Source: a candidate division BRC1 bacterium HGW-BRC1-1
Lineage (GTDB): Bacteria > Sumerlaeota > Sumerlaeia > Sumerlaeales > Sumerlaeaceae
Assembly (NCBI GenBank): GCA_002842095.1
Contig: PHCB01000017.1
Span: 1-49,184 of the forward strand
Direction of reading: 5' to 3'
DNA: 49,184 bases
The position numbers and the translations under genes are program-made. The first letter of the stretch is position 1, and every line of letters starts with the position of its first letter. Under the pieces are notes generated by a model that saw only the letters and a program-made list of their open reading frames with translations, had not been told where the DNA came from and searched no databases. Positions 1-49,184 of the stretch are shown here, piece by piece.

Positions 1-1
1 T

Positions 2-1888
2 TTGGCGGCAGACGTCGCAACCGCCGTGGCCATCGATGCGGATAAAAATATTTACCTGACCGGCTACACATCCTCCCTCGATTTCCCCATCCAGCGCGCG
101 CTGTCTCCAAATCATATGGGCGGTGTTTACGACGCCTTCCTGATGAAACTTTCCCCCACGGGCAGCGCAGTAATTTCCTCCACCTACTACGGCGCCAGCG
201 GCAGCGATGAGGCATTGGCTCTGGCGGTGACTGCCACAGGACGCCCCGTCATCGGTGGCACCTCAACGTCATCCCTGCTTCCCCTCGTTAATTCCGAGGA
301 AGATTACCACTCCAATGGCGACGGCTTTCTTGCCACCTTCGCCCCCACTCTCGGTGCCATCGACTCTGCCTTCTACATCGGCGGCGACGGTGGCGAGGAC
401 ATTGTCTACGCGCTGGCGACCGATCCTCTTGATGGTCTGTACGCTGCGGGAATCACAGAGAGCAGCGACCTCTACACATACGGTGCCGCCCAATCCAGCA
501 TTGGCGGTGCGACGGATGGTTTCATCGCGATGTACGTCCCCACCACCACCATCGACGACTATGACAACTTCAACACGACGGCCGGGTGGGCGAATTTCGG
601 CCCGAACATTCCCGGCCTCGTAACGCTCGACCACGACGCCGCGAACTCCGCCTTGCGCGTCTACGTTTACGCCGACCCTACCCGCTACCGGATTTCCGGT
701 TGGATGACCGACCCCACCAACCTGCTACCCTATTCCGCCGTGGGCACCAATAACATCGTTCGAGCCAAGTTCTGGGTTTACACCACCGGGCAAACAAATC
801 CGGCGGCGCTGAATACCATCCCCAACATGCGCCTGCGTCTCTCAAACCGCTGGGCCGTGAACTCCATGCTGGAGGTCTTCAACCATCTGAACGTCGATCC
901 CGGCACCGATCCTCTTTCCAAAGAACTGCGCCCCAGCGCGGACCCCACCCGGCCCTCGCTGTACCGCGTGGATTTCGACCCCATCGATGTGCCCCAACTC
1001 GTAAACAATCCCAACACCGAGGGCATCTCGCGCGGGTTCGAGGCATTCTCCACGGACCCACAAGATAACGGCTACGTTGCGCTGACCGAGTCGACCATCG
1101 GCGTGTATCCCAGCTACATGCTCGACACGCCCATTTCTGCTCCGCACGAATGGTACACTACGAACACGTGGGCCGGCGGCCTGAAGCTGTCGCTGAACCT
1201 GGCAACGCTGCTGACCCAGACCCTCATCCCCGGCACCTTTCCCGGCGAAATGCCTGTTGAGGAAAATGACCCACTGACACCCGAGCCCACGTACTCGGAA
1301 AGCGCCGCCGGCGTTACCCTCGATACATCCGCGGTGCCCGCCAATTTAATCGGCGTGTTGTCGCGCGACTTCACCCCCGGAACCAACCGGGCGAATTACC
1401 TGCGCGTTGAGGAAGGCATCCAGTACCGCCTGCGCTACCATCTCACGTCGACCCAGCAATCCAACCTGAACGCCCAGATCCGTCTGCGGGCGCGAAGCGT
1501 GCAATTCTCCTGGGCACAAAAGCTCGAAATTGGCGGCGCGCTGGCCGCGGATAACCTGAGCAACACCATCGCCGCGCAGTCCCTGCCGGGCGTGGGATCG
1601 CAGAACCCCGATAAGGACTCCAACGAGAACGGTGGCTGGTATACGATGATCTTCCATTCGCCCCTGAACGCCGACATCAGGCCCGAGACCGGCGGCACGT
1701 TGGGTGCACGGATGCCAAACCTGTACGCGGAACCGGGCCCGGGCGTGAACGCCACCTCGCGGCGCGACCTGCGCGTAGGTTTGGATCTCCTCGACACCGC
1801 CAGCGTGAACCCGGCGTCGGTGGCCGAACAGGGCAACGTCACTGTGGACCGCATCGAGGTGACCGAGCACTACCTCGTGGATGATTAG
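2..1888 (+). CDS. SBBP beta-propeller repeat surface protein (5' truncated by window edge)
   Basis: The frame is open from the left edge, so the true start lies outside the window. The first ~170 visible residues hold SBBP-type repeats of the pattern V-A-x-D-x-x-x-N-x-Y-x-T-G-x-T-x-S-x-D-F-P, followed by weaker copies (GRPVIGGTS, GLYAAGITESSD). Such repeats form secreted or surface beta-propellers. The remaining ~450 residues, starting around DDYDNFNTTAGWANFG, look like extracellular beta-sandwich modules rich in Thr, Asn and Pro, but I do not recognise the family. There is no PEP-CTERM or other sorting tail at the C-terminus, which ends HYLVDD. It converges on the minus-strand operon with a small hairpin in the gap. 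A role as adhesin or extracellular binding protein is inference. Confidence 0.75.
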   Translation: MAADVATAVAIDADKNIYLTGYTSSLDFPIQRALSPNHMGGVYDAFLMKLSPTGSAVISSTYYGASGSDEALALAVTATGRPVIGGTSTSSLLPLVNSEEDYHSNGDGFLATFAPTLGAIDSAFYIGGDGGEDIVYALATDPLDGLYAAGITESSDLYTYGAAQSSIGGATDGFIAMYVPTTTIDDYDNFNTTAGWANFGPNIPGLVTLDHDAANSALRVYVYADPTRYRISGWMTDPTNLLPYSAVGTNNIVRAKFWVYTTGQTNPAALNTIPNMRLRLSNRWAVNSMLEVFNHLNVDPGTDPLSKELRPSADPTRPSLYRVDFDPIDVPQLVNNPNTEGISRGFEAFSTDPQDNGYVALTESTIGVYPSYMLDTPISAPHEWYTTNTWAGGLKLSLNLATLLTQTLIPGTFPGEMPVEENDPLTPEPTYSESAAGVTLDTSAVPANLIGVLSRDFTPGTNRANYLRVEEGIQYRLRYHLTSTQQSNLNAQIRLRARSVQFSWAQKLEIGGALAADNLSNTIAAQSLPGVGSQNPDKDSNENGGWYTMIFHSPLNADIRPETGGTLGARMPNLYAEPGPGVNATSRRDLRVGLDLLDTASVNPASVAEQGNVTVDRIEVTEHYLVDD

Positions 1889-1892
1889 CAGA

Positions 1893-1909
1893 AGGCACTG
1901 ACAGTGCCT
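1893..1909. terminator. Hairpin between convergent genes, possible bidirectional terminator
   Basis: A perfect 7-bp stem (AGGCACT / AGTGCCT) with a 3-base GAC loop fills most of the 28-bp gap between the stop of the SBBP gene and the stop of the minus-strand operon. There is no U-tract on either side, so intrinsic termination is plausible but unproven. Confidence 0.4.
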
Positions 1910-1916
1910 CGTTCAG

Positions 1917-2588
1917 CTACTCCGTCACCACGCCCCACAACCAGCGGTCGCCTTCCAACAGATGCAACACCCAACCGGGTTCGAGGGCCATGGGGGTGCT
2001 CAGTTGGAGGCGCATGCGGGGCCATGCTGACAGAGCCGGTGGTCCGGTGGCGGCAACATCCTCCGCCAGACCCCGAGCGGTGAACGCTACGCGTTTCATC
2101 AGATAATAAAACAGAATGCCCGTTTCTGGCAGATGCGACCCGGGCAGCAGCGCCACGGTTCGTTCGCTTACCAGGTTTGTCGTTCCCGGTTCGGTTATCA
2201 AAAACCCGTTCGTCAGGCGCTCTTCGAGCATCGAATCCGAGTTCACTCGGAAAACAAGAAACGGCGTTTCCATCTGATGCAGCATCGTGCGGAACGTGCG
2301 CTTCAAGCGGATGTTGCCGGTTTGAGTTACTGTCATGGGCAGTCGCAGACCGCAATTCACCGCCTCGGCTTGCCATGGCGTGTGCACGGTGATGTTCCCG
2401 AAATTGAAACAATGCAGCACCGACATGCCGTCGACCCGATGCGATGTATCCACCAGCCCCCAAAAGCGCGCTTCGCTCTTCGGAATCTGATTCGCGGCCT
2501 CCACTAACTCTTGCAGAGTCGCCTGATCAAGGTGGGGCACGAGGCCGTGGGATTTTCTCCACATTTTTTCAAGAGCTTCATGATTCAC
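1917..2588 (-). CDS. Unknown 223-aa protein at the distal end of the polysaccharide operon
   Basis: I do not recognise this family. The GTG start at 2588 overlaps the TGA of the cysteine desulfurase by 4 bases (GTGA), giving a protein beginning MNHEALEKMWRKSHGL. The frame stays open upstream inside the desulfurase gene, but the overlap start fits the habit of this operon. The protein is soluble-looking, with no signal peptide or membrane segment. It is mixed alpha/beta with a basic patch (TGNIRLKRTFRTMLHQ) and a C-terminus rich in Trp and Leu (PGWVLHLLEGDRWLWGVV). It is the last gene of the run and was probably co-translated with the desulfurase. It could be a regulator or partner of it, but nothing in the sequence proves a function. 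Confidence 0.6.
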   Translation of the reverse strand: MNHEALEKMWRKSHGLVPHLDQATLQELVEAANQIPKSEARFWGLVDTSHRVDGMSVLHCFNFGNITVHTPWQAEAVNCGLRLPMTVTQTGNIRLKRTFRTMLHQMETPFLVFRVNSDSMLEERLTNGFLITEPGTTNLVSERTVALLPGSHLPETGILFYYLMKRVAFTARGLAEDVAATGPPALSAWPRMRLQLSTPMALEPGWVLHLLEGDRWLWGVVTE

Positions 2589-3769
2589 GGTTGTGGTTCG
2601 CCTCCTGACCTCACCAAACGACGCACTGCCGCCGCCGTGATGCGAGCCGCTTGTCTGATCTCGTCTTCCGTCTGCTGCCGGCTGACCGCGAACCGCAAAG
2701 CGCCCGCCTGAAGTTGCGCAGAAACGCCCATGGCCGCGAGCACATGGGAGGCAGACACGACTCCCGAATGGCATGCCGACGTGCTCGACACACAAACCCC
2801 ATCAAGATCACACGCAATCTGCAAGTCTTCCTTGTTGCGCACACCCGGAAACGACAGATTGAAAATGCCCGACATGCGCCGGTCGTGGTCGGTTGCCCCG
2901 TTCAGAGAGGAGGCCGTTCCCTGCGTCTTTAACTCATCGAGGAACGCGGCCTCCAACATCGTCGCATGGACCCGATGTTTTTCCGGTGCCGGAGCCAGAG
3001 CCACGGCGCAAGCAAAGCCGGCGGCGGCGGCAACATCTTCCGTCCCGGCCCGGCGAAATTTTTCCTGCGCACCACCCACCAACAACGGGTCGAACTCCGA
3101 GCCGTCGCGCACGAACAGAAACGCCGCGCCGCGCGGACCATGAATCTTGTGGGCCGCCGTGGTGAGAAAATCCACCGGCAGGTCGCGCACCGACAACGCG
3201 GTTTTGGTGTAGCTCTGCACCACGTCCAAATGCAGCAACATGCGGGGATGGTTCAATCGCACGCGACGAAGCAAATCCAAATCCTGTAGCACTCCCGTTT
3301 CGTTGTTACAGTGGAGCAACGTGAGCAGGTGCACCGGTTGAGCGAGGGCCTGTTCCAGTTCGTGTTCAAGCAACCGCCCGTCGGTGTCCACGCCGATCTC
3401 GACCACCTCGAGACCGTCGCCGCGCTGCCGCTTCTCCCATTCCAGCACGGTGCGCACGCTGGCGTGTTCGCAAGCCGACGTGACCACACGCACGACCTCT
3501 CGGGGGTTCTGCGATGCCAGCCGCGAGATGACTCCGCTCACCACCAGATTGTTGGCTTCTGTGCCGCTGGACGTGAGGACAATCTCCGAGGGCCGCGCCT
3601 CCAGGGACGCAGCCAGCACCTCGCGGGCCCGCGCCAGTTCTGCCCCCGCCCGCCGCCCCGCTGCATGGATGCTCGAAGGATTGCCGAAGCAATCGCGCGC
3701 GACCCGCGCCATGGTCTCCAGCGCCTCTGGCAACGGCTGCGTGGTGGCGCAGTTGTCGAGATAGATCAT
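2585..3769 (-). CDS. Cysteine desulfurase, IscS/NifS-like (PLP-dependent)
   Basis: This 394-aa fold-type I PLP enzyme should move sulfur from cysteine to its own active-site cysteine for Fe-S cluster or thio-cofactor synthesis. It begins MIYLDNCATT, the usual family start. Residues SSGTEANN (68-75) and CNNETGV (154-160) are hallmark cofactor-pocket motifs. Lys208 in AAHKIHGP is the PLP lysine, and Cys333 in SSTSACHSG is the catalytic cysteine. The ATG at 3769 overlaps the preceding glycosyltransferase stop by ATGA; an upstream in-frame ATG at 3790 would add seven residues (MGVGETA) and is less likely. No IscU, Fe-S regulator or tRNA-thiolation gene lies nearby. Its presence at the end of a polysaccharide operon is unusual. 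Confidence 0.92.
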   Translation of the reverse strand: MIYLDNCATTQPLPEALETMARVARDCFGNPSSIHAAGRRAGAELARAREVLAASLEARPSEIVLTSSGTEANNLVVSGVISRLASQNPREVVRVVTSACEHASVRTVLEWEKRQRGDGLEVVEIGVDTDGRLLEHELEQALAQPVHLLTLLHCNNETGVLQDLDLLRRVRLNHPRMLLHLDVVQSYTKTALSVRDLPVDFLTTAAHKIHGPRGAAFLFVRDGSEFDPLLVGGAQEKFRRAGTEDVAAAAGFACAVALAPAPEKHRVHATMLEAAFLDELKTQGTASSLNGATDHDRRMSGIFNLSFPGVRNKEDLQIACDLDGVCVSSTSACHSGVVSASHVLAAMGVSAQLQAGALRFAVSRQQTEDEIRQAARITAAAVRRLVRSGGEPQP

Positions 3770-5412
3770 CGCGGTTTCTCCAACACCCACAGTTCGCTCC
3801 AGAGCATCAAACTGCGTCGGGCCGAAGCCGCATCCTCGATGGCCATTTCCGTGAAACCAACACGCCGCGCTCCGGCCTTCCTCCAGCGGGCCACCGTGTC
3901 GTGACCAGCCTCACCGCCGAGCCTCTGCGACCGTGCTGTTAGGAGAAGCGCGGACGGGAGCGAGCCGGTCGTGACCGGGTCGTCCAACGCACCGTAACCC
4001 TTCAGCGCCGCCATGCCATGCGTAACGAAATCAAATGTGGGATGGGCCATCATTTCTTCCGGCACCCAAATCGTCTTGATGCCATCACCGGACTGCAAAA
4101 CCAGTTGGGCCGGATCGTAAAACATCTCGGTGTTGAACTCGCGGCGCACCTCAGCCGATTGAGGAAAACGCCGGAAATAGCTGTCGAGTTGAAGGGCTGC
4201 GAAAACCACCAGAACCAGTCCGAGAATTCCCCTGCGGGTTACTATGGACAGCCCACCGCGCGCCATGCCTCCGTCGGCCACCTTCATGCCCAACACCATG
4301 GCCAGTATGGCTGCGGGCGCAGCCGCCAGCATCCGCAAGATGTTCGGCGCGCCAAAGGAGAACACGCTCGTGAGCGCCATCAACCCGAGCCACGCCGGCA
4401 CCACAAACGCCGTTTGGTTGCGCGTAATATTAACCAGACACCACCCGATCCCGACAAAGAACAGAAGACCCGTTGCCCAATCGAACACCGGAGCCAGGGG
4501 CAGGTTGTGCTTGCCCACATGATCCCCGCGCAAGCTCCACATCAGTGCGATGCCGCGTGCGTTTGCACCCACATCACGCAGCACCTCGCCTGTCGTCTTG
4601 CGAACTTCCTGCGTGGATTTTATCCCAGATGTATCGGTCACTTCGACCTGCTTCACGAACATCGAAACTTCATCTGTCCGCCCGTGGAAGTGCCACGGGT
4701 TGCGCACGTAATCCACCCCCAGCGGAGCAAACACCACGCCTGCCGCAGCGGCGATCATCGCGAGGCCGCGCCAGTCGCGCCGCAGGTTCATTTCTCCCCG
4801 CGCCAACAGCCACAGCACCCACCCGCCGAGAAGCACGGGCACGAGACGAAACGAGATATACGTGTACATCCCGCCGCCGAGCATCGCGCCGCAGAGCAGC
4901 GCGTCGACGAGCCGCCGCCGCTCGCGCCAGCGGAGGAAAAACCAGACAACCCCCAGCAGAAAAAACGGCGCGAGAAGCGTGCGGAAAACGGTCCGACTGA
5001 AATGCACATGCCAGCGAAACACCGACAGCGCCAGCGTGGCGACCAAACCCCAACCCGCGCCACCCAGCAAGCGCTTCGCCACGGGATAAAACAGCGCCAC
5101 CGTGGCCACGCCCCACAGGGCGCTCACGATTCGCGCCTTGACCACGGAATGTCCGAACAGCGCAAAAAAGCCCGCCAGCGAGTACATATAAAGGGGTTCG
5201 CGGGGATGCATCTCCGTGGCGAAAAAGATGGGCCAGTGGCCGCGACCGATGCTCAATGCGTCAAGGCCGTTGATGGCCTCGTCGTACCACATGCCCGGCG
5301 GAATGGAACCGATGCCAAGCAAACGCACCACCGCCGCAATCCCCACGATCAGCACCAGCAAAATTCCGCGTCTGCGGGGCGTGTCCCATTGTCCGCTAAA
5401 AAATGCCCTCAC
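3766..5412 (-). CDS. GT-C fold membrane glycosyltransferase (GT39/ArnT-like)
   Basis: This is a 548-aa integral membrane protein of the dolichyl-mannosyltransferase/ArnT type, which transfers a sugar from a polyprenyl-phosphate donor at the outer face of the inner membrane. After the first membrane helix (ILLVLIVGIAAVVRLLGIGS) comes the characteristic loop WYDEAINGLDAL, whose Asp-Glu pair matches the catalytic acidic loop of GT-C enzymes, followed by EMHPREPLYMY. About ten further hydrophobic helices precede a C-terminal soluble stretch (FDFVTHGMAALKGYG onward). The GTG at 5412 (GTG AGG GCA) overlaps the upstream stop by GTGA; longer in-frame extensions lack support. It probably adds a residue to lipid-linked intermediates of the operon's polysaccharide; the sugar is unknown. 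Confidence 0.82.
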   Translation of the reverse strand: MRAFFSGQWDTPRRRGILLVLIVGIAAVVRLLGIGSIPPGMWYDEAINGLDALSIGRGHWPIFFATEMHPREPLYMYSLAGFFALFGHSVVKARIVSALWGVATVALFYPVAKRLLGGAGWGLVATLALSVFRWHVHFSRTVFRTLLAPFFLLGVVWFFLRWRERRRLVDALLCGAMLGGGMYTYISFRLVPVLLGGWVLWLLARGEMNLRRDWRGLAMIAAAAGVVFAPLGVDYVRNPWHFHGRTDEVSMFVKQVEVTDTSGIKSTQEVRKTTGEVLRDVGANARGIALMWSLRGDHVGKHNLPLAPVFDWATGLLFFVGIGWCLVNITRNQTAFVVPAWLGLMALTSVFSFGAPNILRMLAAAPAAILAMVLGMKVADGGMARGGLSIVTRRGILGLVLVVFAALQLDSYFRRFPQSAEVRREFNTEMFYDPAQLVLQSGDGIKTIWVPEEMMAHPTFDFVTHGMAALKGYGALDDPVTTGSLPSALLLTARSQRLGGEAGHDTVARWRKAGARRVGFTEMAIEDAASARRSLMLWSELWVLEKPR

Positions 5413-6458
5413 AGAGCCAACCCCGCCGCCAGCAAAGCTCGCTTCAGATCCGCCGCAAGGCGCTCGTCGGTGAACGCTTCGGCGCGCTTCGCACCTGCGC
5501 GGCGCAGTGCATCCAACCACGTCGGATCGGTCAGCAACCCGCCCACCAATTCAACCCACTCGGCCATGTCCTTGCCGCGATGCACCAATCCGCCCCCACC
5601 CACCGTTTCCGCCACAGCACCCGCGTCATACGCCACCACGGGCACACCGGCGAACATCGCCTCCACCAGCGGCATGCCGAACCCCTCGTGTTCGCTGGCC
5701 GAGATAAACATATCCACATCGGCGTACATCGCGAGCGGGTCATCCACATGGCCCATCAGATGCACGTTGCCAGCCTGAGCGGCGAGCCGCTCCACAACAA
5801 ACGCATAGCGCGGGCATCCTTTAATCGATCCGACCAGCTTGAGCGTGACTCCCGGAAAACCCGCGCGCTTCAACCCCGCCGCAAGCTGGATGAGGTGATG
5901 CTGGCACTTATTCGGAGCCACCCGTCCGATGAACAGCAGCCTCGGATTCTCAGCATCCAAATCGTGCTGCCGCCTCGGCGGTTGACGCACAAAATTGCCC
6001 ACAATTTCTCCCGCCGGTAAACCCGCCGCCTGCGCTTCGGTGGCGTTGAACGTGGACGGCGACACGCAGACCTCCGCCCGGCCCGCCAGCAGCGCCAATT
6101 CATCGCGGCCCCGCTGCAACTGGGCGGCAAGTTCGGCATCATACGGCAAGTAAAACGCCGGTGGGGTTACGTTCTGATAGCGCACAAACAGCGGTTCGGA
6201 TCGCTCCTGCAAAAATTTTGTGATGGGCGACAACGCCGAGTACTCGTAAATCACCGCAGCCACCGGGCATCGGGCAGCAGACGCAGCAAAGGTTTCATAG
6301 TGAGCCGCCATCTTTCGCGCCGCCGGACTCGCATGGGCGTGATCCGTGAACAACTGCGATTCGACTCCCCACTCACGCAACGTATCGCGAATTTTCATCG
6401 CGTCATACGAGACACCATCACCCTCGTACATTCCGGCCAGAAACACATCAACTCGCAT
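5409..6458 (-). CDS. Glycosyltransferase family 4 (GT-B)
   Basis: This 349-aa retaining GT-B enzyme has a C-terminal Rossmann domain containing LLFIGRVAPNKCQHHLI and the family EX7E region EHEGFGMPLVEAM, where the two glutamates bind the nucleotide-sugar phosphates. The N-terminal acceptor domain starts MRVDVFLAGMYEGDGVS. The ATG at 6458 overlaps the end of the upstream glycosyltransferase by 11 bases in another frame. The protein is cytoplasmic or peripheral to the inner membrane and should extend the lipid-linked glycan exported by the downstream-encoded functions of this operon. Donor and acceptor cannot be read from sequence. It is only distantly similar to the two other GT4 enzymes in the run, so each probably makes a different linkage. 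Confidence 0.88.
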   Translation of the reverse strand: MRVDVFLAGMYEGDGVSYDAMKIRDTLREWGVESQLFTDHAHASPAARKMAAHYETFAASAARCPVAAVIYEYSALSPITKFLQERSEPLFVRYQNVTPPAFYLPYDAELAAQLQRGRDELALLAGRAEVCVSPSTFNATEAQAAGLPAGEIVGNFVRQPPRRQHDLDAENPRLLFIGRVAPNKCQHHLIQLAAGLKRAGFPGVTLKLVGSIKGCPRYAFVVERLAAQAGNVHLMGHVDDPLAMYADVDMFISASEHEGFGMPLVEAMFAGVPVVAYDAGAVAETVGGGGLVHRGKDMAEWVELVGGLLTDPTWLDALRRAGAKRAEAFTDERLAADLKRALLAAGLAL

Positions 6459-7620
6459 GGGGGGCCGCCTCCGCGAGAAAATCCTGAAGCGCCTCAATCC
6501 GACGCGACCATGCAAAATTTTCAGCCACATAACGACGGCCATTCTCACCCAGAGCCTGACGCACATCGGCGCGCTGCTCCAGCAGCAACACCGCTTCCAC
6601 GAACTCTGCTGTGCCGGCGTAATGCAGACCACAGCGCCCCGCCTCCACATGGCCGCGCGTCACGGCGCAACGGCTGTTCACCAAGCCGGGGGTCCCCACG
6701 GCCAGCGCTTCCAGCAGCGCGATGGAGAAACTCTCCAGCCGCGACGGCATGACCAGCGCCGCGGCCTTGCGCAGCGTCTCCCATTTCTGAGCCTCGCTCA
6801 AAAATCCCAGATCGCGCACACCTTCCGATCCCGCCGGAATCGCATCGCCCTTACCGGCCACCCACAATTCCATCCGCCCGCCCTGACGCCGATATTCTGC
6901 GAACATGTTGCACAAATCGGTGAATCCCTTGGGGACCGAACGACGCCCCAGATAAAGCAAAGCGGGTGCTCTCTCGGGCACTTCCGGCAACGCGGATTTG
7001 GACTCAGCCGGCAACTCACCCCCCATGCCCACCACCGCCGATTTCGTCGCTGCCAGATGCATCGCCCGCGCCAGTACTCGTTCGCCCTCCGCGTTAAAGA
7101 TGACTCCGGCAGCGCGTTGAAACATATCAGCGGTCAACTTCATGTGCGCGTAACCTTCGTCGTGCAGACAGGGCCAGAGTATCGCGCGTCCCTCAGCCGC
7201 ATGCACCACTGCGCGGGTCAACCCGAACGGATAGGGCAGCGCCACCACCGCCCGATTTTCCAGCCGCGATTCCAGCGCATCCACCAGCGCGGCCGAATTG
7301 ATCGACTCGTGGAAAAACGCCGCCTCCTCGCGGTAGCTCAGCACATCACCCCGCATCAATCGCTCGTTCAGACCGCCGAAAATATTCCGACTTCCCCGGT
7401 CCACCTCAAACCGCTCCACCGCAAAACCCGCGTCGTCCATCGTGCGACCTGCCGGATGGTGATTCTCGTACCAATCCGCATTGTGGTCGCGACTGCAGGT
7501 TGTCAGCACCTCCACGTCATGCCCCGCCGCAGACAATCTCACGCAATATTCCCGACACAGCGTTTCAGCCCCGCCTCCCAACTCGCGTCCAAACCACGGG
7601 ATGACGAAGCTGATTCTCAC
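6448..7620 (-). CDS. Glycosyltransferase family 4 (GT-B)
   Basis: This 390-aa GT-B protein starts MRISFVIPWFGRELGGGAET, where the Gly-rich loop after the first strand is typical of GT4 acceptor domains. The C-terminal half contains LLYLGRRSVPKGF and PSRLESFSIALLEALAVGTPGLV, an EX7E motif (E-S-F-S-I-A-L-L-E). The GTG start overlaps the Wzt stop by GTGA, implying coupled translation. It lies directly after the exporter genes. The likely role is addition of one sugar of the exported polysaccharide at the cytoplasmic face of the membrane; the specificity is unknown. Confidence 0.88.
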   Translation of the reverse strand: MRISFVIPWFGRELGGGAETLCREYCVRLSAAGHDVEVLTTCSRDHNADWYENHHPAGRTMDDAGFAVERFEVDRGSRNIFGGLNERLMRGDVLSYREEAAFFHESINSAALVDALESRLENRAVVALPYPFGLTRAVVHAAEGRAILWPCLHDEGYAHMKLTADMFQRAAGVIFNAEGERVLARAMHLAATKSAVVGMGGELPAESKSALPEVPERAPALLYLGRRSVPKGFTDLCNMFAEYRRQGGRMELWVAGKGDAIPAGSEGVRDLGFLSEAQKWETLRKAAALVMPSRLESFSIALLEALAVGTPGLVNSRCAVTRGHVEAGRCGLHYAGTAEFVEAVLLLEQRADVRQALGENGRRYVAENFAWSRRIEALQDFLAEAAPHAS

Positions 7621-9341
7621 CGCGAGTCCTTCGCCCCGACCCGCGCCACCATCAAGCCCAACGCCCGCGGGTCGCCGCCCTCGTCATTGTTCCAGTCCGA
7701 GGGGACCCAAGTGCGATCCACCGTCAGCATCACCTTGACCACACGTCCCCGCATCGTCGGCGTAACGGGCACTTCCAGCGTGGTCCATTCAGTGTGATTC
7801 AATTCCGTGCACGCCTCATCGCCACGATCCACGCGCAGGGATGCGCGCACCGGATGCGTCGCCACATCAGGATGGCCAGACCGGAAGCGCACTTCCACCG
7901 TTTCGGCTTCCTCGCCCACGCGCACAAACGCCCATGCACTGCGCCCCATCCAACGTTGCCAGTGGTCGCCGTTGCGCTCCGCACCGTACCAATCTCCCGC
8001 GAGGAAGCGCAGTTCCGCCGGACCCGGTTCGAGTACTTGCAGAGCGTCGGGATACAACTTCTCGCGCATTTCTGCGGCCCCGGTTTCCTTCGCCAGACCC
8101 TGTGTTACGGTCACTTCCGTGGGCAGATTCAACAACCCGATGGTCTCCACCACACCGGTCACTTCAAACACGGCCGCATCGGTGTGGTAATCGTAATAGT
8201 GTCCCTCGACGGTGTGCACCGCAAAGCTGGCGGAGTATATCCCGGCGCCCAGATGCAACGGCAAATCGAACACCACTTCCGCCGTCTGATCATGCTCGAA
8301 CCGTCCGGTAGCCTGCTTGCGCAGCATCGTGTTCGTGCCGAAAATTTCCACGCCGAACCGGTTCTTCAGCAGCAATCCGAAAATCGGGTCATCCACCACC
8401 GTGTCGAAATGCACGTTCATGCGGAATCGTGCCGGATCGCCCGAGATGAGCTTGTCGGTTGCCCGGCCCTTGCCATCCTCCACCGAGAAATTGGTGATGA
8501 CCGCCTGAAAAGATCCAAACCGTTTGTCGTCGCGGGCACCGTCGCGCTCCACTGCGCCCACCGCATGAAAACGTGTTACGTTGCCGTCCGTCCCGTCGGC
8601 CGCCGTCAGGCGCTCTGCCACATTGAGCAGATAAGCATGCACAACATCCTTCGGCGGGCCGTCGCTCATCAGCCGCCCACGATCGAGATAAATTGCGCGA
8701 TCACACAAGCCGAGAATCATGTTGGTGTCGTGACTCACGAAAACGATGGTCACACCCGCGCGGCGCATCTCGCGGATTCGGGCCAGACAACGATGCGCAA
8801 ACACGGCGTCGCCCACGGCCAGCGCTTCGTCCACCAGCAGCACATCCGGATGCGCGCTCACCGCCACCGCAAAAGCCAGCCGCACGAACATCCCCGACGA
8901 ATACGTACGCACGGGCATTTCGAGATACTGACCCAGTTCGCAGAATCGCGCGATTTCTTCGTACGCCCTCAACGCTTGCGCCTGCGTGAAGCCGAGGATC
9001 TCAGCGTTCAGCAGCGCGTTCTGTCGCCCCGTGAAATCCGGATGAAACCCCGCGCCCAGTTCGATGATGGATGCCACCGTGCCGCGAATCAGCACCTCAC
9101 CCGAGGTGGGCTCAACGATTCCGCCCAGCACTTTCAACAGTGTGCTTTTGCCCGCGCCGTTGGGCCCGACAACCCCCAGCGCGCTGCCCGGTTCCAGCGA
9201 GAAACTAACGTCTTCCAACGCGGTGAAATCACGCCCGCCCCGAACCGAGGCCGGTGCCACGGCCGCCCTCAGGCGCTTGAAGGGACTGCCAAAAACTCGA
9301 TACCGTTTCGTCAGACTGCGCACATCCACCACGGTTGTCAT
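7617..9341 (-). CDS. wzt: Wzt-type polysaccharide export ABC ATPase with two C-terminal domains
   Basis: The nucleotide-binding subunit of an O-antigen/teichoic-acid-type ABC exporter. Residues 1-245 are the ABC domain: Walker A GPNGAGKST (59-67), signature YSSGM (147-151), Walker B VLLVDEA (167-173) and switch His204. Residues ~270-430 fit the Wzt C-terminal carbohydrate-binding beta-sandwich, which in O9a/O8 systems reads the chain terminus. Unusually, another ~130 residues follow, containing WYGAERNGDHWQRWMGRSAW, which looks like a further beta-sandwich and makes the protein 574 aa where Wzt proteins are usually 400-450. The ATG at 9341 lies 4 bases after the permease stop; the open frame extends further upstream but only into the permease gene. 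Confidence 0.93.
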   Translation of the reverse strand: MTTVVDVRSLTKRYRVFGSPFKRLRAAVAPASVRGGRDFTALEDVSFSLEPGSALGVVGPNGAGKSTLLKVLGGIVEPTSGEVLIRGTVASIIELGAGFHPDFTGRQNALLNAEILGFTQAQALRAYEEIARFCELGQYLEMPVRTYSSGMFVRLAFAVAVSAHPDVLLVDEALAVGDAVFAHRCLARIREMRRAGVTIVFVSHDTNMILGLCDRAIYLDRGRLMSDGPPKDVVHAYLLNVAERLTAADGTDGNVTRFHAVGAVERDGARDDKRFGSFQAVITNFSVEDGKGRATDKLISGDPARFRMNVHFDTVVDDPIFGLLLKNRFGVEIFGTNTMLRKQATGRFEHDQTAEVVFDLPLHLGAGIYSASFAVHTVEGHYYDYHTDAAVFEVTGVVETIGLLNLPTEVTVTQGLAKETGAAEMREKLYPDALQVLEPGPAELRFLAGDWYGAERNGDHWQRWMGRSAWAFVRVGEEAETVEVRFRSGHPDVATHPVRASLRVDRGDEACTELNHTEWTTLEVPVTPTMRGRVVKVMLTVDRTWVPSDWNNDEGGDPRALGLMVARVGAKDSR

Positions 9342-9345
9342 GGTC

Positions 9346-10227
9346 TCACACCTCGTCCGGGAAAAGGCGGCGTGTGCGCACGAAAACCAATCGCCCGGCA
9401 CCATAAAATATCGTGGAGAGAATGAGCAAATACACCACTGAACTCAGAGCTGGCCCCCGATGCAGAATCACCGCATCGCGATACGCCGTCACGAGATGCG
9501 CCATGGGGTTGATGTTATACCACCTGTCCGCCCACGGATACGCCTTCGCGATCATCTCGTTGGTATAAACAATCGGCGTGGCCCAGAACAAAAATTGTAG
9601 GAGGGCCACCAGCAATTGCGCCGTATCGCGCGCAAAAACCTGAACCGATGCAAGCAGATAGGCCGGGCCGATCATCAGCAGAAATTGTAATGCCGCACAC
9701 ACCAGCAACCACGGTACCGTGGCCCAGTGGACCCCCTGCACGATGGCCGCAAACACCAGAAAAAATCCGAACGCCGTCAGGAAAGGCAGAACACCCGCGA
9801 GCAGCGGTGCTATGGGCAGAATGCCCGAGGGAAACACAACTTTCTTGATGAGACTGCCGTTACCCGTGATCGATGAAGCCGCGCCCAACAACGATTCATT
9901 GAACCAGTTCCATCCCAACAGCGCCGGGCAGAGAAACATCGCATAGCCGACCGGGTGCCCCTGCACATCGAACCGCCCTCCGCGCACCAGCGTGGAGAAG
10001 ACGAGGATATACAGCCCAAGCACCACCAGCGGGTGAATGATGGACCAGAAAATCCCCAGCGACGAACCCGCATAACGCGCCCGTAGATCGCGCACCACAA
10101 ACGTATGCATCAGCCGCCGGTTCGCCCACAACTGCCGCTCAATGCCGGCCCGCGCACCCACCATCACCGGGGCCAGCGGCCTTGTCGTTTGTTCCATCTC
10201 GGAAGGTGCTTCCACGGGCCCGTTCAT
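9346..10227 (-). CDS. wzm: Wzm-type polysaccharide export ABC permease
   Basis: This 293-aa ABC-2 family permease has six predicted membrane helices and an N-terminal cytoplasmic amphipathic region (QLWANRRLMHTFVVRDLRARYAGSS), the gate-helix area typical of Wzm and TagG. Conserved features include SLGIFWSIIHPL, a membrane-interface helix pair around GNGSLIKKVVFP, and NPMAHLVTAYRDA near the C-terminus. Its ATG overlaps the stop of the upstream GHL10 gene by ATGA, and its stop lies 4 bases before wzt. With Wzt it should move the completed undecaprenyl-linked glycan across the inner membrane. A Wzm/Wzt pair implies cytoplasmic completion of the chain, in contrast to Wzy-dependent polymerisation. 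Confidence 0.93.
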   Translation of the reverse strand: MNGPVEAPSEMEQTTRPLAPVMVGARAGIERQLWANRRLMHTFVVRDLRARYAGSSLGIFWSIIHPLVVLGLYILVFSTLVRGGRFDVQGHPVGYAMFLCPALLGWNWFNESLLGAASSITGNGSLIKKVVFPSGILPIAPLLAGVLPFLTAFGFFLVFAAIVQGVHWATVPWLLVCAALQFLLMIGPAYLLASVQVFARDTAQLLVALLQFLFWATPIVYTNEMIAKAYPWADRWYNINPMAHLVTAYRDAVILHRGPALSSVVYLLILSTIFYGAGRLVFVRTRRLFPDEV

Positions 10228-12179
10228 TCGGGATGCAACGGACGGGCCTCAAGCCCGCGACGCGCCGCATCCCAGCGGTTTTGTTTATCCATCGATGTTT
10301 GCGAGAAAATCATCACGCCGCCACCCTGCTCCAGACTCTGCCGCACGGCCGCTTCAAACAACACATCGCTGTTGAGATTGGGCACATACAAACCCGGCGC
10401 CAGAGGCAGCATAAAACCCGTAACCCGCTGCGCGATCTCAATGCCACCTTCGATCGTCGTGTCCGGCGTTGGAGATTCTGTCTTTTTCACCGCCGTGTAG
10501 TACACCCCCGGCGACAAATAATCGAGCAGTTGAGCATAGCCGGTTTTACCGTAGCCCTTCGGTGCCCAGTCAAACTCGGCCGAGGGATCGTAATCCTGCG
10601 AGGCCCAGTTCACGCCCACCTCCCAATACTCCGAGTACCATCCACCCACGTAATCGCCAAGCAACACCTTGTGCTCATCGGCCAGCGCGCGGCACTTTTC
10701 GACGAACTCGCGAATGACCGATGGACGCCACGCGACCCATTTGTCGTACAGCGCACCCTTGTGCATCTCCTCCCCGGTCCACAGGTTGGCAGGCACGTAG
10801 ATATCATCGGGCCAGTGCGCGACTTTCAGCTTTTGAGATTTCTCAAAAGCCCGGCGCGACACATCGCTGAAATCGGTTTTGAAATTATCGAAACGCACAC
10901 GGTCCAGCGTCACCCCGTCCACGTCGTACCGCCCCATCACTTCCTTGATCAGCGCCAAAAGGTGTTCCTGAACTTCGGGATTTACCGGGTTGAGATAGAT
11001 CAACGGACCGCCCGCATGATCCGATTCGCGCTGCATTCGCGTTTCCATCGCCACCGAGATTCGTTCTCCCACGGCAGGCGGCGATGTTCTCGCGTCATCC
11101 CAAACAGCCACAAATCCATCGGGTGGAATCGCAAGGCTTGCAGCACCCAGCGATGCTTCTCGCACCACCGTCGTCACGCAGTCGTTTCGCGCCACAACCC
11201 ACCACGCATTGCTTCGCCCGATGCTGCTGTCGGCAGTGTCTGTGGCGCTTGTTGCCACGTTCACACCGGCCGGCGTCATCACATATATTTCGTCCAGACG
11301 ACCCATTGCGTCATTTCCCGGATCGGAAAACTCAACCTTCAGCGTACGCGCCTGCGTCCCCGAGGTTACAGGCAAACGCAATTCTGTGGCGGCGTTGGCA
11401 TCCACCGATGCCAGGTTCTTTCCATCCGCCATCAGCCGCACTCCGGGAGCCGGAACTCCGCGCGGGAAGTGCAGCACAACTTCATCAATCGCCTGCGGCT
11501 CTTTCCAATCGAGTTGCAACCAGTGGGTGGTCGTCGTGTTGTCACTCACCCAGCGGCTCGCCACCTTTCCCTTCACACCGTCGGCGGCATTTCCGGGCGT
11601 GTCCCGCGCGTACAATTTTTCGGCATAAGTCCGATTGAAAACGCTCACGCCCGCACCGGCGCGTTCGTTCACGCCCCGCGCCGTGGTTGTTTTTCCGTCA
11701 CCCCACTGCACCCCGGCCACCCGGTCATACACGACCGATTCCCATTCCGGATGCTGCCGCGCAATACCCGTCGTGGCGGCCTTGGCACCTCCCACGAACA
11801 CGTTCATCCCGGCGTGGGCCTGCATGCCGCGCTTGTGGGCCTCCTCCACCAGCACCGACAGGAAATCAAAATCCTGCGGATACCCTTCGATGGTCGACGC
11901 CCGCGGCCCCACATCGCTCTGCCAGAAGGAAACTCCGTGCCAGCTTCGCACATCGCCCACCACAATGTTGAACCCCGCGTCCTGAGCCTTGTCCAGCATG
12001 GCAGACACCGCCTCGCGGCTCGCCAACGCTATCGGGTCAGATTCATTATCCAGCCACAACATGCGGGGTGGCAACGGCAACGTGGGCTTCTCGGCGCGCT
12101 TCTCCGCCGCGCTCACAGCAACCGCCCCCGCTACCAGCAACATTGCCCCCAATGCCAGACTACGTTTCATCCTCATCAT
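10224..12179 (-). CDS. GHL10-type glycoside hydrolase with inserted F5/8C-like domain, secreted
   Basis: This 651-aa protein has a signal peptide (MMRMKRSLALGAMLLVAGAV, cleavage near SAA). Residues ~38-180 begin a GHL10-like TIM barrel (PRMLWLDN; FNIVVGDVRSW; EEAHKRGMQAHAGMNVF). The barrel resumes at ~385 (LIYLNPVNPEVQEHLL; YDVDGVTLDRVRFDNF), which matches the strand carrying catalytic acids in this superfamily. Between them, residues ~180-303 resemble an F5/8 type C (discoidin-like) sandwich (NAADGVKGKVASRWVSD; HWLQLDWKEPQAIDEVVLHF). The start overlaps the TPR gene stop by ATGA. In this operon it may trim or modify the glycan in the periplasm. The substrate is not predictable. Confidence 0.8.
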   Translation of the reverse strand: MMRMKRSLALGAMLLVAGAVAVSAAEKRAEKPTLPLPPRMLWLDNESDPIALASREAVSAMLDKAQDAGFNIVVGDVRSWHGVSFWQSDVGPRASTIEGYPQDFDFLSVLVEEAHKRGMQAHAGMNVFVGGAKAATTGIARQHPEWESVVYDRVAGVQWGDGKTTTARGVNERAGAGVSVFNRTYAEKLYARDTPGNAADGVKGKVASRWVSDNTTTTHWLQLDWKEPQAIDEVVLHFPRGVPAPGVRLMADGKNLASVDANAATELRLPVTSGTQARTLKVEFSDPGNDAMGRLDEIYVMTPAGVNVATSATDTADSSIGRSNAWWVVARNDCVTTVVREASLGAASLAIPPDGFVAVWDDARTSPPAVGERISVAMETRMQRESDHAGGPLIYLNPVNPEVQEHLLALIKEVMGRYDVDGVTLDRVRFDNFKTDFSDVSRRAFEKSQKLKVAHWPDDIYVPANLWTGEEMHKGALYDKWVAWRPSVIREFVEKCRALADEHKVLLGDYVGGWYSEYWEVGVNWASQDYDPSAEFDWAPKGYGKTGYAQLLDYLSPGVYYTAVKKTESPTPDTTIEGGIEIAQRVTGFMLPLAPGLYVPNLNSDVLFEAAVRQSLEQGGGVMIFSQTSMDKQNRWDAARRGLEARPLHPE

Positions 12180-15067
12180 TCCTTACCTTTCTCTACCGGG
12201 GGCTGGCCTTTTTCCACACGGGCCAACGCTGCCCGGGCTTTGCGCACCAAGACAAAATCCTGTGCGCCGGAATCGACATACAACCGCAGCAACCGCTTCG
12301 AAAGCTCGGGATCCTTCAAATCGCCATACGCCACCAGCGCAGCTTCATACATGCCCGCGAGAGCCTTGTCGTCGTCCGGTCGCCGATTCGCCAGTTCCAC
12401 CCATGCCGTTACCGCCTCGCGCCCCTCCCCCGCCTGGCGATGTACTTCGCCAATGTTGAAACGCGCGGTAACCGCCGTCTGTGAATCGGGGAATTTCTCC
12501 ACCACCACCCGATACGCTTCCAATGCTTTCGTGGCATCCTGCTTCACATAATACAACTGCCCCAGCAGCAGATAGCTGTCGGGCAGAAGCGGACTTTCGG
12601 GCAGCTTTGCCTGCATTTCGCGGAGGAATTTTTCCGCACGATCCTCCGCCTTCACCTGCATGAAAAGCTTCGAGGCGCTCAGATAAAACTCTGACTTTCC
12701 CGGAATCTCGCGTTCGCGGCACGCATCGAGATAATCCAGCAGTGCGGGCACCGTCGCGGCATCGTTGGCCAGTCGCAACATGGCCGCGAAAAGTTGGGGC
12801 TGGGCATACGGCTGTCCGTTGAGCCCGGTCTCGAAAATCCGGCGATAAATCGCCTCGCTCTTCTCCAGGGCCCCCTCCACCCGCAGCGCGTCGGCGTACT
12901 TCAGCCAAACTTCGTAATCGTTCGGATCGATGTTCAGCGAGGTCTCATAAAAATGAAGCGCATCGGCTGCGAAACCATTTTCGTCCAGAACTCCCGCCGC
13001 CATGGCCTGCACCTTCGCCGAGCTGGTGTTGCGGTCCGCCAGTTCCAACGCCACCTTCTTCGCGGTCTCGACCTCGCCGCGCACCTGCAACAGCCGCATG
13101 AGCGCCGAGTAGTTATCGGGGATCATCGGCTGCAACTCAATCAGCCGGCGATAAACACGCATGGCCAATTCGGTTCCGGCGAAGTCCACAGCATGCACCA
13201 CGGGCAGCGGTTTGCTCTCGTCCTTCGTGGTTCCGGTTCCCGTGGCGCCCGTGTCCAATTCCACCGGTGCCGTCGCGTATTGCGTGGCCAGTTCCGCCAC
13301 GAACCGCAGCATCTGCACGTTATCCCAGTCATTCTCCAGATACCGTGCGTAATGCTCCATCTCTTCGCCATGCAGGCCGTTGGCCGCGCTGATCCTCGCG
13401 CGCAGCAACAGCAACTGCCACTGATCGGGCGAGGCAAGGCGACGGTCCACCCGCGTTACCAGATCGTCGGCCAGCTTCACGTCCGTCAGCGACCTCAACA
13501 CAATGTCGCCCATGACCTGCAGATCGCTGAAGTTCGCCGCCGATGCCAGTTCAACCCACGTGTCCAGCACCTGCGCCGCAGTGCCTCCGCGCAACGCCGC
13601 GCTCATGGCAAGTTCACACAGCCGCTGTCGCTCCTCGGGGCTCACCCGGTTCACATCCAGCGGGGCCAGCACCTCCAGGGCTTCCTGGGGGTTTGATGTG
13701 GCGAGATTCTGTTCGGCCAGCATCAGCCGAATGCCCGTGTCCGTCGGTTGCTCCGCCAGCAAAATGTTGAGAATCGGAATCGCTTCCGGCGCGCGGCCCG
13801 CTGCTGCCAGAGCCCGGGCCCGCTCATACGCCACCACGGGAGTGTTCCCCGCGCTTGCACTCGTCAGCAGATCCAGCGCTTCCGTTTCCACGCCCTCGCG
13901 CAGGGCCATGCGTGCCGCCAGCCAGTATTCGATGCCGGTGGCGTTGCCACTATCCAACTCGCGGTTCAGCCACGCCTTCAGCGCGGCGAACAAACGCTCC
14001 TCCAGCGCACGCCGGATGATCAGATCGCCCAGCCCCAGAGCCTTCGCATAGTCCGCCTCGTTCACCATGGTGGAACGAATCATCCGGCCGATCTCGGAAG
14101 GCCTGTTGCCGGAGAGTTTCAGAAACTCGATGAAGAACGACCGCTTTTCCCAGGGGCCGAAGTTGCCGTCCACCGCACCGAGAAGCACCGCGCGCGCTTT
14201 GTCGAATTCGCGCAGATCACGATGCACCCGTGCCGTGAGCCAGACCAACGGGAAATAGCCGGGATTCGCCGCGCTGGCCTTGTCCAGCGTAGCCTGCGCG
14301 CGAAGCGTTTCATCGGCCACAACGGCCAGCCGGGCCAGCGAAATCCAGTAGTCCGGGTCGCCCTTGCGGTCGCGCTCGTACTCCGTCATCACACCGGGCA
14401 GGCGATCCGCTTTCCCCGTTCGCGCATAAAAATGCGCCAGTTGAACGTAATATTTTCCCGGCAGCACCGAGACCCGAATCGCCTCGCGATACAACGCCTC
14501 GCTGTCGGTCTGCAGGCCCAGCACCAACGATGTGCGGATGGCGGCGTTCAGGGCGAACTCAGTGCCGGGGTTGTTCCGCACCAGTTCCCGCGCCAGCAGA
14601 TAAGCTTCGCCCATCATGTTACGCCGCTCAAATTTCTGGACCTGTAGTTCCTGCGACATGGTGGTCGATTTGTCGACCTTGATGGGCAACTGCTCGGACA
14701 AGTTTTCCGCTTTCAACGGCAGAGGCTCCGAGGTCGTCAGTTCCAGCACTTGCGTTGCCGTCTCAATCTCATCTTTTTTTACCGGAGCCGCCACCGGCGC
14801 CGTTACCTGCTCGGCCGTAACGGAAGTCTCGCCCATCACCACCGACGTCACCGGCAGCGTCGTCATCCGCGCCGCAGTCTCGACATCAAAAAAGTCAGTC
14901 CCCAACCGCAGGCTGCCGGTCGTGGCGGACAATGCCGATTGCGTGGCCGACGTCGTTTCCTGCGCCCGCGTTTCCACGCTGATACCCAGCAGAAGCACGG
15001 CGCAGATGACCGTGGCCAAACGCGCAGAGGCAACTTTTCGAGAATTCGTCATCATGAGAAGCGTCAC
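12176..15067 (-). CDS. Large secreted/periplasmic TPR protein (963 aa)
   Basis: The N-terminus (RLATVICAVLLLGISVETRAQ) is a signal peptide, followed by a low-complexity Thr/Val-rich segment to ~residue 130. The rest is a long superhelix of TPR and TPR-like units: for example FERRNMMGEAYLLARELVRNNPG, YEVWLKYADALRVEGALEKSEAIYRRIF and LLGQLYYVKQDATKALEAYRVVVEKFPDS, and finally a Lys/Glu-rich tail. The GTG at 15067 overlaps the upstream GT4 stop by GTGA; ATG codons a few residues on (MMTNSRKV) are alternatives. Large TPR proteins in exopolysaccharide clusters act as scaffolds for export across the periplasm and outer membrane (AlgK- and PelB-like). That role is inferred from context, as no outer-membrane barrel gene is present here. 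Confidence 0.82.
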   Translation of the reverse strand: MTLLMMTNSRKVASARLATVICAVLLLGISVETRAQETTSATQSALSATTGSLRLGTDFFDVETAARMTTLPVTSVVMGETSVTAEQVTAPVAAPVKKDEIETATQVLELTTSEPLPLKAENLSEQLPIKVDKSTTMSQELQVQKFERRNMMGEAYLLARELVRNNPGTEFALNAAIRTSLVLGLQTDSEALYREAIRVSVLPGKYYVQLAHFYARTGKADRLPGVMTEYERDRKGDPDYWISLARLAVVADETLRAQATLDKASAANPGYFPLVWLTARVHRDLREFDKARAVLLGAVDGNFGPWEKRSFFIEFLKLSGNRPSEIGRMIRSTMVNEADYAKALGLGDLIIRRALEERLFAALKAWLNRELDSGNATGIEYWLAARMALREGVETEALDLLTSASAGNTPVVAYERARALAAAGRAPEAIPILNILLAEQPTDTGIRLMLAEQNLATSNPQEALEVLAPLDVNRVSPEERQRLCELAMSAALRGGTAAQVLDTWVELASAANFSDLQVMGDIVLRSLTDVKLADDLVTRVDRRLASPDQWQLLLLRARISAANGLHGEEMEHYARYLENDWDNVQMLRFVAELATQYATAPVELDTGATGTGTTKDESKPLPVVHAVDFAGTELAMRVYRRLIELQPMIPDNYSALMRLLQVRGEVETAKKVALELADRNTSSAKVQAMAAGVLDENGFAADALHFYETSLNIDPNDYEVWLKYADALRVEGALEKSEAIYRRIFETGLNGQPYAQPQLFAAMLRLANDAATVPALLDYLDACREREIPGKSEFYLSASKLFMQVKAEDRAEKFLREMQAKLPESPLLPDSYLLLGQLYYVKQDATKALEAYRVVVEKFPDSQTAVTARFNIGEVHRQAGEGREAVTAWVELANRRPDDDKALAGMYEAALVAYGDLKDPELSKRLLRLYVDSGAQDFVLVRKARAALARVEKGQPPVEKGKE

Positions 15068-16224
15068 CTTGTGGCTTCTCCCACGGTCTCGGCAAGAAAT
15101 GTCTCCAACGGCGCGCGGAAATCCTTTCCGCCGAAATCCTGCGCAACTTCATCGCGCACGCGGGCAATCATCGGAGCACGACTTTCACGATGCCGCGCCT
15201 CATAGGTCAGCACCGCCGCCAACGCTGCCGCATCGCCCGGCTTCACCAAAGCACCGCGACGCCCCCCCCGCAGCAGCAGCGCGCAATCGCCCACGTCGGT
15301 ACAAACCACCGGTGTTCCGCAGACCAACGCTTCCACTATTAGAATGGGCAATGCCTCATTGCGCGATGCGGAAACAAACAGATCCGCCGATGCCAGCGCC
15401 GTGGGCATGTCACTGACAAGACCCGTGAAATGCACCCGACCCTTCAGCCGTCCCATCTGGGCGCGACGTTCCAGTTCCCCTGCAAAATCTGCGCTTTCGG
15501 CCGGAGCCTCCCCTGTCAAAACCACTCGCAACGGTACACCCGCGGCCAGCGCCACGGCGGCGGCTTCCAGCAACACGTCCGCCCCCTTGCGCGCAAACAA
15601 TCCGTTGGCCAGCACCACCACATCATCCGCAGCAGCACCCCAGCTTTGGCGCAGTTCCTCGTTGCGACGCGCCGCCAGCAGTCGATCCACATCAACCCAA
15701 TTTCGCACCACCAGTTTGCGCGCGACGCTCGGCGCGGGAAACGCCTCCACGCCCGTCTGCGAAGCATAAAGTAATCCCCGCGACAACCGCTCGATCACCC
15801 ACAGCTTCACCCGCAGTTTGCGTCCGGGCGGGTTCTCCACCGTTTCGTGAACATGCCACACCACCGGCACCCGCGCCAGGACCGCCGCCAGACCCGCAAA
15901 AACCGTTGAGGTGGAATTGATATACGCGAGATCGAACTTTCCACGCCGTAACGTCTTCGCCAGACGCAGCACATATCCCCCCCGCCCGGCCAGCAAACGC
16001 ATCCGCGACCACGCACCGCCAGCCGCATCCAGACTAACTTCCGCGTTGGGCACCACAACCGGTTCCACGCCCATCGACTTCGCCCGTCCTGCCAGCGGCC
16101 CCTCCCCCGGCAGCACAAGCGTGCAGTCAAACCGCGCGGGATCCAACTGCCTCACGGTATCCAACAGGGCCACCCCTGCCCCTGAAACCTCCGACAAGTG
16201 AGCCACCATGGCGCAACGGATCAT
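15064..16224 (-). CDS. Glycosyltransferase family 4 (GT-B)
   Basis: This 386-aa GT-B enzyme has an N-terminal acceptor domain (MIRCAMVAHLSEVSGAGVAL; FDLAYINSTSTVFAGL) and a C-terminal donor domain with LANGLFARKGADVLLEAA and ASRNEALPILIVEALVCGTPVV. The motif E-A-L-P-I-L-I-V-E supplies the EX7E pair. The ATG overlaps the ligase-like gene's stop by ATGA. It is the second gene of the run, so is expected to be highly expressed and may act early in glycan assembly. Donor sugar unknown. Confidence 0.88.
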   Translation of the reverse strand: MIRCAMVAHLSEVSGAGVALLDTVRQLDPARFDCTLVLPGEGPLAGRAKSMGVEPVVVPNAEVSLDAAGGAWSRMRLLAGRGGYVLRLAKTLRRGKFDLAYINSTSTVFAGLAAVLARVPVVWHVHETVENPPGRKLRVKLWVIERLSRGLLYASQTGVEAFPAPSVARKLVVRNWVDVDRLLAARRNEELRQSWGAAADDVVVLANGLFARKGADVLLEAAAVALAAGVPLRVVLTGEAPAESADFAGELERRAQMGRLKGRVHFTGLVSDMPTALASADLFVSASRNEALPILIVEALVCGTPVVCTDVGDCALLLRGGRRGALVKPGDAAALAAVLTYEARHRESRAPMIARVRDEVAQDFGGKDFRAPLETFLAETVGEATR

Positions 16225-17693
16225 GCTGTGTCAGGCCCCGCCACAACGTCTGCGTTTAACTCCTGCGCTCCAACCACCCCGTCTCCCGGCGTCGGCCCGC
16301 GCAGCAACAACCGTTCATCCATCAGCAGCGCCACGCCCATCATCACCCAGTTTCGCACATAAAGGAAATTATCCTGAATCATCGCGCTCAGCAGCGCAAA
16401 CAGACTCCACGTCAGCACCAGGGCCGCCAGGTTCACAGCCAGCAAATCATCAGTTTCCAGAGCCCGGCGCCGCAAGCGCCACGCCCGCCAGATGATGGTG
16501 CCCATCAAAACAAAATAACTTCCGAGGCCCACGATACCGGTCTCACTCAGCAACTGCCAGTAGCCGAAATCAGGAAACCGCAAACGGGTGCGCTCCTGAT
16601 ACTGAATGGCATGCGTCGGATAATCGGGGGGGATAAATTCCGGCCAGCTCACAGGAAACGAACCCAGCCCCACCCCGAAAAAAGGATGCGCGGCAAACAT
16701 CTGCTGCCCCACCAGAAACGTGTCGCGCCGCTCCAGATAGGAAACATCGGTCTTAACTTCCCGCACCGACAAAAACCGTTTTACCAGCATCGGCAAAATC
16801 GTGGCCGCCACCAGCACGCCCCCCGCCACCACAAAGCCCAACACCAGCGTGCGGTTGCGATATCGAAACAGCCACGCACAGGCGCCTCCCACCACCGGGA
16901 TGAACACCAGCGTCTGGCGGTTGAAGGTAACAAGGGCCGCGACAATCATCACGCATCCCATCGTCATGGCCAGAACCCGACCCGCGGTGAAACGTAACTG
17001 CGAAAATAGGAAGAAGACAAAGGGGAGCGCAAAAACGAGATTCCATCCGAATACGATGGAATTTTTCGCGCCCCCCGTAATGCGATTCTGGCCGGCAAAG
17101 CGCCCGGAGAAATCCGTCAGCAGCCCCTTTTGGGCGGCCTCCATCAAACCGGCGACGGCGGAAAAAAAAGTGAGCCCCACCACCAGCCATGCCAGCGCAT
17201 TCACACTGCGCTCGGTGCGCAACATCCCCGCCACACACCATGCCATCAGAAAGTACACCACCACACTGCGACCGTGCTCCCAACCCCGCACGAGGTCCAA
17301 ACCCGTCAAAGCGTTCACCGTGAAGTACAGCGATATAAGCGCCAGCAGAGGGAGCATGCGGCTTTCCACCTTCAGCGCATTGCCCCGCAATTTCCACACG
17401 ATAAAGGAGAGAAAAAACAATATCGCCAAAGGCTGATTGACCGATATTCCAACGCCAGGCAAGCGGGTGTCGGCAAAGAACAAAGCGGAAAAATAAAGCG
17501 CGAACGGCACCACCGGATGCACCAACCCGGCAACCAGAACAGCCCCCACCGCCGCCACCGCCAGTGCCCCCGTCATGCCAAAAAAGACAATCGGCTTGGG
17601 AAGCAACCACATGACCAGCAGCACGCCCAGAGCCATCACGAACGCAAAGCGCCGTGTGGTCAGAAATTCAATGGACTTATCCGCTGCCTGCAT
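16221..17693 (-). CDS. O-antigen ligase/polymerase-family membrane protein (Wzy_C-like)
   Basis: This 490-aa protein has about twelve membrane helices and one large outside loop before the last helices, the topology of WaaL and Wzy proteins. The C-terminal Wzy_C signature is visible as PDFGYWQLLSETGIVGLG, although the usual leading His-Asn is replaced by Phe-Gly. The outside loop contains VGLGSFPVSWPEFIPPDY, as in ligases. It is the first gene of the eleven-gene minus-strand run; a GGTGGA Shine-Dalgarno lies about 9 bases before the ATG at 17693. Because the operon also encodes Wzm/Wzt, this protein more likely acts as a ligase attaching the exported chain to an acceptor than as a polymerase, but the two cannot be separated by sequence. 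Confidence 0.85.
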   Translation of the reverse strand: MQAADKSIEFLTTRRFAFVMALGVLLVMWLLPKPIVFFGMTGALAVAAVGAVLVAGLVHPVVPFALYFSALFFADTRLPGVGISVNQPLAILFFLSFIVWKLRGNALKVESRMLPLLALISLYFTVNALTGLDLVRGWEHGRSVVVYFLMAWCVAGMLRTERSVNALAWLVVGLTFFSAVAGLMEAAQKGLLTDFSGRFAGQNRITGGAKNSIVFGWNLVFALPFVFFLFSQLRFTAGRVLAMTMGCVMIVAALVTFNRQTLVFIPVVGGACAWLFRYRNRTLVLGFVVAGGVLVAATILPMLVKRFLSVREVKTDVSYLERRDTFLVGQQMFAAHPFFGVGLGSFPVSWPEFIPPDYPTHAIQYQERTRLRFPDFGYWQLLSETGIVGLGSYFVLMGTIIWRAWRLRRRALETDDLLAVNLAALVLTWSLFALLSAMIQDNFLYVRNWVMMGVALLMDERLLLRGPTPGDGVVGAQELNADVVAGPDTA

Positions 17694-17716
17694 TATGCTT
17701 CCACCAAGGGATCAAA

Positions 17717-17747
17717 TTGACGCAATCGTCCCACTTCACGGTATATA
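17717..17747 (+). promoter_or_regulatory. Candidate sigma70-type promoter for the TPR-murB unit in a divergent region
   Basis: TTGACG (17717-17722) is followed after 19 bases by TATATA (17742-17747); a TATAAA register two bases later gives a 21-base spacer. The spacing is longer than ideal. A start site just after it would make the ATG at 17756 leaderless, which supports translation from 17792. The palindromic TATATA could also serve the divergent polysaccharide operon, but no good -35 was found on that strand. Confidence 0.4.
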
Positions 17748-17791
17748 AATTCACCATGTCAAAGCCTCGTACGTCAAGGACGCCATCAACT

Positions 17792-19429
17792 ATGAAGACA
17801 CTTCAGCTCGCCGCGCTTTTCGCAGGCCTCATTATCATCGCCCCGACTGCCTCCGCAGACATCATCGAAATGCAGGGAGGCTCCAAGCAGGAAGGTTTGA
17901 TTCTGCGGGACATAGCCGCCGAGAACCAGGTGACCCTCCGCACCGCATCCGGTGACATCGCCATTCCTCGCTCCAAAATCGCCAAGATCACGAAAGAAAG
18001 CGAGGCCGCGGGTCAGGTTCGCCTCGGCGATCAGTACATGAATAGTGGCAACAACGCCAAAGCCCTTGAGGCTTACCGCCGTGCCGTGGAACTGGACGCC
18101 AATAATGCCGACTACGCTGCGAAACTTAAAACAGCAGAGGGAGTCCATCTCGACGACAAGGCCCAGAAGCAAGCCGCCCGAGCCGCCGCCATGCGCCAGA
18201 AGATCGACCAGGCTCTCGTTCTGGCCCGCGACAAAAAGTTTGAAGAGGCCGAGACCCTCATGAAGGAAAATCGCCCCACGGACCCGGCAGACCTGCCGCC
18301 ATATAATAAAGTCCTCGCCGAGTTCTACGTGATGTGGGGCCGCGACCGCCTCGACCGCCAGGACGCCGGCGGCGCCGAAGTAAAGGCCCAGGCCGCCCTG
18401 GATGCGGACCGCACCAACCCCGATGCCCAGCAAATCCTCCAAAAGTCTTGGGAAGGCGACCCCACCAAGATGGCCGAACTGGTGGAAATTTACCGTAAAA
18501 GCACCGCCCCCGAGGATCGCGTGAATCTTGCCGACGCCCTCTACCGGCTGCGCAATTATGACGAAGCCCTGCCCCTTTATATGGAATTGTACCAGACTGA
18601 AAAATATCACACGAAGCCCATCGAAGGGCGCGTCCGTCAGATGTTCGATATGCAACACCGAGAGCTGGCCCAAAAGGGCGATTTCCAGGGAGCACTCAAT
18701 TCCTACAAGAACTTCCTCGCATTCTCACCCGATGAAAGCACCGAACCCTACGCCAAATATGAGTACATGGTGAAAGTGGGCCAGACCCAGATGGACAACG
18801 CCGACCAGCGGGCCGATCTGGCAGCCTTCGCAGCCGAGCGCGGGTTAACCGACATCGCCAAAGAAGAATACCTCAACGTTATCCAAATGGCCCCGGACAA
18901 TCCCAAGGCCGGCGCGGCATTGCAGCAATTCGCCCAGGCAGATCTCAATTATCTGAACGAGTTCTACTCCACGGGACAGTATCTCATGGTGGCTCAGAAG
19001 GCTCCCGAAATAGCCAAAACCTATGCCATGTTCCCCGATGTGGTAAAGTCTGCCAATGCGATGGCAGAGAGAGCAGCCGTGGAACAGGTCAAGGAGCAGA
19101 AATCCAAGAAGCAACAGGCCACCCTGCTGGCCCAGCGCGGAGACGAATATTACAACCAGGGGCTGTCCTACCTGAGCACCTACATGAGCGACAACGTGGA
19201 CAAGAGCATCCGTGTCTTTTCACCCAAAACCGAAGCCACCAAATACTTTCAGTTGGCCCTCATGGCCTACCAGCAAGCGCTGTCCATCGATCCCTCGCTG
19301 GCTGCACCCACCAGCTACGATCTCAATCGCAAAATTGCAGACGCCTACGCCAAGTATGCCACGCTGGCCAATCGCCTGCCACCGCCCCTGCCAAGCCGCA
19401 ATCAGAACCGCATGAACCGAAACAACTGA
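17792..19429 (+). CDS. Secreted TPR protein upstream of murB
   Basis: Starting at ATG 17792 gives a 545-aa protein with a clean signal peptide (MKTLQLAALFAGLIIIAP, cleavage after ASA). An AAGGA Shine-Dalgarno lies 11 bases upstream; an in-frame ATG at 17756 exists but would bury the signal. Mature residues ~23-70 form a small beta module (GLILRDIAAENQVTLRTASG then DIAIPRSKIAKI), a pattern seen before TPR arrays in envelope proteins. TPR units follow (RLGDQYMNSGNNAKALEAYR; VNLADALYRLRNYDEALPLY), with coiled-coil Lys/Gln segments and a short basic tail. MurB starts 17 bases downstream, so the two are probably co-transcribed. A periplasmic scaffold or assembly role is inference. Confidence 0.78.
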   Translation: MKTLQLAALFAGLIIIAPTASADIIEMQGGSKQEGLILRDIAAENQVTLRTASGDIAIPRSKIAKITKESEAAGQVRLGDQYMNSGNNAKALEAYRRAVELDANNADYAAKLKTAEGVHLDDKAQKQAARAAAMRQKIDQALVLARDKKFEEAETLMKENRPTDPADLPPYNKVLAEFYVMWGRDRLDRQDAGGAEVKAQAALDADRTNPDAQQILQKSWEGDPTKMAELVEIYRKSTAPEDRVNLADALYRLRNYDEALPLYMELYQTEKYHTKPIEGRVRQMFDMQHRELAQKGDFQGALNSYKNFLAFSPDESTEPYAKYEYMVKVGQTQMDNADQRADLAAFAAERGLTDIAKEEYLNVIQMAPDNPKAGAALQQFAQADLNYLNEFYSTGQYLMVAQKAPEIAKTYAMFPDVVKSANAMAERAAVEQVKEQKSKKQQATLLAQRGDEYYNQGLSYLSTYMSDNVDKSIRVFSPKTEATKYFQLALMAYQQALSIDPSLAAPTSYDLNRKIADAYAKYATLANRLPPPLPSRNQNRMNRNN

Positions 19430-19446
19430 GTCCGGCCCTCAATCCT

Positions 19447-20547
19447 GTGACCTCTTCATCCGCTCAGATGAGCACAAACGTGCCTTTGGCCGACTGCTGC
19501 ACCATGGGCATAGGTGGTGCCGCCCGCCATTTCACCACGATCACTTCGTTGGAGGAGTTAAACGGCGCTCTGCGATGGGCGGGTGAAAATCGTGAACCGT
19601 TCTTCGTGCTCGCCGGCGGGAGCAACGTCCTGTTCTCCGATGCCGGCTTTCCGGGTCTGGTCATACACATGGCGATCAAAGGAATATCCTTCAACGAAGA
19701 CTCGGGCAGCGATGGCGTTGTGGTGCAAGCAGCCGCCGGTGAGGATTGGAACGCGTTCGTGGACACCTGCGTGGAGCGGGGCCTTCAGGGTATCGAGTGC
19801 CTCGCGGGAATTCCCGGTCAGGTGGGCGCCACCCCCATCCAGAACGTCGGGGCCTATGGTCAGGAAGTATCCGACACCATCACCCGGGTTCAGGTAATTG
19901 AGCGCACCGGCGGTGATCCCTTCTGGATTTCCAACACCGATTGTGGTTTCGGGTATCGTACAAGCCGTTTCAAGGGCCGTGACAGAAATCGCTTCATCGT
20001 TACCGCAGTCGAATTTGCGCTGAAGCCCGGCGCGCCCCCCCTCACGGAGTACCGCGACATCTCCCGCCATCTCGAACAGGCACGGATCGCTTCGCCGACC
20101 TTAGCGCAAGTGCGCGACGCGGTGATGGCGGTGCGGCGATCGAAGTCCATGGTGGTCGACCCGTCCGATCCCGACTCGCATAGTTGCGGATCGTTTTTCA
20201 CAAATCCCATCATTTTGCCAGAAGAAGCTGAATCCCTGCGGGCCGCCGCTCTGGAGGCCGGTCTTATCACGGCCGACGAAACCATGCCAGCCCATCCCAC
20301 CAGCGACGGTCGCGTGAAACTCTCCGCCGCGTGGCTCATCGATCGTTCGGGTTTCAAACGGGGCCAGCGCCACGGCAACGTCGCCATCTCCAGCAAACAC
20401 GTGCTCGCCCTCACCAACTGCGGCGGGGGAACGGCCCGCGAAATCCTCGCCCTGGCCACCGAAATCCGCACGCGTGTGCGCGATACTTTCGGCATTCTTC
20501 TGGAGCCCGAACCGGTCCTTCCGGCCATCACTCTTCCCCCCTCCTGA
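19447..20547 (+). CDS. murB: UDP-N-acetylenolpyruvoylglucosamine reductase (MurB)
   Basis: This FAD/NADPH enzyme makes UDP-MurNAc, the second step of peptidoglycan precursor synthesis. The FAD-binding motifs are VLAGGSNVLFSD and LAGIPGQVGATPIQNVGAYG. The substrate-domain motif SCGSFFTNPI contains the catalytic serine region, and the C-terminal KHVLALTN region belongs to the last catalytic block. At 366 aa it has the extra region of the longer type I enzymes: VRRSKSMVVDPSDPDSHSCGSFF is preceded by a full YRDISRHLEQ insertion segment. The usual Asn-Thr before the first glycines is replaced by CTMGIGGAARHF. Start is GTG 19447 or ATG 19468; neither has a strong Shine-Dalgarno. It sits outside any dcw cluster. 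Confidence 0.94.
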   Translation: MTSSSAQMSTNVPLADCCTMGIGGAARHFTTITSLEELNGALRWAGENREPFFVLAGGSNVLFSDAGFPGLVIHMAIKGISFNEDSGSDGVVVQAAAGEDWNAFVDTCVERGLQGIECLAGIPGQVGATPIQNVGAYGQEVSDTITRVQVIERTGGDPFWISNTDCGFGYRTSRFKGRDRNRFIVTAVEFALKPGAPPLTEYRDISRHLEQARIASPTLAQVRDAVMAVRRSKSMVVDPSDPDSHSCGSFFTNPIILPEEAESLRAAALEAGLITADETMPAHPTSDGRVKLSAAWLIDRSGFKRGQRHGNVAISSKHVLALTNCGGGTAREILALATEIRTRVRDTFGILLEPEPVLPAITLPPS

Positions 20548-20674
20548 AATTTTTCCACGCCCACCCCCTAATGCACAAACGGGTCGGAGTGGGGCATAAA
20601 CTTGGCCGTTTGCGAGTAAGACTTGCTTCTGCCGCCCATAATGGATGGTCAAAACGTCGAGAGGAACCAAACCT

Positions 20675-23413
20675 TTGAGCAAGCTGGTCATTGTAGAGTC
20701 GCCCGCGAAAGCCGCCACCATAGCCAAATTCCTTGGCCCGAACTATAAAGTGGTGGCCAGCTATGGTCACGTGCGCGACCTGCCCGGCAAAGCTCACGAG
20801 GTGCCCGAGGAAATCCGCGGCCAGAAATGGGCCCGCCTCGCCGTCAACATTACCGAGAATTTCCAACCCTACTACGTTATCCCCGCCGACAAGACGAAAC
20901 GCATAGCAGAACTGAAGCGAGCCCTGAAGGACGCCGACGAAATCCTGCTGGCAACTGACGAGGACCGCGAGGGCGAGAGCATCAGCTGGCACCTGTTGCA
21001 GGTGCTGAAGCCCAAAGTGCCCGTGCGGCGCATCACCTTTAACGAGATTACCAAAACGGCCATCACCCACGCCGTGGCCAACCCGCGCGACATCGACGAC
21101 GCCCTCGTCCGGGCCCAGGAGGGTCGCCGCATCCTCGACCGCCTGTTCGGCTACGAACTCTCCCCGGTGCTCTGGAAGAAGGTCCGCACCGGCCTGAGCG
21201 CCGGTCGCGTGCAAAGCGTGGCTCTGCGCCTCGTGGTGGAGCGCGAGGAAGAGCGCATGGCGTTCCACAAGTCTGCCTATTGGGACGTGGAGGCGGTGCT
21301 TCGCGAAGGGGCCACCGAATTCACAGCCACGCTGACCCGCCATGGCGACCAACGTGTGGTCGGCAGCAAAGATTTCGATTCCACCACCGGCCTTCTGAAA
21401 AAGGAAGACACCTCAAACCTGCTATGGCTGCGCGAGGAAGCCGAGGTCCGCAAGCTGACGGAGGAATACCTCGCCGCCGACCCATGGCGCGTTGTGTCCG
21501 TGGAGCAAAAGGAAGTGGCCCAGCGCCCCTATCCTCCCTTTACCACGTCCACCCTGCAACAGGGCGCCGCCGCCGTGCTGGGCATGAGCATCAAACGCAC
21601 CATGAGTGTGGCGCAGAAGCTCTACGAGGGCATGGACCTCGGAAGCCGTCAACGCGAGGGTCTCATCACTTACATGCGTACCGACAGCATGTCCATGAGT
21701 GAGAAAGCGATTCAGGAAGCCGGCGACCTGATCAAATCGAAATTTGGCGAAGACTATTATAATGGTGCCCGTCGGTACAAAACCAAAAGCAAGACGGCTC
21801 AGGAAGCCCACGAGGCCATTCGCCCGACCAACTTCGACAACACTCCGGAGCAATTGCGCGGCGTGCTGGACCGCGAAGAGTGGGCTCTGTACGACCTCAT
21901 CTGGCGCCGCGCCATCGCTTCGCAAATGCCCGACGCACGCATCGCCCGCACCGCTGCGGACATCGCAGCCGGCCAGGGAACGTTCCACGCCACCGGTTCG
22001 GTTGTGCGCTTCGACGGATTTTTGAAAGTTCTGAGCGGTGGCCAGCGCGACACCGTGCTTCCGCCCATGCACGAGGGGCAGTTGATCCACCGCGCCCCCG
22101 CCGGAAAAGCATCCCCAGCTGAACTGGCCTACACCGACGCCATCCCCAAGCCCCACGAGACCGCCCCTCCGCCGCGCTACACAGAAGGATCCCTCGTTAA
22201 AAAACTCGAAGAAGAAGGCATCGGGCGTCCGTCCACTTATGCGGCTGTCATCACCACCATTCAGGCCCGCGACTACGTGAGCAAGAAAGGCTCCGCCCTC
22301 GTTCCCTCCTTCGTGGGCATGGCCGTCACGGACTTGCTGCGTCGCCATTTCGGCGAATTCGTCAGCGTCGGTTTCACCGCCCGCATGGAGGAGGCTCTCG
22401 ACAACATCGCTGAGGGCAATGTCGATTCCATCGATTTCCTGCGCTCCTTTTATCGTGGCGGCGGCGACTTCGGTAACGGCCTCGAACCCTCCATCAAGCT
22501 CGAGCTTCCACAGATCGAGTTCCCCGCCATCGCGCTGGGCACCGACCCCGACACGGGCGACGCCATCAGCGTTCGCGTGGGCAAGATCAGCCCCTTCCTG
22601 CAACGCGGTGAGGGCGGCGACGGCAACACCGCGACCGTGCCGGCCGACACCAGTCCCGATGAAATGACCATCGAGCGCGCCATGGAACTGCTCAAATCCA
22701 AGGCGGACGGAAAAATCCCCATCGGTGAACACCCCGAGACGGGTGAATCCATTTACGTGCTCGACGGTCCCCTCGGGCCGTATGTTCAACTCGGCAAGCC
22801 CGAAGGAAAAACAAAACCCCGGCGCGCAAGCCTGCCCGAGGGCACGACCCGCGACACCATGACCATCGCAGAAGCCGTGCGACTTCTCAGCCTGCCGCGC
22901 CAGTTGGGCGAGCATCCTGAAACCGGCAAGGTCATCTCTGCGGCCATCGGACGTTTCGGTCCGTACATCGTTCACGATGGCGACTTCCGCAGCCTGAAAC
23001 CCAAGGAAGGCGACGACCCCTACACGGTCACCTTGGATCGCGCTCTGGAACTCCTGAGCCAGCCCAAGGGCGTTCGCGGATCAACCAAAACCGTGCTTCG
23101 CGATCTGGGCAAGCATCCCGAAAACGACAAATCTCTTCAGATCATGGATGGCAAATACGGTGCCTACGTGACCGATGGCGACCACAACGCGACAATCCCC
23201 AAGGGAACGCCCGTCGAGCAGGTTACCGTGGCCCAGGCCCTGGAGTTGCTCGCAGAGGCCGCGCTGAAAAAACCGGCGAAGAAAAAGGCCGCACCCCGCG
23301 CAAAAAAAGCCGCAACGGGCACGAAGAAGAAAACCGCGACCGCGACCAAGAAAAAGGCCGCACCGCGCAAGACAGCCGCAAAGAAGCCTGTCCGAAAAAC
23401 AAAATCCGAATAG
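20675..23413 (+). CDS. topA: DNA topoisomerase I (TopA), repeat-tailed form
   Basis: This 912-aa type IA topoisomerase relaxes negative supercoils. The start is TTG 20675 (M-S-K-L-V-I-V-E-S-P), with GAGAGGAA 8 bases upstream; an ATG at 20645 is less likely. The Toprim domain has VESPAKAATI and the acidic motif DEDREGE (95-101). The strand-cleaving tyrosine is Tyr333 in GLITYMRTDS. After the clamp come four Toprim_C-type repeats (around PDTGDAISVRVGKISPF, HPETGESIYVLDGPLGPY, HPETGKVISAAIGRFGPY and HPENDKSLQIMDGKYGAY), with no C4 zinc fingers. The last ~50 residues are a Lys/Ala/Thr-rich histone-H1-like tail that probably increases DNA affinity. Confidence 0.96.
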   Translation: MSKLVIVESPAKAATIAKFLGPNYKVVASYGHVRDLPGKAHEVPEEIRGQKWARLAVNITENFQPYYVIPADKTKRIAELKRALKDADEILLATDEDREGESISWHLLQVLKPKVPVRRITFNEITKTAITHAVANPRDIDDALVRAQEGRRILDRLFGYELSPVLWKKVRTGLSAGRVQSVALRLVVEREEERMAFHKSAYWDVEAVLREGATEFTATLTRHGDQRVVGSKDFDSTTGLLKKEDTSNLLWLREEAEVRKLTEEYLAADPWRVVSVEQKEVAQRPYPPFTTSTLQQGAAAVLGMSIKRTMSVAQKLYEGMDLGSRQREGLITYMRTDSMSMSEKAIQEAGDLIKSKFGEDYYNGARRYKTKSKTAQEAHEAIRPTNFDNTPEQLRGVLDREEWALYDLIWRRAIASQMPDARIARTAADIAAGQGTFHATGSVVRFDGFLKVLSGGQRDTVLPPMHEGQLIHRAPAGKASPAELAYTDAIPKPHETAPPPRYTEGSLVKKLEEEGIGRPSTYAAVITTIQARDYVSKKGSALVPSFVGMAVTDLLRRHFGEFVSVGFTARMEEALDNIAEGNVDSIDFLRSFYRGGGDFGNGLEPSIKLELPQIEFPAIALGTDPDTGDAISVRVGKISPFLQRGEGGDGNTATVPADTSPDEMTIERAMELLKSKADGKIPIGEHPETGESIYVLDGPLGPYVQLGKPEGKTKPRRASLPEGTTRDTMTIAEAVRLLSLPRQLGEHPETGKVISAAIGRFGPYIVHDGDFRSLKPKEGDDPYTVTLDRALELLSQPKGVRGSTKTVLRDLGKHPENDKSLQIMDGKYGAYVTDGDHNATIPKGTPVEQVTVAQALELLAEAALKKPAKKKAAPRAKKAATGTKKKTATATKKKAAPRKTAAKKPVRKTKSE

Positions 23414-23423
23414 GCGGTAGAGG

Positions 23424-24200
23424 CTACGGCGCTACCGGAAGAGCAACCACACGGTAGCGGGCGTTTGGGTAGCGCGGGCTCGTATCGATGCGAACCTCTT
23501 TCACGATGGGCTCGCGCCACCACTCCACGTAACGCCCAAGGGGCAAGAACGCCACGGCCTGACCGTTGACCGCGTAAAACCGTGCCCTCACCGAACAATC
23601 CTTTGAAGTCATGTCTGTCTTGTCGGGGAATCTCCAGAAGAACAGAACATCCGTGCCAACGAACGCCGTAGTGGGATCGCCCACAATCACGACTCGCTGC
23701 ATGGGTCTGACAGGGATCCCACCATCTCCGAAGACGAAGCTCATGATCGATCCCCCATGCTGGGGATGGGCATAAATCCAGTCGCGCTGTCCACGCTCCT
23801 CGTCGGTAGTCAGCGGACTGCGGCTTGCGGAGGCAGAAATGGGTGTATTCGAGGGGCCAATGGTCGCGGGCAAAGGCGCCAACAGCCAGCGCAACTTGGG
23901 CGACGCCCAAAGCGGGTGCTCCGTACGTCCCTGGCTGGTCCACTCACGAATGGTGTCAAACGGAACCACACCGTATACGTCGGCATTCGCCGCCCAGTCC
24001 ATGGCGAGGTCGCGGTCGCTGTAAGTTTGCGATGGCAGTTGGCCGGTCATTTCCTCGAACCAGGGCGTTATCTGTTTGGCCCAAAGCCCCCGGACCTGAG
24101 GCTCTGATAAATACCACCAGCCCGCCAGCAGCGCCAACAGAATCATGGCGGCTTTCTCGGCCCAGCCGGCCATTCGGCCCCTGATAAAATTTACCATCAT
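23424..24200 (-). CDS. Unknown membrane-anchored 258-aa protein
   Basis: I do not recognise the family. One hydrophobic helix (AAMILLALLAGWWYL) near the N-terminus is followed by ~220 probably periplasmic residues with several Trp-rich strands (HPLWASPKLRWLLAP; DVLFFWRFPDKTD; YVEWWREPIVKEVRID). The ATG overlaps the upstream membrane-protein gene stop by ATGA, so the two are translated as a pair, and the product may be an accessory subunit of that protein. It converges on topA with a 10-base gap. Confidence 0.7.
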   Translation of the reverse strand: MMVNFIRGRMAGWAEKAAMILLALLAGWWYLSEPQVRGLWAKQITPWFEEMTGQLPSQTYSDRDLAMDWAANADVYGVVPFDTIREWTSQGRTEHPLWASPKLRWLLAPLPATIGPSNTPISASASRSPLTTDEERGQRDWIYAHPQHGGSIMSFVFGDGGIPVRPMQRVVIVGDPTTAFVGTDVLFFWRFPDKTDMTSKDCSVRARFYAVNGQAVAFLPLGRYVEWWREPIVKEVRIDTSPRYPNARYRVVALPVAP

Positions 24201-26188
24201 GGCCGATCCTGCTGCGGACCGAGAGCTGCCTGAAGGGCCTCACGATCGACCTGGAAGAGATGCTCGCGTGATCCGGGGTAGCTCAGATACGCCGTTTGTA
24301 ACCGCACATCCGGAGAAGAGAGCATAACTGACTTGAAGACGCGGGGATATATCCGCGCCATCTGCAAAACTCGTCCACGGCTGAGATCATTGTTTTCGGT
24401 GATGTAAAGATACTCCGCGCCGCTGTCCCTTAAACGGTCGAGGTAATGTGTTTCGTCGCGAAATTCCGTTTCGCAAATTCTCGAATCCATCTGTCTGCGA
24501 GCCAGATTACCCGACCCCATCTTCGTATCGGCCATGATAATTTTCCCGGAAAATTCCGGACTAAGCATCAGCTTTTGTTGCACGGGGCGCGCATCCGGCA
24601 GGCACAGCCTGCTGCTCAATTCGGCGAATTGACGGTTCGCAAATGTTGCCCTCCAATACACCGGCGGCAAAAGAAAACCCGATGGCTGATAAGGCAACGA
24701 CCGCGCAAACCCCGCCAGGACACCCAGCATTATTGCCGTGCCGAGCAAAGCCTTCCAGGGGCGTGCGCCTTGCTGCCACAACCAGCCCAGCGCCACACAC
24801 ACCGAAGGCACCAGAAACAACGTGTAACGCGGCTGCCACCGACTGGGATGAAGGAGGAACATGGCCACCACCGCGATGATGAACCAGGCCACATCGGCGC
24901 GACGACGGCGCAGGGCGGAGATGAAGGCCACCAGCGCAGCGGGTAAACCGAGCAAAACATACATCGGACCGAATCCTGAAAAGGGGCTTCCCAAAGAGGT
25001 GTCAGAAACCCTCTCGCCCCATGAAATCGGAATGGCGCTCCAACGCGTTAGCCCCGCCGGAAACAAAAGAAAATTCTCCGCAACAGAGGATTCAAACGCC
25101 CCGGCAAACAAAACCCGACCGGCGATCTTTAGCTCGAACGGGTAAAGGGGGTTGCCCATTTTGTACCAGATGACCCAATAAAAAAAGCCCCCGACCGTGG
25201 CCATCACGGCGGCCCATTCAGTGATCATCTTCAGCAACAGGGGTCGCGTCATTTGCCCCCGCAACCGCCACAGAACCCACACGCACCCCGCCACCCACAC
25301 CGGCAGCACCTGCGGCAGGTTGGGCGCTTTCCACGCCACCGCCGCCGCGCAGGCCAGAGTAAAAAACCCGGCCGAACGCCGCCCGGGCAACTGTACAACC
25401 AGCACCAGTCCCAGCAGAACCACCATCAGAGCGCCCAACACCATCATGTCGAGGTAGGTGTCCAGCACCTGAATTGAAATTTCCGGGGCGGAGAAAACAC
25501 CCAGCGCCGCCAGCAAACCCGCGTTGCGTTCGCCGCCAAGTTGCCTCACCGTGGCAAAGGTCGCCAGCAGGGTCAGCACCAAACCCTGCCACTGGGCCAT
25601 GCTCATGAAGTTCTGCGTGCCCGGTCCCAGAACATTATAATAAAAGAGAAACGCGGGCAGCTTGATGTAGCCGTTGATGTTGTCGTGGACGTGAGAAAAG
25701 CCCTGCACCGGCCACGAAAATGATTTGTCGTAAAACCACGCCATTGTCGCGAGGCAGTGTGTCGCCACCGCATCGGCGAAGTGGGGAGGAAACAGAAACG
25801 ACAGGCCGGTGATCCAGACACCAATCGCCCCAAGAACGATAACAAGGATGGTGGTAAGTAGCCCACGGACAGTCACCCGCCATTTACGAGCATCCGAGAT
25901 CGGGGTTTGTGGTGAAACAAAAACGTCGCCGCGCCGGGGCCGGGTGCGCCAAGCCCACACCGCCACCGCAACAGCGCCCGCCCCGCTGATCCACATTACG
26001 CTGGCGGGAGTAAACCTCACCGGAGAAAAAGCCACGGCCATGGCCGCTCCACAGGCATAAAGCATGGCCCCATACCACACCCCCACAGCGCGCAGGTGGG
26101 GGCGACGGGTGATTCGGCAAACCACCAAACCCGCCACCACGAACGGGGGCACCCAGGACAGAAGCCATGTGAGGATTTCAGAAAGCAT
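24197..26188 (-). CDS. Polytopic membrane protein, probable GT-C-type glycosyltransferase
   Basis: This 663-aa protein has about twelve to fourteen hydrophobic helices and a ~150-residue C-terminal soluble domain (FAELSSRLCLPDARPVQQ; LRDSGAEYLYITENNDLSRG). Topology, the large C-terminal domain and the helix-loop-helix organisation resemble GT-C proteins (GT39/GT83-like). The usual N-terminal Asp-Glu loop is not obvious, though WYDKSFSWPVQGFSHVHDN offers a possible acidic/His site in an outer loop. The annotation therefore rests on shape more than motifs. Its promoter should lie in the 241-bp divergent region that holds the large inverted repeat. It is paired with the unknown 258-aa protein by an ATGA overlap. 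Confidence 0.68.
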   Translation of the reverse strand: MLSEILTWLLSWVPPFVVAGLVVCRITRRPHLRAVGVWYGAMLYACGAAMAVAFSPVRFTPASVMWISGAGAVAVAVWAWRTRPRRGDVFVSPQTPISDARKWRVTVRGLLTTILVIVLGAIGVWITGLSFLFPPHFADAVATHCLATMAWFYDKSFSWPVQGFSHVHDNINGYIKLPAFLFYYNVLGPGTQNFMSMAQWQGLVLTLLATFATVRQLGGERNAGLLAALGVFSAPEISIQVLDTYLDMMVLGALMVVLLGLVLVVQLPGRRSAGFFTLACAAAVAWKAPNLPQVLPVWVAGCVWVLWRLRGQMTRPLLLKMITEWAAVMATVGGFFYWVIWYKMGNPLYPFELKIAGRVLFAGAFESSVAENFLLFPAGLTRWSAIPISWGERVSDTSLGSPFSGFGPMYVLLGLPAALVAFISALRRRRADVAWFIIAVVAMFLLHPSRWQPRYTLFLVPSVCVALGWLWQQGARPWKALLGTAIMLGVLAGFARSLPYQPSGFLLPPVYWRATFANRQFAELSSRLCLPDARPVQQKLMLSPEFSGKIIMADTKMGSGNLARRQMDSRICETEFRDETHYLDRLRDSGAEYLYITENNDLSRGRVLQMARIYPRVFKSVMLSSPDVRLQTAYLSYPGSREHLFQVDREALQAALGPQQDRP

Positions 26189-26234
26189 TACGGGGAAATG
26201 CTGTTACTGGACAAGCGGCCAATCGCAATGGGAA

Positions 26235-26377
26235 ATGGACGAAATGGACGATATGGACACTATGGACGAGATGGACATTGTCCTTTCAGTGGACAGAGGC
26301 ATGGAGCCTTTAAAAATCTCTGCCCAACCGGCTATCTCCATAAAGTCCATAATGTCCATATCGTCCATTTCGTCCAT
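26235..26377. repeat. Large inverted repeat built of 9-base ATGGACNNN units
   Basis: Left side: five ATGGAC units at an exact 9-base period (26235, 26244, 26253, 26262, 26271). Right side: four GTCCAT units at the same period (26345, 26354, 26363, 26372), plus a degenerate fifth at 26336. The arms 26235-26267 and 26345-26377 are reverse complements at 32 of 33 positions and enclose a 77-base loop. The element fills most of the 241-bp region between the divergent membrane-protein and epimerase genes, so it must overlap or adjoin their promoters. A 15-base core (ATGGACGATATGGAC) recurs at 42853. Confidence 0.9.
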
Positions 26378-26429
26378 CTCCACGCTGCACCCTTGACATC
26401 CCGCCCCCACTTCCCACAACCGGATATCC

Positions 26430-27455
26430 ATGGCACATTATCTCATCACCGGCGGCTGCGGTTTCATCGGCAGCAATTTAGCAAACACACTCCTCGCGGA
26501 CGGCGAGAAGGTCACCGTATTCGACAACCTTGCGCGCAAGGGCACGGCCCGCAATCTGGAATGGCTTGAGAGCCAGAAGCGCGACGGTTTCGAGTTCATT
26601 CGGGGCGACATCCGCGATGCGGACGCTATCGCCGCCGCAGTTCGGGCCCACTCCTACGATGCGATTTTTCACTTCGCCGGACAGGTCGCCGTCACAACGT
26701 CGGTCACCAATCCCCGCGAGGACTTCGACGTGAACGCACTGGGCACTTTCAACACGCTGGAGGCGGTGCGTCTTGCCGGAATCAAGGTTCCCTTTCTTTT
26801 CACCAGCACGAACAAAGTTTACGGCGGCATGGAAGACATCCCCGTCGTGGATCGCGGCACGCAGTACGACTACGACGGCCTGCCCAACGGCGTGCCCGAA
26901 AGCCGCGGCCTCGATTTCCACTCACCCTATGGTTGCAGCAAAGGCGCTGCGGATCAATACGTGCGCGACTACGGCCGCATCTATGACATCCCCACGGTGG
27001 TCTTCCGCATGAGTTGCCAGTACGGCCCCCGCCAGTTTGGCAACGAGGATCAGGGCTGGGTGGCCCACTTCATCATCGCCGCCCACAAGGGCCGCGACCT
27101 CAACATCTTCGGCGACGGCAAACAGGTGCGCGACATCCTGTACGTGGAGGACCTCGTGCGCGCCTTCCGCATGGCGGCAAAAGAGATTGCAAAGACCTCC
27201 GGCCAAATTTACAACATCGGCGGTGGTCGAGCGAATACGATCAGTCTTCTGGAACTCGTTGCCCAGCTTGAAACACTGGTCGGGCACAAAGTTCCCATGC
27301 ACTTCGGGGACTGGCGTCCGGGCGATCAGCCGGTTTACATCAGCGACATTTCCAAGGCCGAGGCCGGCTTCGGCTGGTCGCCGAGCATCTCGAAACATGA
27401 GGGTGTGGAAAAGCTGCATGCCTGGGTTCGTCAAAACGATCATCTCTTCGAATAG
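26430..27455 (+). CDS. rfbE: NAD-dependent sugar epimerase, CDP-tyvelose/paratose 2-epimerase-like
   Basis: This 341-aa extended short-chain dehydrogenase/reductase has the NAD motif GGCGFIGSN, a catalytic YxxxK in SPYGCSKGAAD, and the stretch RMSCQYGPRQFGNEDQGWVAHF, characteristic of CDP-paratose 2-epimerases (tyvelose synthesis) as opposed to GalE or RmlB. These enzymes interconvert CDP-paratose and CDP-tyvelose, 3,6-dideoxyhexoses of O-antigens. The rest of the CDP-dideoxyhexose pathway (RfbF, G, H, S) is not in the window, so the exact substrate remains an inference. A MalG-type permease follows 33 bases downstream. Confidence 0.85.
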   Translation: MAHYLITGGCGFIGSNLANTLLADGEKVTVFDNLARKGTARNLEWLESQKRDGFEFIRGDIRDADAIAAAVRAHSYDAIFHFAGQVAVTTSVTNPREDFDVNALGTFNTLEAVRLAGIKVPFLFTSTNKVYGGMEDIPVVDRGTQYDYDGLPNGVPESRGLDFHSPYGCSKGAADQYVRDYGRIYDIPTVVFRMSCQYGPRQFGNEDQGWVAHFIIAAHKGRDLNIFGDGKQVRDILYVEDLVRAFRMAAKEIAKTSGQIYNIGGGRANTISLLELVAQLETLVGHKVPMHFGDWRPGDQPVYISDISKAEAGFGWSPSISKHEGVEKLHAWVRQNDHLFE

Positions 27456-27488
27456 CGCCCCCGACGGCGGGAGGGAAGAAACGCACCC

Positions 27489-28799
27489 ATGCGCCTGAAC
27501 TTCCTTCATTTCTTTCACCACCACGGTTCGTACAAAGACGAAGCGACACATCTCCCCTTTGCCCGCGCCTCGCTGGTGCAATCGTTGCTTACGGTGCTGT
27601 TCCTCACCCTGTTTGGTGCCGTGGTCATCGTGCCTTTCGTTTACATGGTGGTGATTTCGATGAAGTCACCGCAGGAGATCGGCAACGGGCGCATCATCCC
27701 CGACGGTCTGCGCACCTTCGCCGCACTGCGACACCAGGACCGTGCCTGGTTGCAAACGGATTTGTCGCCCATGCAGGCCGCTGCGCTGGTGTCCACCGAC
27801 AAAGGGTTTAATCCCATGCCGGTACCCGTCATGCCGTGGCCGGCGGAAGCATCCGCAGTGTTGGGGCCCCCTCGCATGAGCGAGAAGACCCCTATGGCCA
27901 GTCGGTTAAAACTCTCGAAGAATTCTCCACCGCTTGACACCGTGCGGGTGCTGCTGGAGGTGCCCGATCCCGAAGGCGATTTTGCCAGGGCCGGCACCGC
28001 GGCGCTTTATCTACCCAGCAACTTTGGAGCCGTGGAGGGTGTGGCCGCCACCGTGGTGCCACGCACGGTCGCCACGCTGACCATGCGACTGTTGAACAAC
28101 TACGCGTCGCTACTGCGTTTGGATGACTTGGCGGAGCGAGGCTTTTTCCAGTGGATACGGCAGGGCTATCCCCGATGGTACATGAACAGCCTTTTCGTGG
28201 CCCTTTCCACGGTGCTGCTGGGAGTTTTCTTCGACAGCCTGGCCGCCTTCGCCTTTGCGAAATTCAACTTCCCCTTCAAACGAACCCTCTTCGCCATGCT
28301 GCTGGCCACCATCATGATCCCCTATCCGGTTACGCTGGTGCCCACGTTCTTCATTTTTGCGCGCATGGGCTTTTACAACACCTACGCCGCGCTGGTGGTG
28401 CCGGGGCTGGTGAGCGCGTTCGGCGTGTTTCTGGTGCGGCAATACATGCGCACCATCCCCGACGACATGATCGACGCCGGACGCGTGGACGGCGCCTCGG
28501 ATTTTCGCGTGTACTGGCACATTGTACTGCCCGCAGCTCGCCCCGTGCTGGCCGCGCTGGCGGTCTTCCGCTTCATCTGGCAGTGGAACATGTACCTGTT
28601 CCCGCTGGTGCTGACGAACCGCGATTCCATGAAAACCGTGCAGTTGGGCCTGGCCACCATGCAGGATGCCTACGGCACCGTGGACCACAGCGTGCAGATG
28701 GCCGGAGCCACACTGGCAGTCATCCCAATTCTCGTGGTCTACATGCTCATGCAGCGCCATTTCATCTCGGGGATCACGCTGGGTTCGGTGAAGGAATAG
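27489..28799 (+). CDS. MalG-type carbohydrate ABC permease with large extracytoplasmic insertion
   Basis: This 436-aa inner-membrane permease has an EAA loop (DDMIDAGRVDGASDFRVYWHIVLP) and the conserved last part (FRFIWQWNMYLFPLVL) of the MalG/CUT1 family, which contacts the ATPase. A GGGAGG Shine-Dalgarno precedes the ATG at 27489. The family is normally 270-300 aa. Here ~150 residues lie between helix 1 (VLFLTLFGAVVIVPFVYMVV) and helix 2 (WYMNSLFVALSTVLLGVFF), with a beta-rich sequence (LDTVRVLLEVPDPEGDFARA) that should face the periplasm. The partner MalF permease, binding protein and ATPase are absent from the window. The substrate is unknown, and the product may act with components encoded elsewhere. 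Confidence 0.87.
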   Translation: MRLNFLHFFHHHGSYKDEATHLPFARASLVQSLLTVLFLTLFGAVVIVPFVYMVVISMKSPQEIGNGRIIPDGLRTFAALRHQDRAWLQTDLSPMQAAALVSTDKGFNPMPVPVMPWPAEASAVLGPPRMSEKTPMASRLKLSKNSPPLDTVRVLLEVPDPEGDFARAGTAALYLPSNFGAVEGVAATVVPRTVATLTMRLLNNYASLLRLDDLAERGFFQWIRQGYPRWYMNSLFVALSTVLLGVFFDSLAAFAFAKFNFPFKRTLFAMLLATIMIPYPVTLVPTFFIFARMGFYNTYAALVVPGLVSAFGVFLVRQYMRTIPDDMIDAGRVDGASDFRVYWHIVLPAARPVLAALAVFRFIWQWNMYLFPLVLTNRDSMKTVQLGLATMQDAYGTVDHSVQMAGATLAVIPILVVYMLMQRHFISGITLGSVKE

Positions 28800-28804
28800 G
28801 ACGC

Positions 28805-30256
28805 TCAGGGCACGGTTGTTTCGACGATCGTTGCGCTCCACCATGGCCCCACCGGGCGTCGCCAGAACATGTCCCATCGGAACGCGGCTTCGTCCGTCCA
28901 TTGCTGGCCATTAGTGTCCCAAACCCGTTCTCGAACCCGCACCTTCTCGCCCTTCAGACTGGCGTCGAACACACCCCAGCGGCGGCCCTGATCATCGAGA
29001 AGACCCGGCTGGCGCGTTATGGTGTAACCATACGCACGGTAGCACCTTTCGGACAGATGGAACTTTGGGTCGCGGGCTCCGAGCCACCGCAGCACAATCT
29101 GGTTGTGCCCATCACCAAACCGTGCGACGTGCCCGGCCATGGAACTGTAGTAGCGGCGTTCCATCGAGCCGAGGGGCAGTTGCGTGAGCGCCGCTCCGTC
29201 GAACTCCACCGGCCATCCGGGAAACGCCGCCCTCGCGCCCAGATCAACGCCACCCGTCAACGGCAGCAACGGCACCAATGCCGCAACGGCGCAGACCGCG
29301 AGCATTGCGAGCAACACAGGTTTCTTTCCGGAGGTCGCGCGGTTGTTACTCGGCCCATCGTGCGCGCATTCCGCCTGACAATCTCCTTGCGTTGAGGCCG
29401 CCTTCAGCGAGGGGGCAGCCAACGCCGACACCATCCAGGCAATGGCAATTGCCGCGACGCCGAACACCGCCAGACCCAGAAACATGTGCATCGGATCCTC
29501 TGCCGTCCCGCGCCCTACCGCTTGCAAAAGAAACAGTGATGTCTCCCTCAGGATGTTCGCTGCGAAGACGACGGCGGTGGCTCCGAGGGCGGCGGCGAGC
29601 GTCCTGCGTCCGTTCAAACCAGACCAACCCGCCAATGCACACGACAGCACAAGCGCCGACCACAGCATTTTCACGCCGCTGCACGGCTCATCAATGAGGA
29701 CGAGGTTGGTGCCCCAGCGCAAACACGTGCCTTCGGGCACGACGACAAAGCCAAGCAGATGCAGCCACCAACTCACCACCACCGCCCCGGCTACCCTCAT
29801 GGGATATCCGATGTGGGTTTGCATGGAGGGAATGATTGGCAGCGCCAGCACCAGCAGGCCGACCAGCCCGGCTCGAATGCCCGCACCCATCATGGATCCC
29901 AGCAGGAACCCGATGGATGCCATGGCGAGGCCGGCGCCAATGTGCGGTGGGACAAACGGATAACTGACGGCGTAGGCGATCATGAGCGCGATCGGGATTC
30001 CCATCCGGGGGACGGCGATTTCGCCGCGCGACACGGCACGAACCACGAGCCCCACGGCAACGAACAACGCCACAGCACCGGTGATGTTCTCGGGGATGTC
30101 GACCAGCCGCTGCGCCACCCACTGCCACACGGCCCAGAATGCCGCGAACTGCACCGCCGGTAGAATCAGCCAGATGCGGGTCTGGGGCGTTCCGGTGGGT
30201 GCAGCGGGCGCGGGAGAATCACTGATGACCTCCCGCGCGGGGTCCGCCGAACTCAC
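28805..30256 (-). CDS. Exosortase/archaeosortase-family transpeptidase with C-terminal extension
   Basis: This 483-aa protein has roughly eight membrane helices in its first ~280 residues. The exosortase triad is clear: Cys192 in DEPCSGVKMLWSALVL, Arg237 in FAANILRETS and His257 in EDPMHMFLGLAVFG. Exosortases cleave PEP-CTERM tails at the membrane and probably attach the released protein to another molecule. Residues ~325-483 form a periplasmic extension (FPGWPVEFDGAALTQLPLGS; HLSERCYRAYGYTI) resembling the EpsI/DUF3485-type domain fused to some exosortases. The GTG at 30256 overlaps the VIT/PEP-CTERM gene stop by GTGA; the longer frame to 30334 lies inside that gene. The neighbour is its obvious substrate. 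Confidence 0.9.
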   Translation of the reverse strand: MSSADPAREVISDSPAPAAPTGTPQTRIWLILPAVQFAAFWAVWQWVAQRLVDIPENITGAVALFVAVGLVVRAVSRGEIAVPRMGIPIALMIAYAVSYPFVPPHIGAGLAMASIGFLLGSMMGAGIRAGLVGLLVLALPIIPSMQTHIGYPMRVAGAVVVSWWLHLLGFVVVPEGTCLRWGTNLVLIDEPCSGVKMLWSALVLSCALAGWSGLNGRRTLAAALGATAVVFAANILRETSLFLLQAVGRGTAEDPMHMFLGLAVFGVAAIAIAWMVSALAAPSLKAASTQGDCQAECAHDGPSNNRATSGKKPVLLAMLAVCAVAALVPLLPLTGGVDLGARAAFPGWPVEFDGAALTQLPLGSMERRYYSSMAGHVARFGDGHNQIVLRWLGARDPKFHLSERCYRAYGYTITRQPGLLDDQGRRWGVFDASLKGEKVRVRERVWDTNGQQWTDEAAFRWDMFWRRPVGPWWSATIVETTVP

Positions 30257-32931
30257 GTGGTGCCCACTCCCGTGCGCCTTCCACGCATCACCATCCAGAG
30301 CCCCACAGCCAGCGCGACGAAGATGAGCGCCCACGTCTCGGGTTCGGGAATGGTTGGAACCGTTGAGGCGTCAACGGGCGTGAGACCGGCATCATCGAAC
30401 ATCTGCTGGTTCTCGAGCACCACGGCACCGGTTAGCGGTGTGACAAGCTGGTAGGCGGTCGCCAATTCAACGGCATGGAACTCCTGCTCCCAGTCCGCCC
30501 TGATCGCCATGCGTCGCACCTCATCAAATGCCCACAGGCGTGCCACGTGCCCGTCGCTGCGCGTGGGCGTTGTGGTTGCGTCGTCCGCAGTGCGTCCGCG
30601 CTTCTGGCGATTCCACGCCAGCCGCGTGTAGTTGCCGTCGAACATTGCGAGAAATGCTTTCAGATCATCGCCGAGCGTGACCCCGCGCGGCACCTTGTTA
30701 ATATCGCAGACGAGGTCCCACTCGGGCAGGATACTATCCCGGCCCGGCGCGATCTGGAGTTCGTACACGATGGGTTGAGTGTTGGAGCGCTCAGCCCCCT
30801 GCAGAAGCGTGTCGAGAGGTTTCATGATCACCGGTTGCGGCCCGTGGATCCACACCAGCAAGCCGTCCTTACCCTCACCCAGCAGCGCGAGGGCTTTTTC
30901 AAGGGCCGGCACATTGTCCTGTCCACCCTGGCAGGAGAGTTCCCCAACCACCTTGCGCATCTGCTCCAACGACGCCTCCGTCACTGTGGAGAATTCGCCG
31001 ACTTCGCTCGTCTCGCCAGCAGAGGCCACGATGACAGCGGCGCGCGACCCCATGGGTAGCGCGGACAGGGCTTCCTCCACGGCGGCCCGGTGTGGCTCCA
31101 TGGAAATCGAACCATCCACCACAACCACAATCCTCTCCGCTCTCGGAATCTTCCCCGGCTTCACTTCCTGCTCAATAACCTGGGTAGTGGATGAAACCAG
31201 ATCGGCAAAGGTTCGGGTGGTGGGCTCGTCGCTTCGGAGAACCGTAATAACCGGACGCGAATCAAGGTCCGCGCCTGACAACTTGCCGGTCACACGCATA
31301 GAATTTGCGTCTCCGTGCTCCACCTTCAACGGAACTGCCCCACCCAGTTTCACATCGCCCGCGACCTCGACCCACACGCTGTGGGATGCGTCGCGGCCCA
31401 TCGCAAAATTGCGGTCCAGGAACATCGGCAGGGTGAATTCTACTTCCCCGCGCGACACGAGATTCAGGGGCACGGTGATTCCGATGCGTGTCTTAAGCTG
31501 TCCATTTGCGGGAACCGGAAAACATTTCATCAGTACACGGTCGTTACCGGATGTCGTAACAATCACCGGGTCCCGTTTTTGTCTGACGATATTTTCATAC
31601 GCCTCGGTGACCTTGCCTCGCCGCGCGAAGGCCGCCTCTCGCTCCTCACCGTTCACCCAAAGCGTCAGTCGTGACACAACAGCACCCGGTGGCAGGGCAA
31701 TTTGAGCCCGCCCTTCGCGTGCCCAACTCTCCCTATTCTCAAAGGTCATGGTCCACTCCACATAGCCCACACCGGCATCTCCATCCACGATTGCGTCCAT
31801 GCGTGAACCGTTCAGGAGAAGGTTATGCTCGACCGCTCCGACCGAACCGTCGCGGTTTGAGGGGTTCACCTCCAGCCAGTCCACCCATTCGCCGTTAGGC
31901 GTCCGCCGATTCGCGGGAGGAGGCACGCTGGTAAAGCTGCGCCCGGTCATGCGATAGTAAACCTCCCGCGCTTGCTTGGTTTGGTCCGTACTGTGACCAA
32001 CTCCTGGCCACCAAGAAGGCCCGGGCGACATACGCCGCCCACGGGGCTCGCCATAACAAGCCCGCAACAGAGCGTCCTCGCTACCCACCGAACGAAGCAC
32101 CGCCATTCCACGAGCGCGAACTGACGGATCATCCGCTGCCGTCCAACCGAGAGCACTGTTAGTGAGAAACTCCTGGCCATACATCATCAGCAACGCGATC
32201 AGGACAGTGCCGACACCCCACCCTATATGGGAGGGGAAACCACGCCCCGCAGCACCCGCGATAGCCTTCAGCCGCTTGCGCATAACCGCAGTCCCGATCA
32301 AGGAAAACAACGGGCTCAATGGCAGCAACCCCATTCCAAGTATCAAGATCGCGAACACCGCGAACGGCATCACGGGGAGGAAGAGAAGAGTGTAAAAGAT
32401 CGTTACACCAAGCGCGGCCCCATTGGCAAACAACAGCAATCTTGGAGAGCCTACTTTACCGGTACGCAGGGCCTTGAACCCAAAGAGATTGGCAATTGGC
32501 ACCAACGCGACCAACAGGACGTGCCAGATGGTGGGGATGGGATCGAACATATTACCGGCGCAGTAGCCGGTGTACGACTCGAACGCCAGAACACCTGCCG
32601 GGAACAGCACGCTGAGGATAAAAAGAAGTGGAGTGGCCTTGGGACGCGCGGTGCCCTTGCCTTTTTCTGGCTCGGTGACATCGGGCACCGCATCGAGACC
32701 TGCCGCGTAGGACTCGGGCGCATCCATTTCCGCCAGAAGTTGCCTTATCTCCAGGACGGTGGGCTGTTTGTCACCGATCATTTCGGAAATCTGACTGCGG
32801 ACATCATCCACCACGGCGAAGCGGTGGCCCTCGGGAGCACCGGCATCCTCCAGCGCACTATAAATGGCGCCGAGATGGCGGGAAATCAGGTCCTGCACTT
32901 CTGGGTCTTGATGGGGCTCCTGGTTGCTCAC
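30253..32931 (-). CDS. HAAS-like/multi-TM/VIT/VWA protein with PEP-CTERM sorting tail
   Basis: The GTG at 32931 overlaps the PadR stop by GTGA, with GGGAG a few bases upstream, giving 892 aa; the longer open frame to 33252 lies inside padR. Residues 1-80 are a helical cytoplasmic domain (LISRHLGAIYSALEDAGA; LEIRQLLAEMDAPESYAAGL) resembling the HAAS domain found next to PadR regulators. Residues 101-260 hold about five membrane helices. Residues ~360-490 form a VIT domain (GYVEWTMTFENR; KVTEAYENIVRQKRDP). Residues ~600-760 form a VWA domain with MIDAS residues D606-G-S-I-S. The tail is IPEPE (861-865), a hydrophobic helix (867-882) and RGRR, a textbook PEP-CTERM signal. The exosortase is encoded next door. 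Confidence 0.88.
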   Translation of the reverse strand: MSNQEPHQDPEVQDLISRHLGAIYSALEDAGAPEGHRFAVVDDVRSQISEMIGDKQPTVLEIRQLLAEMDAPESYAAGLDAVPDVTEPEKGKGTARPKATPLLFILSVLFPAGVLAFESYTGYCAGNMFDPIPTIWHVLLVALVPIANLFGFKALRTGKVGSPRLLLFANGAALGVTIFYTLLFLPVMPFAVFAILILGMGLLPLSPLFSLIGTAVMRKRLKAIAGAAGRGFPSHIGWGVGTVLIALLMMYGQEFLTNSALGWTAADDPSVRARGMAVLRSVGSEDALLRACYGEPRGRRMSPGPSWWPGVGHSTDQTKQAREVYYRMTGRSFTSVPPPANRRTPNGEWVDWLEVNPSNRDGSVGAVEHNLLLNGSRMDAIVDGDAGVGYVEWTMTFENRESWAREGRAQIALPPGAVVSRLTLWVNGEEREAAFARRGKVTEAYENIVRQKRDPVIVTTSGNDRVLMKCFPVPANGQLKTRIGITVPLNLVSRGEVEFTLPMFLDRNFAMGRDASHSVWVEVAGDVKLGGAVPLKVEHGDANSMRVTGKLSGADLDSRPVITVLRSDEPTTRTFADLVSSTTQVIEQEVKPGKIPRAERIVVVVDGSISMEPHRAAVEEALSALPMGSRAAVIVASAGETSEVGEFSTVTEASLEQMRKVVGELSCQGGQDNVPALEKALALLGEGKDGLLVWIHGPQPVIMKPLDTLLQGAERSNTQPIVYELQIAPGRDSILPEWDLVCDINKVPRGVTLGDDLKAFLAMFDGNYTRLAWNRQKRGRTADDATTTPTRSDGHVARLWAFDEVRRMAIRADWEQEFHAVELATAYQLVTPLTGAVVLENQQMFDDAGLTPVDASTVPTIPEPETWALIFVALAVGLWMVMRGRRTGVGTT

Positions 32932-33260
32932 TCCGAATCTCCCTTTGTCAGCTTGGCAATCTCTGTCTGAATTTCGTTCCAATAGGAAAGCATCTCGCGC
33001 AGGCGGGCGGCACCGAGCGGTGTGAGGCGGTAGTACCGCCGCGGTGGGCCGTTGGGCGATGGCGCGACACGCACGCGCAGCATGCCGTCCTGGGCCAGAC
33101 GGGCAAGGACGGGATACACCGTGCTCTCGCCGAACGCGAGCGAATCGGCCTCGGCGAGGCGCTGGAGCACCTCGTATCCGTACGCCTCGCGCTCGCGCAG
33201 CACAGCAAGGACGCAGAGTTCCACGAGTCCCTTTCTCATCTGTGCAATCCACGTGCGCAT
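32928..33260 (-). CDS. PadR-family transcriptional regulator
   Basis: This 110-aa winged-helix repressor-type protein has the N-terminal PadR domain (KGLVELCVLAVLREREAYGYEVLQRL), the recognition part (SLAFGESTVYPVLARLAQDGML), the wing (VRVAPSPNGPPRRYYRLTPLG) and a C-terminal dimerisation helix. The ATG at 33260 has a GGAGG Shine-Dalgarno 7 bases upstream (33268-33272 on the plus strand). Its TGA overlaps the GTG of the VIT gene, so regulator and target are translated as a unit. Autoregulation through the small dyad in its leader is likely but inferred. It probably controls the whole three-gene island. Confidence 0.92.
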   Translation of the reverse strand: MRTWIAQMRKGLVELCVLAVLREREAYGYEVLQRLAEADSLAFGESTVYPVLARLAQDGMLRVRVAPSPNGPPRRYYRLTPLGAARLREMLSYWNEIQTEIAKLTKGDSE

Positions 33261-33274
33261 GTTGCCGCCTCCGA

Positions 33275-33288
33275 GTATTATGTTATAC
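33275..33288. promoter_or_regulatory. Possible PadR operator upstream of padR
   Basis: GTAT-N6-ATAC (33275-33278 and 33285-33288) forms a short dyad immediately upstream of the padR Shine-Dalgarno, in an AT-rich patch that contains TATAAC and TAATAC hexamers on the minus strand. PadR proteins commonly bind AT-rich palindromes close to their own start. The dyad is short and imperfect. Confidence 0.35.
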
Positions 33289-33376
33289 GGTACAGCGCAA
33301 AGCGTAGTAGCTATGCAAGAAGAATTTTTCGAACTGATTGGAAGAACGCGAAGGGACTTGGTACGCGTGCCGGGGG

Positions 33377-34486
33377 TTACCGGTAGGCGCCGAACTCCCG
33401 CTGTTTCACGCCGCTGGCGATGCCGTCGGCCATCAGGCGGAACTCGTCGGGGCTTGTCGCGTACAGCAGAGCATCCTCCATCTTGATGCGCTTCGTGCGA
33501 TAAAGTTGCAGGAGGCTCTGGTTGAAGGTCTGCATACCCGTGTGATGTCCCGCCTCGATGTGCTGGGGCAGTTCGAGGGTTTTGCCCTCATGGAGCAGTT
33601 TCCGAATGGTGGAAGTAACCATCATGACTTCCACCGCCGGGATGCGCCCCTTGCCGCTGGCCAGTGGCAACAGACGCTGGCTGATGACGCCGTTCAGCGA
33701 CAACGACAACTCCAACCGGATCTGCGGGTGCAGGTAAGCCGGGAAGTAGTTGATGATGCGCTCAACGGTCTGCACGGCATCGATCGTGTGCAGCGTCGAC
33801 AACACCAGGTGGCCCGTTTCTGCGGCGGCGATGGACGTTGAAATGGTTTCCAGATCGCGCATCTCGCCGATGAGAATCACGTCGGGCGATTGCCGCAACA
33901 CGTGCCTGAGAGCTTCGTTGAAGCTCTTCGTGTCGAAGCCCACCTCGCGCTGGTTAATGATGGCCAATTCGTCCTGGTGGAGGAACTCGATCGGGTCCTC
34001 CACGGTGACGATGTGACATTTCCGCATATGGTTAATGTGATGGATGATCGCGGCCAGCGTGGTACTCTTGCCGCTGCCGGTGGTGCCGGTGACAAGCGCC
34101 ATGCCGCGCCGGCGCTCGGCCAGATCGCGCACAGCCTGGGGCAGGTTCAGTTCATCGAAGCTGAACGATGGGTTGGATACATAACGAAAGACCAGACCGG
34201 TGGAACCGCGCTGGCGGAATACGTTGACCCGGAAACGGCCCACGCCACGCACACCCACGGCGAGATCCATTTCAGAGGTCTGGCCGAAAAACTCGGCCTG
34301 CTCCTCGGTCATCAGTTGCAGGGCGATGGAATGGGTTTCATCCATCGTCATTTCGCTGTAGTCGGTCATGACGATCTCGCCGTCTACGCGCATGCAGGGG
34401 CGCTGACCCGCCTTGAGAAAGAGATCCGAGGCATTATGCTCGACCATATCCTGCAGCAGATCGTCCACCTTGGTAATGCGTTCCAT
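33377..34486 (-). CDS. pilT: PilT/PilU-family type IV pilus retraction ATPase
   Basis: This 369-aa hexameric secretion-superfamily ATPase powers pilus retraction at the cytoplasmic face of the inner membrane. It has Walker A GTTGSGKST, an Asp box around TVEDPIEFLH, Walker B LIGEMRD and a His box STLHT. A C-terminal IRKLLHEGK occupies the place of the PilT AIRNLIRE motif but differs from it, so PilU-like function is possible. Length is normal for PilT (~345-370 aa). No pilin, PilB, PilC or other pilus gene is in the window, so it is a solitary locus, divergent from the efflux adaptor gene. Confidence 0.92.
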   Translation of the reverse strand: MERITKVDDLLQDMVEHNASDLFLKAGQRPCMRVDGEIVMTDYSEMTMDETHSIALQLMTEEQAEFFGQTSEMDLAVGVRGVGRFRVNVFRQRGSTGLVFRYVSNPSFSFDELNLPQAVRDLAERRRGMALVTGTTGSGKSTTLAAIIHHINHMRKCHIVTVEDPIEFLHQDELAIINQREVGFDTKSFNEALRHVLRQSPDVILIGEMRDLETISTSIAAAETGHLVLSTLHTIDAVQTVERIINYFPAYLHPQIRLELSLSLNGVISQRLLPLASGKGRIPAVEVMMVTSTIRKLLHEGKTLELPQHIEAGHHTGMQTFNQSLLQLYRTKRIKMEDALLYATSPDEFRLMADGIASGVKQREFGAYR

Positions 34487-34629
34487 GGGTCCGTCCTTGA
34501 CGCCCCTCGTTGGGGAAACTAAGGGAAGGGTTCGTCGATGAAGTGTCGCGATTCTTCAACGGAAGCCTCTCGTCAAGCAAGGTGAAAAGCTGAACGAGGG
34601 GCCCGCCCCGTGGAACCGAACGGAAAGTT

Positions 34630-35982
34630 ATGGAAGCACCGAAAAATCTGGAACGACTGTACATCGACCCTGCGCGCAAGGGCGGTCGCCCGCGCTCACG
34701 CCGGTACCTGAAATGGGTGCTATGGGGCGGGCTGCTTGTGGCGCTGGTGGCAGGTTACCGCGCCATGCCGTATCTGATACCCGTGGAGGCAGAGACCACG
34801 AGCCTGACGCGCGTGGACCCCGAAACGACAACCAACACGGTGGTGCTGAATGTGACGGGTTACGTGGCACCGCACCGACGCCTGGAGCTGGCGCCAAAGG
34901 TCATTGCCCGGGTGATAGCCGTGTACGCCGATAAGGGCGACCGCGTGACAAGCGGCCAGATAATCGTGCGCCTGGAAGAGCGCGAATATCAGGCCAACCT
35001 CGACCGCGCCAATGCCGCCGTGGAGCGAGCGCAGGCGCGACTGGACGAGTTGCGCAATGGTTCGCGCAAAGAGGAAGTAGAGGAGGCGCGCTCCAACACG
35101 CAGTTGGCCGAGCTTCAACGCGACGACGCCCGCCGCACCGTGGGTCGCCTGCGCCCTCTGGTAACGGCGCGCGTGGAAAACCAGCAGGCGCTGGACACGG
35201 CGATCACGCTGGAAGGGGTTGCCGAAGCCCGTCTTGCGGCAACACGGCGGCGGCTCGATCTTCTGGTGGCCGGCCCACGCCCCGAGTCCATCCGCGCTGC
35301 CGAGGCCGACCTGGCCGAGGCGCAAGCGCTGGAAGAATCGGCGCGCATTCAGGTGGAGGATTGCGTCATCCGCGCGCCGATCTCCGGCACCGTGCTTGAA
35401 CGCATCGCCGAGGTCGGCGAGCTGGTCACGAATCAGAACTTCGGCGGGCGTGGCGCCCGCGGCGCACTGCTCTCCATGGCCGACCTCAACGACATGCAGG
35501 TGGAGGTGGATCTGAATCAGGTGGATCTCTCCCGCGTGAAGCTCGGACAAGTCTGCCGGATCAATCTCGAGGCATATCCCGAGGACAACTACGACGGACG
35601 CGTGGTGCAGGTGGCGCCCGAGGCCAACCGCCAGAAGGCCACCGTGCAGGTGAAGGTTCAAGTGAACGAGCCCGATGAAAAGATGCGCCCCGAGATGAAC
35701 GCGCGGGTTTCGTTTCTGGAGCCGGTAAGCGCCCGGGAGGGTGTGAAGGCAGCCGCACGTGTGTTTGCTCCGGTCAGCGCCATCGTCGAGCGCAACGGGT
35801 CTCCCACCGTGGTCGTGGTGAAGGATGGCCGCGCACAATTAGTGGCCGTGAAACGCGGATTGGAGACCCCCAACGGAGTCGAGATTACCCAGGGCCTCAC
35901 CGGCGAGGAGACGATTATCCTGAAGCCCGGCGACGGCATCCGCGACGGCATCGCCGTGCGCGCGAAGGGTATCGCGAAGTGA
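34630..35982 (+). CDS. HlyD/MacA-type periplasmic adaptor subunit
   Basis: This 450-aa membrane-fusion protein has an N-terminal cytoplasmic basic stretch, one helix ([20 protein letters not shown]), a split biotinyl-lipoyl domain ([20 protein letters not shown] and [20 protein letters not shown]), a long alpha-hairpin coiled coil between them ([35 protein letters not shown]) and beta-barrel/membrane-proximal domains. A GGAAAG lies just before the ATG at 34630. It links an inner-membrane transporter to an outer-membrane channel. Its stop overlaps the following ABC ATPase start by GTGA, indicating a MacA/MacB-like ABC efflux system over an RND one. The MacB-type permease is not in the window. 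Confidence 0.9.
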
Positions 35983-36692
35983 CCACCCCCGCTCCCCCAC
36001 CCCTTGTGGAGATTCGAGGGCTGACCAAAATCTTCGGCGAAGGAGATTCTGCGGTCATCGCTCTCGACGACATCAATCTCGATATCGCCACGGGAGATTT
36101 CCTCGCCCTCATGGGGCCTTCCGGGTCGGGCAAAAGCACGCTGCTGTACATCCTCGCAGGGATCGATCGCCCCTCCGGCGGCCAGTGCAAGGTGGTCGAC
36201 ACCGACATCCTGACCCTGAACGAGGACGATCTGAGCGCGTGGCGCAACCGTCACGTCGGGTTTATCTTTCAATCCTTCAATCTGATCCCCGTCCTCACGG
36301 CGTTTGAAAACGTGGAACTGCCACTGCTGCTCACGTCGCTTTCATCCCGAGAACGGCGCGACCATGTATCCGCTGCGCTGGAAATCGTGGGCCTGAGCGA
36401 CCGCATGAAGCATTACCCGCGTCAGCTATCGGGCGGTCAGGAGCAGCGTGTGGGCATCGCGCGGGCGCTGGTGACCGACCCCACACTCATCCTTGCCGAC
36501 GAGCCGACGGGCGACCTGGACCACCGCAGCGCCGTTTCCGTGCTCGAAGTCCTGCGCACGCTCCACCGCGATTTTGGCAAGACCATCGTCATGGTAACCC
36601 ACGATCCCCAGGCCAGCCACTTCGCATCCCACACCCGCCACCTGAACAAGGGCCTGCTCCTGCCACCCGGCGAGCATCCCGAGGAAATATAA
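35979..36692 (+). CDS. MacB/LolD-type ABC transporter ATP-binding protein
   Basis: This 237-aa ATPase has Walker [10 protein letters not shown] (46-54), signature LSGGQEQRV, Walker [13 protein letters not shown] and switch His in [17 protein letters not shown] is typical of the MacB/LolD/FtsE group that works with FtsX-fold permeases. The GTG at 35979 overlaps the adaptor stop by GTGA, so the two are made together. No permease domain is fused, as it is in MacB, and none follows: the next gene is speA, 130 bases on behind its own promoter-like sequence. It must pair with a permease encoded elsewhere or upstream of what can be seen. Confidence 0.92.
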
Positions 36693-36775
36693 TGCTCCGC
36701 ACCCGGCAAAACTTTTTCTTGGCCAAAGCGCAAAAAGTAATGGAAATAAATCCCGGTTGTTTTTTGCCTGTGTTG

Positions 36776-36781
36776 TATAAT
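36776..36781 (+). promoter_or_regulatory. Perfect TATAAT -10 element upstream of speA
   Basis: TATAAT lies 42 bases before the speA start in an AT-rich patch. A TTGTTT at 36757 is too close (13-base spacer) and no good -35 is seen at 16-18 bases, so only the -10 is supported. It suggests that speA is transcribed separately from the ABC genes. Confidence 0.45.
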
Positions 36782-36822
36782 GTAGCTTCCGCCGATTTTC
36801 ACTGCGTGAGGTATCCCCTGAA

Positions 36823-38820
36823 TTGACCACTCCCCAGATTCCCGCTTCGACTGCGCCCGCCACCGACGTGGAAGTCCCACCTCCCGCCGCATGGTCGGTG
36901 GAGGAATCCATCGAAACCTATAGTATCGACCGATGGGGCCTGGGGTACTTTTCAATCAATGAACAGGGCAACGTAACCGTGGCCCCCTTCCGCCAGGCCG
37001 GAGCCGCCATCGACCTGATGCACGTGGTGGCAGAAGCCCGTGAGCAGGGGATGAACCTCCCCATCGTGTTGCGCTTTCAAGACCTCCTGCGACACCGCGT
37101 CGTGGCGCTGAACATGGCTTTTCGCAACGCAATCACCGAGATGAACTACGGGGCCGAATACGTCGGCGTATTCCCCATCAAGGTGAACCAGTTGCGCGAG
37201 GTGGTGGAGGAGATTCTCGACGCCGGGCGGCCCTTTAACTACGGCATCGAGGCCGGCAGCAAGCCCGAGCTTTTCGCCGCCCTGGCCATCCACGACAATC
37301 CCAACAGCCTCGTCGTTTGCAACGGGTACAAAGACACGCAGTTCATCCGCATGGCGCTGCTGGGCGTGAAGCTGGGCAAAAAAGTTGTCATGGTGGTCGA
37401 AAAAGTTGAAGAAGTGAAGGCCATCATCGAAGTGGGCCGCGAGATGGGTGTGCGCCCCCTCATCGGCCTGCGCGTGCGCCTCACCTCGAAGAGCAGCGGA
37501 CGCTGGGCCACCAGCGGCGGCGAACTGGCGAAATTCGGCCTGAGCCCCGTGGACCTCATGGAAGCCGTCGATTATCTGCAGGACGAAGGTTTCGGTGATA
37601 CCGTGCGACTGGTTCATTTCCACATCGGTTCGCAGATCCCCGACATCCTCAGCCTGAAACGCGCCACCCGCGAGGCGGCCCGCTATTATTCCAAGCTCTG
37701 CAAGCTGGGGCTGGACCACCTCGACTACATGGACGTGGGCGGCGGGCTGGGCGTCGACTACGACGGCAGCGCCACCGCCTTCCACTCCTCCACGAACTAC
37801 ACCATGGAGGAATACGCCGCCGACGTTGTCGACAACATCATGGAGATCTGCAACGAGGAGGGCGTGCGCCACCCGGACCTCGTCAGCGAAAGCGGACGCG
37901 CCATCGTGGCCCACCACTCGCTGCTGGTCGTGCAGGCCTTCGGGGTCATCGAAAAAACCAAGGCGCAATACGACCTCTCCGTCAGCGAGGGCGACCACAA
38001 ATACATCCTGCGGCTCGCGGAGATCATGGGGCGCATTCAGTTAAGCCCCCTCGAAGCGCTGCACGACACGCAACAGATAAAGACCGAGTCGCAGCAGGCG
38101 TTTGAGTTGGGCATCCTCGACCTGCGCGAGAAGGCCCGGGTCGACACGTTTTACTGGCACAACATTGAAGAGGTCGTGAACCACTTCCAGCACATGGCTG
38201 TCAATAAGCCAGGAAGCGAAAAAGAAATCCCCGAAGAAGTACGCGATCTCACGCCGTATTACGCCGACCAGTACATTTGCAATTTCTCCATGTTTCAGAG
38301 CCTTCTGGACCACTGGGCCGTGGGGCAACTGTTCCCCATCATGCCCATCCATCGGCTCAACGAAAAGCCCACCATCGCCAGCACGCTGGTCGACATAACC
38401 TGCGACAGCGACGGCAAGGTGTGCAAATTCACCGACCTGCGCGAGGACGCCCGCGACACCCTGCCGCTGCATCCGCTGCGCAATAATGAGCCCTATTACC
38501 TCGGGTTTTTCATGACGGGTGCGTATCAGGATATCATGGGCGATCTGCACAATCTGTTCGGGCGCGTGAACGAAGCTCACGTGTTTCTGGATCCGGAAGA
38601 GGAAGTGGGTTTCTACATCGAGGAAACCCTGCCGGGCCACTCCATCCAGCAGGTGCTGGAACTGACCCAGTACCACGCCAACGACCTGATACGGCGCATG
38701 AAGCTGCAGGTGGACGAGGCAATCCGGTCCAACAACATGCGCCCCAACGAAGGCATGCGCCTTCTGGGCGAATACGAACGCGGCCTCGCAGCGCCAACGT
38801 ATCTGGCCTTCGAGCCGTAG
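36823..38820 (+). CDS. speA: Biosynthetic arginine decarboxylase (SpeA)
   Basis: This 665-aa fold-type III PLP enzyme converts arginine to agmatine for polyamine synthesis. The barrel begins near SIDRWGLGYFSINEQGNVTV. The PLP lysine is Lys120 in GVFPIKVNQ; further family motifs are GLRVRLTSKSSGRWATSGG, VHFHIGSQI, MDVGGGLGVDYDGS and VSESGRAIVAHHS. A C-terminal domain (QYICNFSMFQSLLDHW; FMTGAYQDIMGDLHNLFG) completes the long bacterial form, of normal length. The start is TTG 36823, with GAGG about 11 bases upstream; no ATG is present near the N-terminus. No agmatinase or agmatine deiminase gene is adjacent. Confidence 0.96.
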   Translation: MTTPQIPASTAPATDVEVPPPAAWSVEESIETYSIDRWGLGYFSINEQGNVTVAPFRQAGAAIDLMHVVAEAREQGMNLPIVLRFQDLLRHRVVALNMAFRNAITEMNYGAEYVGVFPIKVNQLREVVEEILDAGRPFNYGIEAGSKPELFAALAIHDNPNSLVVCNGYKDTQFIRMALLGVKLGKKVVMVVEKVEEVKAIIEVGREMGVRPLIGLRVRLTSKSSGRWATSGGELAKFGLSPVDLMEAVDYLQDEGFGDTVRLVHFHIGSQIPDILSLKRATREAARYYSKLCKLGLDHLDYMDVGGGLGVDYDGSATAFHSSTNYTMEEYAADVVDNIMEICNEEGVRHPDLVSESGRAIVAHHSLLVVQAFGVIEKTKAQYDLSVSEGDHKYILRLAEIMGRIQLSPLEALHDTQQIKTESQQAFELGILDLREKARVDTFYWHNIEEVVNHFQHMAVNKPGSEKEIPEEVRDLTPYYADQYICNFSMFQSLLDHWAVGQLFPIMPIHRLNEKPTIASTLVDITCDSDGKVCKFTDLREDARDTLPLHPLRNNEPYYLGFFMTGAYQDIMGDLHNLFGRVNEAHVFLDPEEEVGFYIEETLPGHSIQQVLELTQYHANDLIRRMKLQVDEAIRSNNMRPNEGMRLLGEYERGLAAPTYLAFEP

Positions 38821-38852
38821 GGGCAGGCCTCCTCACCCACCATACGCTCCGT

Positions 38853-38877
38853 AGGGGAAGACCTGCGTGTCTGCCCT
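38853..38877 (+). terminator. GC-rich hairpin after speA
   Basis: AGAC/GTCT and AGGG/CCCT pair to form an imperfect stem (AGGG-GA-AGAC, loop CTGCGT, GTCT-G-CCCT), 30 bases after the speA stop. A partial copy of the left part (GTAGGGGCAGGCCT) overlaps the speA stop itself. No U-tract follows, so it may be a dispersed GC-rich repeat in place of a true terminator. Confidence 0.35.
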
Positions 38878-38916
38878 CGTCCACAGGTGCAAACATTAGT
38901 AATGATACCGCGTGTT

Positions 38917-39255
38917 TTAGAGCGGTTTTGACGCAAGTGTCAACAGATCCTGCAATCTCGAAATAGTCGGAGCATTGGATTCGGGGCGACTGTGCGTGCA
39001 CGGCAAGCTGGAGGCCGCGTGGATGCCTGAAACAGACCACCGGATAGATAATGGCTTGTCGATTACGCACCGATTGCACTGCTTGCACACCGCTTGCACA
39101 CCGGTTGCACGCCGGTCGCACCGAGGTTGCCATCCGCCAGCAAGTGGGCAAGTGGAAGGCGGTAGCATCGGGCGCCAGGGCGAGGCCGTGGTGGTCACAA
39201 TTCAACATCCCAGCGCACCACGAGTCTGTAATCATTTGAATCGAAAACGCTCTAA
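38917..39255. mobile_element. Possible MITE-like element with imperfect terminal inverted repeats
   Basis: Left end TTAGAGCGGTTTT (38917-38929) and right end AAAACGCTCTAA (39244-39255) are inverted copies with a one-base gap. Similarity continues inward for about 20 more bases with several mismatches. The ~340-bp interior has no gene but contains the 11-base repeat array. No clear target-site duplication was found, and no transposase is present. It occupies the middle of the 604-bp gene-free stretch between speA and the YeaQ-family gene. Confidence 0.35.
39074..39132 (-). repeat. 11-base tandem array (GTGCAACCGGT-like), reverse orientation
   Basis: TTGCAC cores start at 39074, 39083, 39094 and 39105, with degenerate cores at 39116 and 39127; the first interval is 9 bases and the others 11. 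Read on the minus strand the unit is GTGCAACCGG or a close variant, the same unit as the array at 47155-47204. Confidence 0.75.
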
Positions 39256-39322
39256 TGCGCGACCGGCGATGGCACCGGTCCAACATCTGAATTTTTCCCG
39301 CTGACACCGTGCGGCGGTCTCC

Positions 39323-39351
39323 TTGCACGGATGGCACACATTATGCATAAC
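39323..39351 (+). promoter_or_regulatory. Candidate promoter for the YeaQ-family gene
   Basis: TTGCAC (39323-39328) and CATAAC (39346-39351) are separated by exactly 17 bases and lie about 75 bases before the ATG at 39425. This is a moderate match to a sigma70-type promoter. Confidence 0.4.
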
Positions 39352-39424
39352 ATCTCCCTGTTGTGAGGTTGCGCCACCAATCTGTTTGGGGTCTGCACAC
39401 TATCGCATCAGGAGAGAACACATT

Positions 39425-39685
39425 ATGGGACTAATCAGCACGTTTATCTTTGGCCTCGTCGCAGGCATCGTTGCAAAAATGCTAATGCCCGGCCGTGATC
39501 CGGGCGGTTTTATCATCACCGCCATCATCGGTATTGTGGGTGCCTTCATCGGTAAATATATTAGCGAGCTGGTCGGCGGCACTGAAAACCTTATGCGTTG
39601 GACCTGGCCTGGCTTCTTCTACTCAGTTTTAGGCGCCATCGTTCTGCTGTTTCTTTATCGCATGATACGCGGCAGGAACGCCTAA
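39425..39685 (+). CDS. GlsB/YeaQ/YmgE-family stress-response membrane protein
   Basis: This 86-aa protein has three hydrophobic helices and the family pattern GLVAGIVAKMLMPGRDPGG followed by ITAIIGIVGAFIGKYI. An AGGAGAG Shine-Dalgarno stands 8 bases before the ATG at 39425; the longer open frame upstream (from 39323) is not needed. Members are small inner-membrane proteins, often called transglycosylase-associated, induced in stationary phase or stress; their biochemical role is unknown. The gene converges on the DUF1501 gene and their stop codons overlap (39682-39685). Confidence 0.9.
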   Translation: MGLISTFIFGLVAGIVAKMLMPGRDPGGFIITAIIGIVGAFIGKYISELVGGTENLMRWTWPGFFYSVLGAIVLLFLYRMIRGRNA

Positions 39686-40956
39686 AACAGCCCTGTCGCA
39701 GGCTCACCCGGCCAACCGAGCACCTTATCGGCCGGCGCTCCCAAGCGTTGCTTGAGTACCGCTGCGTACACGCCCCGGAAGTCTGTCGTATGGATAAGAT
39801 CGCCCCGGTCGAGTTCTGTCAGGCTGGGGCGTTTTCCATGCAATCCCGGCTTCACGCCACCGCCCAGCAGCAACATGGGCGCCGCCGTGCCGTGGTCGGT
39901 GCCGCCGCTGGCGTTCTCACCCACGCGGCGGCCGAACTCGCTGAAGGTCAACGTGGTGACACGCGCTTCATTGCCTTGCGCGGCCAGGTCACTCTGAAAC
40001 GCCAGCAGACCATCGCTCAGACGTTGCAGCAGATTGTCGTGGGACCCGGCCTGATTTGCGTGGGTATCAAACCCGCCGAGGGTCACATAATAAATGCGCG
40101 TGGGCAGACCGCCGCCAATCATTTTGGCCACCGTCTGCAATCCCTGCCCGAAACGATCGGCCGGATATTTGGTTCCGACCCGCGCCTTCCGAGCCGTCTC
40201 GCGCACGAGGTTCTCGGCGGCCACCGCGTCAAGAGCGACCTTTCGGACAAACTCCAGCGACTCATTCTTCGCACCACCGCTCGCCGCTGTGGCGCTCGCC
40301 CTTCCGCCGCCGTTCTCCGCCAGAAACGCCCCCTGTCGTGCCTCACCGGGGCCTTCCAGCCATCCGAAGGAATCGACATCCTGCAAGCAAACGCCCAGTC
40401 CCCGCCGTCCCGCGAAGGCCTGCGGGCGTTCATCGCCAAGGGCCAGGGCCGCTGTCGGCTGGCCCTCACCGTTGCATTGCGCATCGAGATAGCGCCCGAT
40501 CCATCCGGTGGGTGAATGCTTGTCCGAGTCCACCGCCGTCTGCCAAATCTCTGTGCTGCGGAAATGCGACCGGTTCGGGTTGGGGTAACCGACCCCCTCC
40601 ACAATGCCCAGCTTGCCCGAATCAAACAGTTCCTTCAGCCCGGTCATGCGCGGGTTCAGACCGCGCAGGCCGTCGCCCAGCGCCAACACTTTGCCGGGCT
40701 TCACGCCCAGATGGGGCCTAGCCCGGGCGTAGGCGTCATCGCCCACCGGAGCCACCATGTTCAGGCCATCGTTGCCGCCGGCCAACTGCACGACCACCAG
40801 AATGCGATCGTCGTCAAAACCGGGGATGGCACCCGAGGCAGCTGCAAGAGCGGCCTCGGCGGTCTTCAACAGGAACGACGGCATGGCCGCGCCCACGGCC
40901 AGCACGGTACTTGCCCTCAGAAAATCGCGTCGTGTGAACAACAAACTTTCTTTCAT
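39682..40956 (-). CDS. DUF1501 family protein, Tat-exported
   Basis: This 424-aa protein has a twin-arginine signal (TRRDFLRAS, then an Ala-rich hydrophobic segment to ~residue 37). The DUF1501 features VVVQLAGGNDGLNMVAP, YVTLGGFDTHANQAGSHDNLL, TLTFSEFGRRVGENASGGTD and HGTAAPMLLLGG resemble a sulfatase/alkaline-phosphatase-like core. GAGGG stands 7 bases before the ATG. It lies 34 bases after the DUF1800 gene, the usual order of this conserved pair. The activity of DUF1501 proteins is not established. The pair is abundant in bacteria that degrade complex polymers or have unusual envelopes. Confidence 0.93.
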   Translation of the reverse strand: MKESLLFTRRDFLRASTVLAVGAAMPSFLLKTAEAALAAASGAIPGFDDDRILVVVQLAGGNDGLNMVAPVGDDAYARARPHLGVKPGKVLALGDGLRGLNPRMTGLKELFDSGKLGIVEGVGYPNPNRSHFRSTEIWQTAVDSDKHSPTGWIGRYLDAQCNGEGQPTAALALGDERPQAFAGRRGLGVCLQDVDSFGWLEGPGEARQGAFLAENGGGRASATAASGGAKNESLEFVRKVALDAVAAENLVRETARKARVGTKYPADRFGQGLQTVAKMIGGGLPTRIYYVTLGGFDTHANQAGSHDNLLQRLSDGLLAFQSDLAAQGNEARVTTLTFSEFGRRVGENASGGTDHGTAAPMLLLGGGVKPGLHGKRPSLTELDRGDLIHTTDFRGVYAAVLKQRLGAPADKVLGWPGEPATGLF

Positions 40957-40990
40957 CGCATCGCCCTCGCCTTCGCCATATGTCCATTAC

Positions 40991-42640
40991 TCAACATAGC
41001 TGAAACTCCGCAGCGCTCAACAGCAGTTGCAGCCCCGCGCGCAGATGGGCCTCGTCCATGGCAGCCACGGGCACCGCGACCCTGGTTCTGTCTTCCGCGC
41101 CGCCTGCCAACGCCAATGCCACCCGCCGCCGCACCGCCGCATCGGGTGCGCTCCCGAGAAACCATGCTGCGAGATAGTCGGTCATTTCATCCGGCGTCAT
41201 TCCTTCGCACGGAGCAAAAAAGTCGCGCGCCTTCATCGGCGCCCGACGCATCATGCGCTCACTGTCGCGAGCCTCCTGCTTGCTCCGCAGTGTTCTGGCC
41301 AATTCCCGCGATGGAATTTCACCGCTCATGGCATCCTGCCCGGAGGGCGCATCGAGCATCCGCGTCGGTTCTGCGACCATGGCCTCCATGCTTTCCATGG
41401 GTTCGGAGGTCGCCGTCGCGCTTTTCCCTTTTCCGCGCACCGGTCGCGCCGGCACAACCCCGCTTACCAGATGGCTGGCGTAATTGCACCGCGCGAGAAG
41501 CGTGTCGGTGTTGATCCATGCGTGGCCACCGTCCCAGCCCTTCACATTGGGCGGATAAAACAATGTCTGTCCCATTGCGCGCATGGCTATCAACGTCACC
41601 CTCGGAGGATCGCCATCGACCACGCCGGGCAGGGTGCGCAGGTTCACCATCAACTGCGCCGGACTTTTGATCTGGGTGCCAAGGGCGCGGTCGCTGTAAA
41701 ACGCGCGCGACGCAAACATCTGCCTCAGCACGGGCTTCAACTCATAATTCGATGCCCGCATCGTGGCGGCCAGACCATCAATCACCTCCGGCTCCGGATC
41801 CTCGTATGCGAAGAACCGCCACAACCGCGTGCAGATGTGGCGCGCGCAGGCCGGGTTGGCCAGAATTGCCTCCACAACGTCGACCCCATCCAACGCGCCC
41901 ATCGTGCCGAGAAACGTCTTCTCGTCGTTGTCGTGGCGGCGCGCCTCATAAACGAACTCCCCGTTGCGGGCGGTCCATCCGGTGAAGGCCCGCGCCGCCG
42001 CCTTGATGTCATCCTCGGTGTAATTGCCGATGCCCAGCGTGAAAAGTTCCAACAGTTCCCGCGCCCAGTTCTCGTTGGGCTTCTGGCGCGAACTGCGCAT
42101 ATTATCGAGGTAACGCAACATGGCCGGACTGCGCGCCACGCCCAACACCAGCGTCTTGAAATTCCCCGACGCGTTCGCCCGAAGGAACATGTTGAGTTGG
42201 GCATTATCGCCGGGGTCGCGAACCTTCTCCGCCGACGTCACAAAATGTCCATGCCAGAAAAGCGTCAGCTTCTCTTCGAGGGGCCGTGGCGTTCGGGTCA
42301 TGCGATCCACCCACCATAGCTGCAACTCCATCATGGCCTCGCGGGCAGCTTTTTGGTGCGCCTGACGGGCCACGCGGCGCTCCTCCTCGGTCATGGTTGT
42401 CTTGCCCAGCCGCCCAATGGCCGCATATTCCGATTCAGGCAACGCGGGCAGGCCGGGCAGCGTGTCGGGATAACGCTCGTAGTCCACAAATGACCGCAGC
42501 GCCTCGTCGGGCTTCATTCCGGCGAGCCGACCCACGGCCAGCACCGGCACGCCAAACCCGGCGCGATTGAGCAGGTGGCGCGCGGTTTGTGCGTTCCACT
42601 GTACCGCCGAGTGAGCAAACGCCGGATCGAGAAGGGCCAT
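40991..42640 (-). CDS. DUF1800 family protein
   Basis: This 549-aa protein begins with the family hallmark AQTARHLLNRAGFGVP. Further blocks are LQLWWVDRMTRTPRPLEEKLTLFWHGHFVTS, NENWARELLELFTLGIGNYTEDDIKAAARAFTGW and NPACARHICTRLWRFFAYEDP. A Met/Ser/Glu-rich low-complexity segment (ATATSEPMESMEAMVAEP) interrupts the C-terminal part. GAGGAA lies 7 bases before the ATG at 42640. No obvious signal peptide is seen, although the partner DUF1501 is Tat-exported, which is a common mismatch in this pair. The molecular function is unknown. Confidence 0.93.
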   Translation of the reverse strand: MALLDPAFAHSAVQWNAQTARHLLNRAGFGVPVLAVGRLAGMKPDEALRSFVDYERYPDTLPGLPALPESEYAAIGRLGKTTMTEEERRVARQAHQKAAREAMMELQLWWVDRMTRTPRPLEEKLTLFWHGHFVTSAEKVRDPGDNAQLNMFLRANASGNFKTLVLGVARSPAMLRYLDNMRSSRQKPNENWARELLELFTLGIGNYTEDDIKAAARAFTGWTARNGEFVYEARRHDNDEKTFLGTMGALDGVDVVEAILANPACARHICTRLWRFFAYEDPEPEVIDGLAATMRASNYELKPVLRQMFASRAFYSDRALGTQIKSPAQLMVNLRTLPGVVDGDPPRVTLIAMRAMGQTLFYPPNVKGWDGGHAWINTDTLLARCNYASHLVSGVVPARPVRGKGKSATATSEPMESMEAMVAEPTRMLDAPSGQDAMSGEIPSRELARTLRSKQEARDSERMMRRAPMKARDFFAPCEGMTPDEMTDYLAAWFLGSAPDAAVRRRVALALAGGAEDRTRVAVPVAAMDEAHLRAGLQLLLSAAEFQLC

Positions 42641-42948
42641 GGTTTAATTCCTCGTAAAAAATGTGCCGCCAGTCCCTCCCCCAGCAATCCCCCTGCCACA
42701 ATGGAATCTTCTTTAGGGCACCGAACAACTGCAAGGAAATGAAGCGTGTGGGGATAGACGTGGTCGGCGGGCGGGTCGCCCGCTTGCTCCGAGATGGAAC
42801 CGCTGAAACCGGGTGAGTTCGAAATGGAACGGTTGGCGAGGGGGCAAGCGGGATGGACGATATGGACGGTATGGATGAAATGGACTGTTAGGGAGATGTT
42901 CTGAACACATTTTCCTTTGCGATAATCGGTCGCGGTTGGGCCTAACTC
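42641..42948. other. Divergent intergenic region with hairpins and a 9-base repeat array
   Basis: This 308-bp gap between the DUF1800 and TMTC-like genes holds no gene. It contains a perfect 7-bp hairpin (GCGGGCG / CGCCCGC, loop GGT, 42767-42783), a 9-bp inverted repeat (CCCGCTTGC at 42779-42787 with GCAAGCGGG at 42844-42852) that would compete with it, the ATGGAC array, and a GATAAT -10-like hexamer at 42921 without a good -35. Confidence 0.6.
42853..42885 (+). repeat. 9-base ATGGACNNN tandem array, second copy
   Basis: Four units at an exact 9-base period: ATGGAC (42853), ATGGAC (42862), ATGGAT (42871) and ATGGAC (42880). The first two form ATGGACGATATGGAC, identical to the core at 26244-26258. 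No opposing GTCCAT arm is present here. Confidence 0.85.
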
Positions 42949-44559
42949 ATGCCAACGAACATGACCTCGCGCCCTTCATTCCTCACCAGCACCCTTGGCC
43001 TCAGCATCATCATTGCCGTTGTCACGTTTGGGGCTTATGCGTCGTCACTGTCGGGCGCTTTCCTTTGGGACGATCAGGTAATCATCGATAACCCGTTGAT
43101 GAAAACCGCCCATGGGCTTAACATCATCTGGACCGCTCCGCCCCGCCACACCGCCGAACCTCACTACTGGCCCCTTACCTATACGTTGTGGTGGGTCATG
43201 CTGAAAATCTTCGGTCCCGCCCCCATCGCCTTTCGCCTGATGAACGTGGCTCTCCACATTATGAATTCACTGCTTCTGGGGACCCTCTTGCGCCGGCTTG
43301 CTGTTCCCGGAGCCATGCTCGCTGCGGCCGTTTTCGCCCTGCATCCTGTGCATGTGGAGTCCGTGGCATGGATCGTTGAGACCAAGGACCTCCTCTCGGG
43401 TGCCTTTTACATTCTGTCCCTCGGCACGCTCCTCAAATTTTTTGACGCCCCGCACCCCCTGCGATATGTTGCGGGATTGCTCCTGTTTGTCGCCGGCATG
43501 CTTTCCAAGTCTGTCGTCGTCACGCTTCCGGCCGCGCTGCTTATCATCCAATGGTGGCGCTCGGGAGGTCAACTCACGCGACGCCACTGGCTGGCCGCCG
43601 CGCCACTCTTCGCCATAGCCGCCGTGCACACCGCGTACGACCAAATCCTCAGCTCTCTGGTCATCGCCACCCAGCAGACAGCCTATCCGGTGCTTGATCG
43701 CGTGCTCATTGCGGGGCGGGCCTTTTTCAGCTATTTCGGAAAGCTCGTTCTGCCCATCAATCTCGTGGCGGCGTATCCTCAGTGGCCCGTCGACCCGCGA
43801 CACCTTCTGCAATGGTTCTGGCCCGTGGCGGCGGTCTCGCTGGCGGCGATCCTTTGGGGATTGCGACATCGCATTGGCCGAACCCCGTTCACGGTTTATG
43901 CACTTTATGCGGTCATACTCTCGCCCACGCTGGGACTCATCCCCCATGGGTTTATGTCCTACGCCTACTATGCCGATCGATACCAGTATCTGGCATCAGC
44001 CGCGCCCATCGCGCTCGCGGCGGCGCTCGTGGCTCGGGCTCAACACAAGCGCCTCATCCCAGCACTGGCTGGTGGCGTGTTGGCGCTCTATTTCGTTCTC
44101 ACGGCCATACAAGGCCTCTACTATCACGACACCCTTACCCTGTTCCGCCGCGCTGCGCAGGCCTCACCCCGCAATGCCTCGGTGCTGGATGTCCTGGCCC
44201 GCGAATATGTGCGCGAAAATAACCTGCCCATGGCTGAGCAGAACTTCCGTCAAGCCCTTGCCGCCAACCCCGACAACCCTGAGTGCAACTACGGCCTCGG
44301 AGGGATTCTGGTCCGAACAGGTCGACCCGCAGAAGCGGTGTTTTTTCTGGATAAAGCCCGTCTCGCCCGCCCCGGCGACGAGCGCACACACATCAGCCTG
44401 GCTCTCGCACTGCGCGACGCCAACCGCCCGGGCGACGCCGCAAAATCCCTGGGCGCAGCCATCAACATCGCCCCGTTTCGTCAGGATTTAATCGCCCTGC
44501 GCGACGAACTGCTGCAGAAACAAGCCGCATTGGACGCGGGAACCACCGGCGGGTTGTGA
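42949..44559 (+). CDS. TMTC-like GT-C membrane protein with C-terminal TPRs
   Basis: This 536-aa protein has the acidic first outer loop SGAFLWDDQVIIDNP, then HYWPLTYTLWWVMLKIFG, HPVHVESVAWIVETKDLLSG and about nine more helices, and ends in TPR units (YVRENNLPMAEQNFRQALAA; NYGLGGILVRTGRPAEAVFF). This is the layout of eukaryotic TMTC O-mannosyltransferases and their bacterial relatives, which use polyprenyl-phosphate sugar donors to glycosylate exported proteins. The WDD motif contains the expected catalytic acidic residues. Start is ATG 42949 or ATG 42961; neither has a strong Shine-Dalgarno. The protein acceptor is unknown. Confidence 0.85.
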   Translation: MPTNMTSRPSFLTSTLGLSIIIAVVTFGAYASSLSGAFLWDDQVIIDNPLMKTAHGLNIIWTAPPRHTAEPHYWPLTYTLWWVMLKIFGPAPIAFRLMNVALHIMNSLLLGTLLRRLAVPGAMLAAAVFALHPVHVESVAWIVETKDLLSGAFYILSLGTLLKFFDAPHPLRYVAGLLLFVAGMLSKSVVVTLPAALLIIQWWRSGGQLTRRHWLAAAPLFAIAAVHTAYDQILSSLVIATQQTAYPVLDRVLIAGRAFFSYFGKLVLPINLVAAYPQWPVDPRHLLQWFWPVAAVSLAAILWGLRHRIGRTPFTVYALYAVILSPTLGLIPHGFMSYAYYADRYQYLASAAPIALAAALVARAQHKRLIPALAGGVLALYFVLTAIQGLYYHDTLTLFRRAAQASPRNASVLDVLAREYVRENNLPMAEQNFRQALAANPDNPECNYGLGGILVRTGRPAEAVFFLDKARLARPGDERTHISLALALRDANRPGDAAKSLGAAINIAPFRQDLIALRDELLQKQAALDAGTTGGL

Positions 44560-44573
44560 TGTGAATGTGCGCC

Positions 44574-45140
44574 TCACCGGTACAGGCGGTTCGCCTCGAT
44601 GTACTCCTTCACCGTTTGCGGCACCGCGAGGCCGACGTCCTGTCCGTTTCGCAAACCGTCTCGCAGTGCGCTGCTGCTTACGCGCGGCAGGAAAAGCCCG
44701 GCGTCTTCATCATCCACCACACCCATGCGGGGCACAACCAGCGGCGGGGCCAGTTCCTGCAGGCGATCCCAATCGCGCCACAGGGGCAGTTCCTCTGCCA
44801 CGTCGCTTCCCACCACCAGATACAAACGCACATCCGGCATCCGCTGCGCCAGTTCCTGCACGGTGTCGACCGTGTAACTCACGCCACCCAGTTCTTTTTC
44901 CACTTCGGAGATTTCCACCGCCGCCCCCAAATGCGCGAACGCCAGCCGCGTCATGGCGAGGCGGTGGGGATAGGGCGCCATGGGCTTTGCAAAGGGGTGC
45001 GCAAACGTGGGCACCACCACAACGCCGTCCAGCCCCCAGGCCATCAGCGCAAAGTGACAGGCGAGCACGTGCCCCACGTGAGGCGGGTTGAAGCTGCCGC
45101 CGAAAATCCCCACTGCCCTCGGGCGCACGGCTGTCATCAC
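44574..45140 (-). CDS. nadD: Nicotinate-nucleotide adenylyltransferase (NadD)
   Basis: This 188-aa nucleotidyltransferase makes deamido-NAD from nicotinate mononucleotide and ATP. GGSFNPPHVGH (14-24) is the phosphate-binding loop with the T/HxGH motif. The C-terminal SSSALRDGL corresponds to the ISSTxIR motif. The GTG at 45140 overlaps the polyprenyl synthase stop by GTGA; the ATG at 45137 is an alternative. It converges on the TMTC-like gene with a 14-base gap. The usual neighbours (obgE, proA, rsfS) are missing. Confidence 0.94.
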   Translation of the reverse strand: MMTAVRPRAVGIFGGSFNPPHVGHVLACHFALMAWGLDGVVVVPTFAHPFAKPMAPYPHRLAMTRLAFAHLGAAVEISEVEKELGGVSYTVDTVQELAQRMPDVRLYLVVGSDVAEELPLWRDWDRLQELAPPLVVPRMGVVDDEDAGLFLPRVSSSALRDGLRNGQDVGLAVPQTVKEYIEANRLYR

Positions 45141-46171
45141 GCCTGACGCGCAGCGAGGTATCGCGTTACATCAACCAGACGCCCCCGCAGGGGCTCGGGC
45201 AGGCCATCGATTTCCACCAACGCCTGCTCGGTCATCTCTTCACACACCCGCCGCGCCTCGGCCATGGCTCCGGTACGGTTGAACATCTCCAGCACCTCGG
45301 CCACATCTTCCGGCGTGGTTTCGCTACGCTCTTTGTTGAGGATTTCTTCGAGTCGCGCCGCTTCGTTGGCTGCGCCACGCTCGAACACAAACGCCGCGAG
45401 GAAACTCCGTTTACCCTCGCATACGTCTGATCCCACCGCCTCGCGTCCCTTGCCGTGGGTCAGATCGATCAGGTCATCGCGAATCTGGAACATTGGTCCG
45501 ATGGCCATGCCGTAGCGCTGCAATGCCTGCTCCACTTCGGCCCCGGCGTCGGCTGCAATGGCCCCGGCCACCAGCGGTGCCGCCAGATAGTAGCCCGTTT
45601 TGTTGGTAACGATGCGCATGTAGTGCGCCAGATCGATCCGCTCGAACCGCGCGTTCATATCCAGCGCCTGACCCCTGTGCGTGTGATCCAGCGTCTTGGT
45701 CATCAGGGCGAAAAACCGCACCATTTTTTCCGCCGGCACAGCTCCCTCGCCCAGCAACAGGGCTGCAAATATCTTTGTGAACAGATAATCGCCGAGATTC
45801 ACCGCATGGGGCACGCCGTAGCGTTTCCAGGCCGAAGGCCGCCCGCGCCGGTACTCGTCGCCGTCTTCGATGTCGTCGTGTACCAGCGCAAAATTGTGCA
45901 TCAGCTCGATGGATGCCGCGAAGGGCAGCGCCTGGTCGGTGCGCCCGCACAGGCTGTCGCTCACCAGCAGGCACAGCAGGGGCCGCAGCCGTTTGCCCTG
46001 CGCCGATGCACCCGCATCCAGCCCCAGTGCGTACAGCAATCCGTCGTCGAGATTGGCGATGGGCTCCTCATCCGGTGCCGTCACTTTGCGCAATGCCGCT
46101 TCCACTTCGCGCCCGCCTTCGGCGAAAAACTTTTCCAATTCATCTGACAGCTTGATCATCATGGCCCCCAT
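45137..46171 (-). CDS. Polyprenyl diphosphate synthase (FPP/GGPP synthase type)
   Basis: This 344-aa trans-isoprenyl diphosphate synthase condenses IPP with allylic diphosphates. The first Asp-rich motif is DDIED (99-103) in LVHDDIEDGDEYRRGRPS and the second is DDLID (232-236) in FQIRDDLIDLTHG. GKRLRPLLCLL binds IPP. Residues just before the first motif (MHNFAL) bear on chain length but do not settle it; products may be C15-C20 or longer. The C-terminus is longer than typical IspA (~300 aa). Starts at 46171 or ATG 46162 (MMIKLSDEL) are both possible. It is translationally coupled to nadD. Confidence 0.9.
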   Translation of the reverse strand: MGAMMIKLSDELEKFFAEGGREVEAALRKVTAPDEEPIANLDDGLLYALGLDAGASAQGKRLRPLLCLLVSDSLCGRTDQALPFAASIELMHNFALVHDDIEDGDEYRRGRPSAWKRYGVPHAVNLGDYLFTKIFAALLLGEGAVPAEKMVRFFALMTKTLDHTHRGQALDMNARFERIDLAHYMRIVTNKTGYYLAAPLVAGAIAADAGAEVEQALQRYGMAIGPMFQIRDDLIDLTHGKGREAVGSDVCEGKRSFLAAFVFERGAANEAARLEEILNKERSETTPEDVAEVLEMFNRTGAMAEARRVCEEMTEQALVEIDGLPEPLRGRLVDVTRYLAARQA

Positions 46172-46216
46172 GGAATACTATCCTGCACCGGTGGCAAAAG
46201 GAAAAGCACCCACTTC

Positions 46217-46954
46217 ATGACTATTCGGCTCCAAAAATACATGGCTTCGTGCGGCGTGGCGTCGCGGCGGCGCTGCGATGAGATCATCTCCTCGGGGCGC
46301 GTGCGCATCAACGGACGCGTGGTGACGGCCATGGGAACCCAGATCGAACCCGACACCGACCGCGTTACCCTGGACGGGCAGGACGTGCGCCCACCCTCCG
46401 CCGGGTTGGTCTATTACATGTTCCACAAACCCGCCGGGTGCCTGGTGACCAACCACGACGAACGCGGGCGGCCTACAATTTTTGACATGATCGACCAGAT
46501 CCACGAGCGCGTGGTGGCTGTGGGTCGGCTCGATTACGACTCCGAGGGGCTGCTGGTGCTCACCAACGACGGTGACCTCGCCCACCGGCTCATGCACCCC
46601 AGCTTCCGCATCGAGAAGGAATACGAGGTGGTGGTCGATGGCCACATGCGCCCCGACGCCGCGCGACAACTGCGCCTGGGTGTCGAGATTGACGGGCGCA
46701 TGACGCTGCCCGCGCAGGTGCAACTCATGACCAGCGGCCCCAACACCACACGCGCGCGCATTGTCATCACCGAAGGCCGCAAACGCCAGGTGCGCTACAT
46801 GTTCGAAGCCGTCGGACACACCGTCCGGCGACTCATCCGCGTAAGAGAAGGCGCCCTCGCCCTCGGCCACCTCCCCCGGGGCAAATTCCGCCGCCTCAGC
46901 CCCCGCGAAATTGAGGCCCTGAAACGTGAGACCCTCCTGACCGAAGAGGGGTGA
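46217..46954 (+). CDS. rluB: RsuA/RluB-family pseudouridine synthase
   Basis: This 245-aa enzyme has an N-terminal S4 RNA-binding domain (MTIRLQKYMASCGVASRRRC; GRVRINGRVV) and a catalytic domain with MFHKPAGCLVTNHDERGRPT and GRLDYDSEGLLVLTNDG, where Asp106 is the catalytic aspartate. KRQVRYMFEAVGHTVRRLIR closes the family signature. The spacing after the first catalytic motif fits RluB (23S rRNA) better than RsuA (16S), but the choice is not firm. It is divergent from the polyprenyl synthase gene with 45 bases between. Confidence 0.92.
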   Translation: MTIRLQKYMASCGVASRRRCDEIISSGRVRINGRVVTAMGTQIEPDTDRVTLDGQDVRPPSAGLVYYMFHKPAGCLVTNHDERGRPTIFDMIDQIHERVVAVGRLDYDSEGLLVLTNDGDLAHRLMHPSFRIEKEYEVVVDGHMRPDAARQLRLGVEIDGRMTLPAQVQLMTSGPNTTRARIVITEGRKRQVRYMFEAVGHTVRRLIRVREGALALGHLPRGKFRRLSPREIEALKRETLLTEEG

Positions 46955-47154
46955 AAGGGCGGTCATAAGGTTGCCCCGGGATCGTCAATCTCCTGATTAA
47001 CATGCACAACGCGTCTCGCCGTAGATGAAACAGTTACATGGGCGAGATCTGCTTTTTTCTCCCGGCGGGGGACTTACCCGCTCTGCGGAAAAATGCAATT
47101 AATGCGGTTTTTTCCTGACACAGGGGTTCCGTTCACACGCTTCCCCCCACCGGC

Positions 47155-47204
47155 GTGCAACCGGTGTGCAACCGGTGTGCAACCGGTGTGCAAAGCGTGT
47201 GCAA
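47155..47204 (+). repeat. 11-base tandem array (GTGCAACCGGT)
   Basis: GTGCAA cores start at 47155, 47166, 47177, 47188 and 47199, an exact 11-base period. The first four carry ACCGG spacers and the last is degenerate. It lies in the 463-bp gene-free stretch between rluB and the PAS sensor; no gene is seen there otherwise. The same unit occurs in reverse orientation at 39074-39132. Confidence 0.9.
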
Positions 47205-47359
47205 GGCTCGTCAGCTTGACTTGTGGCGACACCTGCTCTCCGCTAATCCAACCTGCGAATGTGGGTGGCTTCAGGGATCCGGACGCAGGGCCGGGGTCGA
47301 AATCGGAACTTTACATTGTCCCAGATAACATGCGATTTGTACTCTCGCTTGGTTGTGAA

Positions 47360-47387
47360 GCTCTATCACCGTGAACGGTGATAGAGC
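47360..47387. promoter_or_regulatory. Perfect 12-bp hairpin/palindrome upstream of the PAS sensor
   Basis: GCTCTATCACCG (47360-47371) and CGGTGATAGAGC (47376-47387) are exact inverted copies separated by TGAA. The element ends 30 bases before the sensor ATG. There is no U-tract, so an operator or a structured 5' leader is as likely as a terminator. Confidence 0.7.
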
Positions 47388-47417
47388 CTTGCAACCTGTC
47401 TTGAGGGCACAGAAGTG

Positions 47418-49184
47418 ATGAAGCAGGATCGGGCAGTATTCTCTCGCTGGATAAAGCTTGTTCTGTCGGCGGCAGTGCTGGTCCTGCTGGCCGGCGGCGC
47501 ATGGTTTTACCGCGCCCAGATGCAATCCACGCGGCACGCGGCCGAAGACCAATTGAGCGCCATTGCGCAGCTCAAAGTGGATCAGATCGTCGCATGGCGC
47601 GGTGAGCGGCTGGGCGATGCGGTGCTTCTGTCGGGGAATCCGTTTCTTGCAGACGCCGTGGCCCGCTTCACGCAAACCCCGGACACCGCGACCAGTCAGT
47701 CACTGGTCGCCTGTTTTCGCAACCTGCAGACTCAAAACCGTTACGCGGACATCCTTCTGGTGGCACCCGACGGCAGGGTTTTACTCAGTGCTCGGGGCAG
47801 CGGGGATGGACAGCGTGGTGCGTTTGCGGCGGTTCTGCCCACCGCGATCCGCGAGCGCAAGCCGATGTTCATCGATCTCCACTTAGACGATTACACCTCG
47901 GCTCCGCACTGCGCCGTGGTCGCGCCGCTCTTTGCCGGAGGCGGGACCGCGCCCGCGCCGGTCGGCGCGATCGTCCTCATCATCGACCCCGGCAAATTCC
48001 TCTATCCCATGATCCAGTCCTGGCCGCAACCGAGCCACTCTGCGGAGACCCTGCTCGTCCGCCGTGACGGAAAGGACGCGCTTTTCCTGAATCCATTACG
48101 CTTCAAGAAGGGCGCGGCTCTGAACTTAAGAACCTCCCTGCGGCAGACGGATATCCTTGCGGTCAAGGGTCTGCTGGGCGAAAGGGGCGTTGTTCAGGGT
48201 CTGGATTACCGCGGTGTTTCGGTCGTGGGGGTGGTCGAGCCCATTCCAGACTCGCCCTGGCTGATGGTGGCAAAGCTGGACGCGGCGGAAGTCTACGCCG
48301 TCTCGCGTTTCCGCTCCCTCCTGATCATGGCGGCTGTCCTTGTGCTGATAGCCACGATCGGCGCGATCGGTCTGCTTCTGTCGCAGCGGGAGAGAAAGGC
48401 GCACTTCGTTACACTGTACCAGTCAGAGGCCGCCCGGCGCGCCGCAACGGAGCGCCATAGCATCACGCTGAAGTCCATTGGTGATGGCGTCATCTCTACC
48501 GACGCGCAGGGGCGCGTGGAACTGGTCAACCCCGTTGCGGAGGCGCTAACCGGCTGGACCGATGCCGAAGCCCGCGGCAGATCGTTGCAGGAAATCTTCC
48601 ACATCATCAGCGAGGATACGGGTGAAAGGATGGACGACCCGGTCGCCAGGGTGCTGCGCGAGGGGTTGGTGGTTGGACTTGCCAATCACACCCTGCTGAT
48701 TGCCAGGGACGGCGAGATGCGACCCATTGCCGACTCGGGCGCGCCCATCCGCAACGATGAGAACGAGATCGCCGGAGCGGTGCTGGTATTCCGCGACCAG
48801 AGCGAGGAGCGGCGCGCGCGGAAAGCACTCGAGAAAAGCGAGGCGATGCTCAAGGAATCCCAGCGCGTCGCCGCCCTGGGGCATTATACGGTCGATGTCA
48901 CGACGGGTATCTGGAGCAGTTCGGAGACGCTTGACGAGATTTATGGCATCGACGCGAACTTCACACGGGATTTCGATGGGTGGGTGGGGCTCATGCCCCG
49001 CGATCAGCGCGAGGAAATGGCCTCACGCTATGCGGATCATGTGCGTGCCGGCCAGAACCCCATGGACAGCGAATATCGCATCCTGAGAGCGAACGACGGT
49101 GCCGAACGCTGGGTGCGCAGCCGCGGCACCCTGGCATTCGACAGGGGGGGCCAGCCCGTGACCATGTTCGGGATCATTCAGGAT
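47418..49184 (+). CDS. Membrane PAS-domain sensor protein (3' truncated by window edge)
   Basis: The frame is open from ATG 47418 to the end of the window (589 codons) with GAGGG 10 bases upstream. The N-terminal helix (WIKLVLSAAVLVLLAGGAWFY) is followed by ~260 extracytoplasmic residues of Cache/CHASE-like character (DILLVAPDGRVLLSARG; YRGVSVVGVVEPIPDSPWLM), then a second helix (RSLLIMAAVLVLIATIGAIG, ~300-320). PAS 1 spans ~346-455 (SIGDGVISTDAQGRVELVNP; VFRDQSEERRARKALEKSE). A second PAS spans ~475 onward (GIWSSSETLDEIYGID; YRILRANDGAERWVRSRGTL). The output domain, histidine kinase or cyclic-di-GMP enzyme, lies beyond the edge. Confidence 0.9.
   Translation, partial: MKQDRAVFSRWIKLVLSAAVLVLLAGGAWFYRAQMQSTRHAAEDQLSAIAQLKVDQIVAWRGERLGDAVLLSGNPFLADAVARFTQTPDTATSQSLVACFRNLQTQNRYADILLVAPDGRVLLSARGSGDGQRGAFAAVLPTAIRERKPMFIDLHLDDYTSAPHCAVVAPLFAGGGTAPAPVGAIVLIIDPGKFLYPMIQSWPQPSHSAETLLVRRDGKDALFLNPLRFKKGAALNLRTSLRQTDILAVKGLLGERGVVQGLDYRGVSVVGVVEPIPDSPWLMVAKLDAAEVYAVSRFRSLLIMAAVLVLIATIGAIGLLLSQRERKAHFVTLYQSEAARRAATERHSITLKSIGDGVISTDAQGRVELVNPVAEALTGWTDAEARGRSLQEIFHIISEDTGERMDDPVARVLREGLVVGLANHTLLIARDGEMRPIADSGAPIRNDENEIAGAVLVFRDQSEERRARKALEKSEAMLKESQRVAALGHYTVDVTTGIWSSSETLDEIYGIDANFTRDFDGWVGLMPRDQREEMASRYADHVRAGQNPMDSEYRILRANDGAERWVRSRGTLAFDRGGQPVTMFGIIQD

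Follow-up and report, generated by a model that had tools for sequence, protein, structure and literature searches.

The window, a stretch of 49,184 nucleotides from contig PHCB01000017.1 of the candidate division BRC1 bacterium HGW-BRC1-1, carries at positions 28805-33260 three minus-strand open reading frames that encode, in the order of transcription, a PadR-family regulator of 110 residues, a VIT-domain protein of 892 residues, and an exosortase of 483 residues. All three reading frames are intact, and both gene junctions are 4-bp GTGA overlaps; the initial annotation had described three minus-strand genes joined in this way between the same limits, and the ORF coordinates bear out both the arrangement and the limits. 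In the following, G000 denotes the host genome, G005 a genome from the same family and another genus, and G008 a further genome of the host phylum. The features of the locus are listed below.

33291..33312, minus strand: candidate operator AGCTACTACGCTTTGCGCTGTA in the padR promoter region (window/G005 conservation)
32928..33260, minus strand: PadR-family regulator, 110 aa (PF03551; homologues in G005 and G008)
30253..32931, minus strand: HAAS/5-TM/VIT/VWA/PEP-CTERM protein, 892 aa (profile matches, hydropathy, model)
32689..32877, minus strand: HAAS-like N-terminal domain, residues ~19-81 (PF22564; model helices)
32182..32637, minus strand: predicted multi-TM region of five helices, residues ~99-250 (hydropathy, positive-inside; model helices)
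31483..31761, minus strand: VIT domain, residues 391-483 (PF08487, 43.3 bits)
30742..31134, minus strand: VWA-like domain with a DGSIS motif (weak PF13519/PF13768 matches; ITIH1 fold match)
30274..30351, minus strand: PEP-CTERM sorting tail, IPEPE-TM-RGRR (TIGR02595)
28805..30256, minus strand: exosortase, 483 aa, with fused EpsI-like domain (PF09721)
29366..30187, minus strand: exosortase 8-TM domain (Cys192, Arg237, and His257 invariant)
29681-29683, 29546-29548, and 29486-29488, minus strand: codons of Cys192, Arg237, and His257
28808..29326, minus strand: EpsI-like (DUF3485-like) C-terminal domain (encoded separately, downstream, in most relatives)

The exosortase belongs to its family by profile score (PF09721, 85.8 bits; cut-off 25.7), and an alignment of seven full-length proteins shows no variation at Cys192, Arg237, and His257, which had been reported as intact. 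The AlphaFold2 model of the enzyme has a mean pLDDT of 85.8, and a fold search of the PDB with this model gave no match at E<=0.001. Residues 311-483, the C-terminal extension to which the initial annotation had drawn attention, form part of the exosortase itself in the window, L003-L007, and L022; G005, G008, and most relatives have the corresponding sequence as a gene of its own, downstream. An EpsI-like domain is indicated by the position, the motif, and a single profile match below threshold: the PF11984 (EpsI/DUF3485) cut-off of 26.1 is not reached by any of 12 members, the window segment gives no match, and one of the 12, the separate gene of L018, reaches 20.3 bits. EpsI domains are known to be fused with, or encoded adjacent to, EpsH-type proteins (Haft et al. 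2006, PMC1569441). The VIT tree shows at least four switches between the fused and the split state, and a single origin of the fusion is not supported, the gene being split in G005 within the same family. The EpsI-like domain also contains an invariant His400 and Cys405 (HxxxxC) as well as invariant tryptophans, residues that could have a catalytic or ligand role of the domain's own.

The second gene product is composed of an N-terminal HAAS-like domain, a multi-helix membrane region, and an ectodomain that ends in a sorting tail. The VIT domain is well above threshold (PF08487, 43.3 bits; cut-off 26.5), and the sequence match to VWA is weak (17.9 bits; cut-off 27); the modelled ectodomain has inter-alpha-inhibitor heavy chain 1 as a structural match (6fpy, Foldseek E 5e-20). 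The distribution of hydropathy and positive charges predicts five N-terminal helices, which would therefore place the HAAS-like domain in the cytoplasm and the VIT/VWA region outside. The tail, which had been described from its IPEPE-helix-RGRR pattern, scores 20.3 bits against TIGR02595 (cut-off 16) in the genome scan and 13.8 bits in the protein scan, and is thus borderline by profile, with its presence at the C-terminus upheld by the genome scan; the PTIPEPE sequence is conserved among relatives. The melainabacterial VIT partners (L022:4576-7965 and L014:1206-4073) have long inserts, Ser/Pro-rich in L022, and their tails are of the VPESD type, not IPEPE.

The assignment of the HAAS-like domain, also made at the outset, holds in part. 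The window protein stays below the Pfam cut-off of 27 (PF22564; 18.3 bits in the protein scan and 23.1 in the genome scan), but the G005 protein passes it in the genome scan (29.5 bits, as compared with 24.8 in the protein scan); the G008 protein is also below, hence two of the three proteins are sub-threshold. The VIT protein is nevertheless the best genome-wide HAAS match in both G000 (E 3.7e-4) and G005, and Pfam places a HAAS domain at the N-terminus of all three VIT proteins inside the host phylum and of none of the eight from outside it. HAAS domains have been described as having a kinked third helix with a GxP motif (PMC11237479). The AlphaFold model of the window protein, which was built with almost no alignment depth in the HAAS region, predicts N-terminal helices at residues 10-29, 34-52, 59-68, and 72-81, with a break of helix 3 at D70-A71-P72, the GxP position, where the window has DAP; in G008, the motif is canonical (LGEPEALA, GEP). 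A PDB sequence search with the HAAS segment returned no HAAS relative, just designed proteins and apparent chance matches. As to a single origin of the PadR/HAAS addition, tree analysis neither recovers nor rejects a grouping of the three HAAS proteins as one clade (AU p 0.40).

The regulator is a clear PadR protein (PF03551, 69.6 bits; cut-off 27), and padR directly precedes the VIT gene in G000, G005, and G008, the G008 protein being a third homologue. The window and G005 PadR proteins, which occupy equivalent positions, share 69% identity, as compared with 41% each for the exosortase and, across its full length, the VIT protein. In the window, the PadR-like winged helix-turn-helix gene lies beside the HAAS gene with a 4-bp overlap, the gene adjacency expected of a HAAS-PadR dyad. 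Upstream of padR, 19 of 22 bases of the candidate operator are the same in the window and G005, within a surrounding region that is divergent; this block is a single site in each of the two genomes (G000 and G005) with up to three mismatches allowed, and its reversed control found no match in the same searches. Because the padR upstream region of G008 has another palindrome, TACCTTCCATTGCAAGGTA, the candidate operator is not common to all three copies. The most likely arrangement is autorepression, in which PadR would act on its operon through the candidate operator upstream of padR.

A profile search of the 3.77-Mb host assembly, which is ~95% complete and could lack a second exosortase or tail, found one exosortase, and the same genome has one PEP-CTERM tail (TIGR02595) even at E<=10, that of the VIT protein at 30274-30351; these counts take in tails of the kind modelled by TIGR02595. 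G005 likewise has one exosortase unit and one PEP-CTERM tail, again belonging to the VIT/exosortase pair. A one-enzyme, one-target device, as proposed when the locus was first read, is therefore supported by the counts in both genomes, with the single host tail residing on the expected protein, and an exosortase with many modelled PEP-CTERM substrates is ruled out by them. G008 encodes a second exosortase, nearest to XrtD/XrtW/XrtA, plus further PEP-CTERM proteins. Elsewhere, the exosortase of this clade is the sole exosortase of G068, G071, G075, G077, G078, and G080, which show 0-2 PEP-CTERM matches, and other genomes with clade loci add a strong EpsH-type exosortase and have 2-39 tails. One enzyme for one substrate fits as the clade's general rule, less certainly so in the genomes with a second exosortase.

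In the phylum sample of 40 genomes, an exosortase of this kind and a full VIT protein occur in the same three (G000, G005, and G008), and PadR and HAAS are present in all three of these copies. A scan of named genomes yielded 22 loci, from Acidobacteriota, Pseudomonadota (Massilia, Duganella, Steroidobacter, and others), Melainabacteria, Verrucomicrobiota, a Bacillota MAG, a Poribacteria MAG, and others. In all of the ~20 relatives with a contig of sufficient reach, the exosortase gene is directly preceded by the VIT gene, the VIT match being weak in L007, and the gene order VIT-exosortase-EpsI is kept by relatives in many phyla. No PadR gene was found beside the VIT/exosortase genes of relatives outside the host phylum; the co-occurrence of PadR, VIT/PEP-CTERM protein, and exosortase, which the initial annotation had put forward for a search across genomes, thus holds for the three host-phylum copies and for no relative beyond them. 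The VIT/exosortase core occurs widely, and the addition of PadR/HAAS is specific to the lineage. The distribution is patchy (three of 40 genomes in the host phylum and two of 396 sampled genomes in L008's phylum), which suggests transfer or repeated loss. The flanking genes in G005 differ from those of the window, and a plasmid search with the exosortase gave no match. In the complete genome of Massilia sp. H-1 (L024:5352-8801), the VIT and exosortase genes are spread over several frames, which reflects either a decaying copy or sequencing errors.

A polysaccharide cluster (3766-17693) lies ~11 kb from the island and contains a Wzm/Wzt-like ABC transporter (genes at 9346-10227 and 7617-9404), several apparent glycosyltransferases, a TPR protein, and an O-antigen-ligase-like protein, which scores 63.8 bits against TIGR03097 (exosortase-A-associated ligase; cut-off 188). 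Genes resembling murB and topA lie between the cluster and the island, and none of the window genes scanned has an XrtA-type PEP-CTERM marker over its cut-off. An eps-type cluster served by this exosortase had been named, along with many PEP-CTERM proteins, as the finding that would speak against a dedicated pair; the cluster present is of the Wzm/Wzt type, and nothing links it to the enzyme. An XrtA/EPS-associated system was rejected for the window, given the single tail and PrsT-like and ligase-like proteins below cut-off. Farther along, at 39682-42640, adjoining genes resemble a DUF1501/DUF1800 pair, recognised from sequence only.

On this evidence, the three genes probably form a self-contained, single-substrate, autoregulated exosortase unit whose substrate doubles as a membrane sensor for PadR through its HAAS domain. 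PadR acting at the conserved site before padR would keep the operon repressed, and the product of the second gene would serve as both substrate and sensor, with a cytoplasmic HAAS domain, five membrane helices, a VIT/VWA ectodomain resembling that of inter-alpha-inhibitor heavy chains, and a PEP-CTERM tail. The adjoining exosortase is predicted to cut at this tail and to move the new end onto an acceptor, and the fused EpsI-like domain may assist in this processing. Were the envelope or the processing state of the ectodomain to change, the membrane helices would relay this to the HAAS domain, and the capture or release of PadR by HAAS would set the supply of substrate and enzyme together. Several points count against this explanation: the sub-threshold HAAS scores of the window and G008 proteins, the weak VWA match by sequence, the different G008 palindrome, the ~95% completeness of the genome, the restriction of the tail count to TIGR02595-type tails, and the five N-terminal helices, which would hold the processed protein in the inner membrane, an unusual outcome for an export sorting signal. 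Since these helices stay on the protein after processing, it cannot simply be released from the inner membrane, and processing may therefore create a protein that is anchored at both ends. A bolder version, which we consider unlikely, is that the exosortase joins the substrate C-terminus to a surface acceptor to give an envelope-spanning protein, that HAAS reads its attachment or load, and that sorting itself is the signal to PadR; if true, the unit would be a sorting device that gauges its own completion. Whether the protein is anchored at both ends is what would tell an ordinary regulated sorting unit from one sensing its own product.

In a rival explanation, the dedicated exosortase/VIT pair is governed by an ordinary PadR repressor that answers a small molecule or general stress on its own, and the HAAS-like N-terminus has no signalling role. 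Direct ligand binding is common among PadR proteins, two of the three HAAS matches are sub-threshold, and every relative outside the phylum has the core pair with neither PadR nor HAAS, all of which would suit such an arrangement; yet the best genome-wide HAAS match in both G000 and G005, over the cut-off in the latter, is always N-terminal in the protein encoded directly behind PadR, and the canonical LGEPEALA motif of G008 and the modelled helix break at the GxP position also speak against it, leaving this alternative unlikely.

The exclusivity of the enzyme could also be questioned, in that the exosortase may process additional proteins whose tails the profile does not model, perhaps in concert with the Wzm/Wzt-type cluster at 3766-17693. 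Polysaccharide export clusters are the usual company of EpsH-type exosortases (PMC1569441), and the one in the window, with its ligase-like protein (TIGR03097, 63.8 vs 188) and TPR protein, is nearby; we nonetheless regard this as very unlikely, since no second PEP-CTERM tail appears even in the permissive search, the cluster genes scanned carry no XrtA-type marker over cut-off, and murB-like and topA-like genes intervene. That the island is a decaying or passenger element, acquired horizontally and with an exosortase that is no longer needed, would accord with its patchy distribution (three of 40 phylum genomes and two of 396 in L008's phylum), with the different neighbours in G005, and with the VIT gene in pieces in the Massilia copy, but is highly improbable for the window, where the frames are intact, the catalytic residues do not vary, the gene overlaps are kept, and PadR shows strong conservation across genera.

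An exosortase usually has many substrates, and its chemistry is difficult to study for that reason. A genome in which three overlapping genes supply a single enzyme, a single substrate, and a single switch represents a minimal system for exosortase function, one that allows asking what exosortases attach proteins to.

Among named families, XrtQ (NF012182) is the nearest exosortase for the window protein (126.3 bits) and for all ten relatives tested (140-177 bits), and membership is ruled out by score for the window protein against a cut-off of 270. XrtN, which had been cited at the outset for its known dedicated pairs in Bacteroidota, is more distant (TIGR04476, 36.1 bits; cut-off 200), and XrtN membership is likewise excluded, for the enzyme and for its partner. 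The VIT partners are nearest to the XrtN partner model TIGR04477, at 56-144 bits (window, 114.1; cut-off 250), and the MSEP-CTERM model TIGR04286 gives 59 bits (cut-off 150). These exosortases belong to a clade that spans many phyla and has no NCBIfam name, and the window points to this group, which current family models leave unnamed. No paper was found on an exosortase with PadR or HAAS, in agreement with the view that a PadR-controlled, HAAS-containing version is undescribed; none was found reporting an experiment on any clade member, and the literature on MSEP-CTERM, XrtN, XrtQ, and the class GN sortase yielded nothing bearing on the unit. The parts are of known kinds, and their combination was not found described.

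The XrtN/VIT pairs of Bacteroidota resemble the window in having a dedicated exosortase beside a large multi-TM VIT protein, and no NCBIfam model matches the window VIT protein better than that of the XrtN partner, although the score is below cut-off. We know of no PadR or HAAS associated with XrtN systems. From the XrtN/MSEP-CTERM systems, also of Bacteroidota, the window differs in its tail, which is PEP-CTERM. The proteobacterial dedicated sortase system (TIGR03785/TIGR03787/TIGR03788), which to judge from its NCBIfam names comprises one sorting enzyme, a VIT/VWA target, and its own two-component pair, has a sortase and a two-component system where the window has an exosortase and HAAS-PadR; its target model gives the window protein 28 of 552 bits. 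The PEP-CTERM/EpsH (XrtA) system with PrsK/PrsR (PMC1569441) shares with the window a PEP-CTERM tail, an EpsH-type enzyme, and an EpsI that is fused or adjacent, but has many substrates, an EPS cluster, and sigma-54 control, in contrast to the one substrate of the window.

True XrtQ (G932/L051) is similar to the window enzyme in its EpsI-like C-terminus and its position directly behind a VIT/VWA-type protein with a PEP-CTERM-like tail; unlike in the window, an apparent signal peptide replaces the HAAS and multi-TM region of the partner, and a CreB-like response regulator and a histidine kinase replace PadR. In the gammaproteobacterial genome of L051 (L051:3200-8926), a bona fide XrtQ (325.9 bits) with a fused EpsI-like domain sits behind these two regulators and the VIT/VWA-like protein, suggesting that XrtQ is also a dedicated, regulator-linked VIT system. 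Within the window's own clade, the gammaproteobacterial loci L052:5075-11417 and L053:1519-7998 have genes for a response regulator and a histidine kinase that diverge from the VIT gene at a distance of ~200 bp, and no such pair was found at the remaining loci. HAAS-PadR is a published dyad, in which HAAS is N-terminal to multi-TM sensors, and such dyads have been proposed as substitutes for two-component systems (Ravi et al. 2024, PMC11237479); that paper makes no mention of an exosortase or VWA, and the window resembles its dyads in that a stand-alone padR gene adjoins the gene of a multi-TM protein with HAAS at its N-terminus. That the same kind of module has HAAS-PadR in one lineage and a two-component system in another is what that proposal would predict. 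Two ideas that had been described apart, that of dedicated exosortase/VIT pairs and that of HAAS-PadR dyads replacing two-component systems, thus meet in this unit, and some of its relatives have a real two-component system in the place of PadR.
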